From Fulvia fulva (taxonomy: Eukaryota; Ascomycota; Dothideomycetes; Mycosphaerellales; Mycosphaerellaceae): a DNA stretch of 64,000 nucleotides. A program made the translations under genes and the position numbers. The stretch is taken from positions 4,774,001 to 4,838,000 of the forward strand of contig NC_063014.1 of NCBI RefSeq assembly GCF_020509005.1, written 5' to 3'. Within the stretch, counting starts at the first letter, position 1. Every line of letters begins with the position of its first letter. The notes beneath the pieces are model-generated. The model was not told the origin of the DNA. It worked only from the letters and a program-made list of their open reading frames with translations, and did not search any database. Below, in pieces: positions 1 to 64,000 of the stretch.

Positions 1-1118
1 CTACGTCTATATAGGGGGCGGACTTCCGGCAGTTACGACTTCTATATACGGCTATTATACGGCCAGTCCTTACCTATAGTAGCTAAGTATGGTCCTTAGG
101 CAAGAGGGCCTGCCTATCGAAGGGACTCGTCGCGCCGCTAGCGAAGATCTAAAACCAATGCCTAAGGAAGGTCACCGGGGTATATAAGTCGATACTAACG
201 AGGATGCTTAAGTACGAGACCGCTATACCGCCGATCGACCTATATATCTAGAGACTACGGACCTCCTACTTAGGCAAGTCGGTATAGTACCTAGTATAGA
301 AGGTCATCGCTAGTACAGTCGTAAGGGCCCGCGAATTAGTACTAGCGTATAGGGGCATTCGACCCGGAAACGAGCCGAACTACCGGGTAAGGGACGAATA
401 GCTAGTAATATAATAGGAAGGTAAGAAATCGTTTATAGAGCAACTATAGAAAGAGAGGTAGAACAACTAGGTTATAGGGTATAGTAGACGCCCTTAGCTA
501 GCGGGACAACCTAAGGAATAGTTAGCTACAAAATCCGCGGTTAAGCACCCCCCGAAGCTTATCTACTACCGCCTTACGAGAGCATAGAGTAGCATAGTAA
601 CCTAACTACGGAGCGAACATATCGGCCTCTAGGGGTACCTATTATAGAGGAAGGTTCTAGAATATACAAATACTAGCTATCCCTACGGCTATTACTCCTA
701 GAATATATAGTACGTACTCCTCGTCTATCCGAGGTAGTCGCTAGGAAGGGGGGAGTAGATAGTAAAGGTAAGGAACCGGACGATTCGGGTACTTCTTAAT
801 AACGTTAAGAACCTACGGCGTATTACGAACTAGATACTAGAGAAGGGCTAGCTAGAATAGTACCGCCTAGTAGGAGTAGTATAGGAAGAGAGGATACGAC
901 GTAGCGCGACGAGACCGGCTAGGAGCGGGGGCTAACGGGGTAGTAATATAGACTATATATATTTAGAGGGAAACCTAATCTAGATAAGGAGAGGTCGGGG
1001 CGGGAAGGGTTTTCACCTATTCGGGTTTCCCTTTATACATAACAATAGATATATACCTATATAGGCCGGATAGGGTCCTAGAACAGGGGAATAACAAATC
1101 TATCTATCTATCTATATA
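1..1118 (+). mobile_element. Family L LINE, 3' end (copy L1), RIP-mutated
   Basis: This is the 3' part of a Tad1-like non-LTR retrotransposon; the window starts inside it. The same sequence recurs on the plus strand near 32391-33505, 50830-51944, 53995-55107 and 58520-59637, and inverted at 23827-24950. It holds the region after the reverse transcriptase, a 3' UTR ending in the shared TTTTCACC...GGTTTCCC hairpin, and a tail of TATC repeats near 1097-1118. CA and TG are almost absent and stops are frequent, so nothing is translatable. The tail abuts Gypsy reverse-transcriptase sequence, so this LINE inserted into the Gypsy element. Confidence 0.85.
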
Positions 1119-2330
1119 ATTAGAACGATACTAGTCCGTTATATAAGCCGAGTAGTAGTACTAGACACTCGTAGATGCCGTATCGTGTCGTAAACGCCGT
1201 TAACCACTCGTGCCCTTTAGCTATCCGTAACTTATTAAAGGCTACTATAATGTCTAGCTTTATAAAGTACTTCTTACCGTATATACGGTTAAGCGTCTCT
1301 TATATCAAGGGAATCGGATACCGGTTCTTAATAGTGATCGCGTTCAATCCTCTATAGTCGATATAAACACGTAGCCTACCTCTAGGCTTACGTACTACTA
1401 GTACTAGTGTAGGAGACTAGCTCGTCTTTTGCCCTACTTTCCGTACCTTCCCTTTAGATGTTTACTCGTCTAGCCATTTCTTAACTGCCTCGTTCTCCTT
1501 CTTAGCTAGGCCGTAGGGCTTGCGGTATAGTGGCTCTTATAGACTATTAGGCTTAATATGAATCTTATGATCTACGCCTAGTCGGTAAGGTAGGAGTCCT
1601 TTATAATCCTTAGCTAAGAAAGCGTCCGTAATATCGTAGTATATCGGCGGTAACTTCTCCTTCGGGTTATAATTAAACTACTTATTCAAGAATTAGTCTA
1701 GATCATTAGTAGCTATTACACTTAGCTTAAGCTCTCCGTCGTCGCTCTTACGCCTAGTAGGCATAATGTAGAAGTACTTAGCCCTAGGCCGGTACGCGTA
1801 CATTCCCTACGCGCGTTAAGAAACGCCCTAGTAGTCCACTTCTCTATCGTCTATATCTTCTAGGTTATATAATAAGACGTTTAGCTCCGCCTCTCCTACT
1901 ATAAAGCTCGCTACTTCTCTAGTGAAGGGCTCTAGTCTGTACCGTACTAGTGCCTACTTCTTCTTCTCGCGATAGTTTAGGGATTATACTGTTATCGATG
2001 TCTTATTCTATAGATAGTGACCAAAGCAGTAATCCGATCTAAATGCTACCTCGCCTATCTCCTAGAAGATGTTTAGGTTGTGCGCTATAAGCCACGGTAG
2101 GCTAAAGACGATGTTATATTCGAGGTCGGTGACGTAGTATAGCATTTACTCGTAATGATCGCCGATAACTACGTCTATAAGGGCCGCGTATATAATCTGC
2201 CGTGTAGTAGCCGTTCTATCTCCTAGTATTAGTCGTCGGCTTTACGTCAAAGGGATCAGGGGTATTGTGTATTTACGTATAAATTTCTAGTTAAGAAAGA
2301 GAGAGGTAGAAGCAGAATCTATAAGGCCTC
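1119..2330 (-). pseudogene. Gypsy pol remnant: aspartic protease and reverse transcriptase
   Basis: Minus-strand translation gives a protease stretch around 2330-1990 (equivalent in copy 2: GLIDS ... RRLLLGD ... DIVF). Below it is an RT stretch around 1440-1119 with [35 protein letters not shown] and KLDIIVAF. These are Ty3/Gypsy RT blocks 1-3. Stops replace Gln and Trp codons, as RIP predicts. The reading ends where LINE L1 is inserted, before the catalytic block with the paired aspartates. The plus-strand 60-residue ORF at 1175-1357 is only the antisense of this RT. Confidence 0.8.
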
Positions 2331-2449
2331 GAGCCTTTCTATATTATATTATTACGGGTAATACTATATAAGGGTATATAGCTAGCTATTGCTTATCTAG
2401 TGCGTATACCGATATCTTAAGCTCCTTACTATAGTCTGTTACCGTCTCT

Positions 2450-4510
2450 TACGTTCCGTGTCTCTCAATCTTATACTCTTTCTGTCCTAGGAAGTTCGGG
2501 TGACCGCTATCTACTACGCTTAGGTAGCGGTCGTACCATTTCCCTACCGCGGATCGGCGGCTAGGGAACTGAGGTTCGCGTTCCGATTCGGCGTAGTATT
2601 ACGTAGACGCGGTAGGCGATAGTCGCTATCGTACCTATACATTAGGCATTTAGGGTTAGTCGATACGTAAGAACCTATACGGTAGCGGTAGTACTTACCC
2701 TACTTCTTAAGGTCTTCGCGCTACTTACGGTTAAGCGTAGGTAGGTTCTATAGATATGTCGGCAGATCCTCCTTCTTCTTAGTACTAGCGTACTATAGTA
2801 GGCGCTATACTAAGGCACCTACTATACCGGTAGCGGTACTAGTAACTACGTTACCGTTATTCTAGTTGTTCTAGCCGCTATTACCGTTCGAGTTACTATT
2901 GCTACGGGGGCGCTCCTTCTACGAGTATAGTCGATTTGTCTCGTAGAAGCTCTCGTCTAGTACGGTATACTCCTCGATAACGTCTTATATACTGTCTAGG
3001 CGGCGGTCGACTTCGCGGTCGCCGAAGGTCTTAATAAAGTACTTACGGTTTAGTCGGTTACGGAACAGTATAAGCTCGGTCTTATCGGTCTATAGTATCT
3101 AGGCGCGTAACTTCGAGTAGCGTATATAGAAGGCTATAAAGGTTTCGCCTTGTTCTTACTTATAGGTAGCAATATTAACTATAGCCTTAGTTCCTTTATT
3201 ACGTATACTATATTAGCGTGTTATCTAATCTAATAACTCTTCTCTAGTCTTAAACTCGTTAAAGGACTACTATCTAGGCATAGGGATCCTCGGCTTAATA
3301 CTTCGCTAAGGATCACCTTACGTCTACCTATATACGAAGCGTAGACTATCTACCTTAGTACGGAAGGTTACTATAGTTAGCTTTAGGAGAACACTACTAT
3401 ACTAGCTATCGAAATTAGGGTCATTATCGTTCTTGAAGTACTTAGGGTTAGGCACACCCTTACCGATCCCTATACCGCGAGTAAGGGTACGGTTAATAGT
3501 AAAGAGACGTTCTAGAAGGTCAACTAGTAGTGTCTAGGTACGGGTATTACGTATTCTCGAGTCACGACTATTGTTAGGTCCTAGTCGCGGACGGTCGTTA
3601 TTACGTCCTCGGCTATTATTACTACGGTTATAGTCGTCTCTATCGTTATTACTACCACCGCTACCGCTACCTCTACTAGTAGCTTCGCGATATCTACGTA
3701 ATAGCTACTCGAGTAAGGTCTCGCGTAGGCGGGAACGAGAGGGTCGGCGGCCTAAGCGGCCCCTACCTCCGTTCTATATAGTGTCTCCTACCTTAAGCCG
3801 AGCCTTTAGGTTATCGACTTCTTGTTATAGGGCCTAGTTCTTCACCTTAGCATCTTATGCCTTCTTCTTCTCCTTCTCGTAGATCTCGCTAAACTACTTA
3901 TATAGGTTATTAGCTTCCTTATATTTCTTCTCTAGCTCTTATAACTTAGCTAGGTCGTAATCCTTCTTACTCTTAAGATCTGCTGCCATTTTCTATATAA
4001 CAAGCTCTTTACTTCGTAGTATCTTATAGATACGGTCGTATTCGGTATATAGCGTAGTATACTAGGTGTTCTAGAGGTCGTTAGCTCGCTCTATTATATC
4101 GAGTTGTCTACCCTTAGTAATCGCCGTATTGACTACTTATAGCACGAAGTCGTAGGTGGTCTTCGGGTGTTAGGATATAAGGGTCGTAAGGTTGTCTAGG
4201 GTGACATTCTAGTATTCGGATACGAGAATATGTTCTACCTCGTCGAGTAATAGATACACCTCGTCTAGGTCGCCGCCTAGGTTCTCTTCGAGCTTGAACT
4301 CGAACAGTTCTATAAAGTCAATCTTACTACCTTCTTCTCGCTCGAAGGCCTTCTAGTAAGCTTTATTAATCTCTTATTATAGCGCGATACCGGTGTCTAC
4401 TATAACCCGCCGGTTATCGTCCTATATCTAACTCTAAGAGAAAGAGGAGAGGTCGGGAAAAGAGATGTACGCTACTTACTTTTGCCCTTAGGCTTAGGTG
4501 GCGGTGGCAT
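2450..4510 (-). pseudogene. Gypsy gag remnant with zinc knuckle
   Basis: The reading frame appears to start at the minus-strand ATG at 4510 (MPPPPKPKGKSK, then a stop). It continues as a charged, coiled-coil-like protein rich in Glu/Lys around 4400-3800, which matches the plus-strand copy at 61540-63450. A degraded CCHC knuckle lies near 2700-2630 (YRYRIGSY in place of CxxC...H, followed by NPKCL). This is nucleocapsid-type Gag as expected for Gypsy elements. Stops are RIP-type. No intact product is expected. Confidence 0.6.
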
Positions 4511-4956
4511 GCCGCCGTTCGCTATTTATAACGTTATATTATCTAGGTTCGGGAGAGGCGTAACGGTGCCTATATCCTAACTATCTACGAGCGCGCGACT
4601 ACCTACTAATAATGTCGCTACGTTACGTTCTCTAGGTATCTACGCGCTATACGCCTTACCGTGTTCTATGTTCTAATATAACTCTACGCGTTCTCGAGTT
4701 CTACGGTTCTGTCTGTTCCTATTATTACGCGTCCCTTATCTAGATCCGCGATCTAGGTAGGGTAGTAGAACAAACTATAAGGGCGCGCGTATTATAGGGT
4801 CCGAACGAGATAGTTGTTGTTCTACGAAGCTACGAAAGAGGAGCGCGAGGCGCGGCGAAGTTATAAAGTAAAGCTAAGCCGCGCTAACCCGATACGGAAG
4901 GTCCGCGGTTTAGCCGGGCCGACGTAGCTATAGTAGGGGGTCGCGGGCTACCCGTG

Positions 4957-5107
4957 ACACCCCGAGTCTATTAGTAGCGTTCCGTATAGTAGACTCTCCG
5001 AGTCTATTAGTACGTTACCGTACGGATTCCGGGTATAGGGTATAATACCCTACGTTATACTTCCTTAGTATATCGATGTCCTATTAAGTAAACTCGGGCT
5101 TATAACC
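4957..5107 (-). mobile_element. Copia1 fragment: leader region next to a 5' LTR
   Basis: These about 150 bases lie between the Gypsy LTR edge (4956) and the Copia1 LTR (from 5108). They begin with the primer-binding site next to the LTR and so are the start of the internal region of a minus-strand Copia element; the rest is missing. Two direct copies of CCGAGTCTATTAGTA lie near 4964 and 4998. Confidence 0.6.
5095..5107 (-). promoter_or_regulatory. Copia1 primer-binding site (half-tRNA type)
   Basis: The plus strand reads CGGGCTTATAACC directly beside the LTR. The anticodon arm of eukaryotic initiator tRNA-Met contains CGGGCTCATAACC, so the site pairs with an internal tRNA fragment with one mismatch, itself a C-to-T change at CpA. 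Priming from a cleaved initiator tRNA is known for Ty5 and Drosophila copia. Confidence 0.65.
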
Positions 5108-5198
5108 TATTAAACAGGTATAGTATATATATATACGGAAGTTAGGATACGTAATAGGGAAGGAGGAAGGACTAATATAGTATACGAAGGTATATAGA

Positions 5199-8039
5199 TA
5201 GATAGATATTTCATTAAGCTATTATAGTGCCCTTTGGCCTATATAGCTATACTATCTTGTTTTTGTATATATAGAGGGGAAACCGTGTTAGTAAAAACCC
5301 CTCCTCCTTCCCGCCTGTCTTTTCCTCCTAGTTGTCGTCTTAAATTTCCCTTATTAGGGGTACGCTAGTGTTATAGGCCTGCCCTAATAACTACCCTATC
5401 TACAACCCCCCTCGCTTCCGCCTCTTGTCTATCTACTCCTCCGTCTCGCTAGCGAGGCTAAACTACTAGAGGTATCCCTACTATAGTATCTACCGAGAGA
5501 TTCGGCGAATGTTACCTTTGTCCCTAGAAATTAACTTATAGTCTCTCCTTCCCGCTTAGTGCCTCTAATTTCCCCTGCCTCTCGCCTACTACGGGCATCG
5601 TAGTAGCATATATTCTAGGTTTTACGATAGGTAGCTATACTAGTAGGCTAGGCTATAGATGTCTAGTACGCGTCTCCTAAACAGGTAGGCCCTTAATCTA
5701 ATATATTCGGACCTGATTTGGATCGCTATGCTTGCTTCGGCCCTTATTAGGTCCCTATATAGCTAGTAATTATGTCTCTAGAAGGCTCGGAGCGCTATCG
5801 GGCCTATTGTCTTAGGGGGCTTCCTTTTCTAGTCCTACTCCTATAGGTAGCTCGCTATCTATTCCGCTAGGCTTTAGGTCTTAGCCTTGCTCCCGCCGGC
5901 CTAGCGAGTCCTACGCTCCTCCTCTTTTCGTGCTAGCTATTCGGTGCTTATCTATACGGCCGTAAAGGTAGTAAGGTCATCCTCTTTTTAGCTTGTCCTA
6001 TGTCCGGCCTCTCTCCGGTAGCGGCTTCCTATCTTATTCTTTATCTCCTAGATCGTAGTTTATACTAGGTAACCTATCGTCTTTACCGCGTATTAAATTC
6101 TTATTCCCCGGATATACTAACTAATTAGTAGTGTTCCTATCTCTATTTCTACCGTACTTATTAACATTGTCTTATATACGCCTAGTACCCTACGTAGGTT
6201 ACCTACCTATATCCTATTTAGAGGTTACTCTATCCGTTTCGGGATCGGCTTGCCTACGCCTCCTATTCCCTAAATCTATGCCCCGTATAACATAGCTAGT
6301 CTAACGATCGCCTTTTATATTACTCTTACCTTATTGAATATTACTCCCTATATAGATACCGTAAGCCTCTTTATCGAGGCTTCGTTAACTTACGCTCGAC
6401 TCTAGGCTTTCTTAATCTATATATTCTAGCTTAGCTTCAGGTTAAGCTAGATCCCTAGTACCCGTAGCTCTGCTAATAGCTTAGTCTCGTAGCCTTAGAT
6501 TCTTACCGCCGCCTTTATATTATAGTATGTTCTCGCTTTACTAAAGTGTATAAGTTAGTACTTTTTAGGGGCGAACTAGGCACTATACTTCTTTGCCCAC
6601 TCCTTACATTTCTTATACCTATCTTCGAGGAGGCGACAGTTCTCTTCTATCGAGTCTGACTAGGCTAGGATGTGTATGTCGTCTACGAACCCCGATACTA
6701 AGGTTTGCGGAGAGGTGAGTAGGGGGATTAGATTAGACATAAATATCAGAAACAGGATAGGGGAGAGAGTAGATCCCTAAGGTATTCTAGTCTCTACCTT
6801 TACCGGGTCGGACGTATACCTTCCTAGGACTAGGTATGTCGTCCGTTCCTAGAGAAAGGAGTAGACGAACGTCGTTACCTACTAGGGGATGCCTTTTTAC
6901 TATAGGATATATATTAGCCTTTGGTATAAGACGTTGTCGAAGGCTCCTACGATATCGAGGGTAAGGAAGGAATCGTATTTAGTAAGCTAGCTACGAGATA
7001 AGGTAACAAGTCTTAACCGCGATTTCCTACTTATCTAGTACTACCGTATAGCCTCGTTTCGAGAGGTTAGCCCGGAGCAAAAGCTTCCCTCTACGCCCTC
7101 CCTCCCTGTTTGCTCCTTAAGCCAATATCTACCTCTATAGGCCTAAGCCCTTTAGTGCTCTCTATTAACCGACATGCGTATCCGTCCTCTCGGGCTATAT
7201 AGATAGTATTAGCCGTCGCTACTAGTATATACTACGCCCTAGGTTTTAACGCCCTTCGCGTTACCGTAGCCTATCTCTAGAAAGCGGCCGTCTATACCTC
7301 GTAGGTTTGCTCGGGGCACACACTACGCCGGGTAGCGTACTCCTTACGTTTCTACCTACTAACTAATATAAAGTTCCTTATTACCCTGCCCTCGATCCTC
7401 CCCGATTATAGAACTAATCCACTTGTATTATACGTCTTTTCCCCGTCCTAATAGCCGTCTTTTCCTTGCTTAGGCTATCGTCTTTTCCTCGTCGCAATCT
7501 ACTATATTAGACTAGGTACGTTATGTAGCGGGATAGGTAGTGCCTTAGGCAAAACCCTCGTTCCTATACCGGGTGTTTAATAGGCCCTTATAGGCATCGT
7601 CGCGTGTCTACCTACCCACCGTATTGCCCGCTAGTAAACACTAGATTGTTTCGTAGTCCGCTCGACGCCGTCGTATAGTCCGCTTAGTTGTTGTTCTATA
7701 GTCCGCTCGTCTAATGTTCGTCGCTTAGCCCGCTCGGTTTACGGTCTCCGGAGGTGAAAATTCTACACTTATACTAGAGGTGTCCTATCGAGCGTATAGG
7801 CCACGGTTCCGCGCCCTTCTTATACGTAGAAAGAAGAGGGACTCGCTCCCGATACGAGTACACGCTCGTCGGATAGTTTTTATACCCGTTTTACTAGTAG
7901 TCCTCTATTCGCCGCGGCTTCGCCTACGTTACGCGCCCGTCGCGCCTACGACGCTCTAGCGTAAGAATACTTAGCTCTCTCGTAGTAAGACGAGAGGTTC
8001 GTAGCCGATACTACGTATAGATAATTCTCGTCGTCGACC
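5199..8039 (-). mobile_element. Composite (MINE-like) retrotransposon: 1.08-kb module fused to family B LINE 3' part
   Basis: On the minus strand the element runs from 8039 to 5199. The first 1078 bases (8038-6961) are a module also found at 55471-56547. At 6960 it switches to a family B LINE starting at RT motif A (CCTCGATATCGTAGGAGCC, that is LDIVGA) and continues to the 3' tail at about 5212. The identical 15-bp duplication TACGAAGGTATATAG lies at 5184-5198 and 8040-8054, so both parts arrived in one insertion. The intact family B copy at 22740-39866 has different sequence upstream of motif A, so the module is not simply the normal 5' half of B. Heavily RIP-mutated. Confidence 0.85.
6961..8038 (-). 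repeat. 5' module of composite element (copy 1)
   Basis: This is 1078 bp homologous to 55471-56547 over its whole length, with the same two ends (5' GTCGACGACGAG, 3' CCTTCCTTA). The 5' half is GC-rich and holds an array of GTCCGCTC-type boxes near 7650-7740. The 3' half holds a reading frame described at the other copy; here one Gln codon (CAG) survives where the other copy has TAG. I do not recognise the protein. Confidence 0.8.
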
Positions 8040-8372
8040 TACGAAGGTATATAGTAGAATAGTATTTAGTACTAAAGGTGTCTCTACTATCGGTATAGAG
8101 ACTACGTCTCTTATACCTATATAGAGGGATATTGCTCTAGTCCTAGTTCTGTTTTACTACGCCTTATCGGTTTTACCTATATCTTATCCTACGACGGTAG
8201 TTCCTCCGACAGTCTCGTACTAACTAGCTAAGTAACTTTAGGTCCTCTAAGTCGCTCCTACTATTCGTACGGTATCTTAGTAGTATTACCGTACTATTAT
8301 CTCGACTAGCTTAGTATATACTAAGTTAGTCTTAGTACTATACGATATACCTACTAACCTATATTCGTAACA

Positions 8373-8600
8373 AGTTTCTATATCTTTAACCTATTACTTT
8401 ATAGGTTATTCGTAGTACGTATTCTACGGTTAGTAAAGGCGGTCTAATAAAGTATAAGGGAGCCGTTCTTAATATAGAGTAAATAACGAAGTTATTAGAT
8501 AGGCTATCTAAGAGGAGCACGAGGTATAGAAAGTTAATATACAAGCCGGGGCATGCGGGCCGGCCCGTGCCGAGTCACGTGACCGACTGCTATTTACTAG
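8373..8600. other. Unassigned RIP-mutated stretch
   Basis: This lies between the Copia1 LTR and the truncated LINE E. It holds a short GC-rich patch near 8545-8585 with GGGCCGGCCCG and CACGTGAC. No coding frame or repeat partner is visible within the window. Confidence 0.4.
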
Positions 8601-9660
8601 ACGTCCGCCTAGGCCCGTAATAGTAGGCGCTAGATATTACCTATTCGTATTTTATTCGTAGCGGGAGGTACTCTTCGTATTTAAACCGAGAGAAGTAGCT
8701 ATTTATAGTATATTCCTTCTTATTCTATACTTATAGAGTCTGTCTCTCGTAGCTAAAGCTACTAGATCGGTAAGGTGTTCTTTATCGGTTATACTTAGCG
8801 ACTTAAAAGCCTCTAGTCTCTTTTAGATTCCTTATAGTTTTGACCCTTCTTTTAGTAGAAGAAGCTCGTAATCCGATTCTATAGCCTGTCTTATAACTAT
8901 CGGGGTAGTGTCCTTTAGGGCTCTAGCTATCGGGTTGTCTTCGGGAAGCTTATTTATCCGGAGGCTATACTTAAGGACCTACCTTTCTAGCCGAATACGG
9001 GGAGTTAATAGGTCCGCTTCTCTTTTGTACGGTTCCGTAGGAGTAGTTCGAAATACTCCTAGGACTTTTCTAATTCCCTTCCCGTGAATCGCTTCTAGAG
9101 GGGTAATAGATCGTCTAGATCTCTACTAAACCGGCGCCCCGTAGTCCGCTACGGTCGTAACGTATACTAGGTAGAGAGTCCGGAGAGAACGAGTACTTAA
9201 ATCGTTCCCTATATTCGCTAGTCGGTTCATCCTATAGAATGAGGCGAGTGCCTTTGTCGAACGGATTTGAATATATTCCTTAAAGGTAAGATAGGTATCA
9301 AACTAAATCCCTAGCTATCTCACGGCTTTTGTCGCGGGTTTAATTACTTCCCCGCTCGGTAGGGTAATAGAACTATCGCATCCTTTGCCTTTCGCGAAGT
9401 GTAGTAGCTCGGTTTTAGCTAGGTCACATTCTATCGCTTATTCGGCCCCGCTCTTCGTTAGAAGTCTTACTTCTCTCTCGAGGGTCTTCGCGTCCTCCTT
9501 TAGGCTTGTCGAGGTAGCTAAAAGTCTAATATCGTCGATATAGGATAAGGGAGTTACGGCCTTAATATCCGTAAAGAGATCCCTTATATAGATTAGGAAT
9601 AGAATCGGCGAAATTGGGCTACCCTACGGTACGCCGGTTTCGACTTCGGTAGTGGTCTTC
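8600..9660 (-). mobile_element. Third LINE family (E), 5'-truncated, RIP-mutated
   Basis: Minus-strand translation from 9660 gives TGVPQGSPISPILFLIYIRDLF, then SYIDDIRLLATS near 9545, then SGAE and AKTELLHFAKGKG. These are RT blocks 4-6, with YIDD as the catalytic pair. A downstream domain without clear RNase H motifs runs to about 8625. The 5' portion is missing and the break at about 9655-9665 coincides with the edge of the unmutated island, as expected for a truncated insertion into island DNA. It differs from families L, B and M at the protein level. Confidence 0.75.
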
Positions 9661-9797
9661 AGTCCGGATGATACCGATGGCAAGTCTGGGGAAAAGTATA
9701 CAATAAGAGTTACTATTCTGCCGAACCTCCATCTCTATCGCTAGTCTGACAATCTGGGTATCTCGCACATGGAAAATCAGATGTACCGATGGGTCCT

Positions 9798-11068
9798 CTA
9801 AGCAAACTGAACGTACACCAGCGGCGTGGTGTAAGGTCCGGTAGCCATTGGCTTCGTGTACGACAGATAGATGCCATTTTCGGCCGCATTGTTGCTGGGC
9901 AGGAGGGAAGGGTGTGCTTGCAACGTATACGCGCCGACGAAGGCATCACCGTTCTGACCTTGCCACAAGAGGTACGGCTTGACCCAAGGACCCTCTGGAG
10001 CTGGAGCAGTCGAGATGTAGAAGTTGGCGACAGGCTCGAGCTCTGCTTGGCCGATCCAGACGTAGCTTGCGTAGTAGGTTGAGTAGTAGAATGTGCCTTG
10101 ACCACCAGCGCCCGCGTTTGGCAGGCCACAGTCAGTGCTGTTGATGCTAGGCATGGTGTTTGACCAAGACTTGGCAGTGTTGTTGTAGTACTGGTATGAA
10201 GCTCGTTGCTCGACTCTGGTGGACGTCACTCTTGCAAGGCAGGTAGAGGTGCCGACCCCTGGGTTTGCCTGGCCGTACATATATGTGACGCCGTTGCGTG
10301 TCACACCGCCGTAACGACCGAAGTTGATTTCACTGGTCTTCCAGAACTCTTCGGCGATCAGCCTGACCGATGGCAGCGTGTTTTTGTTCGTCGTAGCGAG
10401 GTAGGTGCTTCTGTAGAGGGAAGCTGCAGGTTGAGGTGTGTAGGTTTGGAGGAAACCGTAGAGGTGTGCCTTCGGGACCCATGTATAGCCCACGGCACTT
10501 GCGCTGTGAGGGCATGTCAGCGTCGAAACATCAATGCATACCAGATTACTCACCCATTGCTGCTTGTCTGCGAGATCAACGGAGGCGAATCTGGCCAGAT
10601 GGCCCAGCGGCTGCCGTCTGGACAGGCTCCAGCGACGTTGGTGTTGCACTCGCTCGCCGTCAAAGGAAAGTATGGCACGATGTTATCGGTCCTGGGGTAG
10701 CCATACATCTGCAGAATTGGGCTTGTCCCTGTAGAGCCAACGCCGACGGGGTTGCCAGTTGTTTTGATGACCGGGCCGCCTTTGCTCTGGGGGTCCGTCC
10801 ACCCTACGGTGCTTGAGATGACTGGCAGAACCGAGACTCCGTTCTTGTTGACCATCGTGTCTCTGCAGGTCCAGAATGCTCTAGTGCCGATACGTACAGA
10901 CCCGCAGGAATCTCTGTCGAGGTTGGGGTCCGTAACGTTGCCAATGTAAGTTGCGCTCTTGAATTGTGGCATCTTGGCCTGCCTTGTCTCCAGATCTCCC
11001 GTGCTCATATCAAGGGGTGCTGCCATCGTCTGTGCAGCCAGAGCTGCGAGTAGCATGTACTTCCCCAT
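9798..11068 (-). CDS. Secreted five-bladed beta-propeller-like protein (DUF4185-like), two exons
   Basis: Exon 1 is 11068-10554, the intron 10553-10504 (50 bp, GTGAGT donor, CTGAC branch-like element, CACAG acceptor), and exon 2 10503-9798, giving 406 residues. The intron is supported because removing it joins two frames exactly through a Gly codon. Residues 1-17 form a signal peptide (MGKYMLLAALAAQTMAA). Motifs DRDSCGS (51-57) and FWTCRDT (65-71) recall the Asp-containing first blades of glycosidase-like propellers, and WxxP/AHLYGF and YVWIG-type strands recur. This family link is my inference from pattern, not a search. A TATA box lies 184 bp upstream. The stop is only about 140 bp from the mutated LINE E. 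Likely extracellular, possibly acting on carbohydrate; function unknown. Confidence 0.75.
10504..10553 (-). other. Intron of the propeller-like gene
   Basis: On the minus strand the 50 bases run from GTGAGTAATC to CCCTCACAG, with CGCTGAC as a branch-point-like element near the acceptor. Without splicing, the frame stops after residue 172; with it the frame continues to residue 406. Confidence 0.85.
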
Positions 11069-11251
11069 GGTGGTGACGAGGTTGTTGTTCGTGCTGTGAA
11101 ACTGTGGTGGTGTGGTCTTTGTGATTCCAAATCAGTATGCAGTGTGTGGTGACGGTGTCTAGCGTGTCAGGAAGTGAGTATGATGGCTGTTGAGGGTCGG
11201 TGAATGGAGTGCTATGGTTGAGACAGTAGCAGTGTGCGACGCCTTCATCCA

Positions 11252-11258
11252 TTATATA
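11252..11258 (-). promoter_or_regulatory. TATA box candidate
   Basis: The minus strand reads TATATAA, 184 bp upstream of the ATG at 11068, in a region otherwise rich in CT and CA runs. This fits a fungal core promoter with a long 5' leader. Confidence 0.45.
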
Positions 11259-11269
11259 TTCCAGGGCGC

Positions 11270-12660
11270 ACGCCCCTATGCAAACGGCCACTGCATACTG
11301 ACATGGCGGCAAGCCTCGTCGGTATGCAATGGCCACACCGCCTGCCATTGTTCCAGAACGGCCGGCGGCAACACTCGACACCACAGCAACAGTGCAGCAG
11401 GCACGACACATTGCTTCCAGATTTCTTGGAACATTAGCAGTGGCTTGCTGAGACAGCACGGAAGAGCTACTAGGAGGTAAGGTTTACTCACTAGAGCTCA
11501 GCATGGTAGGAAGGCAGTACCATAAGCACTAGAGGCAAGCCTCGATGCGGCTCCCCGGGCTACATACAACCGAAGTGCTTGGAGCAAAAGCACAGAGACG
11601 TGGCCAACAAAGGAGTCATGCAGTACAGCGCGTCACTTGCGCTCCCACGTGGCACGCGGCTGCAGACTGCCTGGCGAATCATGCTGAACTCAAAGGCAGA
11701 CAACTCGTCCGGAGTATCGGGTATGGGTACGTACAGGCAGGCTCTGGAATCTTTAGCCGACATATCTTTTTGCCACAGAAACGGGTTCAGAGCACCCATG
11801 ATAGCTGCTGCGCATCAAGCAGTGGCTGCACAAGCCATGGCGCCCACGTTGTCGGCGGCCACGAGCAGCCCTCGCGTAGTAGTAGTACGGGATGGTAGAC
11901 TTTGGAGGCTGCTGCCACGTGGAGTGCTTTGGGGAGATGTGAGCCCTCAGCCAAGACACCAAGCACTTATTCTATCCGCAGGTTCGGGTGGGTGGCTTGC
12001 GTAGATGGCTCGAGAGCCAGCTGCAAAGGGGAAGACCCTGCATAGTCCCAGCAAGAGTGATGAATCGCCGCTGACGTCTCATCTTGGCTCGGGCCGATCT
12101 TGGTAAGCGAGACCAGGGGTGGTGTGACACAGTGACACTGACTTCACCTCGTCTTTCTCTCTGCACAGACACCTTTCGGTCCGTCGGTCACTCCATGTGT
12201 CGATCCTTGCCACTGCCTTCTGCACCAAGACAGGTGCCACCTCTTTTGAACAGACCGTACTGCCTACCGGAGCGCAGATGGCTAGCACTGTAGGAGCCAT
12301 CTCATGCATGAAGCGCTTGCTGATACATCTCACCGTGGCGCATTGAGGATCGTAGCGTGATCAGACGAGACGAGACGCGTCGCTTGAGCACCCTCCCACC
12401 GGGGAGCCAAGATCTACGGGCGAGACTAGCACACACAGGTGAAAATAAACAGACGTTGGCATCCAAGGGATCAAAGACATCACAGGCAAGGCAAGACGAG
12501 TCACGATGAGATGCCACAGAGACAGAAGAGTGGTCTGAAGTTTTCATTTCATGGCTACTATTGCCTCATGGTGATCTTCTGATCACGCGCTCATCTGGAG
12601 CATTGCATGCTGAGCTCTGTTGGCTCGTTCTGTCGTACAGTGTGGGGAGTAGTATTGGTT
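11270..12660. other. Intergenic region, no recognisable gene
   Basis: Both strands contain short overlapping ORFs of 60-140 residues. None has a recognisable motif, signal peptide with plausible continuation, or supporting intron structure. Dinucleotide content is normal, so it is not RIP-affected. It separates the divergently sized minus-strand genes at 9798-11068 and 12717-13141. Confidence 0.5.
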
Positions 12661-12716
12661 GCTGGGAGAGTGGTCAGTGGATGGAGACGATGATGAGGAG
12701 GCGAGTGTGTTTTACC

Positions 12717-13141
12717 TTAGGCAAAGCCCCAGCTGACCTCGGCGACGCCCTGGTCGAGCGAGTAGCCGAACTTGACGAAGGCGTTAGGAAGGACTTCGGC
12801 ATTGCCTGGTGCGCAAGAGCCTGGCTGCTTGTCAAGAATGGTGCCCTGGACGGTGACACCGTTCGAGACCATGTTGATCTTGCGGCCGCACAGTGGGTCG
12901 GCATTTGGGTTGGCAGCGGTCCACAGGCACTCGGAGACGGCGACAGCGTCGCCGGAGAGGGCGCTGCCGCAAGCACCAACGCCTGGGCTGTCAGAGTTCT
13001 GGAATGTGAGGCGGCCGGTACCCTGGCTGGGAGGTGTGTCAGTAACTCGAGGTGAAGAAAAGAAGTTGAGGCAACGTACCGCTTGCTGACCGAGGCACTG
13101 GCGAGGCCAACGACGGTGGCGATGATGGTGGAGACCTTCAT
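12717..13141 (-). CDS. Small secreted double-psi beta-barrel (RlpA/barwin-like) protein, two exons
   Basis: Exon 1 is 13141-13080, the intron 13079-13027 (53 bp, GTACGT donor, CCCAG acceptor), and exon 2 13026-12717, giving 123 residues. The start MKVSTIIATVVGLASASVSKR gives a signal peptide ending in a Kex2-like Lys-Arg at 20-21. The mature part follows the DPBB pattern: GACGS (39-42), an SECLW strand, CGRKI (67-71), GVTVQGTILD (77-86), then PNAFVKFG and VAEVSW. Four Cys (40, 54, 67, 92). The usual Asp-Leu-Asp before the Ser-Pro/Ala-Phe segment is AEVLPNAF here, so the expected acidic residue is missing. Such proteins are common fungal secreted factors of about 120 residues; a hydrolytic role is not shown. 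The 5' leader is rich in CAAC. Confidence 0.85.
13027..13079 (-). other. Intron of the small DPBB gene
   Basis: The donor GTACGT lies directly after AAGCG and the acceptor CCTCCCAG directly before CCAGGGTACC. The alternative AG four bases downstream would break the frame, which fixes the acceptor. Length 53 bp. Confidence 0.85.
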
Positions 13142-13789
13142 GTTTGCTTGTGTTTGGTTGGAGAAGTGTTGTTGGTTGGAGAGAGTGTTGGTTGATTGTT
13201 GTGAGTGTGTGATGGGGTGGAAGTTGTCGAGAGGGTGAGAAATTTGAGAGAGAAAGAGGAAAATACTTATGCTTAAGGCAGAAGGCCTGTGCAGCAGCTT
13301 CACTTGCGTCGCAAAAGCTCTGGCACATCAATTCCCATCAATTCACTTGAATAATTGCCTCACAAACGCAGCTCGAACGCAGCTCGAAGGGAGCTTGGAC
13401 GCCGTTGAGCGTGTGAAAAAGCAAGAGCGTGCTCAGGGTCTAGAGGCAGCAGCATGGTGCGGATGAACAACGAGGTGTGACTATCCCAAAACATTGTCGA
13501 GGCCCTTCGCGTGACATGTGGCTACAATCTCCAACTCTACCGGTACCGATACAACCCCTATATGTTGAGATACCAATATCGAGTGCAAAGCCGATATGGT
13601 CCTGAGGCAGCTCGGCTTTGACGCTAGCCTCGTGGACAGGGATGCGGCGTGGCGGAAGCCTGGAGCTTGGTGACAGAATGAACGGCCAGGGGAAGAACGG
13701 GCTAGTGATGACGAGGGGCTTCTCGGTGGCCCACAGGCTGTCGAGGAAGGATAGAGCATTGCCGTGCAGGTGAGCATTGAGAGGTAGTA

Positions 13790-15290
13790 GAGTGTATGTA
13801 GTATGTATTACAGTCATTCACCTTCAAGTGCCATGAGACGTGTTGGGAGGGAAGTAGTGCAGCGAGAGCCAGGCCATTGGAGGGCAACGACGGCTCGAGG
13901 GAGCAACGGCGCGGCGATGGGCATTGAAGGACGACCGAGCACGTAGCATGTATGACCTTACTCACCACAGCATGTGCTGTGATTTGCGACAAGTGTGGCA
14001 GGAAGAGCAAGGCCATCAGGAGAGGACGTCGACTTGAGGGAGTCACGACAGGGAGACAAGGTGTGGCAGATGGTGCATCATGTAGTATGTATTGCATTCA
14101 AGCAGTATCGATGGACGTATGTTGTGCCGCGAGGGATTGGCTGCCGGAAGAGCAAGACCCGTAGAAGACGAGTGATGGCCAAGAGAGCGGCGATGAGCAT
14201 TGGGTGGTAGTGAAGTACGCAGCGTGTATGGCCTTCACTCACCACAGTAACCAAGTGCTGTGCTTCGAAAGAAGTGTGCTAGGTAGAGCAAGGTCACCAG
14301 AAGATGGATGTCGACTCGAGGAAGCCACGATGGGACGACGATCTTGAGAAATGGTTCATCACGTAGCATGTATTGCATTCATGCTGCATCGGCGCCATGT
14401 ACTGTGCCACGAGAATCATGTTCTAGCAAGAGCAAGACCACCAGCAGAGGAGCAATGGCCGAGAGAGCAGCGACTGTGGCATTGGGCGTTGGTCGAGCAC
14501 GTCGCGTCTATTGCATTCATCCATCATCGGTGCCCAGATGCTGTGCCTCGTACAGAGATGATACAGGAAGAGGTAGGGCATCAGGAGGAGCGCTATTGCT
14601 GAACGAAGCAGTGCTGCGACAACGAGCATCGAAGCACTACCGAGCACACACTATGCGTCATATTCAGTGACCATCATGAGCCAGGAGCTACACCGCGAGA
14701 GAATGCATTGGGAAGAGCACGGTCATCGGAGAATGGTCGACAGCTTGTGGAAGCGACCTTGCGGCGGCGCGGCAAGTATCGAGAGGCCAATGGGTCGCTG
14801 TATCGCACAGGGAACCCATTCACCTCCTTTGAGCATGTATAACACTGCAGTAGACTCTCCGTATTGCTCCGAAGGTCTCTAGAAGCTATGGACACGACTC
14901 GAGGCTTGTAAGGGTTGCGAAGCCGTTGCGGCGATGGATGGAGGCAGGAGGGACACGAGCACTTGCATTGTATGGAGGCATCATCTGTGTCCAGTGGACA
15001 TGTGTCGTGCTCCGAGAGAGCTGTTGTAGTACGCTGAAGGTCTGTAGAAGCCGTGACACTGTTCAAAGACTGCAAGGCGTGTGAGGTTATGGTGGTGATA
15101 AGCGGCGAGGCAAGATTGAGGAGCATCTATCTCGTGTGCGGACATCATCCACCATCAGCGAGTGTGTCGTGTGCTCGGCGAGAGCTGCTATGGTACACTT
15201 AAGCCGTGGAAGGATCAGCCGTGTGGCTCGACAGCTGCCATGACCGTGAGACCGTTGCGTGGAGAATATAGTGAAGGAACGCAGGTGGCG
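13790..15290. repeat. Decayed tandem satellite, period about 142 bp with 284-bp dimers
   Basis: A TGTATTGCATTCA-like anchor recurs near 13801, 13946, 14086, 14223, 14366, 14505 and 14652, and more weakly near 14835, 14970 and 15125. A second anchor, AGAGCAAGRCCAYCAG, recurs near 14007, 14150, 14287, 14430, 14571 and 14714 at 137-143-base steps. Alternate units share GTCGACTYGAGG (14024, 14308, about 14743), whereas the others share GAGYRATGGCC (14168, 14449), so the unit evolved as a dimer. The period is not a multiple of three, which argues against a coding repeat. CA and TG are abundant, so RIP did not act here. Confidence 0.7.
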
Positions 15291-15781
15291 ACAGGTGCAT
15301 GTGGTCTTGCAACTCCATCGCGTAGACGGCGATGCTGCATGAAAGCAACAGTGGCATGGAACAGATCTGGAAGTCATGGACAAGAGCAGATAGAGCTCAG
15401 GTATCTCGAGAGGAGCAAGGAACACGGTGTAGCAGGCGATATGGGAATGCCATCGAGCATAGCGCGGCTCTATGTCTGTGCAAATGCATGGCATCCCCGA
15501 GGGGCTACCAATCGTGAGGAACGACTCGACAGTGGCAAAGGCGGGCAGGATAATGCAGGCCATAATGAGAAGAGCGAGTAGAGCTTCGAGCAAAGGAGTG
15601 ACTCGATGTCTTGTGGTATCCGACAACACCTCTACCCAGCGCCTCTTGCGATCGTGTCTGTCGTTGTCTGTGTGTACGATGCTATGCGGCTGCAGTGTCC
15701 TCTCTTCTCTCTGTCTGCGTAACCATGTCTCTGTATGATCTAGGGGTTGGCATTGACCAAGCGCAACCATTGGGAGAGCAC

Positions 15782-16210
15782 TCAAAGCCACTTCCACTCC
15801 ATCGATATCCTCCGCTCTGTAACACTCCCAAGCATGGAGAAAGAGGCCGGCGAGACGTCCAAGTCTGTCGACTTTTTGCAGTGATCGCACATCCCGCACG
15901 CCTCCAATGTTACGTTGCCCTTCGCTGTCCATGCCATGATCTTCCTGCCGCAGATAGGATCTTCTGGGTAGCTCTTTTCGGGAATGCTGAATACTGTGAA
16001 CCAGGCTGGGTGCACCGCGGCAAACAGCCCTGAGCATTCGTAACCGCACATTTCCCTGCCTGTCGGTGCGCCGAAGTAGGTCAAGTCGCCTTTGTAAGGC
16101 TTCGCATGGTCTCGAGGGAGGAGGGATGAATCGTCCGGGGGGGATCGCGGTGCTGGCGAGGCGTGGCTCACTGATACCAAGGTCAGTACGGACAGTACGG
16201 AGGTCCTCAT
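15782..16210 (-). CDS. Secreted double-psi beta-barrel (RlpA/expansin-like) protein, single exon
   Basis: This encodes 142 residues. The frame stays open upstream to 16684, but the ATG at 16210 is chosen because it begins a clear signal peptide (MRTSVLSVLTLVSVSHASPAP). The domain shows GDLTYFG (41-47), CGYECSG (55-61), CGRKI (87-91), CGMCDHC (105-111), then DLDVSPASF (116-124) and ISMEWKW at the C terminus. DxDxSxxxF is the conserved acidic segment of RlpA-like and expansin-like barrels and is intact here, unlike in the neighbour at 12717-13141. Six Cys after the signal peptide suggest disulfides in an extracellular protein. The two barrel genes are about 2.6 kb apart on the same strand and are divergent paralogues. 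Confidence 0.8.
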   Translation of the reverse strand: MRTSVLSVLTLVSVSHASPAPRSPPDDSSLLPRDHAKPYKGDLTYFGAPTGREMCGYECSGLFAAVHPAWFTVFSIPEKSYPEDPICGRKIMAWTAKGNVTLEACGMCDHCKKSTDLDVSPASFSMLGSVTERRISMEWKWL

Positions 16211-16392
16211 CGTTGTACAGAGCCGTTGTAGGGTGGGTCGTGTAGCAATGCGCGGCGCGCCTATTTCGAAATGCACTAGAAGCCCTTTTGAGGTCCCAAT
16301 GCGTTGGGCGTGCTGCACTGGCCTCTTTGTTTGCCCTTGGGAGAGCTTGTACCAATGTCTCTCCAACCCCGATATTATGCACTCTTTACGTA

Positions 16393-16615
16393 CCGTCGAA
16401 GAACCAGCATCGTCGTCATCGCAGCATTCCCAAAACATGCAAGCCACGCAGCAAGACGGCATTGTCGCTAGTATGCATTCAATGCGCTGTGGCCAGGTTA
16501 GGGGCGGTGGAGGGATCTCGCTGTGGATGGGGTCGGTGAAGGCGACGCGCTTGGTGGTTCGCGAGAGCTCGATGGCACTGTCGTTGTCGGCGGTAATGTG
16601 CTCGACCTCAGCCAT
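16393..16615 (-). CDS. Possible first exon of a small hypothetical gene
   Basis: The ATG at 16615 opens a frame beginning MAEVEHITADNDSAIELS, with a later Cys-rich segment (SCCVACMFWECCDDDD). A consensus donor GTACGTAAAG follows at about 16393. The downstream exon is not clear: the frame merges with the leader of the DPBB gene. It could be a separate gene, an alternative N-terminus, or chance. I do not recognise the sequence. Confidence 0.25.
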
Positions 16616-16699
16616 GATGTGCGTTGTGGTGAATGTAGGTAGTGGGCGGTCGCGTCCCTTGCTTCGGCGTTCCAACTGTCTCAAGCCGCTTGGGCTTTT

Positions 16700-19600
16700 C
16701 GTGGAATGTCAACGCGACGGTCAGAACTTCTGATATTGCAGGCCAAGTCCAGCTTCACCATCTTCAATTTGATGCGCGTAATGCATTGCCTGGTCCTATT
16801 TGCAATACCGATGTCCAAGCAAGGCCACGATATGCTCAGCAGCCAATTTCATGCGACATAGGCGAATGACGAACGAGACCAGCGTGCACCTACCGCAACT
16901 CGCGACGAACGCGCAGATCCGGCCAAAGAGATCGCGATTGTCAATAGATCCCTCGCCAATCAAGCCTATCGTCCAAGACGAAGAGCTCATACAAGCAGCA
17001 ACATTGCCTAGACGACAGGTATCGACACATCGACGACACCTACACGACCGCTCGAGGGAAGAGATGGGTCGGAAAGAGCTGAGAGAGGACACAGAACCAC
17101 TAGATGGTCGACTGTATATGCGGGCCGGTCAGGTGGACCAAGGAGACCATACCTCAGCACATGCTCGACGAGGAGACAATTGCGCTGGTGGAGTGGTTGA
17201 CACTCGTGGAAACTGGCCATATAAACCCACACGCCTTCGCAGCGGTGCAGGCACGATGCGACATGGCGCAGTGCACAGCAGAGCGTCCTGGGAGTGGACG
17301 GCCTCGCAAATTCTGACCGCTTGACAACATCCTCCGCGGAGACATCGAAGGGGTCATCGAGATCAGTGTTGCGGTTTATGCTGCTAAGAAGAGCAGTACA
17401 CCCAGCGCGACGTCTGTGTTGGGAGGGAGCACTGCCGCGGCCTGCTGTAGACATGACGTAGAGCGAGACGAAAGGCCTAATATCCAGACAAAGAGCCACG
17501 AGCCCCTCGAGCATGTCGTAAAAGCCACACCCCCAAGTCGATACCCGAGCGCCCAAGCGACCAGATCTGGCTACCAGCCCGATAGGCTTTGCTGCTACTG
17601 TTGAGATCGACCGACAGATTCCGGCGCAGGCCTAGACCATGAGTGCGACAGGCGCTGGACTGAACGGTCATCGGCGCCCACAGCGACACCAGGATATAGC
17701 CGCACCTGGTCCATCTCCCGGGACCTAGCTGCTACCTGAAGTGAAGTATAAGCTGACCGCTCTCGTTGCAGCTGTCCGCCTATTGGAGTTGGACCATCAC
17801 TATCTTGTTGCTGCTCGACTTGGCCTGAACCGCCTTAAAGCATCACTATAGCACCTGGACACTGACGCAGCCAATTTATCGCCGATGGTCCAACTGCTGC
17901 TCGCTTCTTTGTGAGCCCAGACTCCGACCTTCCCGAACCAGCATATGCTCGAGTACCGCAAGGGGATGGTCGTGGCTAACGATAGATTGGACGCCGCCTG
18001 CTCCACGACAGCTGAATAGATCATCCATTCAGGTCTACCAGACGAGACGTGTTTAGAGATCGTGGAAATTGTTGGTGGGAATGAGGGCCGTGACATCGAC
18101 GATCCAACGATCGTGCCACAGATGCACTTTTTTATTGCAGTCCATTCATGATAACAGGGACTGCTTGCTAATTCCTGGGTGTCCGGATGTGCTGCTGGCG
18201 TCGCGCCAGAGCCAGACTGCTGCAATTGCATGCCGAGGACTTCGGCGACCGATAAAACTGCCTTACTCAAATCCATCCGAGGACATCTTGATGCTTGAGG
18301 CAGCTTGGCTATTGCCAATCGTTGGTTTTGAACAGCTCACGCCGGCTTTGATACCAAGACCGGTGACAACTTGGCAGCAGGAAGGCTGTGGTCTCGACGG
18401 TCGCCGCCTTTGTGCACCAATGCTCACGCGTCGATGTTTTCTATCTGCTCGATGACATCGGACTCACTATCATGGAGGACAACATGATTATTGTCGGAGC
18501 TGACCATATACAGTATCTCAATACTGTTCATGGTGCAGGCACAGGCATCGTCCGGGGTCAAATGCGATCTGCGTGGAGTGCAGAGAAGCTGGTGAAGGCG
18601 AGATGCATCATCATGAAAGGTCAGACTTCCTGCTCGACACAGTTCTGGCCACGATGATGGGACGTCCTCGCGGCATGCCAGGTGCCAGCAATAAATTTGA
18701 TCCGCCACAGAGGCAGTAGGTCAAGTCGTCAAGCTGAATGAGCGTCTCCAGTGTGAACACCCTGTTCCACCACGATCTGCGCCATTATTGACGGCGTGAG
18801 TCGGCAAGAAAGCGCTACCATATGGTCTGGCATCTGTTCTTGGCGAGGTGCCTGCAAGTCGCTAACGCCGTTGCCGACTCGCAAGCAGCTGGCATGCACC
18901 TAAATGCAACCCTTATCAAGCCAGGTGGTCCGTCATCTTATGTTGTTCGCTGTGGTCACCCGAACTCCGCATCAAGCAAGGTGGAACGCCGAAGAGCTGC
19001 TGCAAAAAGGTCGTGAGTCCAGGTCTTGGAGTTAGCATTGGCTCCATAAAAGGACCAAGCCCGAGAAGCGTGTGCAGCTGTTGTACGCCATTGTCCGTGG
19101 CGGGCACTTGAAAGCAATCATGTGCGTCCTTGGGTATTCGTCTAGTTCAAGGTCTTGTCTCTGCAAGACCTTGAGAGACCACTATCCCATTTCGCACGTA
19201 GGCCAGTGGATTGATGGCCATCTGTGCAGACGAGCGCTATCCAGTCGCCTGGCCGAGAAGTTCCGCAACATGTTCTCCGATGGACCATTCCAACGGGGAC
19301 AGATCAAAGCTGTGGCTCAGTGTAAAGACGAGAGATGTATTCCATTGACGCAGAGAGGAAGGTAGCTCGGCACAGCGATCGCACGAAGGGCCATGTTTTC
19401 CTGGACATCTGGCGATGTTGATCGGAAACCTCGTTATGATTGACCGTGAACCAGATCATTCGACAGTCTCGGTCCACTGGTGTTAGGCTCTTAGTTCTGT
19501 TCTGTACGGATAATCCGAAGCGACTGCCAGGTGTGCGTTCAGAGCGTGGTGTGGAAGTAGCCTGTCGGTTTGTGGACTGGACCAGTGGTCCGGCTGGAGA

Positions 19601-19730
19601 GGGTCAGGCATATACGCTGCACAGATATCTACCAACATCGGCCCTCAAGTCCGAAGATATTATCCAAAGGTAACACTCGTATGCGCCTGCAAGCAGAGCT
19701 CTTGACGGCAGCTCGTCATCGTGGGCCATC
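16700..19730. other. Unmutated stretch with no recognisable gene
   Basis: Normal dinucleotide content, ORFs up to 182 residues on both strands, none with a family motif I can name. Plus-strand 17104-17316 contains a compositionally plausible segment (DEETIALVEWLTLVETGH) ending near GSGRPRKF, and minus-strand 17008-17556 contains DLDDPFDVSAEDVVKRS; they overlap, so at most one is coding. The stretch may hold decayed genes like the one at 19750-20258. Confidence 0.4.
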
Positions 19731-19734
19731 TTCA

Positions 19735-20258
19735 GCCCACTTTGCACCATGCACTCCATGTCGCCATATCATATAGCCGACAAGACCTGCCCATACTACC
19801 AGCGCCAGCACCGCCTGCCACTCTCCAAAGTCTTGCCCTGCCAGCCTCCTGTACAGCACCTCGCCTCGCGACAGCCACTGTTTCAGCGATTGTCCCTGCC
19901 AGACTCCAATCGTCCACCTCTACTTGTCCTTTGTGCTCCAACAACCTCCCAGCTGGGATCTTGCCACTCTATCTCTTCCCGACCGTTCATGCGCGCAAGC
20001 ATGGCAGGAATCATGAGGGCTGTGCATGTGGCAGCTCCTATCCCAGTCGAGCGGAGTACCGTTGCCGAGATTGTTCGTTGTGCCATAGTACCCATTTCTT
20101 GCGGCTCTCCGGGCCTGTAGGAGAGCTTGTACGGCGCCCACGCCTAGACCCAGTGTCGCTCCTGTTTGGAGGCCGCGGTAAAGGACGTAGGACCAGACCA
20201 AGGTATGAGCTAGAGGCTGGTCTTCGGCGTGGGCCGGGTGTGGGAAGAATGGCGACAT
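19735..20258 (-). pseudogene. Broken copy of a conserved small fungal protein (DUF1757-like), two frameshifts
   Basis: The product is spread over three minus-strand frames in collinear order. First, from ATG 20258, come MSPFFPHPAHAEDQPLAHTL and LYRGLQTGATLGLGVGAVQA. From about 20095 in the next frame come RTISATVLRSTGIGAATC and GREEIEWQDPSWEVV. From about 19944 in the third frame come LEHKGQVEVDDWS and GGAGAGSMG. The order and the GREEIEW...DxSW...KGQVEVDDWS signature are those of a conserved fungal family of about 170 residues which I believe is Pfam DUF1757 (from memory). No GT-AG intron explains the frame changes, so I infer single-base indels. Mutations are indels rather than RIP. Confidence 0.6.
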
Positions 20259-20699
20259 GATGGAGGATGGCTACTGGTACTGCTTGTGTCTCGGAGTATG
20301 TTGTTTTCATGTCGTGCTTCGGCGACAACGCAAAGATACAGTGGTCTGCTTCGTTGTGTTGCATGGGGAAGTACTGATAGCATGTCATCACATTCTAGCA
20401 GCCGCGCTCATATGGAAGGAACAATCCCGTCCACGTGGGCGATGATGCATGTGGCTTCCACCAGATGTCTCCAACGCCCGTACAGACGGAAGCATCATCA
20501 ATGTCGTCGCTGAGGTGCAGTCAGTATTCTATTCTGGGAGCTTTGCGACGCGACTGGATCCTTCGTCTTTCGTCCAACGACATGTAAGTTAGAACGCCTG
20601 CAAGAATACCGGACCCAGCCCGCGTTTCTTAGTTGCTCGCATCGCGAGATTCTGAATTCTTTAGAAATCGATAGATAACTTTTCCGTGAAGCAATATAA

Positions 20700-20870
20700 G
20701 CGTACAAAACTTCGTATATATAGTCTTTGTATATGAATCTATATGTTGCAAAAGTTTTATAATTATAAATGGAATATAGCGGGAGTTAAAGCTATATTAA
20801 TATAGAATTACTAGAATTTACGGCTACTAGGTATTAGGTTATAGATTAGAAGTTGATAGATTTAGGCTTA
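20700..20870. other. AT-rich transition at the right edge of the island
   Basis: From about 20690 the sequence becomes AT-rich and CA/TG-poor. It leads into the TA dinucleotide at 20869-20870 that flanks the Fot1-like transposon. No gene seen. Confidence 0.5.
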
Positions 20871-20940
20871 ACGTGCTTCACTACCGAGCGGGCCACACTA
20901 CCGAGCGGGCCACTTTTGCTAAGAACTGTACCACTTCTAC
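20871..20940 (+). repeat. Left terminal inverted repeat of the Fot1-like element
   Basis: About 70 bp matching the complement of 22667-22736 with only transition differences. It contains ACTACCGAGCGGGCC twice, 16 bases apart, a subterminal doublet that could bind the transposase. Confidence 0.85.
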
Positions 20941-21189
20941 TTTGATTACGACGGTATCTTAACACGACGACATCCTATAGAATCGTTACTAGGAGGACAA
21001 TTCCTCTTTAGATTCTTCGCTATCTAGCAAGTCTACTTAATAGGTACGTACGTTATGCCCCGACTCACTATATTGCTTATAGCGTCGTAGCCTTAGTACT
21101 AGCCGAACACTATCTAGCGACTCTCTACTCACTTCCTACCTCCTAGTATCCTCTAGAGGTATTAATTACGACGCCTTATCGAAGGTTAG

Positions 21190-22660
21190 AGACCCTCTAG
21201 ACTAAATATACTTGCGCTTTCGTGCTTTTCGCTATATAAGGGCCTCGTTAGACTTACGTAGCTTACTAATCTCGCTTCGTATAAGAGCTATCTAATACGC
21301 TATCTCTCTACTCCCTTTTATAAGCTAATACACCCCTTCCTATAACGAGTTTAGCGATGAACCTACCCGGGCACGCATTTTGTTCGTTACTAGTATCGAT
21401 TAAGAGTCGAATTCTTTTATAGTTCGTAGTGTCTTCGACTCCTAAGGGGTAGAGTCCGGAGCTAGAGGGGTTATCGTACGTAGCTTGATATTAAGCTTGT
21501 CTATTACTGCCTATAGATTGAATAGAACCAAACTAGCGCTTCTGAAGCTCGATAGGATGTTCTCCTGTCTAAATATAGCGTTATAGGCTACCCGGAAGGC
21601 GCGTAGGAACTCTACTTTATCGATATAAGTAATACGCTAGCGTACTAAGCCCGAGAGCTAAGCACTATATACCTTCTTTAAAGGCGAATAGTAACCTATA
21701 TCTAATGGCTAGAGTAAGTACGAGGCGTACGATAGTATATATAGGGCTAAGATCTTGTATTCCTTATACAGATTCTAGAATGCCTTCGAGTTATAGCTCT
21801 TGTAGCTATCGATAATAAGCAGTCTCTATACCCTAGTCGTACGAGCTATAGTATACTTCTAGAAATGCTCTAGCTACCGTATACCGAACTTATTGTTAGT
21901 CTAGCCGTTCTCTATTAGCCCGATTATCTAGTCTAGACCCAAGTTGCCGTCTTAGTACTAGGTACTAATATGCTGTTTGCCTATAAGGATAACGTAGGGT
22001 AGGAGCGCTATTCCGTGTATATAGATAGTCTTAATCACTATTGCCTATTCTCTATTACCCTGTTAAACGACCTTCCTCTTTCTACTACGCCTTTCTAAAC
22101 CCGTAACGTCGCTCTAAGACGTAATAACACCTATTATAAACCCTATCTCGTCGAAGTTATAGGTGTCCTAGTTAAGGATACTATACTTCTCCTTTATATT
22201 ACGTATAAGCAAGAACTACCTCTCGATAACGTCTAGATCTTCTATTAGGGCTCGCTAATGATCGTATCTACGTGTTATACGAACCTTTAGCTCACGATGC
22301 CGCCTAATGAACCTGTCTGTCTAATTAAGACTAGCGGGCTTAAGACCCTTCTCTTATAGTAATAAATCGGCTATTGCTCGTATACTAGCCTTTAATAGCG
22401 GGAAACCTCTAAGATCTAGCTCGAGTATATACTCAAGTATCACCCTCTCTTCTAGCTCTATAAGCTTCTTCGAATTAGGCTCGTAGTCACCCCGAGGAGG
22501 TCGTCTATTCAATCGATACCCTAGTATAGTTCGAGACGCGTCGTATACCTTTATAGCAAGTCGATTCGTAATTGTCGCGTCGCGTTTCGTAGCCTAGACA
22601 GCTAAGGTCAGTTTAGCCTCGTTTAAAGACAATATACGCTATAATAGTAGTTGTATAGCT
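21190..22660 (-). pseudogene. Fot1/pogo-type DDE transposase, RIP-inactivated
   Basis: Minus-strand translation gives a pogo-type helix-turn-helix start (SLNEAKLTLAVQATKRDATI) near 22630. The DDE core follows: GFIIGVITS, then IKTIYIHGIALLPYVIL, then ENG-TNNKFG, then LLIIDSYKSYNSKAFQN and LQPLDIGYYSPLKK. The Asp in LIIDSYKSH-like and LQPLD blocks are the second and third catalytic positions of the family. Stops occur where Gln and Trp are expected (for example EN-G-stop-TNN for the usual Trp), as RIP predicts. No intact protein remains. Confidence 0.85.
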
Positions 22661-22666
22661 ATATCT

Positions 22667-22736
22667 ATAGAAGTAGTACAGTTCTTAGCAAAAGTAGCCC
22701 GCTCGGTAGTATAGCCCGCTCGGTAGTAAAGTACGT
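22667..22736 (-). repeat. Right terminal inverted repeat of the Fot1-like element
   Basis: Complement of the left repeat, with the same doublet of CCGAGCGGGC boxes. Differences from the left arm are C/T or G/A at CpA context, consistent with RIP. Confidence 0.85.
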
Positions 22737-22989
22737 TATAGAAGATGTTTTAAAAGTAGGTTATATAACGTAAAGGATATAAGAGGGCTACGAATTAACG
22801 ACCGATCGGATTCCTAATTTATCGACGAGGACTATCTATTCGACAGCCCTTATTAATACGAGCAATCTACTTAAGTAGTAGCGACGCGTACACGCTAGCG
22901 GCGGCGTAATCGTAGTATAAAAAATCCTAAAACTAAGGTTCCGTTCCCCGACGGTAGACCCTAGAGTTACGGAGCTACGGAGGATAACT

Positions 22990-23826
22990 ACCTAATTAGG
23001 AAGCGCGACCTCACCCCGAATAGTAGCGGAGGATAGCAACTAACGAGAGCTATAGCCGTACGAACATTTAGTACTAAGAGCTAAGCTAAGGAACAAATAA
23101 AGGAAAAACCTAGGATATAAGCTAAGGCCTACTATATAGAAAGTAGAGGCTAACGATAAATAGTATAGCGTAGACGACCCTATATACGGAGGCGGAAAAC
23201 TTACTAGGGGATAATAAACCCCTAGCCCGGGTATATAAGAACACTATAGTATAGCTACTAGAAGCGCTAAAAACGCTATTATACTAAATCCTAAAGACGA
23301 TCTAATAAGTAAGATAGAAGGTAGCCTAGAGACTAACTATATAGGTAATAGTAGTAGTAGGTAAGAATTAACCCCCTACGAAGGTAAGTAATACGGTACG
23401 CCTATATATTACTAATCCGGCGGAGAAACAAGAAATTGCAGCCCTAATAAGTAAGGAGATTATCGATAGAATCGGCTAAAAGGAGGTAGTTAGAGCGAAG
23501 GTAGAGGCAATAGGCGTAGTAAGACTCTTTACCGTATAAGAGTCTAATAGATCAAAACTAGAGACCTATAAGGAGGGGACTACTAAAGTCGCGAAGTTAG
23601 TACGAGTCTCCTACTAATAGTATACCGTTATTGCCTACGGGGTCCCTAGGATATTTAAGGTCGAAGACCTTCCCTAACTCTAAGTATAGAACTAGAATAT
23701 ATCCCTAGGAGTACGACTAACGAAGGCGGTATAGTTATATAAGATAGTAGACCGAGAGAAGACGTATTTATCGCTTATTATCTAGGTAGAGACAGCGGAA
23801 TAAGCTAACTAGATACTAGATAATAG
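22990..23826 (+). pseudogene. Family B ORF1 (Gag-like), first part
   Basis: Plus-strand frame near 23420 reads EKQEIAALISKEIIDRIG, then AKVEAIGVVRLFTV and ESNRSKLETYKEGTTKVAK. This parallels ORF1 of the intact M element (KEIIQKIGIQ, GGVLKLFTAQEQDRKRLETQ). It is interrupted by L2 and continues at 28831 with degraded knuckles. Stops replace Gln and Trp codons. ORF1 proteins of such LINEs bind RNA. Confidence 0.7.
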
Positions 23827-24099
23827 ATAGATAGATAGATTTGTTATTCCCCTGTTCTAGGACCCTATCCGGCCTATACAGGTATATATCTATTGTTATG
23901 TACAAAGGGAAACCCGAATAGGTAAAAACCCTTCCCGCCCCCGACTACTCCTTGTCTAGATTAGCTTTCCCTCTGAACGTACGTAGTCTATGTCACTACC
24001 CCGTTAGCCCCCGCTCCTAGCCGGTCTCGTCGCGCTGCGTCGTGTCCTCTCTTCCTGCACTGCTCCTACTAGGCGGTACTGTTCTAGCCAGCCCTTCTC

Positions 24100-27000
24100 T
24101 AGTATCCAGTTCGTAATGCGCCGTAGGTCTTCAGCGTTGTTAAGAAGTGCCCTAATCGTCCGGTTCCTCGCCTTTGCCATCTACTCCCCCCTTCCTAGCG
24201 ACCACCTCGGGCAGACGAGGAGTGCGTGCCGTACGTTCTAGGAGCGATAGCCGTAGGGGCAGCTAGTATTCGTGTATCCTGGAACCTTCCTCTATAATAG
24301 GTACCCCTAGAGGCCGATGTGTTCGCTTCGTAGTTGGGTTGCTATACTACTCTATGCCCTCGTAAGGCGGTAGTAGATGAGCTTCGGGGGGTGCTTGACC
24401 GCGGATTTTGTAGCTGACTATTCCTTAGGTTGTCCCGCTAGCTAAGGGCGTCCACTATGCCCTACAACCTAGTTGTTCCACCTCTCTTTCTATAGTTGCT
24501 CTACAAACGATTTCTTACCTTCCTATTATGTTGCTAGCTGTTCGTCCCTTGCCCGGTAGTTCGGCTCGTTTCCGGGTCGAATGCCCTTATACGCTAGTAC
24601 TAATTCGCGGGCCCTTACGACTACACTGGCGATGACCTTCTATACTAGGTACTGTGCCGACTTGCCTAAGTAGGAGGTCCGTAGTCCCTAGATATATAGG
24701 TCGATCGGCGGTATAGCGGTCTCGTGCTTATATATCCTCGTTAGTGTCGACTTATATGCCCCGGTGACCTTCCTTAGGCATTGGTTTTGGATCTTCGCTA
24801 GCGGCGCGACGAGTCCCTTCGATAGGCAGGCCCTCTCGCCTAAGGACCACACTTGGCTACTATAGGTAAGGACTGGCCGTACAATAGCCGTATATAGAAG
24901 TCGTGACTGCCGGAAGTCCGCCCCCTATATAGACGTAGTAAGCCTCTAGTATAATACTATATTCTGTTTAGCTTTCCGTAATATTACCTATACGTACTTC
25001 CTCTACCGTAGCGCCGGGTCTACCTATAGTCCGAGGATCCTGAGCTGATTTGCCGGGTTAGTCGTATGCCCCTATATCTAGATAGAAGCTTGCATATTGT
25101 GGAACCGTGGCCGGCGCGTAAAGTGTATCAGATTGTACTTTTCTAGGGCAAACCGAGCCCCGTGCCTCCTAGCCCAGTCCTCGTAGATCTTGTGCTTCTC
25201 TTCTAGTAGCCTACAGTTCTCCTTAGTCGAGGAAGACTACGCTAGGATGTTTATGTCGTCTACGAAGCCGCTCGTAGCGGTGTTCTAGGATTCTAGGGCT
25301 AGGAGCAGCGTCGCTATAAAGAAGAGGAACAGAATAGGTACTAGCGTTAAGCCTTACGGGATTCTAGTGTAGACTACTTGAAATAGGCTTCTATACTAGC
25401 CGACTAGGATCGACGTACTGCGGTTTTAGAGGTAGGACCGTACGAAGTTGACAAGCCACTTAGGGAGTCCTTTCGACCTTAGGATGTAGAGAAGCCGCGG
25501 GTGTGACACGTAGTCGAAGGCTCCCGATATGTCTAGGCTAAGTAAGGAAGCCACCTTGTCCCTATTCTTATACTAGATAGCCTTTACCTAAGAGGTGATA
25601 AGTTATATCGCGGATAGCGTCGATCGCTATAGGCGCGTACCTATCTAGGTGTCCGGGAGTAGGGAGTGTTCCTCTACCGCCTCGGAGAGTCTCGTTACAA
25701 CCAGCTTCTCAAGCGCCTTCCTAAGAGTGTTAAGGAGCGCAATTAGGCGGTACGACTTCACCTACGTATAGTCTTCCTTCTGCGGCTTACGTAGGACCAC
25801 TATCGTCGATTGTTTAAAAGCTATCGGGTGGTATCCGGTCTGTAGGCAGGCGTTGAAGATCGCTATAACTACTAGGGCTAGTTGATCTCTACACTTCTTT
25901 AGTAGCTCGTTTGGGATCCTATCCGGCCCCGGGGCTTTCTTCGCCGGCAACTTCCTTAGCACAGCGGTAACTTCTCCCTCGGACACCTCCTGTTAGACCG
26001 CGATGCTAGGGGCTAGGGGAGTAGAGCTATTTATGTCGCTTAGATCAGCCTCGACTAGGGGTGGGAAGAACTTGCTAGCCAGTAGACGCGCCTTGGCCTC
26101 GGGGTCGCTAACCGGGCTACTAGGCGATTGTAGCGCTAGGATAGAGAAGGAGGGGCCCTATATAGGGTCCTGTCGGGCCCATTTCGCTAGCTTCTACATC
26201 CTCTCTAGCGTGCCGGCGATTTCTTCTACTGTGGCCCTCTAGCCGACTGCTTTCTCCCTCCGTATTATGGCTTTCTTCTGTTAGCATGCCTCCCTATATA
26301 CGTTCTAGGCCTCCTCGCTATAGCTGCTCGTCCACACCCGGCGGGCTCTCCTTGCTTCTCTTACTACCGTAGTGTACTCCGGCGTCTAGTATAGTTTGGA
26401 CTATGTCGTTAGTTAGGCAAGCGGAACGTGAAGTAAGGTCGCTTTTCTTATTTCGTCTATCAACCCCTAGACTGCTTCGTCTATCTCGTCTTTACTGTTG
26501 TATTGCTGCTACGCGATCTAGACTAGCCTCTTAGAGTCATCGAGGTACGCCTAGATGTTGGCCTAGTGGGCCTTTCCCTAGTTTAGCTTAGGGGTTCTCG
26601 CTAGTGTGCGTTATATCTATATCGTAATAGAGGTCCTAACTAGTATATAGTCTGACGACGCCTCGAGTTCATGTTCGATCCTATAGTAGGTTACCGTGTA
26701 GTAGTGGCTATCTGAGATCTAGGAGAGGTCGATCGTGCCTTGGAGTCCCCCTCTCTTCTAGGTGCCTAGGTCCTTCGGGGTATTAAGGGCAATTGCGTTG
26801 CTCGCCATCAAGTCGAGTACTTCGTCGGCTATAGGGTGCGGCTACATAAGGCTTTCCTAGGAAGGGTGGTGTATGTTGAAGTCTCCTACTACGATGTGGC
26901 ACCCTTGTCTCTTGAGCGTACTGTCTAGGTGTCTGTAGACCCCTAGGTCGCGGCTAGACCTCGAGGCTAGCGGTTGTATATATAGGTTGTGTATCTAGGT

Positions 27001-27315
27001 GCTACCCACGTGGAGGGAGGTAATATCGCCCCCGCCTTCTTCGTCTACGTAGTACACTACCTCCCAGTCGGATTCTAGTATGTCCTTACTGACATAGAAG
27101 CACGTGCGGGGTCTGCCGTCGCCTCGTAGGCATGTCGTATAGCCTAGTGACTTGTAGGTCGTTAGTCTCTTATAGTGCGGGTTAATCTATAGCTCCTGGA
27201 TTGCAAGGACGTAGTGGACGCGCGGGTCCGCCTCGTGTAGGAAATGGTTCTAGACTATATCCTTACTATGGTTGACGTTATACTAGATGATACTAAGCGT
27301 GTCGAGGCTAGTCAT
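24100..27315 (-). pseudogene. Family L ORF2 (endonuclease-RT) remnant in L2
   Basis: Starts at the ATG of the ATGA overlap (27315) with TSLDTLSI and YNVNHSKD, the first endonuclease block. The best preserved part is 25986-25762: SEGEVTAVLRKLPAKKAPGP, then PDRIPNELLKK and VVLRKPQKEDYT, the N-terminal RT blocks. The GFVDDINILA block lies near 25270. Stops are RIP-type. The same protein region in M is intact and aligns block by block. Confidence 0.8.
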
Positions 27316-28640
27316 CGGCATCGATAATCATTTCCTCTATATCGTCCTATGTCCTACTGCCCTATACGTCCTGGTCTACGCCTATCGGCTATGTACTAAA
27401 GGGGAGCCGGGCCTAGTTAGATTCCCTCGCCGTAGCTAGCAGAGTACGTGGCCTCCCGTACGCCCTAGGCTACGTATCCTTTATATCGTTCTCGGCCCTA
27501 GGGCGCTTATGCCCGACCGCCGCTAGTTAGTTCCGGTATAGGCTAGCCTTACGGTCGCCGTAGAATCTTAGGGCGACGGTTCTGTTTATAATTGCCTTGT
27601 TTTTCGCTAGTTTCCGCTATAGGCATTCCGTACTATACAATAGGTAGTGCCCCGGACAGTTCGCGCACCGTCTCGTAGTCGATGTACAGTCCCTAGACAT
27701 ATAGTCTCCTATATAGTTCGAGCAGGCCTGCTTGTTTATACACGTGTAGGTTTAGTGTCTATACTGTTAGTATTTGAAGCATTAGAGGACACGAAAGGAT
27801 AAGGAGTGCTTTTCTACTATCTTGAGGCTATATTACTAGACCAGGCCTTGTTCTATCGCTAGATCCGCCGCTTTCGCGTCTTATAGCCATACTATTAGCG
27901 CCGAGGCCTTCTTGCCTTCTAGCCATTTCCTATAGAGCCAAGTCGCCTTCTAGATTAGAGAGTTAAGAGTGACCGGGTTGTCCTCTTAGAGAGCGCGTAG
28001 GTGACCCTAGTTAGTTAGGTCAAACTCCTTAGGTATGCTATAGACTAGGATCGTAAATTGTTTCGTTAAGACCTTCGCTAATGCCGCAACCTTAGATGCC
28101 TACTATAGCTATGCCTCTAGGTGCCTCCTAGTATTAGTAGAGCTAGTATAGATCTATAGAGTGCCGTTAGACTGTTAGTTCACTACGACTACCCCTAGTT
28201 AGTTGATTCGTTAGGCGAGCTCCTTGTTCGATAGCTTCGCAACTTCGGCCTAGTCTTCCTTTGCTATAATGCGGATCGTAACTACATCGTGCGTTAGGCG
28301 GGGGCCTAGTATCGATGCCGCAACCGATGCCTAGCTATAGGGGTGTTGATTCCGGGTGGCCTTACTAATCGCCTAGGACGTCGTCCTCATTTCTTGTTGC
28401 CCTCGGTAATACGACAGTATAAGCGCCGTGCGTAGCTAAGTGATTATTACCTATAGAGACTAGTAAGGGAGCTGATCGTTAGTTTCTATACTTTTCGCGT
28501 CCTCTATAAGTTGCTACCAGTTGTCTTAGGGGGGCTTCGCCTATAGGGCCGTAGGCGCCGTTAGTACCGTAGCCTAGGCTACTATTGCCTAGGAGTTGCC
28601 TAATGTAGCTAGGCACCTCCGCGGCGTTTGGAGCTAAAGA
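27312..28640 (-). pseudogene. Family L ORF1 (Gag-like) remnant in L2
   Basis: This minus-strand frame ends at an ATGA motif (27315-27312) where the ORF1 stop overlaps the ORF2 start. A knuckle region near 27790-27640 reads as CFKC-like motifs with Cys partly lost. Stops occur at CAA/CAG-derived codons. Corresponds to 47095-48460 in L4. Confidence 0.6.
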
Positions 28641-28830
28641 AACAGGGTAAAGAGAGCTTCAAGCTGTCCAGATTGAATAAGGTAGAACTCCCTTAGTCCT
28701 AGGGGCAGTGGCCTGCTTTTTATATCGTTAGAATGGCCTTGATAAGAGCTTTCGAATGTGTCGTGCTTTAGCGTAGAGATCGATGATTCCGCTATAGTTA
28801 TGTCGGGGTCCTTTTGATACTAGATAATAG

Positions 28831-29390
28831 GCTATTCTAGAACTACGAGAGAATAAACACGGAGATCTATTAGAGTAGCTATAGGGTACTATAATGCTTC
28901 TAATACTAATAGTACGGTTATATAGCCCTAAAATACGGGGAGAAGACCCTAAGATGTCCTTACTACATAGGCCTATACTAGGGAAGGGAATACCTAAAAA
29001 AGAAGAGTAGGTATATATACTACGGTAGAAGGCACCTAGCGTATTTAAACTAATACCTAGCTAGAATAAAAGTATAAGAACGAGCGAGACAAGTAAGGAT
29101 CTCTATACTAGCTAGGTACCCCTAACGATAGTAGGAGGGACCTACCGTATATAAGGGCTTCGAGCCGAGTAAGAGGAAGAGGGTAGAAGAGACGAATAAG
29201 GGAACCTAACCCTAAACGTATCTACCTCCCGGTAGGCCTCGACACCTTAACCGGGCTACTAACGAACTAGGCTAGATACAAATCTTTAGGGCGCCCTAGC
29301 GGCCCTAGGGCTAGCTAAATAGCGTGATATAGGCTTAGGAGACATAGTAGGATAGTATAGAAATAGACCTTACGGATAACGAATAATACT
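28831..29390 (+). pseudogene. Family B ORF1, zinc-knuckle part
   Basis: After the L2 insertion the frame gives YGYIAL and LRCPYYIGLY and YYGRRHLAYLN, which line up with the three Cys/His knuckles of M ORF1 (CQQYGHISTRC, CSHCAGSHK, CACCGKKHPSW). Several Cys have become Tyr, as expected when TGC/TGT is read after G-to-A RIP change. Confidence 0.6.
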
Positions 29391-31118
29391 ATACGACGAC
29401 ATTACTATCGTATAGTATAACGTAAACAAAAGTAGGGACAAGGTCTAGCGCTACTTCCTATAAGAGCTAGACCCGCTACGGCACTACGTTATTACGGTAT
29501 AGGAACTATAGATCAACCCCTACGTAGGACTCCTAGCTACTAATAATGACCGGAGATACTACACTATAATCGCGGGCTAACGAGGCGTTATCCCGAGGAC
29601 ATATATATATATAAGTAAGACTATAGACCTTAAGACGTAGAAGGCCTATACTAGTATAAGTACGATCGACCTATACTTTCTATTACGAGAACTTGAAGAG
29701 AGACTAGTCTAATGCCGACCGAACTACGCGCTAGAGGCCTCCTTAGACTATATCCCTATTTAAACGACGCTAGGGGTAAAGGCGATAGAGGAGCTAGTAA
29801 GCGAACTACGCCGTAACTAGAAGAAAGTATACTAGGACGATATAGGAGACTTCCTAATAGCAAACCTACCGTAGTATAGGGAACTCGAGACGATAGCTTA
29901 GCTAGATTAAGTAGCGGAACAGATTACCTCGGTTTTATAGTAAGTAGCGTAACAATATACGCCGTTACTCCGGCCCTTAACGTAGTAGAAGGCCTTCTAG
30001 ACCTCTAAATACTCTACGAAGGTAAAGGAGGCTAGAAGGGCAAGGCGATAGTAGACGGAGGAACATACCTAAGAGACGTAGGAGCAATACTGTCGCGCGA
30101 CATAAGAGAAGAAGGTATAGATAAGACGCAATAAGCTATAGGACTAGAGAGCAACGATCGGGCTCGTTATAGAAAACCCGGAATAGATATAGAGACTAGC
30201 TAAATAGGTACGACTACCTAAAGAGCAACGAACCCCTTACTTCCCTCTAATCGTAGACCGCGAAGGGATTGCCTAGACTACGCCCCGGGGCAAGGCAAAA
30301 GTATAAGCCGACTATTTCTTTTCGACGTAAGTAGAGGTAGACCTTACGGATATCGACCCGAGTATATACCCGGAACCCCTAGACATAGATTAGGCGGTTA
30401 GCTCTAATATAGTAAAAGGAGTTATAAGTAAGCTAAAAGGACGAAAGGCCCTAGGCCTAGATAGGATACTAAATATAATACTAAAAGAGTATAGAGAAGA
30501 GATCGCGCCGAGCCTTATAAACCTATTTACCGCGTACCTACGGCTAGGGTATCACCCGAAGCGGTATAGAGAGTCTATAATAGTAGTGCTACGTAAGCTA
30601 TAGAAGGAGGACTATACTTAGCCTAAATCGTATAGGCTAATCGTACTTCTAAACATAATAGGGAAGGTTCTAGAGAAGATAGTAGCCTAGAGACTTACGT
30701 AGCTAGCCGAGGATAACTACGTACTCCTAGTAACATAGATAGGGGGAAGAAGCTAGCGAACGATACTAATAGTAATAGAGCTAATTACGGAGTAAATTCA
30801 GACCCTCTAGCACTACGGTAGGAACCGAGCGGCGTCCTTACTATCCCTCGATATCGTAGGGGCCTTCGATAACGTCTTATACTAAAGGCTAATATATATC
30901 CTATAATAGAAAGGCATCCTCTAGTAGGTAACGGAGTTTATCTACTCATTTCTCTAGGAACGGACGATATACCTAGTCCTAGGAAGGTATACGTCCGACC
31001 CGGTAAAGGTAGAGGCTAGAATACCTTAGAGATCTACTCTCTCCCCTATCCTATTTCTAATATTTATGTCTGACCTAATTCCCCTACTTACCTCTCCGTA
31101 AACCTTAGTATCGGGATT
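29391..31118 (+). pseudogene. Family B ORF2: endonuclease and first half of reverse transcriptase
   Basis: The frame starts near DITIV-YNVNKS (29396), the first endonuclease block. An RT start near 30450 follows (RKALGLDRI, then VVLRKL-KEDYT, then YRLIVLLNIIGKVLEKIVA). The first catalytic Asp is in LLSLDIVGAFDN near 30845. It is cut at 31118 by L3, then resumes at 33519 with FVDDINILA. RIP-type stops throughout. Confidence 0.75.
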
Positions 31119-33505
31119 AGCTTTATAGGAAATAGCTAGAAGGCAAGAAGGCCTCGGCGCTAATCGTATAGCTATAAGACGCGAAAGCGGCGGATCTAGT
31201 AATAGAATAAGGCCTAATCTAGCAATATAGCCTTAAGATAGTAGAAAAGCACTCCTTATCCTTCCGTGTCCTCTAATGCTTCAAATGCTAATAGTATAGA
31301 CACCAAACCTACACGTGTATAAACAAGTAGGCCTACTTGAACTATATAGGAGACTATATATCTAGGGACTATATATCGGCTACGAGGCGGTACGCGAACT
31401 GTCCGGGGCACTACCTATCGTATAGCGCGGAATGCCCGTAGCGGAAACTAGCGAAAAACAAGGCAATCATAAACAGAACCGTCGCCCTAAGGTTCTACGG
31501 CGAACGTAAGGCTAGTCTATACCGGAACTAGCTAGCGGCGGTCGGGCATAAGCGCCCTAGGGCCGAGAACGATATAAAGGATACGTAGCCTAGGGCGTAC
31601 GGGAGGCCACGTACTCTGCTAGCTACGGCGAGGGAATCTAACTAGGCCCGGCTCCCCTTTAGTACACAGCCGATAGGCGTAGACTAGGACGTATAGGGCA
31701 GTAGGACATAGGACGATATAGAGGAAATGATTATCGATGCCGATGACTAGCCTCGACACGCTTAGCATCATCTAGTATAACGTCAACTATAGTAAGGATA
31801 TAGTCTAGAACCATTTCCTACACGAGGCGGACCCGCGCGTCTACTACGTCCTTGTAATCCAGGAGCTATAGATTAACCCGCACTATAAGAGACTAACGAC
31901 CTACAAGTCACTAGGCTATACGACATACCTACGAGGCGACGGCAGACCCCGCACGTGCTTCTATGTCAGTAAGGACATACTAGAATCCGACTGGGAGGTA
32001 GTGTACTACGTAGACGAAGAAGGCGGGGGCGATATTACCTCCCTCCACGTGGGTAGCACCTAGATACACAACCTATATATATAACCGCTAGCCTCGAGGT
32101 CTAGCCGCGACCTAGGGGTCTATAGAGAAGTATAAGATCTACGAGGACTAGGCTAGGAGGCACGGGGCTCGGTTTGCCCTAGAGAAGTACAATCTAATAC
32201 ACTTTATACGCCGGCTACGGTTCTATAATATATAAGCTTCTATCTAGATATAGGGGTATACGACTAACCCGGCAAATTAGCTTAGGATCCTTAGACTATA
32301 GGTAGACCCGGCGCTATAGTAGAGGAAGTACGTATAGGTAATATTACGGAAAGCTAAACAGAATATAGTATTATACTAGAGGCTTACTACGTCTATATAG
32401 GGGGCGGACTTCCGGTAGTTACGACTTCTATATACGGCTATTATACGGCCAGTCCTTACCTATAGTAGCTAAGTATAGTCCTTAGGCGAGAGGGCCTACC
32501 TATCGAAGGGACTCGTCGCGCCGCTAGCGAAGATCCAAAACTAATGCCTAAGGAAGGTTACCGGGGTATATAAGTCGATACTAATAAGGATGCTTAAGTA
32601 CGAGACCGCTATACCGCCGATCGACCTATATATCTAGGGACTACGGACCTCCTACTTAGGCAAGTCGGCATAGTACCTAGTATAGAAGGTTATCGCTAGT
32701 GTAGTCGTAAGGGCCCGCGAATTAGTACTAGCGTATAAGGGCATTCGACCTAGAAACTAGCCAAACTACCGGGTAAGAGACGAACAGCTAGTAATATAAT
32801 AGGAGGGTAAGAAATTGTTTATAGAGTAACTATAGAAGGAAAGGTAGAACAACTAGGTTATAGGACATAGTAGACGCCCTTAGCTAGCGGGATAACCTAA
32901 GGAATAGTTAGCTACGAAATCCGCGGTTAAGCACCCCCTAAAGCTTATCTACTACCGCCTTACGAGGGTATAGAGTAGTATAGTAACCTAACTACGAAGC
33001 GAATACATCGGCCTCTAGGGGTACCTATTATAGAGGAAGGTTCTAGAATACACGAATACTAGCTACCCCTACGGCTATTACTCCTAGAACGTACGGCACG
33101 TACTCCTCGTCTATCCGAGGTGGTCGCTAGGAAGGGGGAAGTAGATAGTAAAGGCGAGGAACCGGACGATTAGGGCACTTCTTAATAACGTTAAGGACCT
33201 ACGGCGTATTACGAACTAGATACTAGAGAAGGGCTAGCTAGAACAGTACCGCCTAGTAGGAGTAGTATAGGAAGAGAGGACACGGCGTAGCGCGACGAGA
33301 CTAGCTAGGAGTAGGGGCTAACGGGGTAGTGATATAGACTACGTACGTTCAGAGGGAAAGCTAATCTAGATAAGGAGAAGTTAGGGGCGGGAAGGGTTTT
33401 CACCTATTCGGGGTTCCCTTTATATATAACAATAGATATATACCTATATAGGCCGAGTAGGGTCCTAGAACAGGGGAATATCAAATCTATCTATCTATCT
33501 CTATC
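31119..33505 (+). mobile_element. Family L LINE, 5'-truncated and internally deleted (copy L3)
   Basis: It is flanked by TAGTATCGGGATT at 31106-31118 and 33506-33518. It starts within ORF1 and keeps the ATGA junction (31743-31746). At 32124/32125 it jumps from the early endonuclease to a point after the RT catalytic block: relative to L4, bases 48842-50574 (1733 bp) are missing. The rest runs to the TATC tail. Copy L5 has exactly the same deletion junction with different flanks. Confidence 0.88.
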
Positions 33506-33518
33506 TAGTATCGGGATT

Positions 33519-34029
33519 CGTAGACGATATAAACATTCTAGCCTAGTTAGACTCGATAGAGGAGAACTATCGCCTCCTCGAAGATAGGTATAAGAAATAC
33601 GAGGAGTAGGTAAAGAAGTATAGTACCCGGTTCGCCCCTAAAAAGTACTAGCTTATACACTTTAGTAAAGCGAGAATATACTATAATATAGAGGCGGCGG
33701 TAAGAATCTAAGGCTACGAGACTAAGCTATTAGCAGAGCTACGGGTATTAGGGATCTAGCTTAACCTGAAGCTTAGCTAGAATATATAGATTAAGAAAGC
33801 CTAGAGTCGAGCGTAAGTTAACGAAGCCTCGATAAAGAGGCTTACGGTATCTATATAGGAAGTAATATTCGATAAGGTAAGGGTAATATATAAGGCGATC
33901 GTTAGACTAGCTATATTATACGGGGTATAGATTTAGGGTATAGGAGGCGTAGGCAAGCCGATCCCGAAACGGATAGAGTAACCCCTAAATAGGACTTAGG
34001 TAGGTAACCTATATAGAATACTAGAGGTA
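33519..34029 (+). pseudogene. Family B ORF2: second RT half, up to the M insertion
   Basis: Resumes directly after the 13-bp duplication TAGTATCGGGATT with the FVDDINIL catalytic block. It continues through ELRVLGI-LNLKLS and GVIVKLAILYGV-like blocks and then breaks at about 34029, where M is inserted. The remainder is at 38867-39720. Confidence 0.7.
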
Positions 34030-34342
34030 TATAGATAGATAGATGATTCATTTACCCGTTGTGGTGCCCTCCGGCCCATGCGGGTTTATGTCTATATATG
34101 TTACTGCATAAGGTAGGAAACCTATTCCTAGGTAAAAACCTCCTCTCCTTCTCTAATAGCTTCCTTGCCATGAGTTCTCAGTTTTCCTTCCATTAGGGTG
34201 CACTAGTGTCATGGTGGTTAGCCTCTGACTACCTTGTCTGCAACCCTAGAGTTGTCCCCCTCTTCCTGCTCTCCTCCTCCTTCTTTCTCTCCTCAATCCA
34301 TCTCTCTGTTTCCCTAGTAAGAGAGAACTGCTCCAAAAATCC

Positions 34343-37300
34343 TTAGTGGATGATCCACCTTGTAATTCTCTGGAGGTCTCCCTTATTGCTGATCATGGCT
34401 TGGAAGTTTCTGTTCCTTGCCCTTGCCCTCCATTCACCTCTCCCTGTACTCCATTCTTTGCAAACCAGAAGTCTATGTTCGACATTCTGGGACAGGTAGC
34501 CGCATGGGCAACTCTTGTCTTCGATACCTGGGACTTTTCTCTGATGCAGGTATGCCCTGACTCCGATGTGTTCAGAGCGGATTTGTATTGCTATGCTTGC
34601 TTCTGACCTGGTCAGGTCTGAATACAGTAGGTAGTTGTGGCTACCAAACTGTTGGAGTGCCTTTGGGGTTCCTGGCCTCTGTGGGGTTCTTGTCCATTCA
34701 GTCTTCCAGAGGAGTCCTGCTATCCTTTCAGCTAGAGACTGTTGCTTCTTCCCTTGGCTGGCTGCTGATCCTCTCCCTTGAGCCCTTCTGTCCTGTTCCT
34801 GCTGGGCTAGGTGCAGCTGTTCTGTTAGTTCTTTGAACTTCTGCAGGTCCTGCTGCTTCTGTGGGGCTGGATTGGGTCTTGCTTGTCTGTGCCTTCTTGT
34901 GCACTGGCTCCTGATTTTGTTGACTGCCTTCTGGATTACTAGCTGGGCTGGGTATGCAGACGTCTTTCCTGCATACTGGTATCTCAACCCTTGAAGGTAG
35001 AGCTTGGCTGGTGGGGAGCCAGACTCCATTTCGACCACCCTTGTTGGAGTTGACTTGTATGCTCCAAGCACCTTTTTCAGACAGGAGGCTTGGGCTCTGC
35101 TGATGGGATCTGCAATTCTCTTTGGGATCTTGTCTTGGGCTGACCAGATCTGGGCTCCATATAGCATGGCTGGCTTCACAATGGCCTTGTACATAACCTT
35201 TTCTTTCGCAAATGTGGCTCCCCACGTAGAGGCTGTAAGCCTGTCAATTGATTGCCTGTTGTTGTCTGCTCTTGCCTGTGCTTTCTTGACCTGTGGTCCC
35301 CAGCTGAGCTTTGGATCCATCCATATTCCTAGCACCCTTAATTCACTTGAGGGTTCTGTTGTGTGTCCCTGAATAGTGATTGGGGCTTGCATATTGTGTC
35401 TGTTTCTGGCTCTACTGAAGTGGATGAGTTGATACTTCTCTGGGGCAAATCTGGCTCCATGTTTCCTGGCCCATTCCTCACATTCCTTGTGTTTCTTCTG
35501 CAAGATTCTGCAGTTCTCTTCTGTGCTGTCTGACCAGGCTAGGATGTTTGTGTCATCTACAAACCCTGAGGCTGATGTGTTTCTGGAGTTTAGCTTTGCT
35601 GGCAGGTCTGCCATAAAGAGGAGAAACAGGATTGGAGACATTGTTGATCCCTGTGGGATTCCTGTCTCTGTAGGCATGCTGTCAGATTTGTATCTGCCCA
35701 GTCTTAGTCTTGTGGTTCTGCCTCTAAGGAAGGACTGGATAAACTGGACTGTCCAGTTAGGGATAGCCTTCTGTTTCAGGATGTGGATCAGCCTCTGGTG
35801 TGAGACATTGTCAAAGGCTCCTGATATGTCTAGTGAGAGGAGTGTGGCTGCTTTGTTGTTCCCAAAGTGCCATAGGGTCTTGATCTGCTCTGTGATAAGT
35901 TCCACAGCTGTTAGTGTTGATCTTTGTTTCCTGCCTCCCATCTGTTCTTCAGGAAGGATTCCATGTTCTTCAGCTAGGTTTGTCAGCCTTTCTGCTATGA
36001 TCTTTTCCAGGAGTTTGCCTAGTGTGTTGAGCAAGGCAATAGGTCTGTATGCCTTTAGCTTTGTGTAGTCCTCTTTCTGTGGTTTTCTCAAGACCACAGT
36101 CAGTGACTCCTTGAAGTGTTTAGGGCAGTGTCCTTGGGCCATGCACTGTGAAAAGATGTTTGACAGTGCAGGGGAGATCTGGTCCTTGCATGTCTTAATG
36201 AACAAGTTTGGAATCCCATCTGGTCCTGGGGCCTTCTTTCCTGAGAGTGTCTTAATGATGCTCTTGATCTCTCCCTCTCCCACTGTGCAGGATTGCTCTA
36301 GTGGTGTTGGATACACACTGCCCTCCAGATCCTGCAGGTCAGCTTCTACCTGTGTGCCAAAGAAATGTTTCCCCAATGCCTGTGCCTTTCCTGGGAGAGT
36401 GTGTTGGATTACTCCTTCCTGGTCTTCGATGTTTGGAAACTGGGGCAGCATGTTTCTGTCCTGTGTGGGTTGTCTTGCCCACTTTGCTAGTTTCCACATC
36501 TTCTCAGGATTCTGGGTAATGGATCCAACTGTTGACCTCCACTCCAGCATCTTGTCCCTCTTGATCTGGGCCTTCTTGTCTCTGGTTGCCTGGTTGTATC
36601 TGTCCCATGCTTCCTGGGAGTGGCTCTGGGTAAGGGCTCTCCTGGCCTGCCTGGCTGCCTTGACCTTCTCTGAGCATTCCTTTGTCCAGAATGGCTTCTG
36701 GTACAGTGACTGTTTCTTTTCTCTGGTGTGGGCTGCCGCAGTTTCCTGCATTGTTCTAACCAGTTCTGCCACTGCTTGGTCTATGTCTAAGGCTGTTTCC
36801 AGTCTCCTGGTCTCTAGTCCAGCTAGCTTCTGTTCCAGGTCTTGTCTGATCTGTTCCCAGTTGGCTGCCTTCCAGGCCAGCTGAGGTTCTAGGTCTCCTT
36901 CCTGCTGTGTCTGTGTTTCAAACTCCACCTGAATTGGGAGGTGATCTGATGAGGACTCCAAGTCCTGGTTAACCCAGCATCTGGTGACCTTCTGCTGTAG
37001 GTCATGTGATGCAAAGCACAGGTCAATGGTGCTTGAGCTTGCTCTCTGTGACCAGGTAGTTAGGCCCTTTGGGGTAACTAGGTGCATGTTGTTGCTTTGG
37101 GTAGTGGAGAGGAGTCTGTTAGCTAGGAAGTGATGGGCAGGTGCAAAGTCTGATCCCTATGTAGGATGGTGCAAGTTGAAGTCTCCCAGCACGATGTGTT
37201 GGGAGTCACTCTGCAAGATGTCTGGCAGCTATTGTAGTGTGCCCAGCTGGGTGCTGCTTCTGGAGCTGGGGGGTGGGTTGTATACACTGTGGATGTGGAT

Positions 37301-37615
37301 GCTGCCTTGGTTGGTGTTGAGTCTGACTGAGGTGATGTCTCCCCCTTCCTGTTGGATTTGTTCCCAGCTGTCTGTTGCCATCTCTTTGCTGATGTACATG
37401 CATGTTCTAGGGGTGCCTTGTTTGGCTAGGAGTGTGTGATACCTTAGGTCGTTAGTAGTAGATGGTCTGTTGGATTTGCTGTTGATCCAAGGTTCCTAGA
37501 CTGCAATGACTAGGTGTTTCTTTAGGTCCAGTGCTTAGAGAAAGCTTCTCTGGACCTTGTGCTGGCTTTTGTTGACATTATACTGGATAGTGGTAAGATT
37601 GGGTGTCTCAATCAT
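34343..37615 (-). pseudogene. M LINE ORF2: endonuclease-reverse transcriptase, four RIP-type nonsense codons
   Basis: Read from the ATG at 37615 this is 1090 codons. Stops fall at codon 27 (37537-37535, TAA), 40 (37498-37496, TAG), 129 (37231-37229, TAG) and 153 (37159-37157, TAG). The first three fit CAA/CAG changes and the last TGG, all CpA-type RIP. Codons 177-1090 are open. The endonuclease shows YNVNKS, a GDFN block and SDHLPI. RT blocks: KKAPGPDGIP, AYRPIALLN, LLSLDISGAFDN (catalytic Asp about 596), GIPQGSTMSPILFLL, GFVDDTNILA (687-688). A C-terminal CPCGYLSQNVEHRLLVC motif (CxCx8Hx4C) ends the protein. No RNase H domain is obvious. An ATG at 37087 could start a protein without endonuclease. 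Confidence 0.88.
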
Positions 37616-38796
37616 GACTCATCTATGCTGGTCTCCTGCTGGTCTTCTCGTGCTTCCTGCTGCTGGCTGCTATTTGGGATTGTGGTAAGGTTGAGCCTGC
37701 TTTGTGACGGGTCTCTTCCTGCAACCACAATTGATTTTGGTCTACCTATGGCAGGGTGGCCTTGGGCCTGTGTGGTCTCTTCTGTTCTGCCTCTTTTTAG
37801 AGGGTTGTAGACAGTCCTTAGGGGTTCTTGGGTGATTGTCCCTGTCTGGAATCTGATAGGGGTGTTGATCCTGGCTTCTCTTGCCCTCCTCTTTGCCTCA
37901 ATCCTAGCTGTGCAGTCTTGGGACCAGGAAGGGTGTTTCTTTCCACAGCATGCACATCTGGCTTCACTCTTTGGGGCTGTGCAATTCTGTACTTTGTGGC
38001 TACCAGCACAGTGGGAACAAGTGTCCTTTTGGCTTGGGCATCTAGTAGAGATATGACCATACTGTTGGCACTTGAAACATTGCAGTAGTCTGTGGGTGCT
38101 TCTATGGATTTCTGTGTCCATTCTTTCGCATTCCCAGAAGATGCCCTTGTCAAGCACGGTGTTTGCCTGTTCTACAATGCCTATCCAGAGCACTAGAGAA
38201 GACTCTCTCTTTGTGTCCTTTGTCTTTCTGTTGACCCATGCTGCTTTTGTGATCTGTAGCCCTGGGCATACAGCCTGGTTCTGGTCCTGCAGCCTCTTAA
38301 GGTCTCCTTCAATGTCAAACTTTGTGGTCATCCCATGGGCAATAACCATATTTTGTTGGTGTGAGACCTTAGCCGTCTTGCCTAGTTTGACTGTCCACTC
38401 CTTCTGTGTCTCTAGCCTCTTCCTGTCTTGCTCCTGTGCTGTGAACAGCTTAAGGACACCTCCCTTCTCTTTCCTGGCTCCAATGATGCCTTGTATCCCA
38501 ATCTTCTGTATGATCTCCTTGCCTGACAGGCCCTCAATCTCTTTCTGCTCTTGCTGGTCGGAAATGTAGACCTTGATAGCTGTTTTCTGGGGGGGAGGGT
38601 TTTGGGATGCAACTGCTGCCCAGGTTGGTTGGCTTAGTTTCTGGCCTTCCTGTGTCCTCTTCTTTGCTGCTGCTGCTACTGTCCTGTTAATGATCTGTCC
38701 TGTTTGGCTCCTTAGTGCCTTTAGCCCTCCAAGGAGCTCCAAAATCATCCCCTTAAGTGCTCTTTCTGGGTGCTCGCCATCTCCTGCCATTGCCAT
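37612..38796 (-). CDS. M LINE ORF1: Gag-like RNA-binding protein, intact
   Basis: This encodes 394 residues. The N-terminal half is charged and helical, followed by an RRM-like region (about 70-230: IKVYISDQQEQ, KEIIQKIGIQ, GGVLKLFTAQ, LVLWIGIVEQANTVLDKGI). Three Cys/His knuckles follow: CFKCQQYGHISTRC (240-253, CX2CX4HX4C), CSHCAGSHKVQNC (260-272) and CACCGKKHPSWSQDC (281-295). The C-terminus is basic, then Gln-rich. Such proteins package the element RNA and assist target-primed reverse transcription. The stop TGA overlaps the ORF2 ATG (ATGA), suggesting reinitiation. No internal stop, so it may still be expressed. Confidence 0.9.
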   Translation of the reverse strand: MAMAGDGEHPERALKGMILELLGGLKALRSQTGQIINRTVAAAAKKRTQEGQKLSQPTWAAVASQNPPPQKTAIKVYISDQQEQKEIEGLSGKEIIQKIGIQGIIGARKEKGGVLKLFTAQEQDRKRLETQKEWTVKLGKTAKVSHQQNMVIAHGMTTKFDIEGDLKRLQDQNQAVCPGLQITKAAWVNRKTKDTKRESSLVLWIGIVEQANTVLDKGIFWECERMDTEIHRSTHRLLQCFKCQQYGHISTRCPSQKDTCSHCAGSHKVQNCTAPKSEARCACCGKKHPSWSQDCTARIEAKRRAREARINTPIRFQTGTITQEPLRTVYNPLKRGRTEETTQAQGHPAIGRPKSIVVAGRDPSQSRLNLTTIPNSSQQQEAREDQQETSIDES

Positions 38797-38866
38797 TGTT
38801 TCTGCCTTCCTGCAGACCTCCTTCCACTCGTTACTCTCCTGCTCCTGGTCGTTTCCTAGTAGGTAT

Positions 38867-39866
38867 AAACTAGGCGTATATAAGACAACGTTAATAAGTA
38901 CGGTAGAAATAGAGATAGGAACACTACTAATTGGTCAGTATATCCGGGGAATAAGAATTCAATACGCGGCAAAGACGATAGGTTACCTAGTATAAACTAC
39001 GATCTAGGAGATAAAGAATAAGATAGGAAGCCGCTACCGGAGAGAGGCCGGACATAGGACAAGCTAAAAAGAGGATGACCTTACTACCTTTACGGCCGTA
39101 TAGATAAGCACCGAATAGCTAGCACGAAAAGAGGAGGAGCGTAGGACTCGCTAGGCCGGCGGGAGCAAGGCTAAGACCTAAAGCCTAGCGGAATAGATAG
39201 CGAGCTACCTATAGGAGTAGGACTAGAAAAGGAAGCCCCCTAAGACAATAGGCCCGATAGTACTCCGAGCTTTCTAGAGACATAATTACTAGCTATATAG
39301 GGACCTAATAAGGGCCGAAGTAAGTATAGCGATCTAAATTAGGTCCGAATATATTAGACTAAGGGCCTACCTATTTAGGAGACGCGTACTAGACATCTAA
39401 AGCCTAGCCTACTAGTATAGCTACCTATCGTAAAACCTAGAACATATACTACTACGATGCCCGTAGTAGGCGAGTAGTAGGGGAAATTAGAGGTACTAAG
39501 CGGGAAGGAGAGACTATAAGTCAATTATTAGGGACAAAGGTCACATTCGCCAAATCGCTCGGTAGATACTATAGTAGGGATACCTCTAGTAGTTTAGCCT
39601 CGCTAGCGAGACGGAGGAGTAGATAGATAAGAGGCGGAAGCTAGTAGGGTTATAGATAGGGTAGTTATTAGGGTAGGCCTATAACACTAGCGTACCCTTA
39701 ATAAGGGAAATCTTAGACGATAACGAGGGGGAAAAGATAGGCGGGAAGGAGGAGGGGTTTTTACTAATACGGTTTCCCCTCTATATATACGAAAACAAGA
39801 TAGTATAGCTATATAGGCTAAAGGGCACTATAATAGCTTGAATCAAATATCTATCTATCTATATAT
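38867..39866 (+). pseudogene. Family B ORF2 C-terminal part and 3' UTR
   Basis: Continues family B after M and is homologous to 5199-6170 of the composite on the other strand. It ends in the 3' UTR with stem GAGGGG/CCCCTC around the conserved TTTTTACT...CGGTTT element and a TATC tail. RIP-mutated. Confidence 0.75.
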
Positions 39867-40777
39867 AGGCGTATAGGTGTTACCCTTAGCTATTACTATA
39901 TATAGGTATTCTTCCTCTTAGGTATATATCTTATAGTCTTGTTCTTCGTGTTTATAATTCGTAGATTTATATATTACTCCTTTAGCGCGACGGTACTAAG
40001 GAGCTAGGCATTTCCCTAAACGGGTAGTACTTCGATCTAGAGGGCTAGCCCGTCGGTTATAGCGTTAAGAGCGATAGGTATCTCGTAGTTAACGTCGCTA
40101 ATAAGCTACTTACCGCGGGAGTTATAAAGAATATATACGGAATCGAGGCCGGTATATCTAGGTTTATAATAGCGGAAGTAGCGACCTTACTAGCGTAGCT
40201 AGTCGCGGAGTTCGTCGGTAAGCTTAGGTAGTATAGTATAACGCTAGGGGATAAGGTATACGGCCGGGCTAGCGTTCTAGGTACGCGTAGAGACCGTAAG
40301 CGTATTGTTTATAGTAGGCGGCGCGGCTCGTAGTACTATACTAGCGCTCTATTATCTAAAGCCCTATTAGCCTTGTCCTTAACTACTACGACGCCCGTTA
40401 CTACCTTACTAGATATCCTTATCCTTGTCCCTCTTACTATATATACTCTTTACGGTATTATATACCTCTTCTTTGTCTTTAGTAATACGAATAAACTAGC
40501 TAACGGGGTGTAGCTAGTAGTTCTCTATCTTCTTTATCTAGAACTTGTTTAGACTAATCTATAGCTCGTATAGTACTATAGGCTTACCGGCCTTAGCGCT
40601 AAGGTAGCGGTATTTAACGATATATTTACTAAACTCCTAGCCGTACTTCTACTTTAGCTAGTATAGGTCGCGTCTAGCCTTAAGCTTAATGTCTCGAGGA
40701 TTCTTACCGAAGTTATTATCTAACTCGTCCTATATATCCTCGAGGCTTACCTATTTATTGTTCTCGATAGCCGTACG
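39867..40777. other. Unidentified RIP-mutated sequence
   Basis: These 911 bp lie between the family B tail and the Copia1 LTR. CA/TG depletion says it was a repeat, but no other copy is in the window and I could not identify conserved blocks on either strand. It may be the target in which family B and Copia1 inserted. Confidence 0.5.
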
Positions 40778-41185
40778 TATTAAATAGGTATAGTATATAT
40801 ATATACGGAAGTTAGGATACGTAATAGGGAAGGAGGAAGGACTAATATAGTATACGAATGTATATAGTAGAATAGTGTTTAGTACTAAAGGTGTCTCTAC
40901 TATCGGTATAGAGACTACGTCTCTTATACCTATATAGAGGGATATTGCTCTAGTCCTAGTTCTATTTTACTACGCCTTATCGGTTTTACCTATATCTTAT
41001 CCTACAACGGTAGTTCCTCCGACAGTCTCGTACTAACTAGCTAAGCGACTTTAGGTCCTCTAAGTCGCTCCTACTATTCGTACGGTATCTCGGTAGTATT
41101 GCCGTACTATTGTCTCGACTAGCTTAGTATATACTAAGTTAGTCTTAATACCGTACGATATACCTACTAACCTATATTCGTAATA
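40778..41185 (-). repeat. Copia1 3' LTR, uninterrupted (408 bp)
   Basis: Ends T(A)TTAAATAGG...TTCGTAAT(C)A, the TG...CA form once RIP is allowed for. It matches the split LTR at 5108-8372. At 40853-40867 it reads TACGAATGTATATAG, the unoccupied version of the site where the composite element inserted in the other copy. Confidence 0.85.
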
Positions 41186-41189
41186 CTCC

Positions 41190-42485
41190 TCCTTAGGCCG
41201 TAAGGTAAGGAACGATTATTCCTACTATACTAGCTATAGCTATCGTACGAAGGTCTAGAACTAGGGACCGGCTAGCGGTTTAGTCAAACTATCTACTACT
41301 ATCTCCTTAGTATAGTAGTACTCTACTTTAATCTTCCTCTACTACTAGAGGTGCCTAATATAGTTATAGGCAACATTAATATACTAAGATCTTTCGTAGA
41401 TATAGGCGTCCTTAACTAAGGTCAGAGCCGCCTAGTTATCCTCTATAAGGCGTACTAGTCTCAGTTTGTCGACGGTACTCTTGTCGGCTAGGACTATTAG
41501 TTAGAAAGAGTAGTCTCCTACTAGCCCCGGGCAGTTCATCTCTCGGAGGATAGCCGCTAGGAACTAGGATTGTTTCGCGGCGGCGTTTATCGCTATAAAC
41601 TCTGCCTCTATAGTAGAGGTTACTATAGACTTTTGCTTCTTACTTATCTAGGATATAGGCGTACCGTATACTAGCTAGACGTGTCCTAGAATTAAGACCC
41701 TATCTACTCGATCTATCGCGTAGTCGGAGTCTAAGTATCCGGTTAGGGCACCGCTACTACGTCTAAAGATTAACCCTAGGTCGGGGAACGACCTTAGGTA
41801 TCTCGAGACCTTCTTTAGTACTTTTATATACCGCTTTGTTAGATCCGCGACATATATACTAGTTCTCCCGAGTAGGAAGGCTAGGTCCGGTCTCGTTATA
41901 GTCATTAGCTATATCTAGGTCCTATTATTACTCTAGTAGTTATCCTTGCTATATCTCTTATCGTTCGGGGCTATAGGACGGAGATTATCGTAACTATCTA
42001 TTAGCGAGAGTGTTAGGCTTGCCTTTTCTTTTACTATGTCCATTTTAGTAAGGGCCTTACGGATATAATAGCCCTAGTCGAGTTTTAGGGTACCGTTACG
42101 CCTATCGCGAGTAATCTTTAATCCTAGTAGTTTCTCCGGTTCCTCGAGATCCTTAATCTTAAAGTATTACGCGAACTACTTCTTAAACTATTAGATGTCG
42201 GCTAACCTTAGTACTATAATAGGTATGTCGTCTATATAGATAAGTAGTATAATGTCTCTCTTAGTATAAGTTAGGAGATATAGGTCTACCTCGGACTAGT
42301 AGAATCCTATTTTGACTAACGTAGCGACATAGAGCTTGTTCTAGTCTCTAGCTACCTACTTTAGGCCGTAGAGACTCCGGGCCGTAGAGACTCCGGAGTA
42401 CCTTAAGGACCGTGTTTAGTAGGGTTTCGACTCCTAGTAGGGGTTTTATATAGATGTCTTTAGCTAGGTAGCTTTAGGTAAACGT
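41190..42485 (-). pseudogene. Copia1 pol remnant: RNase H and C-terminal RT
   Basis: The minus-strand frame includes TRPDLAFLLGRTSIYVADLT, then KKVSRYLRSFPDLGLIF and LTGYLDSDYA (41905-41675), the RT-RNase H junction of Ty1/copia elements. QKSIVTSTIEAEFIAINAAA near 41620, the RNase H Glu block, follows. A 16-bp tandem duplication (GCCGTAGAGACTCCGG twice, 42365-42396) adds a frameshift. RIP-type stops elsewhere. The frame resumes at 60483 on the far side of Copia2. Confidence 0.8.
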
Positions 42486-42720
42486 TATTAAATAGGTACG
42501 GGTAGATAGTAGCGGAGTGGAGTAAGAGATCAATCTTTAACTAACTAATAGCACAAGCATGTAGCAATATATTAGGAACTAATATATTGATTGTGTTAGA
42601 TATCTATCTAAGCTAAAGGGGAGAGAAGGTATCTCCCTATAAGCTAAGTCATTATAGATGCCTTAGGCTACTAGATCACTTCCTGATTATTAACTCCCTT
42701 TGAGATGCTATATCTTAACA
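42486..42720 (-). repeat. Copia2 3' LTR (235 bp)
   Basis: On the minus strand it starts TGTTAAGATATAGC and ends CCTATTTAATA (CA lost to RIP). It has the same length as the partner at 60243-60477, with about fifteen differences, all of them transitions. Confidence 0.9.
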
Positions 42721-45700
42721 CTCCTACTTATCTCGTATAGGAGGTTATAGTCTGCTTACTTCCTATCAATAGTACTTAGACCTTTTTATAACAGGTTAAG
42801 CTAGCTTACAAACCTCTAGAAGTATAGACTAGTCTTTGGTTTTGTAAACCCGTCTATAACTATCTTAGAGGTTAGGGTGTACTTAACAGCAATAAGCCTC
42901 CTATACTAAAGTTTCCTAATAGCGTTATAGGCAATGTCAATGTGCTTCGACTTGTTATAAACATATACATCTTTTACTAGGGTAAGGGCAGCTTGATTGT
43001 CACCTCTTAATTAGACTAGTCTTAAATTTGATACAGTCTCCTAGTTTCTAGTGATTCTTAGTTAATAGGAACAGTCTCCTACTAACTCTAGACAATCTAT
43101 TTCTCTTAGTAGTAAAGCTAGGAATTAGGACTGCTTCGTATATATATTTATAGCTATATATTCAGCCTCTATTATAGATGTTACTATAGACTTTTGCTTC
43201 TTACTTATCTAAGAAACTGGTGCCCTATAGAGGAAGAAGATATACCTAAGGATTAAGACTCTGTCTACTTTGTCTATTACATAATTAGAATCACAGTATC
43301 TAATAAGGTGTCCTTTTCTAGACTTTAAGAACTAAAGTCCTAGATCAGGGTATGATCCTAGGTACCTAGTGATCTTCTTCAAAGCCTTTATGTGGTAGGT
43401 GGATAGGTCACTTATAAATGAGCTTATCCTTCCTAGGGTAAAAGCAATGTCTAGCCTTGTGATTGTTACTAGCTATATCTAAGTACTATTAATACTCTAG
43501 TACTCTGCCTTGTCACACCTCTTATCTATATAGCTTGAAGGTTTAAGGGCCTTATAGCTGTCTATAGGTGAGTGTGTAGGTGCTACCTTCTTATAGTTCA
43601 TTCCTATCTTAGCTAGGCTGTCCCTAATAAAGTGTCCTTAGTCAAGTTTTAGGATTCCTCTCTTCCTGTCCCTTATGACTCTTATACTAAGGATCTTTTC
43701 AGGTTTACCTAGATCTTTGATCTTAAAGATCTTGCCAAGTTCTCTTTTAAACTAGAGAACATCTATTAACTTTAGTGTAGCAATTGGAATGTCATCTATA
43801 TATATAAGGATTATGATCTCCCTCTTCTTATAGATAAGTAGGCATAGATCTACTTCTAACTATATAAATCCAATCTCTTTAAGCTTTGATACATAGAGTT
43901 GATTCCAATCTCTAGCTACTTACTTAAGTCTATACAAGCTTTTAAGGATTTTGAACACTATGTTTAGTAGAAGCTTAACTCCTAGTAGTAGTAACATAAA
44001 GATGTCTTTATAGAGGGTGCTTTCTATAAATGTATTGTTCATATCTACTTCGTAAAGATGAAGATCCTTCTTATACACAATAGCTATAAACACCCTAAGG
44101 GTGTCCTGTCTTACTATAGGTGCAAATGTCTCTATAAAGTCAACACTAAACTTCTATAAGAAGCCCCTTACAACTAGTCTAGCCTTGAACTTTTCAATAG
44201 CTCTACTAATGCTTCTCTTAATATTAAAGACCCATCTTGATATAACTAGATTTGCTCCTTTTAGTAGAACAGAATTTTCCTAGGTGTTGTTACTCTATAG
44301 AGCATCTAGTTCCTTTTGGATTGCTTCCTTCTAAAGATGTCCCTATTTCTTATCATTTATAGCATCCTTATAGGATTTTGGAATTAGGACCTCTTACTTA
44401 TATATAATGGCTTCTATAGTTACTATAAAGGCCATTTCCTTAACTTCTTCTAGGAATTTGCTATCCTATAGTATTGAACTGTCTACTGATTATATAGCTA
44501 TAAAGAAAGCTTAGTAGAAAGTAGTAAGGTTCTCTAAGAGGTCTATTACTTCTCCTACTTTATTCGTTCGTTCGGGCTTAGGGACTATAGATTTTAGGGC
44601 TTTCTGTTTCATGTTATAGCCCTTAACATTATAGTCAGCCTTTCTCTTTCTAAGGGATGATTTAGGGACCGTCACTTATAACCTAGTAACGTCTATTTCC
44701 TAGGGATCTAGGGAGCTTCTCTTAATTAGCTAATCGATTTTCTGAAATGCCCCTACGTTCTCCGGAGGTTAGGGAAGTTATATAGACAGCTTTCTCGGCT
44801 GAGCGACTTTAGGGCTCTTAATTAGCTGATCTATTTCGGGGGTGCTTTAATAGACGCCTAAACGGTAGGTAGATTGTCCTAAGAATACGTTCTTCCTCGG
44901 CCTTCCTAAGGGCTTCCTAGCTAGTATACTACTTAGTAGATTTAATGTTAGAACATTAAGACCTATATCACCTCTAGGCTAGTCCTTAAAGAAGTCTATA
45001 TATATGTGTTGTTTAACAGCTCTTATGTCTAGTTCCTAAAAGAGCTAGGCTTTAGCTATGTTTTTAATATACCTAATAAACACTACTTCTTTACCCCTAT
45101 TTATTAGCTTGTCACTTCTTGCCTATTAAGATTAGGATCTTATGTCTATATAGACAACAGCTTTATATCCCTAAACTTTCAAATAGTTGATAGTCGGTTT
45201 GATACTATCAAAAGCCTTATCTAGTAAAACCTTGAACCTATCGTAATCTAGGCCATTTAGCAGTTTGTTCCTTATATAAGTTTGGGCCTCTAGTACTTTA
45301 GGCCAAAATTCAACCGGCATTTTAGCCTCTTTAAGCATTGCCCTTATAGAGTCCTCTAAGATTTGTATTGACCTCTTAACTAGTCTATTCTATAGAGAGT
45401 TATATACCTTAGTCGGCTCGAGCCTAATCCCTAAATTCTTCTCCTACTACTTTACTAATATAATAAGTTCTTTTACATTATCAAGCCTTACTACTTTTAG
45501 CTACGCTAATAATTTCCTCTCTGCTTTAATCTTCTAGTTCTAGAGAGCAACTAGAGCATCTTCTCTTTTCCTAAGAGCAAAGGTCCACTTCTTCCTAGAG
45601 AAGTTATTAACAATCTTAAGCTAGTATTTGAATCCTAGTCTTAAGATTAGTAGTGGGCTATATATGTCAATAGATTTAAGGGCAAGTCTTTTAGGTCTTC

Positions 45701-46984
45701 TCTCTATAGCTTTGCCTTTATACTTCTTCATCTTTGCTATTGAACATACTCTATACTAGTGAAAGCAATCCTTAGGGATAGGAATAGGTTCTTTTAAGTC
45801 TGTTACCTTATAAAGATTCTAGAGCAAATTCTTCCTTAAGTGTACAAATCTTCTATACTAAAGCTCCTACTACTTTAGGTCGGTCTCTAATTAAGCAGTC
45901 ACAAAGGCATTCTCTATTAGTAGTGTATATAATGAGTAATATACCCGTTCTTATAGGAGAGGAGAAATCTTATCAATGAATAGAACCCCCCTAAGGAGCT
46001 TTGTCTAGACAACAGTCTTACTAGAGGGGGAAACAAGAGAAAATAATAGAGGTTGAACACTAAACTACTTACTAAACTAGTTCTCTAAAGCCAGGTTTAC
46101 TCTAAGCTTAGGTATAAGCAGGACATCTTCTAAAACAACTTTTCTACTAGCTCTCCTACTCATCTCTACATTCCTAATATAAGTAGCTAATAAAAACCTA
46201 CCTCCTACTTTGATCTATTTCTTCCTTATTAAGGGAGTTATAGATCTAAAGAGGCAGCTTTAGTTAGTTATATAGGATGAAGTATAGGAGTTAAGTAACT
46301 ACTCTAACGAGAGGAACTTGCCTTAGACTTCTATAGTTAAGTAAGCCACTTTATTATACTTATTATTATCAGACATTGTCTCTAGGGATGAGCTGTATAG
46401 ATCACGTGACTCTTAGGCGGAAACCCCTTTTCTAGTCTTCTTTACTTTAGAGGTATAAGACTAGGCCTAGTTCTTCTAGAGTAATAGTATATCAGAGCTA
46501 AGTTTCTTCACCATTTTCTTAAGTTCTTCTATAGAGGACTTCTCTCTTAGTGTCCTCCTTAAAGTGGGTAGTAGAGTTCTCTTCTTCTTAATATATATTA
46601 TATTCTAGGAAGATAGTAGTTAGGAATAAGATCTAAGGACCTTTCTTGCCTTAGGTAGACTAGGGCAGTCCTTGATCAGATAATCCTTCTTATAGAGAAG
46701 GTAGGAGAGTGGTCTTACTAGACCTAAGGGCTTGACCTAGGTGGCTACTATACTATACTTAGCCTTAGAGGGATCTAACCTAGCTTCTTAGGCTTTAAGG
46801 ATCTTTAAGGTCCTTTTATAATCTATCTTTAGCTAAGCTATAATAGTATCCCTAGCTATATAGTAGTTAGGTAGTAGTGAGCTTAAGAGCTAGGTCATCC
46901 TTATATTAGCTTCCCTATAATACTAACCTAACGCCCTTACGCTTTACTATACTATTATTATCCTCGTTACTATTATCTAGCTTA
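42721..46984 (-). pseudogene. Copia2 pol remnant: integrase, RT, RNase H
   Basis: The minus-strand order is integrase region (about 46400-44900), RT (about 44400-43200) and RNase H (about 43300-42750). The RNase H Glu block reads KKQKSIVTSIIEAEYIAI near 43150. An RT stretch near 44260-44030 parallels Copia1 60700-60483. Many stops at CAA/CAG-derived codons. The frame enters LINE L4 at 46985 and the upstream Gag part lies beyond the LINEs. Confidence 0.7.
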
Positions 46985-49900
46985 GGCTCATCGATCTCTA
47001 CGCCAAAACAAGACACATTCGAAAGCTCTTATTAAGGCTATTCTAACGATATATAAAGCAGGCCACTGCCCCTAGGACTAAGGGAGTTCTACCTCATTTA
47101 ATCTAGACAGCTTGAAGCTCTCTTCACCCTGTTTCTTTAGCTCTAAACGCCGCGGAGGTGCCTAGCTACATTAGGCAACTCCTAGGTAATAGTAGCCTAG
47201 GCTACGGTACTAACGGCGCCTACGGCCCTATAGGCGAAGCCCCCCTAAGACAACTAGCAGCAACTTATAGAGGACGCAAAAAGTATAGAAACTAACGATC
47301 AGCTCCCTTACCGGTCTCTATAGGTAATGATCACTTAGCTACGCACGGCGCTTATACTGTCGTATTACCGAGGGCAATAAGAAATGAGGACGACGTCCTA
47401 GGCGATTAGCAAGGCCACCCGGAATCAATACCCCTATAGCTAGGTATCGGTCGCGGCATCGATACTAGGCCCCCGCCTAACGCACGATACAGTTACGATC
47501 CGCATTACAGCAAAGGAAGACTAGGCCGAAGTTGCGAAGCTATCGAACAAGGAGCTCGCCTAACGAATCAACCAACTAGGGGTGGTCGTAGTGAACTAAT
47601 AGTCTAACGGCACTCTATAGATCTATACTAGCTCTACTACTGCTAGGAGGCACCTAGAGGCATAGCTATAGTAGGCATCTAAGGTTGCGGTATTAGCGAA
47701 GGTCTTAACGAAACAATTCACGATCCTAGTCTACGATATGCCTAAGGAGTTTGACCTAACCAACTAGGGTCACCTACGCGCTCTCTAAGAGGACAACCCG
47801 GTCACTCTTAACTCTCTAATCTAGAAGGCGACTTGGCTCTATAGGAAATGGCTAGAAGGCAAGAAGGCCTCGGCGCTAATAGTATAGCTATAAGACGCGA
47901 AAGCGGCGGATCTAGCGATAGAACAAGGCCTGGTCTAGTAATATAGCCTTAAGATAGTAGAAAAGCACTCCTTATCCTTTCGTGTCCTCTAATGCTTCAA
48001 ATACTAACAGTATAGACACCAAACCTATACGTATATAAACAAGTAGGCCTACTCGAACTATATAGGAGACTATATGTCTAGGGACTATATATCGACTACG
48101 AGACGGTACGCGAACTATCCGGGGCACTACCTATCGTATAGTGCGGAATGCCTATAGAGGAAACTAGCGAAAAACAAGGCAATTACAAACAGAACCGTCG
48201 CCCTAAGATTCTACGGCGACCGTAAGGCTAGCCTATACCGGAACTAGCTAGCGGCGGTCGGGCATAAGCGCCCTAGGGCCGAGAACGATATAAAGGATGC
48301 GTAACCTAGGGCGTACGGGAGGCCACGTGCTCTGCTAGCTACGGCGAGGGAATCTAACTAGGCCCGGCTCCCCTTTAGTATATAGCCGATAGGCGTAGAC
48401 TAGGACGTATAGGGCAGTAGGATATAGGACGATATAGAGGAAATGATTATCGATGCCGATAACTAGCCTCGACACGCTTAGCATTATCTAGTATAACGTT
48501 AACTATAGCAAGGATATAGTCTAGAACCATTTCCTATACGAGGCGGACCCGCGCGTCTACTACGTCCTTACAATCTAGGAGCTATAGATTAACCCGCACT
48601 ATAAGAGACTAACGACCTACAAGTCACTAGGCTATACGATATACCTACGAGGCGACGGCAGACCCCGTACGTGCTTCTATGTTAGTAAGGACATACTAGA
48701 ATCCGACTAGGAGGTAGTGTACTACGTAGACGAAGAAGGCGGGGGCGATATTACCTCCCTCTACGTAGGTAGCACCTAGATATATAACCTATATATACAA
48801 CCGCTAGCCTCGAGGTCTAGCCGCGACCTAGGGGTCTGTAGACACCTAGACAGTGCGCTTAAGAGACAAGGGTGCTACATCGTAGTAGGAGACTTCAATA
48901 TACACTACCCTTCCTAAGAAAGCCTTATACAGCCGTACCCTATAGCCGACGAAGTACTCGACTTGATAGCGAGTAACGTAATTGCCCTCAATACCCCGAA
49001 GGACCTAGGCACCTAGAAGAGAGGGGGACTCTAAGGCACGATCGACCTCTCCTAGATCTTAGATAGCTACTACTATACGGTAACCTAATATAGGATCGAA
49101 CATAAACTCGAGGCGTCGTTAGACTATATACTAGTCAGGACCTCTATTACGATATAGATATAACGTACACTAGCGGGAACCCCTAAGCTAAACTAGGGAA
49201 AGGCCTACTAGGCTAATATCTAGGCGTACCTCGATGACTCTAAGAGGCTAGTCTAGATCGCGTAGTAGCAATACAATAGTAAAGACGAGATAGACGAAGC
49301 AGTCTAGGGGTTAATAGACGAAATAAGAAAAGCGACCTTACTTTACGTTCCGCTTGCCTAACTAACGACATAGTCTAAACTATACTAGACGCCGGAGTAT
49401 ACTACGGTAGTAAGAGAAGTAAGGAGAGCCCGCCGGGTATAGACGAGCAGCTATAGCGAGGAGGCCTAGAACGTATATAGGGAGGCATGCTAATAGAAGA
49501 AAGCTATAATACGAAGGGAGAAAGCAGTCGGCTAGAGGGCTATAGTAGAAGAAATCGCCGGCAAGCTAGAGAGGATGTAGAAGCTAGCGAAATGGGCCCG
49601 ATAGGACCCTACACAGGGCCCCTCCTTCTCTATCCTAGCGCTACAATCGCCTAGTAGCCCGGTTAGCGACCCCGAGGCTAAGGCGCGTCTACTAGCTAGC
49701 AAGTTCTTCCCGCCCCTAGTCGAGGCTGATCTAAGCGACATAAACAGCTCTACTCCCCTAGCCCCTAGCATCGCGGTCTAATAGGAGGTGTCCGAGGGAG
49801 AAGTTGCCGCTATACTAAGGAAGTTACCGGCGAAGAAAGCCCCGGGGCCGGATAGGATCCCAAACGAGCTACTAAAGAAGTGTAGAGATTAACTAGCCCT

Positions 49901-51944
49901 AGTAGTTATAGCGATCTTTAACGCCTACCTACAGACCGGGTACCACCCGATAGCTTTTAAATAACCGACGACAGTGGTCCTACGTAAGCCGTAGAAGGAA
50001 GACTATACGTAGGTAAAGTCGTACCGCCCAATTGCGCTCCTTAATACTCTTAGGAAGGCGCTTGAGAAGCTAGTTATAACGAGACTCTCCGAGGCGGTAG
50101 AGGAACACTCCCTACTCCCGGACACCTAGATGGGTACGCGCCTATAGCGATCGACGCTATCCGCGATATAACTTATCACCTCTTAGGTAAAGGCTATCTA
50201 GTATAAGAATAGGGACAAGGTGGCTTCCTTACTTAGCCTAGACATATCGGGAGCCTTCGACTACGTGTTATACCCGCGGCTACTCTACATCCTAAGGTCG
50301 AAAGGACTCCCTAAGTAGCTTGTCAACTTCGTACGGTCCTACCTCTAAAACCGTAGTACGTCGATCCTAGTCGGCTAGTATAGAAGCCTATTTCAAGTAG
50401 TCTATACTAGAATCCCGTAAGGCTTAACGCTAGTACCTATTCTATTCCTCTTCTTTATAGCGACGCTACTCCTAGCCCTAGAATCCTAGAACACCGCTGC
50501 GAGCGGCTTCGTAGACGACACAAATATCCTAGCGTAGTCTTCCTCGACTAAGGAGAACTGTAGGCTACTAGAAGAGAAGCACAAGATCTACGAGGACTAG
50601 GCTAGGAGGTACGGGGCTCGGTTTGCCCTAGAAAAGTACAATCTAATATACTTCACGCGCCGGCCACGGTTCTACAATATATAAGCTTCTATCTAGATAT
50701 AGGGGCACACGACTAACCCGGCAAATCAGCTTAGGATCCTCGGACTATAGGTAGACCCGGCGCTACGGTAGAGGAAGTACGTATAGGCAATATTACGGAA
50801 AGCTAAATAGAATATAGCATTATGCCAGAGGCTCACTACGTCTATATAGGGGGCGGACTTCCGGTAGTTATGACTTCTATATACGGCTATTATACGGCCA
50901 GTCCTTACCTATAGTAGCCAAGTGTAGTCCTTAGGCGAGAGGGCCTACCTATCGAAGGGACTCGTCGCGCCGCTAGCGAAGATCTAAAACTAATGCCTAA
51001 GGAAGGTCACCGGGGTATATAAGTCGACACTAACGAGGATACTTAAGTACGAGACCGCTATACCGCCGATCGACCTATATATCTAGGGACTACGGACCTC
51101 CTACTTAGGCAAGTCGGCATAGTACCTAGTATAGAAGGTCATCGCTAGTATAGTCGTAAGGGCCCGCGAATCAGTACTAGCGTATAGGGGCATTCGACCC
51201 GGAAACGAGCCGAACTACCGGGTAAGGGACGAACAGCTAGTAATATAATAGGAAGGTAAGAAATCGTTTATAGAGCAACTATAGAAAGAGAGGTAGAACA
51301 ACTAGGTTATAGGGTATAGTAGACGCCCTTAGCTAGCGGGACAACCTAAGGAATAGTTAGCTACAAAATCCGCGGTTAAGCACCCCCCGAAGCTTATCTA
51401 CTACCGCCTTACGAGGGTATAGAGTAGTATAGCAACCTAACTACGAAGCGAACATATCGGCCTCTAGGGGTACCTATTATAGAGGAAGGTTCTAGGATAC
51501 ACGAATACTAGCTGCCCCTACGGCTATCGCTCCTAGAACGTACGGCACGTACTCCTCGTCCATCCGAGGTGGTCGCTAGGAAGGGGGGAGTGGATAGCAA
51601 AGGCGAGGAACCGGACGATTAGGGCACTTCTTAACAACGCTAAGGACCTACGGCGCATTACGAACTAGATACTAGAGAAGGGCTGGCTAGAACAGTACCG
51701 CCTAGTAGGAACAGTATAGGAAGAGAGGACACGACGTAGCGCGACGAGACCGGCTAGGAGCGGGGGCTAACGGGGTAGTGATATAGACTACGTACGTTTA
51801 GAGGGAAAGCTAAACTAGATAAGGAGTAGTCGGGGGCGGGAAGGGTTTTCACCTATTCGGGTTTCCCTTTGTACATAACAATAGATATATACCTATATAG
51901 GCCGGATAGGGTCCTAGAACAGGGGAATGACAAATCTATCTATC
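46985..51944 (+). mobile_element. Family L LINE, near full length (copy L4), RIP-mutated
   Basis: 4960 bp. The duplication TATTATCTAGCTTA lies at 46971-46984 and 51945-51958. The 5' end GGCTCATCGATCTCTACGCC matches L2 near its 5' end. ORF1 (47095-48460), ORF2 (48457-51700) and 3' UTR are all recognisable. The ORF2 start has lost its ATG (ATGA became ATAA). The RT catalytic block GFVDDTNILA is at about 50506. This copy gives the reference coordinates for the deletion seen in L3 and L5. Confidence 0.88.
48457..51700 (+). pseudogene. Family L ORF2 remnant in L4
   Basis: Endonuclease blocks: TSLDTLSI near 48466, YNVNYSKD, and VVGDFNI near 48890. RT: KLPAKKAPGPDRIPNELLKK at 49822-49880, VVLRKP-KEDYT, LLSLDISGAFDYV near 50236, GI-GLTLVPILFLFF near 50410 and GFVDDTNILA near 50506. 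Stops sit at Gln and Trp positions. Same layout as the intact M ORF2. Confidence 0.75.
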
Positions 51945-51964
51945 TATTATCTAGCTTAAAATAC

Positions 51965-54900
51965 GAGGCATTAAGAGAGTTCTACCTTATTTAATCTAGA
52001 TAGCTTAAAGTTCTCTTCACCCTATTTCTTTAGCTCTAAACGCCGCGGAGGTGCCTAGCTACATTAGGTAACTCCTAGGTAATAGTAGCCTAGGCTACGA
52101 TACTAACGACGCCTACGGCTCTATAGGCGAAGCTCCCCTAAGACAACTAGTAGCAACTTATAGAGGACGTAAAAAGTATAGAAAGGAATGATTAGCTCCT
52201 ATATCGGTCTCTATAGGTAATAATCACTTAGCTACGTACGGCGCTTATACTATCGTATTACCGAGGGTAATAAGAAATAAGGACGACGTCCTAGGCGATT
52301 AATAAGGCCACCCGGAATCAACACCCCTATAGCTAGGCATCGATCGCGGCATCGATACTAGGCCCCCGCCTAACGCACGATATAGTTACGATCCGTATTG
52401 TAGTAAAGAAAGACTAGGCCGAAGTTACGAAGCTATCGAACAAGGAGCTCGCCTAACGAATCAACTAACTAGGGGTAGTCGTAGTGAACTAATAGTCTAA
52501 CGGTACTCTATAGATCTATACTAGCTCTACTACTACTAGGAGGCACCTAGAGGTATAGCTATAGTAGGCATCTAAGGTTACGGCATTAGCGAAGGTCTTA
52601 ACGAAGTAATTTACGATCCTAGTCTACGACATACCTAAGGAGTTCGACCTAACTAACTAAGGTCACCTACGTGCTCTCTAAGAGGATAACCCGGTTACCC
52701 TAAACTCTCTAATCTAGAAGGCGACTTGGCTCTATAGGAAATGGCTAGAAGGTAAGAAGGCCTCGGCGCTAATAGTATAGGTATAAGACGCGAAAGCGGC
52801 GGATCTAGCGATAGAACAAGGCCTGATCTAGTAATATAGCCTTAAGATAGTAGAAAAGCACTCCTTATCCTTTCGTGTCCTCTAATGCTTCAAATGCTAA
52901 CAGTATAGATACTAAACCTATACGTGTATAAATAAGTAGGCCTGCTCGAACTATATAGGAGACTATATATCTAGGGACTATATATCGGCTACGAGACGGT
53001 ATACGAACTGTCCGGGGCACTACCTATCGTATAGCGCGGAATGCCTATAGCGGAAACTAGCGAAAAACAAGGCAATTATAAACAGAACCGTCGCCCTAAG
53101 GTTCTACGGCGACCGCGAGGCTAGCCTATACCGGAACTAGCTAGCGGCGGTCGGGTATAAGCGCCCTAGGGCCGAGAACAATAGAAAGGATACGTAACCT
53201 AGGGCGTACGGGAGGCCACGTACTCTACTAGCTACGGCGAGGGATTCTAACTAGGCCCGGCTCCCCTTTAGTATATAGCCGATAGGCGTAGACTAGGACG
53301 TACAAGGTAGTAGGATATAGGACGCTATAGAGGAAATGATTATCGATGCCTATAACTAGCCTCGACACGCTTAGTATTATCTAGTATAACGTTAACTATA
53401 GTAAGGACATAGTCTAGAACTATTTCCTATACGAGGCGGACCCGTGCGTCTACTACGTCCTAGTAATCTAGGAGCTATAGATTAACCGGTACTATAGGAG
53501 ACTAACGACCTACAAGTTACTAGGCTATACGATATACCTACGAGGCGACGGTAGACCCCGTACGTACTTCTATATTAGTAAGGACATACTAGAATCCGAC
53601 TAGGAGGTAGTGTACTACGTAGACGAAGAAGGCGGGGGTGATATTACCTCCCTCTACGTAGGTAGTACCTAGATACACAACCTATATATATAACCGCTAG
53701 CCTCGAGGTCTAGCCGCGACCTAGGGGTCTATAGAGAAGTATAAGATCTACGAGGACTAGGCTAGGAGGCACGGGGCTCGGTTTGCCCTAGAGAAGTACA
53801 ATCTAATACACTTTATACGCCGGCTACGGTTCTATAATATATAAGCTTCTATCTAGATATAGGGGTATACGACTAACCCGGCAAATTAGCCTAGGATCCT
53901 TAGACTATAGGTAGACCCGGCGCTATAGTAGAGGAAGTACGTATAGGTAATATTACGGAAAGCTAAACAGAATATAGTATTATACTAGAGGCTTACTACG
54001 TCTATATAGGGGGCGGACTTCCGGTAGTTACGACTTCTATATACGGCTATTATACGGCCAGTCCTTACCTATAGTAGCTAAGTATAGTCCTTAGGCGAGA
54101 GGGCCTACCTATCGAAGGGACTCGTCGCGCCGCTAGCGAAGATCCAAAACTAATGCCTAAGGAAGGTTACCGGGGTATATAAGTCGATACTAATAAGGAT
54201 GCTTAAGTACGAGACCGCTATACCGCCGATCGACCTATATATCTAGGGACTACGGACCTCCTACTTAGGCAAGTCGGCATAGTACCTAGTATAGAAGGTT
54301 ATCGCTAGTGTAGTCGTAAGGGCCCGCGAATTAGTACTAGCGTATAAGGGCATTCGACCCGGAAACGAGCCGAACTATCGGGTAAGGTACGAATAGCTAG
54401 TAACGCGATAGGAAGGTAAGAAGTCGTTTATAGAGTAACTATAGAAAGAGAGGTAGAATAACTAGGGTGTAGGGTATAGTAGACGCCCTTAGCTAGCGGG
54501 ACAACCTAAGGAATAGTTAGCTACGAAATCCGCGGTCAAGTACCCCCCGAAGCTCATCTACTACCGCCTTACGAGGGTATAGAGTAGTATAGTAACCTAA
54601 CTACGAAGCGAATACATCGGCCTCTAGGGGTACCTATTATAGAGGAAGGTTCTAGGATATACGAATACTAGCTACCCCTACGGCTATCGCTCCTAGAACG
54701 TACGGTACGTACTCCTCGTCTATCCGAGGTGGTCGCTAGGAAGGGGGGAGTAGATAGTAAAGGCGAGGAACCGGACAATTAGTGCACTTCTTAATAACGC
54801 TAAGGACCTACGGCGTATTACGAACTAGATACTAGAGAAGGGCTAGCTACAACAGTACCGCCTAGTAGGAGTAGTATAGGAAGAGAGGACACGACGTAGC

Positions 54901-55107
54901 GCGACGAGACCGGCTAGGAGCGGGGGCTAACGGGGTAGTAATATAGACTACGTACGTTTAGAGGGAAAGCTAATATAGATAAGGAGTAGTCGGGGGCGGG
55001 AAGGGCTTTTACCTATTCGGGTTTCCCTTTGTATATAATAATAGATATATACCTATATAGGCCGGATAGGGTCCTAGAATAGGGGAATAACAAATCTATC
55101 TATCTAT
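51965..55107 (+). mobile_element. Family L LINE with internal deletion (copy L5)
   Basis: Inserted six bases beyond the L4 duplication, within Copia2; its own duplication is short and imperfect (AAAATAC and ATAATAC). It starts in the 5' part of ORF1. At 53734/53735 it has the same deletion junction as L3 (GTCTATAG joined to AGAAGTATAAG), lacking 1733 bp from the endonuclease through the RT catalytic block. It then runs to the TATC tail. It shares diagnostic variants with L3 in the 3' part. Confidence 0.85.
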
Positions 55108-55469
55108 AATACTAACCCTCTAGGTCAACATTAGCAATCCTTTTTTTAAGAGAAACTAGGTATATCTATATAGATCTAATAGTGAACTCCTTACTTATCT
55201 TAAAGGGTATAAATTGCTTTATAAGCTTATATATATAGGTTAGTAGTACCTAGCTATACTTGTTCTAGAGATACACCTACTTCTTAGTAGCTCTTCTAGA
55301 TTTATATAAGCCCTTAAGCTCAAATTTATCTTCTTCTATAATCCTACTAAGGATACTAAAGTTATATACTACATTGTGTCTTGTCTATATTAGCGTATTA
55401 AGGATCTCTTTAGTTATAGCCTCTTCTTAGAGTTTTAGAGTCTTGCCCTTAATGTTATTAAAAGACACT
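55108..55469 (-). pseudogene. Copia2 internal segment (Gag-Pol upstream part)
   Basis: An AT-rich, CA/TG-containing piece of Copia2 between L5 and the composite. It joins 46984 and 51959-51964 on one side and 59638 on the other when the LINEs are removed. Lys/Leu-rich minus-strand frame, consistent with Gag; no motif is certain. Confidence 0.55.
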
Positions 55470-55470
55470 A

Positions 55471-56547
55471 GTCGACGACGAGAATCACCTATACGTAGTG
55501 TCGGCTACGAACCTCTCGTCTAGCTACGAGAGAGCTAAGTATTCACACGCTAGAGCGTCGTAGGCGCGACGGGCGCGTAACGTAGGCGAAGCCGCGGCGA
55601 ATAGAGGACTACTAGTATAACGGGTATAAAAACTATCCGACGAGCGTATACTCGTATCGGGAGCGAGTCCCTCTTCTTTCTACGTATAAGAAGGGCGCGG
55701 AACCGTGGCCTATATACTCGATAGGACACCTCTAGTATAAGTATAGAATTTTTACCTCCGGAGACCGTAAACCGAGCGGGCCGAGCGACGAATATTAGAC
55801 GAGCAGACTATAGAACAACAACTAAGCGGACTATACGACGGCCTCGAGCGGACTACGAAACAATCTAGTGTTTGCTAGCGGGTAATACGGAGGGTAGGTA
55901 GACACGCGACGAAGTCTATAAGGGCCTATTAAGTACCCGGTATAAGAACGAGGGTTTTGCCTAAGGTACTACCTATTCCGCTATATAACGTACCTAGTCT
56001 AATATAGTAGATTACGACGAGGAAAAGACGATAGCCTAAGTAAGAAAAAGACGGCTATTAGGACGGGGAAAAGACGTATAATACAAGTGGATTAGTTCTA
56101 TAATCGGGGAGGATCGAGGGTAGGGTAATAAGGAACTTTATATTAGTTAGTAGGTAGGAACGTAAGGAGTACGCTACCCGGCGTAGTGTGTGCCCCGAGC
56201 AAACCTACGAGGTATAGACGGCCGCTTTCTAGAGATAGGCTACGGTAACGCGAAGGGCGTCAAAACCTAGGGCGTAGTATATACTAGTAGCGATGGCTAA
56301 CACTATCTATATAGCCCGAGAGGACGGATACGTATATCGGTCAATAGAGAGTACTAAAGGGCTTAGGCCTATAGAGGTGGATATTGGCTTAAGGAGTAAA
56401 TAGGGAGGGAGGGCGTAGAGGGAAGCTTTTACTCCGGGCTAACCTCTCGAAACGAGGCTATACGGTAGTACTAGATAAGTAGGAAAGCGCGGTTAAGACT
56501 TGTTACCTTATCTCGTAGCTAGCTTACTAAATACGATTCCTTCCTTA
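55471..56547 (+). repeat. 5' module of composite element (copy 2), with RIP-broken reading frame
   Basis: The 5' half (55471-55880) is GC-rich and probably non-coding. From about 55905 one plus-strand frame runs to the module end, interrupted only by TAA/TAG: RYKNEGFA, then VRKRRLLGRGKDV and YKWISSIIGEDRG, then LRGIDGRFLEIGYGNAKGVK and YLYSPRGRIRISVNREY, then GLTSRNEAIR. At one of these stops copy 1 still has CAG, so the stop arose by RIP and the frame was once open for about 210 codons. I do not recognise the protein. Confidence 0.7.
55771..55857 (+). promoter_or_regulatory. Array of CGAGCGG boxes in the composite module
   Basis: CCGAGCGGGCCGAGCG at 55772-55787 is followed by CGAGCAGACTA, AAGCGGACTA and CGAGCGGACTA at about 22-23-base steps (55800, 55823, 55845). 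The same array is in copy 1 at 7640-7740. Regular spacing suggests repeated binding sites in the 5' leader or promoter; this role is inference. Confidence 0.45.
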
Positions 56548-59500
56548 TTAAGAGACAAGGGTGCTATATCGTAGTAGGAGACTTCAATATATACTACCCT
56601 TCCTAGGAAAGCCTTATATAGCCGCACCCTATAGCCGACGAAGTACTCGACTTGATAGCGAGTAACGTAATTGCCCTTAATACCCCGAAGGACCTAGGCA
56701 CCTAGAAGAGAGGGGGACTCTAAGGCACGATCGACCTCTCCTAGATCTTAGATAGCTACTACTATACGGTAACCTACTATAGGATCGAATATAAACTCGA
56801 GGCGTCGTTAGACTATATACTAGTTAGGACCTCTATTACGATATAGATATAACGTAGACTAGCGAGAACCCCTAAGCTAAACTAGGGAAAGGCCTACTAG
56901 GCTAACATCTAGGCGTACCTCGATAACTCTAAGAGGCTAGTCTAGATCGCGTAGTAGCAATACAATAGTAAAGACGAGATAGACGAAGCAGTCTAGGGGT
57001 TAATAGACGAAATAAGAAAAGCGACCTTACTTTACGTTCCGCTTACCTAACTAACGATATAGTCTAAACTATACTAGACGCCGGAGTACACTACGGTAGT
57101 AAGAGAAGTAAGGAGAGCCCGCCGGGTATAGACGAGCAGCTATAGCGAGGAGGCCTAGAACGTATATAGGGAGGCATACTAATAGAAGAAAGCTATAATA
57201 CGAAGGGAGAAAGTAGTCGGCTAGAGGGCTATAGTAGAAGAAATCGCCGGCAAGCTAGAGAGGATATAGAAGCTAGCGAAATGGGCCCGATAGGACCCTA
57301 TATAGGGCCCCTCCTTCTCTATCCTAGCGCTATAATCGCCTAGTAGCCCGGTTAGCGACCCCGAGGCCAAGGCGCGTCTACTAGCTAGCAAGTTCTTCCC
57401 GCCCCTAGTCGAGGCTGATCTAAGCGACATAAACAGCTCTACTCCCCTAGCCCCTAGTATCGCGGTCTAATAGGAGGTGTCCGAGGGAGAAGTTGCCGCT
57501 ATACTAAGGAAGTTGCCGGCGAAGAAAGCCCCGGGGCCGGATAGGATCCTAAACGAGCTACTAAAGAAGTATAGAGATTAACTAGCCCTAGTAGTTATAG
57601 CGATCTTTAACGCCTACCTATAGACCGGATACCACCCGATAGCTTTTAAACAATCGACGACAGTGGTCCTACGCAAGCCGTAGAAGGAAGACTATACGTA
57701 GGTAAAGTCGTACCGCCTAATTACGCTCCTTAACACTCTTAGGAAGGCGCTTAAGAAGCTAGTTATAACGAGACTCTCCGAGGCGGTAGAGGAACACTCC
57801 CTACTCCCGGACACCTAGATAGGTACGCGCCTATAGCGATCGACGCTATCCGCGATAGAACTTATCACCTCTTAGGTAAAGGCCATCTAGTATAAGAATA
57901 GGGACAAGGTGGCTTCCTTACTTAGCCTAGACATATCGGGAGCCTTTGACTACGTATTATACCCGCGGCTACTCTATATCCTAAGGTCGAAAGGACTCCC
58001 TAAGTAGCTTATTAACTTCGTACGGTCCTACCTCTAAAACCGTAGTACGTCGATCCTAGTCGGCTAGTATAGAAGCCTATTTCAAGTAGTCTATACTAGA
58101 ATCCCGTAAGGCTTAACGCTAGTACCTATTCTGTTCCTCTTCTTTATAGCGACGCTACTCCTAGCCCTAGAATCCCAGAACACCGCTACGAGCGGCTTCG
58201 TAGACGACATAAACATCCTAGCGTAGTCTTCCTCGACTAAGGAGAACTATAGGCTACTAGAAGAGAAGCACAAGATCTACGAGGACTAGGCTAGGAGGCA
58301 CGGGGCTCGGTTTGCCCTAGAAAAGTACAATCTAATACACTTTACGCGCCGGCCACGGTTCTACAATATATAAGCTTCTATCTAGATATAGAGGCATACG
58401 ACTAACCCGGCAAATTAGCTTAGGATCCTCGGACTATAGGTAGACCCGGCGCTACGGTAGAGGAAGCACGTATAGGCAATATTACGGAAAGCTAAACAGA
58501 ATATAGGATTATACTAGAGGCTCACTACGTCTATATAGGGGGCGGACTTCCGGTAGTCACGACTTCTATATACGGCTATTATACGGCTAGTCCTTACCTA
58601 TAGTAGCTAAGTATAGTCCTTAGGCGAGAGGGCCTACCTATCGAAGGGACTCGTCGCGCCGTTAGCGAAGATCTAAAACTAATGCCTAAGGAAGGTCACC
58701 GGGGTATATAAGTCGATACTAACGAGGATACTTAAGTACGAGACCGCTATACCGCCGATCGACCTATATATCTAGGGACTACGGACCTCCTACTTAGGCA
58801 AGTCGGCATAGTACCTAGTATAGAAGGTCATCGCTAGTATAGTCGTAAGGGCCCGCGAATTAGTACTAGCGTATAGGGGCATTCGACCCGGAAACGAGCC
58901 GAACTACCGGGTAAGGGACGAATAGCTAGTAATATAATAGGAAGGTAAGAAATCGTTTGTAGAGTAACTATAGAAAGAGAGGTAGAACAACTAGGTTATA
59001 GGGTATAGTAGACGCCCTTAGCTAGCGGGACAACCTAAGGAATAGTTAGCTACAAAATCCGCGGTCAAGTACCCCCCGAAGCTTATCTACTACCGCCTTA
59101 CGAGGGTATAGAGTAGTATAGTAACCTAACTACGAAGCGAATATATCGGCCTCTAGGGGTACCTATTATAGAGGAAGGTTCTAGGATATACGACTACTAG
59201 CTACCCCTACGGCCATTACTCCTAGAACGTACGGTACGTACTCCTCGTCTATCCGAGGTGGTCGCTAGGAAGGGGGGAGTAGATAGTAAAGGCGAGGAAC
59301 CGGACGATTAGGGCACTTCTTAATAACGCTAAGGACCTACGGCGCATTACGAACTAGATACTAGAGAAGGGCTGGCTAGAATAGTACCGCCTAGTAGGAG
59401 TAGTATAGGAAGAGAGGACACGACGTAGCGCGACGAGACCGGCTAGGAGCGGGGGCTAACGGGGTAGTGACATAGACTACGTACGTTCAGAGGGAAAGCT

Positions 59501-59637
59501 AATCTAGATAAGGAGAAGTTAGGGGCGGGAAGGGTTTTCACCTATTCGGGTTTCCCTTTATATATAACAATAGATATATACCTATATAGGCCGGATAGGG
59601 TCCTAGAACAGGGGAATAAGAAATCTATCTATCTATC
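56548..59637 (+). pseudogene. Family L ORF2 remnant inside the composite
   Basis: Starts mid-endonuclease with KRQGCYIVVGDFNI and keeps all RT blocks: KLPAKKAPGPDRI near 57510, LLSLDISGAFDYV near 57925, GFVDDINILA near 58190. It then runs through the C-terminal region and 3' UTR. RIP-type stops throughout. Unlike L3 and L5 it has no internal deletion. Confidence 0.75.
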
Positions 59638-60242
59638 TATTAAAAGACACTTCTATTAGGTTATTAATTGCAAAGGATGCTAATTAGATCTCTATCTTAT
59701 ATCTCTAAAGGTTGAACTATCTCTTCTAATTGTCCCTCCTAAGAATTAGGATTTCGCCTCCCTTCTCCTCTATCTTCTCTTAGTATAAATCTATAATAGA
59801 TTAGATGTAATGAAACAAGGTGTATATATTCTAAAGTGGTGGCTTACATCCTACTAAGGCTTCTAGTATAGAATAGGAAAGTTCGTAGGTATAGATACTA
59901 AGGCCTACTTAGTAAAGTAAAGAAGGAGCGGTATAAGGTCTCGAGGCTAGGACATAGGTCTGTCTCTCCTAGTAGAGCTTTAAATGACTTACTTAAAGTC
60001 CTTCTTAATAGTATCTCGATATAGTTCTGCCTATAGAGTATCTTTAAGGTATTAGCTTTAAGTAAGCCGTATAGAGTCCTTATCTAGGTTACCTATTACT
60101 TAGTATCGAACTAAGCTCCTTAATAGGATAGACGGGGTAGACTTCTGATTCCTAGATATTTTCTACTACAATAGTAAGGGATGTAAGTAACCTATACTAA
60201 TATAGGTTGCTCTTATTCCTACATAAACTCGGGCTTATAACC
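59638..60242 (-). pseudogene. Copia2 5' internal segment (leader and Gag start)
   Basis: AT-rich Copia2 sequence between the composite and the 5' LTR. It includes the primer-binding site next to the LTR. Gag coding is probable on the minus strand from about 60170 but broken by stops. Confidence 0.55.
60230..60242 (-). promoter_or_regulatory. Copia2 primer-binding site (half-tRNA type)
   Basis: The plus strand reads CGGGCTTATAACC directly next to the LTR terminus, the same as the Copia1 site at 5095-5107. It matches the initiator tRNA-Met anticodon arm (CGGGCTCATAACC) except for one RIP-type change. Confidence 0.7.
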
Positions 60243-60477
60243 TGTTAAATAGGTACGGGTAGATAGTAGCGGAGTGGAGTAAGAGATCAATCTTTAACTA
60301 ACTAATAGCACGAGTATATAGCAATATATCAGGGACTAATATATTGATTATATTAGATGTCTATCTAAGCTAAAGGGGAGAGAAGGTATCTCCCTATAAG
60401 CTAAGTCATTATAGATGCCTTAGGCTACTAGATCACTTCCTAATTATTGACTCCCCTTAAGATACTACATCTTAACA
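60243..60477 (-). repeat. Copia2 5' LTR (235 bp)
   Basis: Complete with TGTTAAATAGG...ATCTTAACA ends on the plus strand, followed by AACGT (60478-60482). Partner of 42486-42720. Confidence 0.9.
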
Positions 60478-60482
60478 AACGT

Positions 60483-60724
60483 ATTATTAACGTCGACCTA
60501 GTACATCTCGAGATCCCGCTCGTAAACTACTACTATAAAGACCCTTAGGGTGTTATAGCGTACTATAGGTACGAATGTCTCTTTAAAGTTAACGCCGAAT
60601 TTCTATAAAAACTCTCTTACGACAAGTCTTACCTTGAACTTTTCGATTACTCCGCTAATAAGTCTCTTTACGTTAAAGACCTACTTAGAGGTAACTATAT
60701 TCGCCCCCCTAGGTTAGATCGACT
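60483..60724 (-). pseudogene. Copia1 RT segment beyond Copia2
   Basis: Continues the Copia1 frame interrupted at 42485. It aligns with Copia2 44030-44270 (for example the stretch around TTCGATTACTCC and TTTACGTTAAAGACC). RIP-mutated. It ends where family L sequence begins near 60725. Confidence 0.7.
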
Positions 60725-61088
60725 ACAAAGTCTATTACGATATCGTGACTAATACTTAAGAAAAAATCGCTAAATACAATATATTCGAAAGCCCTTATTA
60801 AGGCCATTCCTACGATCTATAAAGTAGGCTATTCCCCCTAGAATAAAGGGAGTTCTACCTTATTTAAGTTAGATAGCTTAAAGTTCTCTTTACCCTATTT
60901 TTTTAGCTCTATAGCTCTAAACGCCGCGGAGGTGCCTAGCTATCTTAGGTAACTCCTAGGTAATAGTAGCCTAGGCTACGGCACTACCGGCGCCTACGGC
61001 TCTATAGGCGAAGCTCCCCTAAGACAACTAGTAGTAACTTATAGAGGACGTAAAAAGTATAGAGACTAACGATTAGCTCCTATACTAG
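60725..61088 (+). mobile_element. Family L LINE 5' fragment (copy L7)
   Basis: Homologous to 47000-47310 of L4 (start of ORF1, including AACGCCGCGGAGGTGCC). It is cut at 61088 by the Gypsy LTR, so Gypsy copy 2 is younger than this LINE. Its left boundary with Copia1 is approximate. Confidence 0.7.
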
Positions 61089-61539
61089 TGTTACGGGTAG
61101 CCCGCGACCCCTTACTATAGCTACGTTAGCCCGGGTAAACCGCGGACCTTCCGTATCGGGTTAGCGCGGCTCGGCTTTACTTTATAACTTTACCGCGCCT
61201 CGCGCTCCTCTTTCGTAGTTTCGTAGAATAACAACTCTCTTATTCGGACCCTACGGTACGCGCGCCCTTATAGTCTATTCTACTACCCTACCTAGATCGC
61301 GGATCTAGGTAAGGGACGCGTAATAATAGGAATAGATAGAACTATAGAACTCGAAGGACGCGTAGAGTCGTATTAGAATATAGAACACGGTAAGGCGTAT
61401 AGCGCGTAAATGCCTAGAGAACGTAACGCGGCGACATTGTTAGTAGGTAGTCGCGCGCTCGTAGACAGTTAGGAAATAGGCATCGTTACGCCTCCCCGGA
61501 ACCTAGACAATATAACTTTATAGACAAACGGCGGTATAC

Positions 61540-63470
61540 TACCGCTACTAAAGCCTAAGAGTAAAGGTAAGTAGCGTATATCTCTTTTCCCCGACCTCTC
61601 CTCTTTTCCTTAGAGTTAGACACAGGACGATAACCGGCGGGTTATAGTAGACACTAATATCGCGCTATAATAGGAAATTGATAAAGCTTACTAGAAAGCC
61701 TTCGAGCGAGAAGAAGGTAGTAAGATTGACTTTATAGAACTGTTCGAATTCAAGCTCGAAGAGGACCTAGACGAGGTGTACCCGTTACTCGACGAGGTAG
61801 AGTATATTCTCGTATCCGAATACTAGAATATTATACTAGACAAACTTACGACCCTCGTATCTTAGTACCTAAAGACTACCTACGACTTCGTACTATAGGT
61901 AGTAAGTATAGCGATGACTAAAGCTAGATAACTCGATATAATAGAGCGAGCTAACAACCTCTAGAACACCTAGTATACTACGCTATATACCGAGTATAAC
62001 CGTACCTATAAGATACTACGAAGCGAGGAGGCTATAATATAGAAGATAGCCGTAGACCTAAAGAGTAAGAAGGATTATAACCTAGTAAAGTTATAAGAGG
62101 CAGAGAAGAAGTATAGGGAGGCTAATAACCTATATAAGTAATTTAGCGAGATTTACGAAAAGGAGAAGAAGAAGGTATAGGATGCCGAAGCTAAGAACTA
62201 GGCTCTATAAAAGGAGGTTAACGATCTAAAGACTCGACTCTAAGCTACTAAAGACACTATATAGAATAGAGGTAGGGGTCGCTCTAGTCGCCGACCCTCC
62301 TACTCACCTCCGCGCGAGACTTTACTTAAGTAGCTAATACGTAAGTATCGTAAAGCTACTAGTAGAGACGGCGGCGGCGGAGGTAGTAGTAAAGATAATA
62401 ATAACGGTAATAGTAATAACGACCGAGGACGTAATAGAAACCGTCTACGACCTAATAATAATAACGGTCGCGACTCTTGAGCGCGTAATACCTATATATA
62501 GACTCCCCTAACCGAACTTTTAGAACGCCTATTTACTATTAACCGTACTCTAATACGTGGTATCGAGGTTAGTAAGGGCGTGCCTAACCCGAAGCACTTT
62601 AAGAACGATAACGACCCTAACTTCGACAGTTAGTATAGTAGCGTACTTCTTAAGCTAACTATAACTACTTTCCGCTCCGAGGTAGACGGCCTACGTTTTG
62701 TATATAGATAGACATAGGGTGACCCTTAGAGAAGTATTAAGCTAAGGATTCCCGTACCTAGACAATAATTATTTAACGAGTTCAAGACTAGTAAAGAACT
62801 ACTAGATTAGATAACGCGCTAGTACGGCACCCGTAACGAAGGAACTAAGGCTATAGTTAATATCGCTACCTATAAGTAGGAGTAGAGCGAGACCTTTATT
62901 ACCTTCTACGCTCGCTACTCGAAGCTACGTACTTAGATAGAGTAGACCGACGAGACTAAGCTAATACTATTTCGTAACCGCCTAAACCGTAAGTACTTTA
63001 TTAAGACTTTCGGCGATAGGGAAGTAGATAGACGCTTATACGGTATATAGGATGTTATTAAGGAATATACGGTATTAGATAAGAGCTTCTACGAGACCGA
63101 CCGACTATATCTATAGAAGGAGCGCCTACGTAGCAACCCTAATTCGAATAATAACGGCGTATAGGGCGGTAGTAATACCGTAGGCGCCGTAGCTACTAGT
63201 ACGACCGCTATAATCGTCTAGCGACTACTATAATACGTAGGTACGAAGAAGAAGGAGGACCTACCGGTTTACTTATAGAACCTGCCTTTATTAAACCGTA
63301 AGTAGCGTAAGGACCTTAAGAAGTAGAGTAAGTACTACCGCTACCGTATAGGCTCGTACGTATTAACAAACCCCAAATGCCCGATATATAGTTATGACGG
63401 CGACTACCGCCCTCTACGTCTACGAAATAACGCGAACGCTAACCCGAACCTTAGCTTCCTTACTACCGAC
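61540..63470 (+). pseudogene. Gypsy gag remnant, copy 2
   Basis: The start ATG has become ATA near 61543 (copy 1 keeps ATG at 4510). An acidic/charged region (FKLEEDLDEVYPLLDEVEYI near 61750) and a coiled-coil-like KEKKK stretch near 62160 follow. A Cys/His knuckle near 63340-63395 survives as YRYRIGSYVLTNPKCPIYS. Structural protein for particle assembly; inactivated. Confidence 0.65.
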
Positions 63471-63639
63471 CTATAGTAATAGGGAAATAGTACGACCGCT
63501 ACCTAAGCGTAGTAGATAGCGGTTAGTAACCGAACTTTCTAAAATAGAAAGAGTATAAGATTAAGAGATATAGAATGTAAGAGACGGACTATAGTAAGGA
63601 GCTTAAGATATCGGTATATATACTAGATAAATAACAACT

Positions 63640-64000
63640 AGCTATACACCCTTATATAGTATCACCCGTAACGATATAATATAAAAAGGCTCGCGGCCTT
63701 ATAGATTCTGCCTTTACCTCTCTCCTTCTTAATTAGAAATTTATTCGTAAATATATAACCCCCTTAATCCCTTTAACAAAGAAAAGACGATTATTACTAG
63801 GAGATAGATCGGCTATAGCGCGTTAGATCATATATATAGCCCTTATAGACGTGGTTATCGGCGGTCATTACGAGCAAATACTATACTACGTTACCGACCT
63901 CGAATACGATATTGTCTTTAGACTACCGTAGCTCTCCGCGTATAACCTAAACATCTTCTAGGAAACTAGCGAGGTAGCGTTTAGATCTAACTACTACTTC
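63640..64000 (+). pseudogene. Gypsy aspartic protease remnant, copy 2
   Basis: The plus-strand frame reads KARGLIDSAFTSLFLNQKFI (the expected Gly of D-S/T-G is changed), then KKRRLLLGDRSAIAR, then YYVTDLEYDIVF and YNLNIF. This is the retropepsin fold core. The window end truncates the entry to RT. Confidence 0.7.

Follow-up and report, generated by a model that had tools for sequence, protein, structure and literature searches.

The closest described system is that of the MINE elements of Magnaporthe grisea, in which a 1,113-nt module called WEIRD, for which neither solo copies nor relatives had then been found, is joined to truncated MGL LINEs; the available text of that study describes 33 chimeras, mainly MGL plus Mg-SINE, with one tripartite case, gives the junction consensus as GCC before the site and A/U after it, and models the joining as template switching by reverse transcriptase (RT) (PMC2104539). 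By our own count of its Table 3, in the form available, 15 of 18 rows have the trinucleotide R-Y-C immediately ahead of the site (PMC2104539). For the chimeras of U6 and L1, the accessible portion of a second account proposes either RNA ligation or template switching (PMC13174262). A search of the literature outside subscription journals found no other MINE-like fungal system. Moldovan et al. 2019 is cited by the paper on U6/L1 chimeras.

The window analysed here, a 64,000-nucleotide stretch of Fulvia fulva DNA, contains two composites of MINE type, a likeness that had already been proposed from the sequence alone, and many more are present in the host genome. They consist of a full-length, non-coding 5′ part of about 1.1 kb followed by a truncated LINE in sense orientation (45 of 46 young cases), within duplications of 13–19 bp (13 of 16 composites whose LINE 3′ end is in reach). 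So far as MINE is described in the available text, the two systems agree in the size and non-coding nature of the 5′ module (1,078 nt here), the sense, 5′-truncated LINE, the duplications, the recurrent junctions and the occurrence of tripartite copies (PMC2104539); the likeness of WEIRD to our module is one of published description rather than of sequence letters. At the junction, the R-Y-C of MINE would coincide with the rule found here (R-Y/C-Y, the stroke marking the junction) if one base were counted to the other side, but the next base is A/U there and a pyrimidine here. The systems also differ in scale, as our count of module ends reaches at least 553 and no fewer than four LINE families are partners; in addition, these families have a hot spot in common at RT motif A, and ordinary truncations served as a control for the rule. 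The U6/L1 chimeras, as far as the accessible account goes, likewise have a full-length non-coding RNA on the 5′ side, in sense, a 5′-truncated LINE and duplications (PMC13174262), whereas the module here has no Rfam family, a single RNA dominates, and the junction rule is strict. SINEs too are non-autonomous RNAs moved by LINE enzymes, but our module lies on the 5′ side and does not end in a LINE tail, the LINE part supplying the 3′ end; SINE-type 3′ mimicry was not found, as the 3′ end of the module joins the interior of the LINE.

Composite insertions in the window

Table 1. Positions of the composites and of related LINE copies in the window.
Feature	Position	Strand	Remarks
5′ target-site duplication, composite 1	55456..55469		TATTAAAAGACACT
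Module, composite 1	55470..56547	+	1,078 nt counting the first G (A in this copy); 3′ end CCTTCCTTA, unmutated CCTTCCTTG
5′-shortened LINE family L, composite 1	56548..59637	+	ORF2 endonuclease part to (TATC)n tail; junction at native position 48859
3′ target-site duplication, composite 1	59638..59651		
5′ target-site duplication, composite 2	8040..8054		CTATATACCTTCGTA on the minus strand
Second module copy, composite 2	6962..8039	-	95.7% identity to the first copy
5′-shortened LINE family M, composite 2	5198..6961	-	Joined at RT motif A, native site 30845
3′ target-site duplication, composite 2	5183..5197		
Long family L copy without module	46988..51954	+	Served as native reference
Young LINE family K	34034..38868	-	ORF1 with zinc knuckle, ORF2 with reverse transcriptase; at other places in the genome this family is the third partner

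The sequence TATTAAAAGACACT is present at just two places in the window, 55456 and 59638, and brackets the unit 55470–59637. The sequence-only reading had recognised both this duplication and the direct change from module to family L endonuclease sequence at 56548, and both hold, since the LINE begins precisely there. It had placed the start of the module at 55471, one base inside the real start, which is a G mutated to A in this copy, while its 3′ end at 56547 was right. It had also seen the module recur on another LINE family at RT motif A; this stands (the family is M, joined at the codons LDISGAF, which we take to be motif A, and the composite has a 15-bp duplication of its own), except that this copy too has one more 5′ base and so begins at 8039. 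Positions 55471–56547 and 8038–6962 (minus strand) align without gaps over 1077 bp. Each composite is a single insertion, with duplications of 14 bp and 15 bp respectively.

Several other features of the window deserve mention. Two family L copies, at 51972–55107 and 31117–33500, have a common internal deletion from native position 48842 to 50573, whose join shows a few bases of homology and is not a GT-AG intron; it seems that a deletion derivative has moved. The young family K LINE sits inside an old family M copy, and a gene for a DUF4185-like protein (9798–11068, minus strand) lies in an unmutated gene island at approximately 9–20 kb. Among named matches, a host protein encoded in the window is nearest to Zasmidium cellare (62–63%), followed by other Mycosphaerellaceae-like fungi such as Cercospora and Septoria (about 50%), besides one hit at 98%; the host is thus probably of Mycosphaerellales type.

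The module and its copies in the genome

The module is a non-coding sequence with fixed ends, GGTCGAC at the 5′ end and CCTTCCTTG at the 3′ end, in which the final TTG is often changed to TTA by RIP-like mutation; we use L061:172-1249 as its young reference form. Searching the host genome (67.17 Mb in 14 contigs) for its last 18 bases gives 285 exact matches ending in TTA and 268 ending in TTG, and thus at least 553 exact 3′ ends, a number that is not due to chance because the reversed control gives none. A weakly mutated internal 34-mer is found at 146 places within 2 mismatches and the 5′-end pattern at 117 places within 3 mismatches; at all 100 places listed of these 117 GGTCGAC follows unrelated bases, the pattern itself requiring the GG. 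Of 658 candidates in our first genome search, 40 were scored and all of these run end to end (1-1076 or 1-1077), and all 30 loci of that search match at full length; among 30 loci picked by the 3′ end, seven carry 5′-shortened modules. As for the additional 5′ base, a single base separates the duplication from GTCGAC in all seven duplications around RIP-mutated copies, and the first base of the module is a G in 44 of 52 records and an A in the other 8, every A being in a TpA context.

In the old copies CpA and TpG are underrepresented and TpA is abundant, and 5358 of 6029 differences from the young L061 are of the CpA-to-TpA type (66 aligned pieces, a few pieces of one locus being double). The mutation of old copies is therefore RIP-like, which accounts for the two forms of the 3′ end, and because RIP preserves purine/pyrimidine class, the junction rule described further on is as legible in old copies as in young ones. 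We note also that module-bearing units are regularly spaced in three places, at 3,318, 11,196 and 1,350 bp (C2:2705824-2719096, C10:2912951-2936419 and L048), and these are probably tandem duplications.

The origin of the module was sought in several ways. It is ten times as long as U6, and matches no Rfam family even without the gathering cut-off (E up to 5 and 10), the only match being a chance hit at E 2.5, far below its cut-off. A protein-coding role was considered and rejected, as the longest open reading frame is 78 aa and that frame has no protein relatives. The predicted fold of the first 1,000 nt is no more stable than those of shuffled sequences (z +1.66), the telomerase template CTAACCC and a pol III B box are absent from the module, and the A box has four loose matches. 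A search of the genome for a source gene found none. Among 52 near-full old copies, 11 diagnostic non-RIP sites trace a succession of variants, and the four-gamete test fails for 32 of 55 pairs of sites, which argues either that the source lineage recombined or that there were several sources.

LINE partners and the junction rule

In tblastn searches with the old records, ORF1 or ORF2 of a LINE adjoins most modules in sense orientation, and the breakpoints range from ORF1 as far as the C-terminal portion of ORF2. No ORF hit was obtained for L004, L015, L036, L052 and three short or overlapping records, of which L015 and L052 map within the 5′ portion of family L; the partner in L017 and L026 is a further LINE family whose DNA is about 70% like K and L. 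The young sample comprises 46 weakly mutated junctions, 45 from places found by the internal 34-mer or TTG-end searches (40 of 60 selected, and 5 more) together with L061. Here 44 modules lead directly into a LINE, one does so via a 37-nt leader (L115), and one leads into a second module (L118); the best-match partners are L (16), M (17), K or K-related (12) and module (1), the count for K including L080, L086, L098 and L112, which are only related to K. Family K has an ORF1 with a CCHC knuckle and an ORF2 with endonuclease and reverse transcriptase by Pfam, such that the LINE partners, as tested on this family, have Tad-like ORF features, and its 5′ and 3′ ends are present 160 and 162 times within 1 mismatch. 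The expectation that the genome would show constant module ends with varying LINE partners and breakpoints is thus borne out, the cuts lying anywhere between the 5′ region and the end of ORF2. Capture was proposed to involve two LINE families; it is indeed recurrent, but at least four take part.

Duplications were also predicted around further composites, and where the LINE 3′ end is in reach they are found. Among nine such RIP-mutated composites, seven have duplications of 13–19 bp, and the exceptions are L022 and the 5′-shortened L034. Young composites with the junction M30377 have 13–15 bp duplications ending exactly at GGTCGAC in six of seven cases; none was found on searching L071/L072, and an eighth copy, on C11, was left out because a second module lies upstream. 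In total, 13 of 16 composites are enclosed as whole chimeras. That LINE insertions have captured one RNA end again and again is, on this sequence evidence, well supported.

Two further arrangements were seen. In L115 (C3:386243-386388) a leader of 37 nt separates the module from a near full-length K element, and because most of these leader bases recur before other full-length K copies, the K RNA probably starts further upstream. Tripartite module-module-LINE copies are found in L051 (442-2225), in L118 and, to judge from coordinates, on C11 near 2169490, their inner modules being 5′-shortened at differing places.

Junctions at RT motif A are found in M (8 old loci and 3 young), L (3 old and 3 young), K (L116) and a further family (L031), all within about 3 bases of the same codon; three more K composites (C1 and C3) are placed there by distance alone, with a hand count for C3. 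The site M30845 carries module haplotypes with either A or T at column 52, as does site 30069, which points to repeated joining at one site. Using exact-match markers and a module end within 6.5 kb, we find a module upstream on the same strand at 19 of 38 young M 3′ ends on C1 and C2, and at 7 of 38 young K 3′ ends. Of the 50 exact K ends tallied by hand on C1-C3, 33 belong to full-length elements, 10 go with a module, 5 are solo truncations and 2 could not be assigned. Comparison of 900-nt pieces of young M shows 13 of 18 comparable ones to be identical, and since this identical sequence carries junctions at 2208, 2242, 2825, 3365 and 3368, or none listed, a single burst gave rise to many junctions; given the uniform M sequence, some same-junction young composites may have been copied from each other.

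The junctions conform closely to a rule. In the old set (45 records from 44 loci, L048/L049 overlapping) there are 32 distinct native sites, 29 of which read R-Y/Y, against a background of 10.6%; the 45 young records with a native match define 38 distinct sites, 36 of them R-Y/Y. Pooling by a purine-pyrimidine key, with L081 left out because its reference was itself a module copy, gives 54 distinct native sites, of which 49 are R-Y/Y and all 54 are Y/Y. The base at −2 is A in 34, G in 15 and T in 5; at −1, C in 42 and T in 12; at +1, C in 48 and T in 6; and at +2, C in 33, T in 15, and A and G in 3 each (48 pyrimidines). No other position from −22 to +24 approaches the R-Y/Y constraint. Ordinary 5′ truncations are quite different: R-Y/Y is present in none of five solo family K truncations (four with visible duplications, L154 with none), in both solo family L truncations of the window (31117, with an 11-bp duplication, and 51972, with none seen) and in one of seven shortened modules, or 3 of 14 versus 49 of 54 (Fisher p 8e-7, with a small control set). 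Short solo truncations of family M were also sought, and none of 13 candidates was truncated. The rule speaks against plain fall-off of the reverse transcriptase. Similarity of the module 3′ end to the LINE upstream of junctions is weak (p 0.09 and 0.055), and hairpins, local folding and module-LINE pairing at 10 sites are the same as at control sites.

How the chimeras may arise

The reading we favor, and regard as quite probable, is that these are MINE-type chimeras in which one RNA with fixed ends has been joined many separate times to at least four families of shortened LINEs. A module RNA of 1,078 nt, with a fixed 5′ GG and 3′ UUG, would be joined in sense by its exact 3′ end to a 5′-shortened LINE RNA or its cDNA, after which the LINE machinery would insert the chimera at one target site, generating the duplication of 13–19 bp; one young and two old composites without a duplication stand against this explanation, as do the fruitless search for a source gene and the lack of a folding or pairing signal at 10 sites. 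Fixed ends, varied breakpoints, duplications, reuse of sites by different haplotypes and R-Y/Y with C at +1 are demonstrated at the level of sequence. For the enzymatic step, a cut in the LINE RNA between two pyrimidines may create a 5′ end to which the module is then attached, either through ligation or because the reverse transcriptase jumps end to end, and we would give this an even chance. A cut RNA end is favored because the rule binds two bases that are absent from the product and is missing at ordinary truncations; against it, solo truncated LINEs start at R-Y/Y in only two of seven cases, and more would be expected were cut RNA a common template.

The principal competitor, which we place somewhat short of even, is that the reverse transcriptase, engaged in target-primed reverse transcription, pauses within an intact LINE RNA and from there jumps to the module RNA at its 3′ end. 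Template switching is the published model for MINE (PMC2104539) and one of the two for U6/L1 chimeras (PMC13174262), in each case as given in the available text; successive jumps would fit the tripartite copies L051 and L118, and the C at +1 in 48 of 54 sites might reflect a one-base pairing requirement. However, the low frequency of R-Y/Y at ordinary truncations shows that the enzyme does not obey it wherever it stops, constraint on the −2 and −1 bases is as strong as on those that are copied, and there is no hairpin or pairing signal at the 10 sites. Template switching, which the sequence-only reading took to be the joining step, is plausible, but the R-Y/Y rule, missing as it is at ordinary truncations, also fits RNA cleavage and joining before reverse transcription. 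A different view would have a few founder composites form once and then spread as non-autonomous families of their own. Junctions do recur (M30377 in 8 exact young copies, M30845 at 8 old and 3 young loci), 5′-shortened modules exist, and same-junction young M copies are identical over 900 nt; but the 32 distinct sites in 45 old records and 38 in 45 young, the presence of both module haplotypes at the same old sites, and equally identical M sequence with other junctions make this distinctly unlikely.

The position of the module, 5′ of LINEs and in sense, could also suggest that it is simply the normal 5′ region of one LINE family, the outcome that would have overturned the chimera reading. It was not seen in the host genome, and with junctions spread throughout three reference families and full-length family K beginning with a 5′ end of its own, it is almost certainly wrong. 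Spliceosomal trans-splicing, discussed for L1-mRNA chimeras in the accessible account (PMC13174262), and DNA recombination are both very improbable as the joining process: the acceptor side has A/G then C/T before the cut, with G at −1 in 0 of 54 sites, and so is not an AG splice site, and recombination would not give the duplication of the whole unit seen in 13 of 16 composites. Group I reverse splicing was raised because the module ends in G and dropped because −1 is mostly C.

Returning to the joining of one RNA to many LINEs, we can envisage a bolder version, which we consider doubtful: the module would be a new retro-parasite that attaches to the 5′ ends of cut LINE RNAs of any family, at R-Y/C-Y, by sequence-guided RNA joining, its own sequence fixing the 3′ end of its RNA, and this device, in common with WEIRD, would predate the divergence of the two fungal classes.

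As a rule, LINE-RNA chimeras are rare relics, whereas here they make up half of the young family M insertions on two contigs; many are unmutated, and the places where they join follow a measurable rule from which ordinary truncations depart. Whether template switching or RNA ligation is at work, a matter of dispute, could thus be put to the test in one organism. If the R-Y-C rule common to this fungus and Magnaporthe reflects common descent, then a single partnership of RNA and LINE would have persisted across distant fungi.
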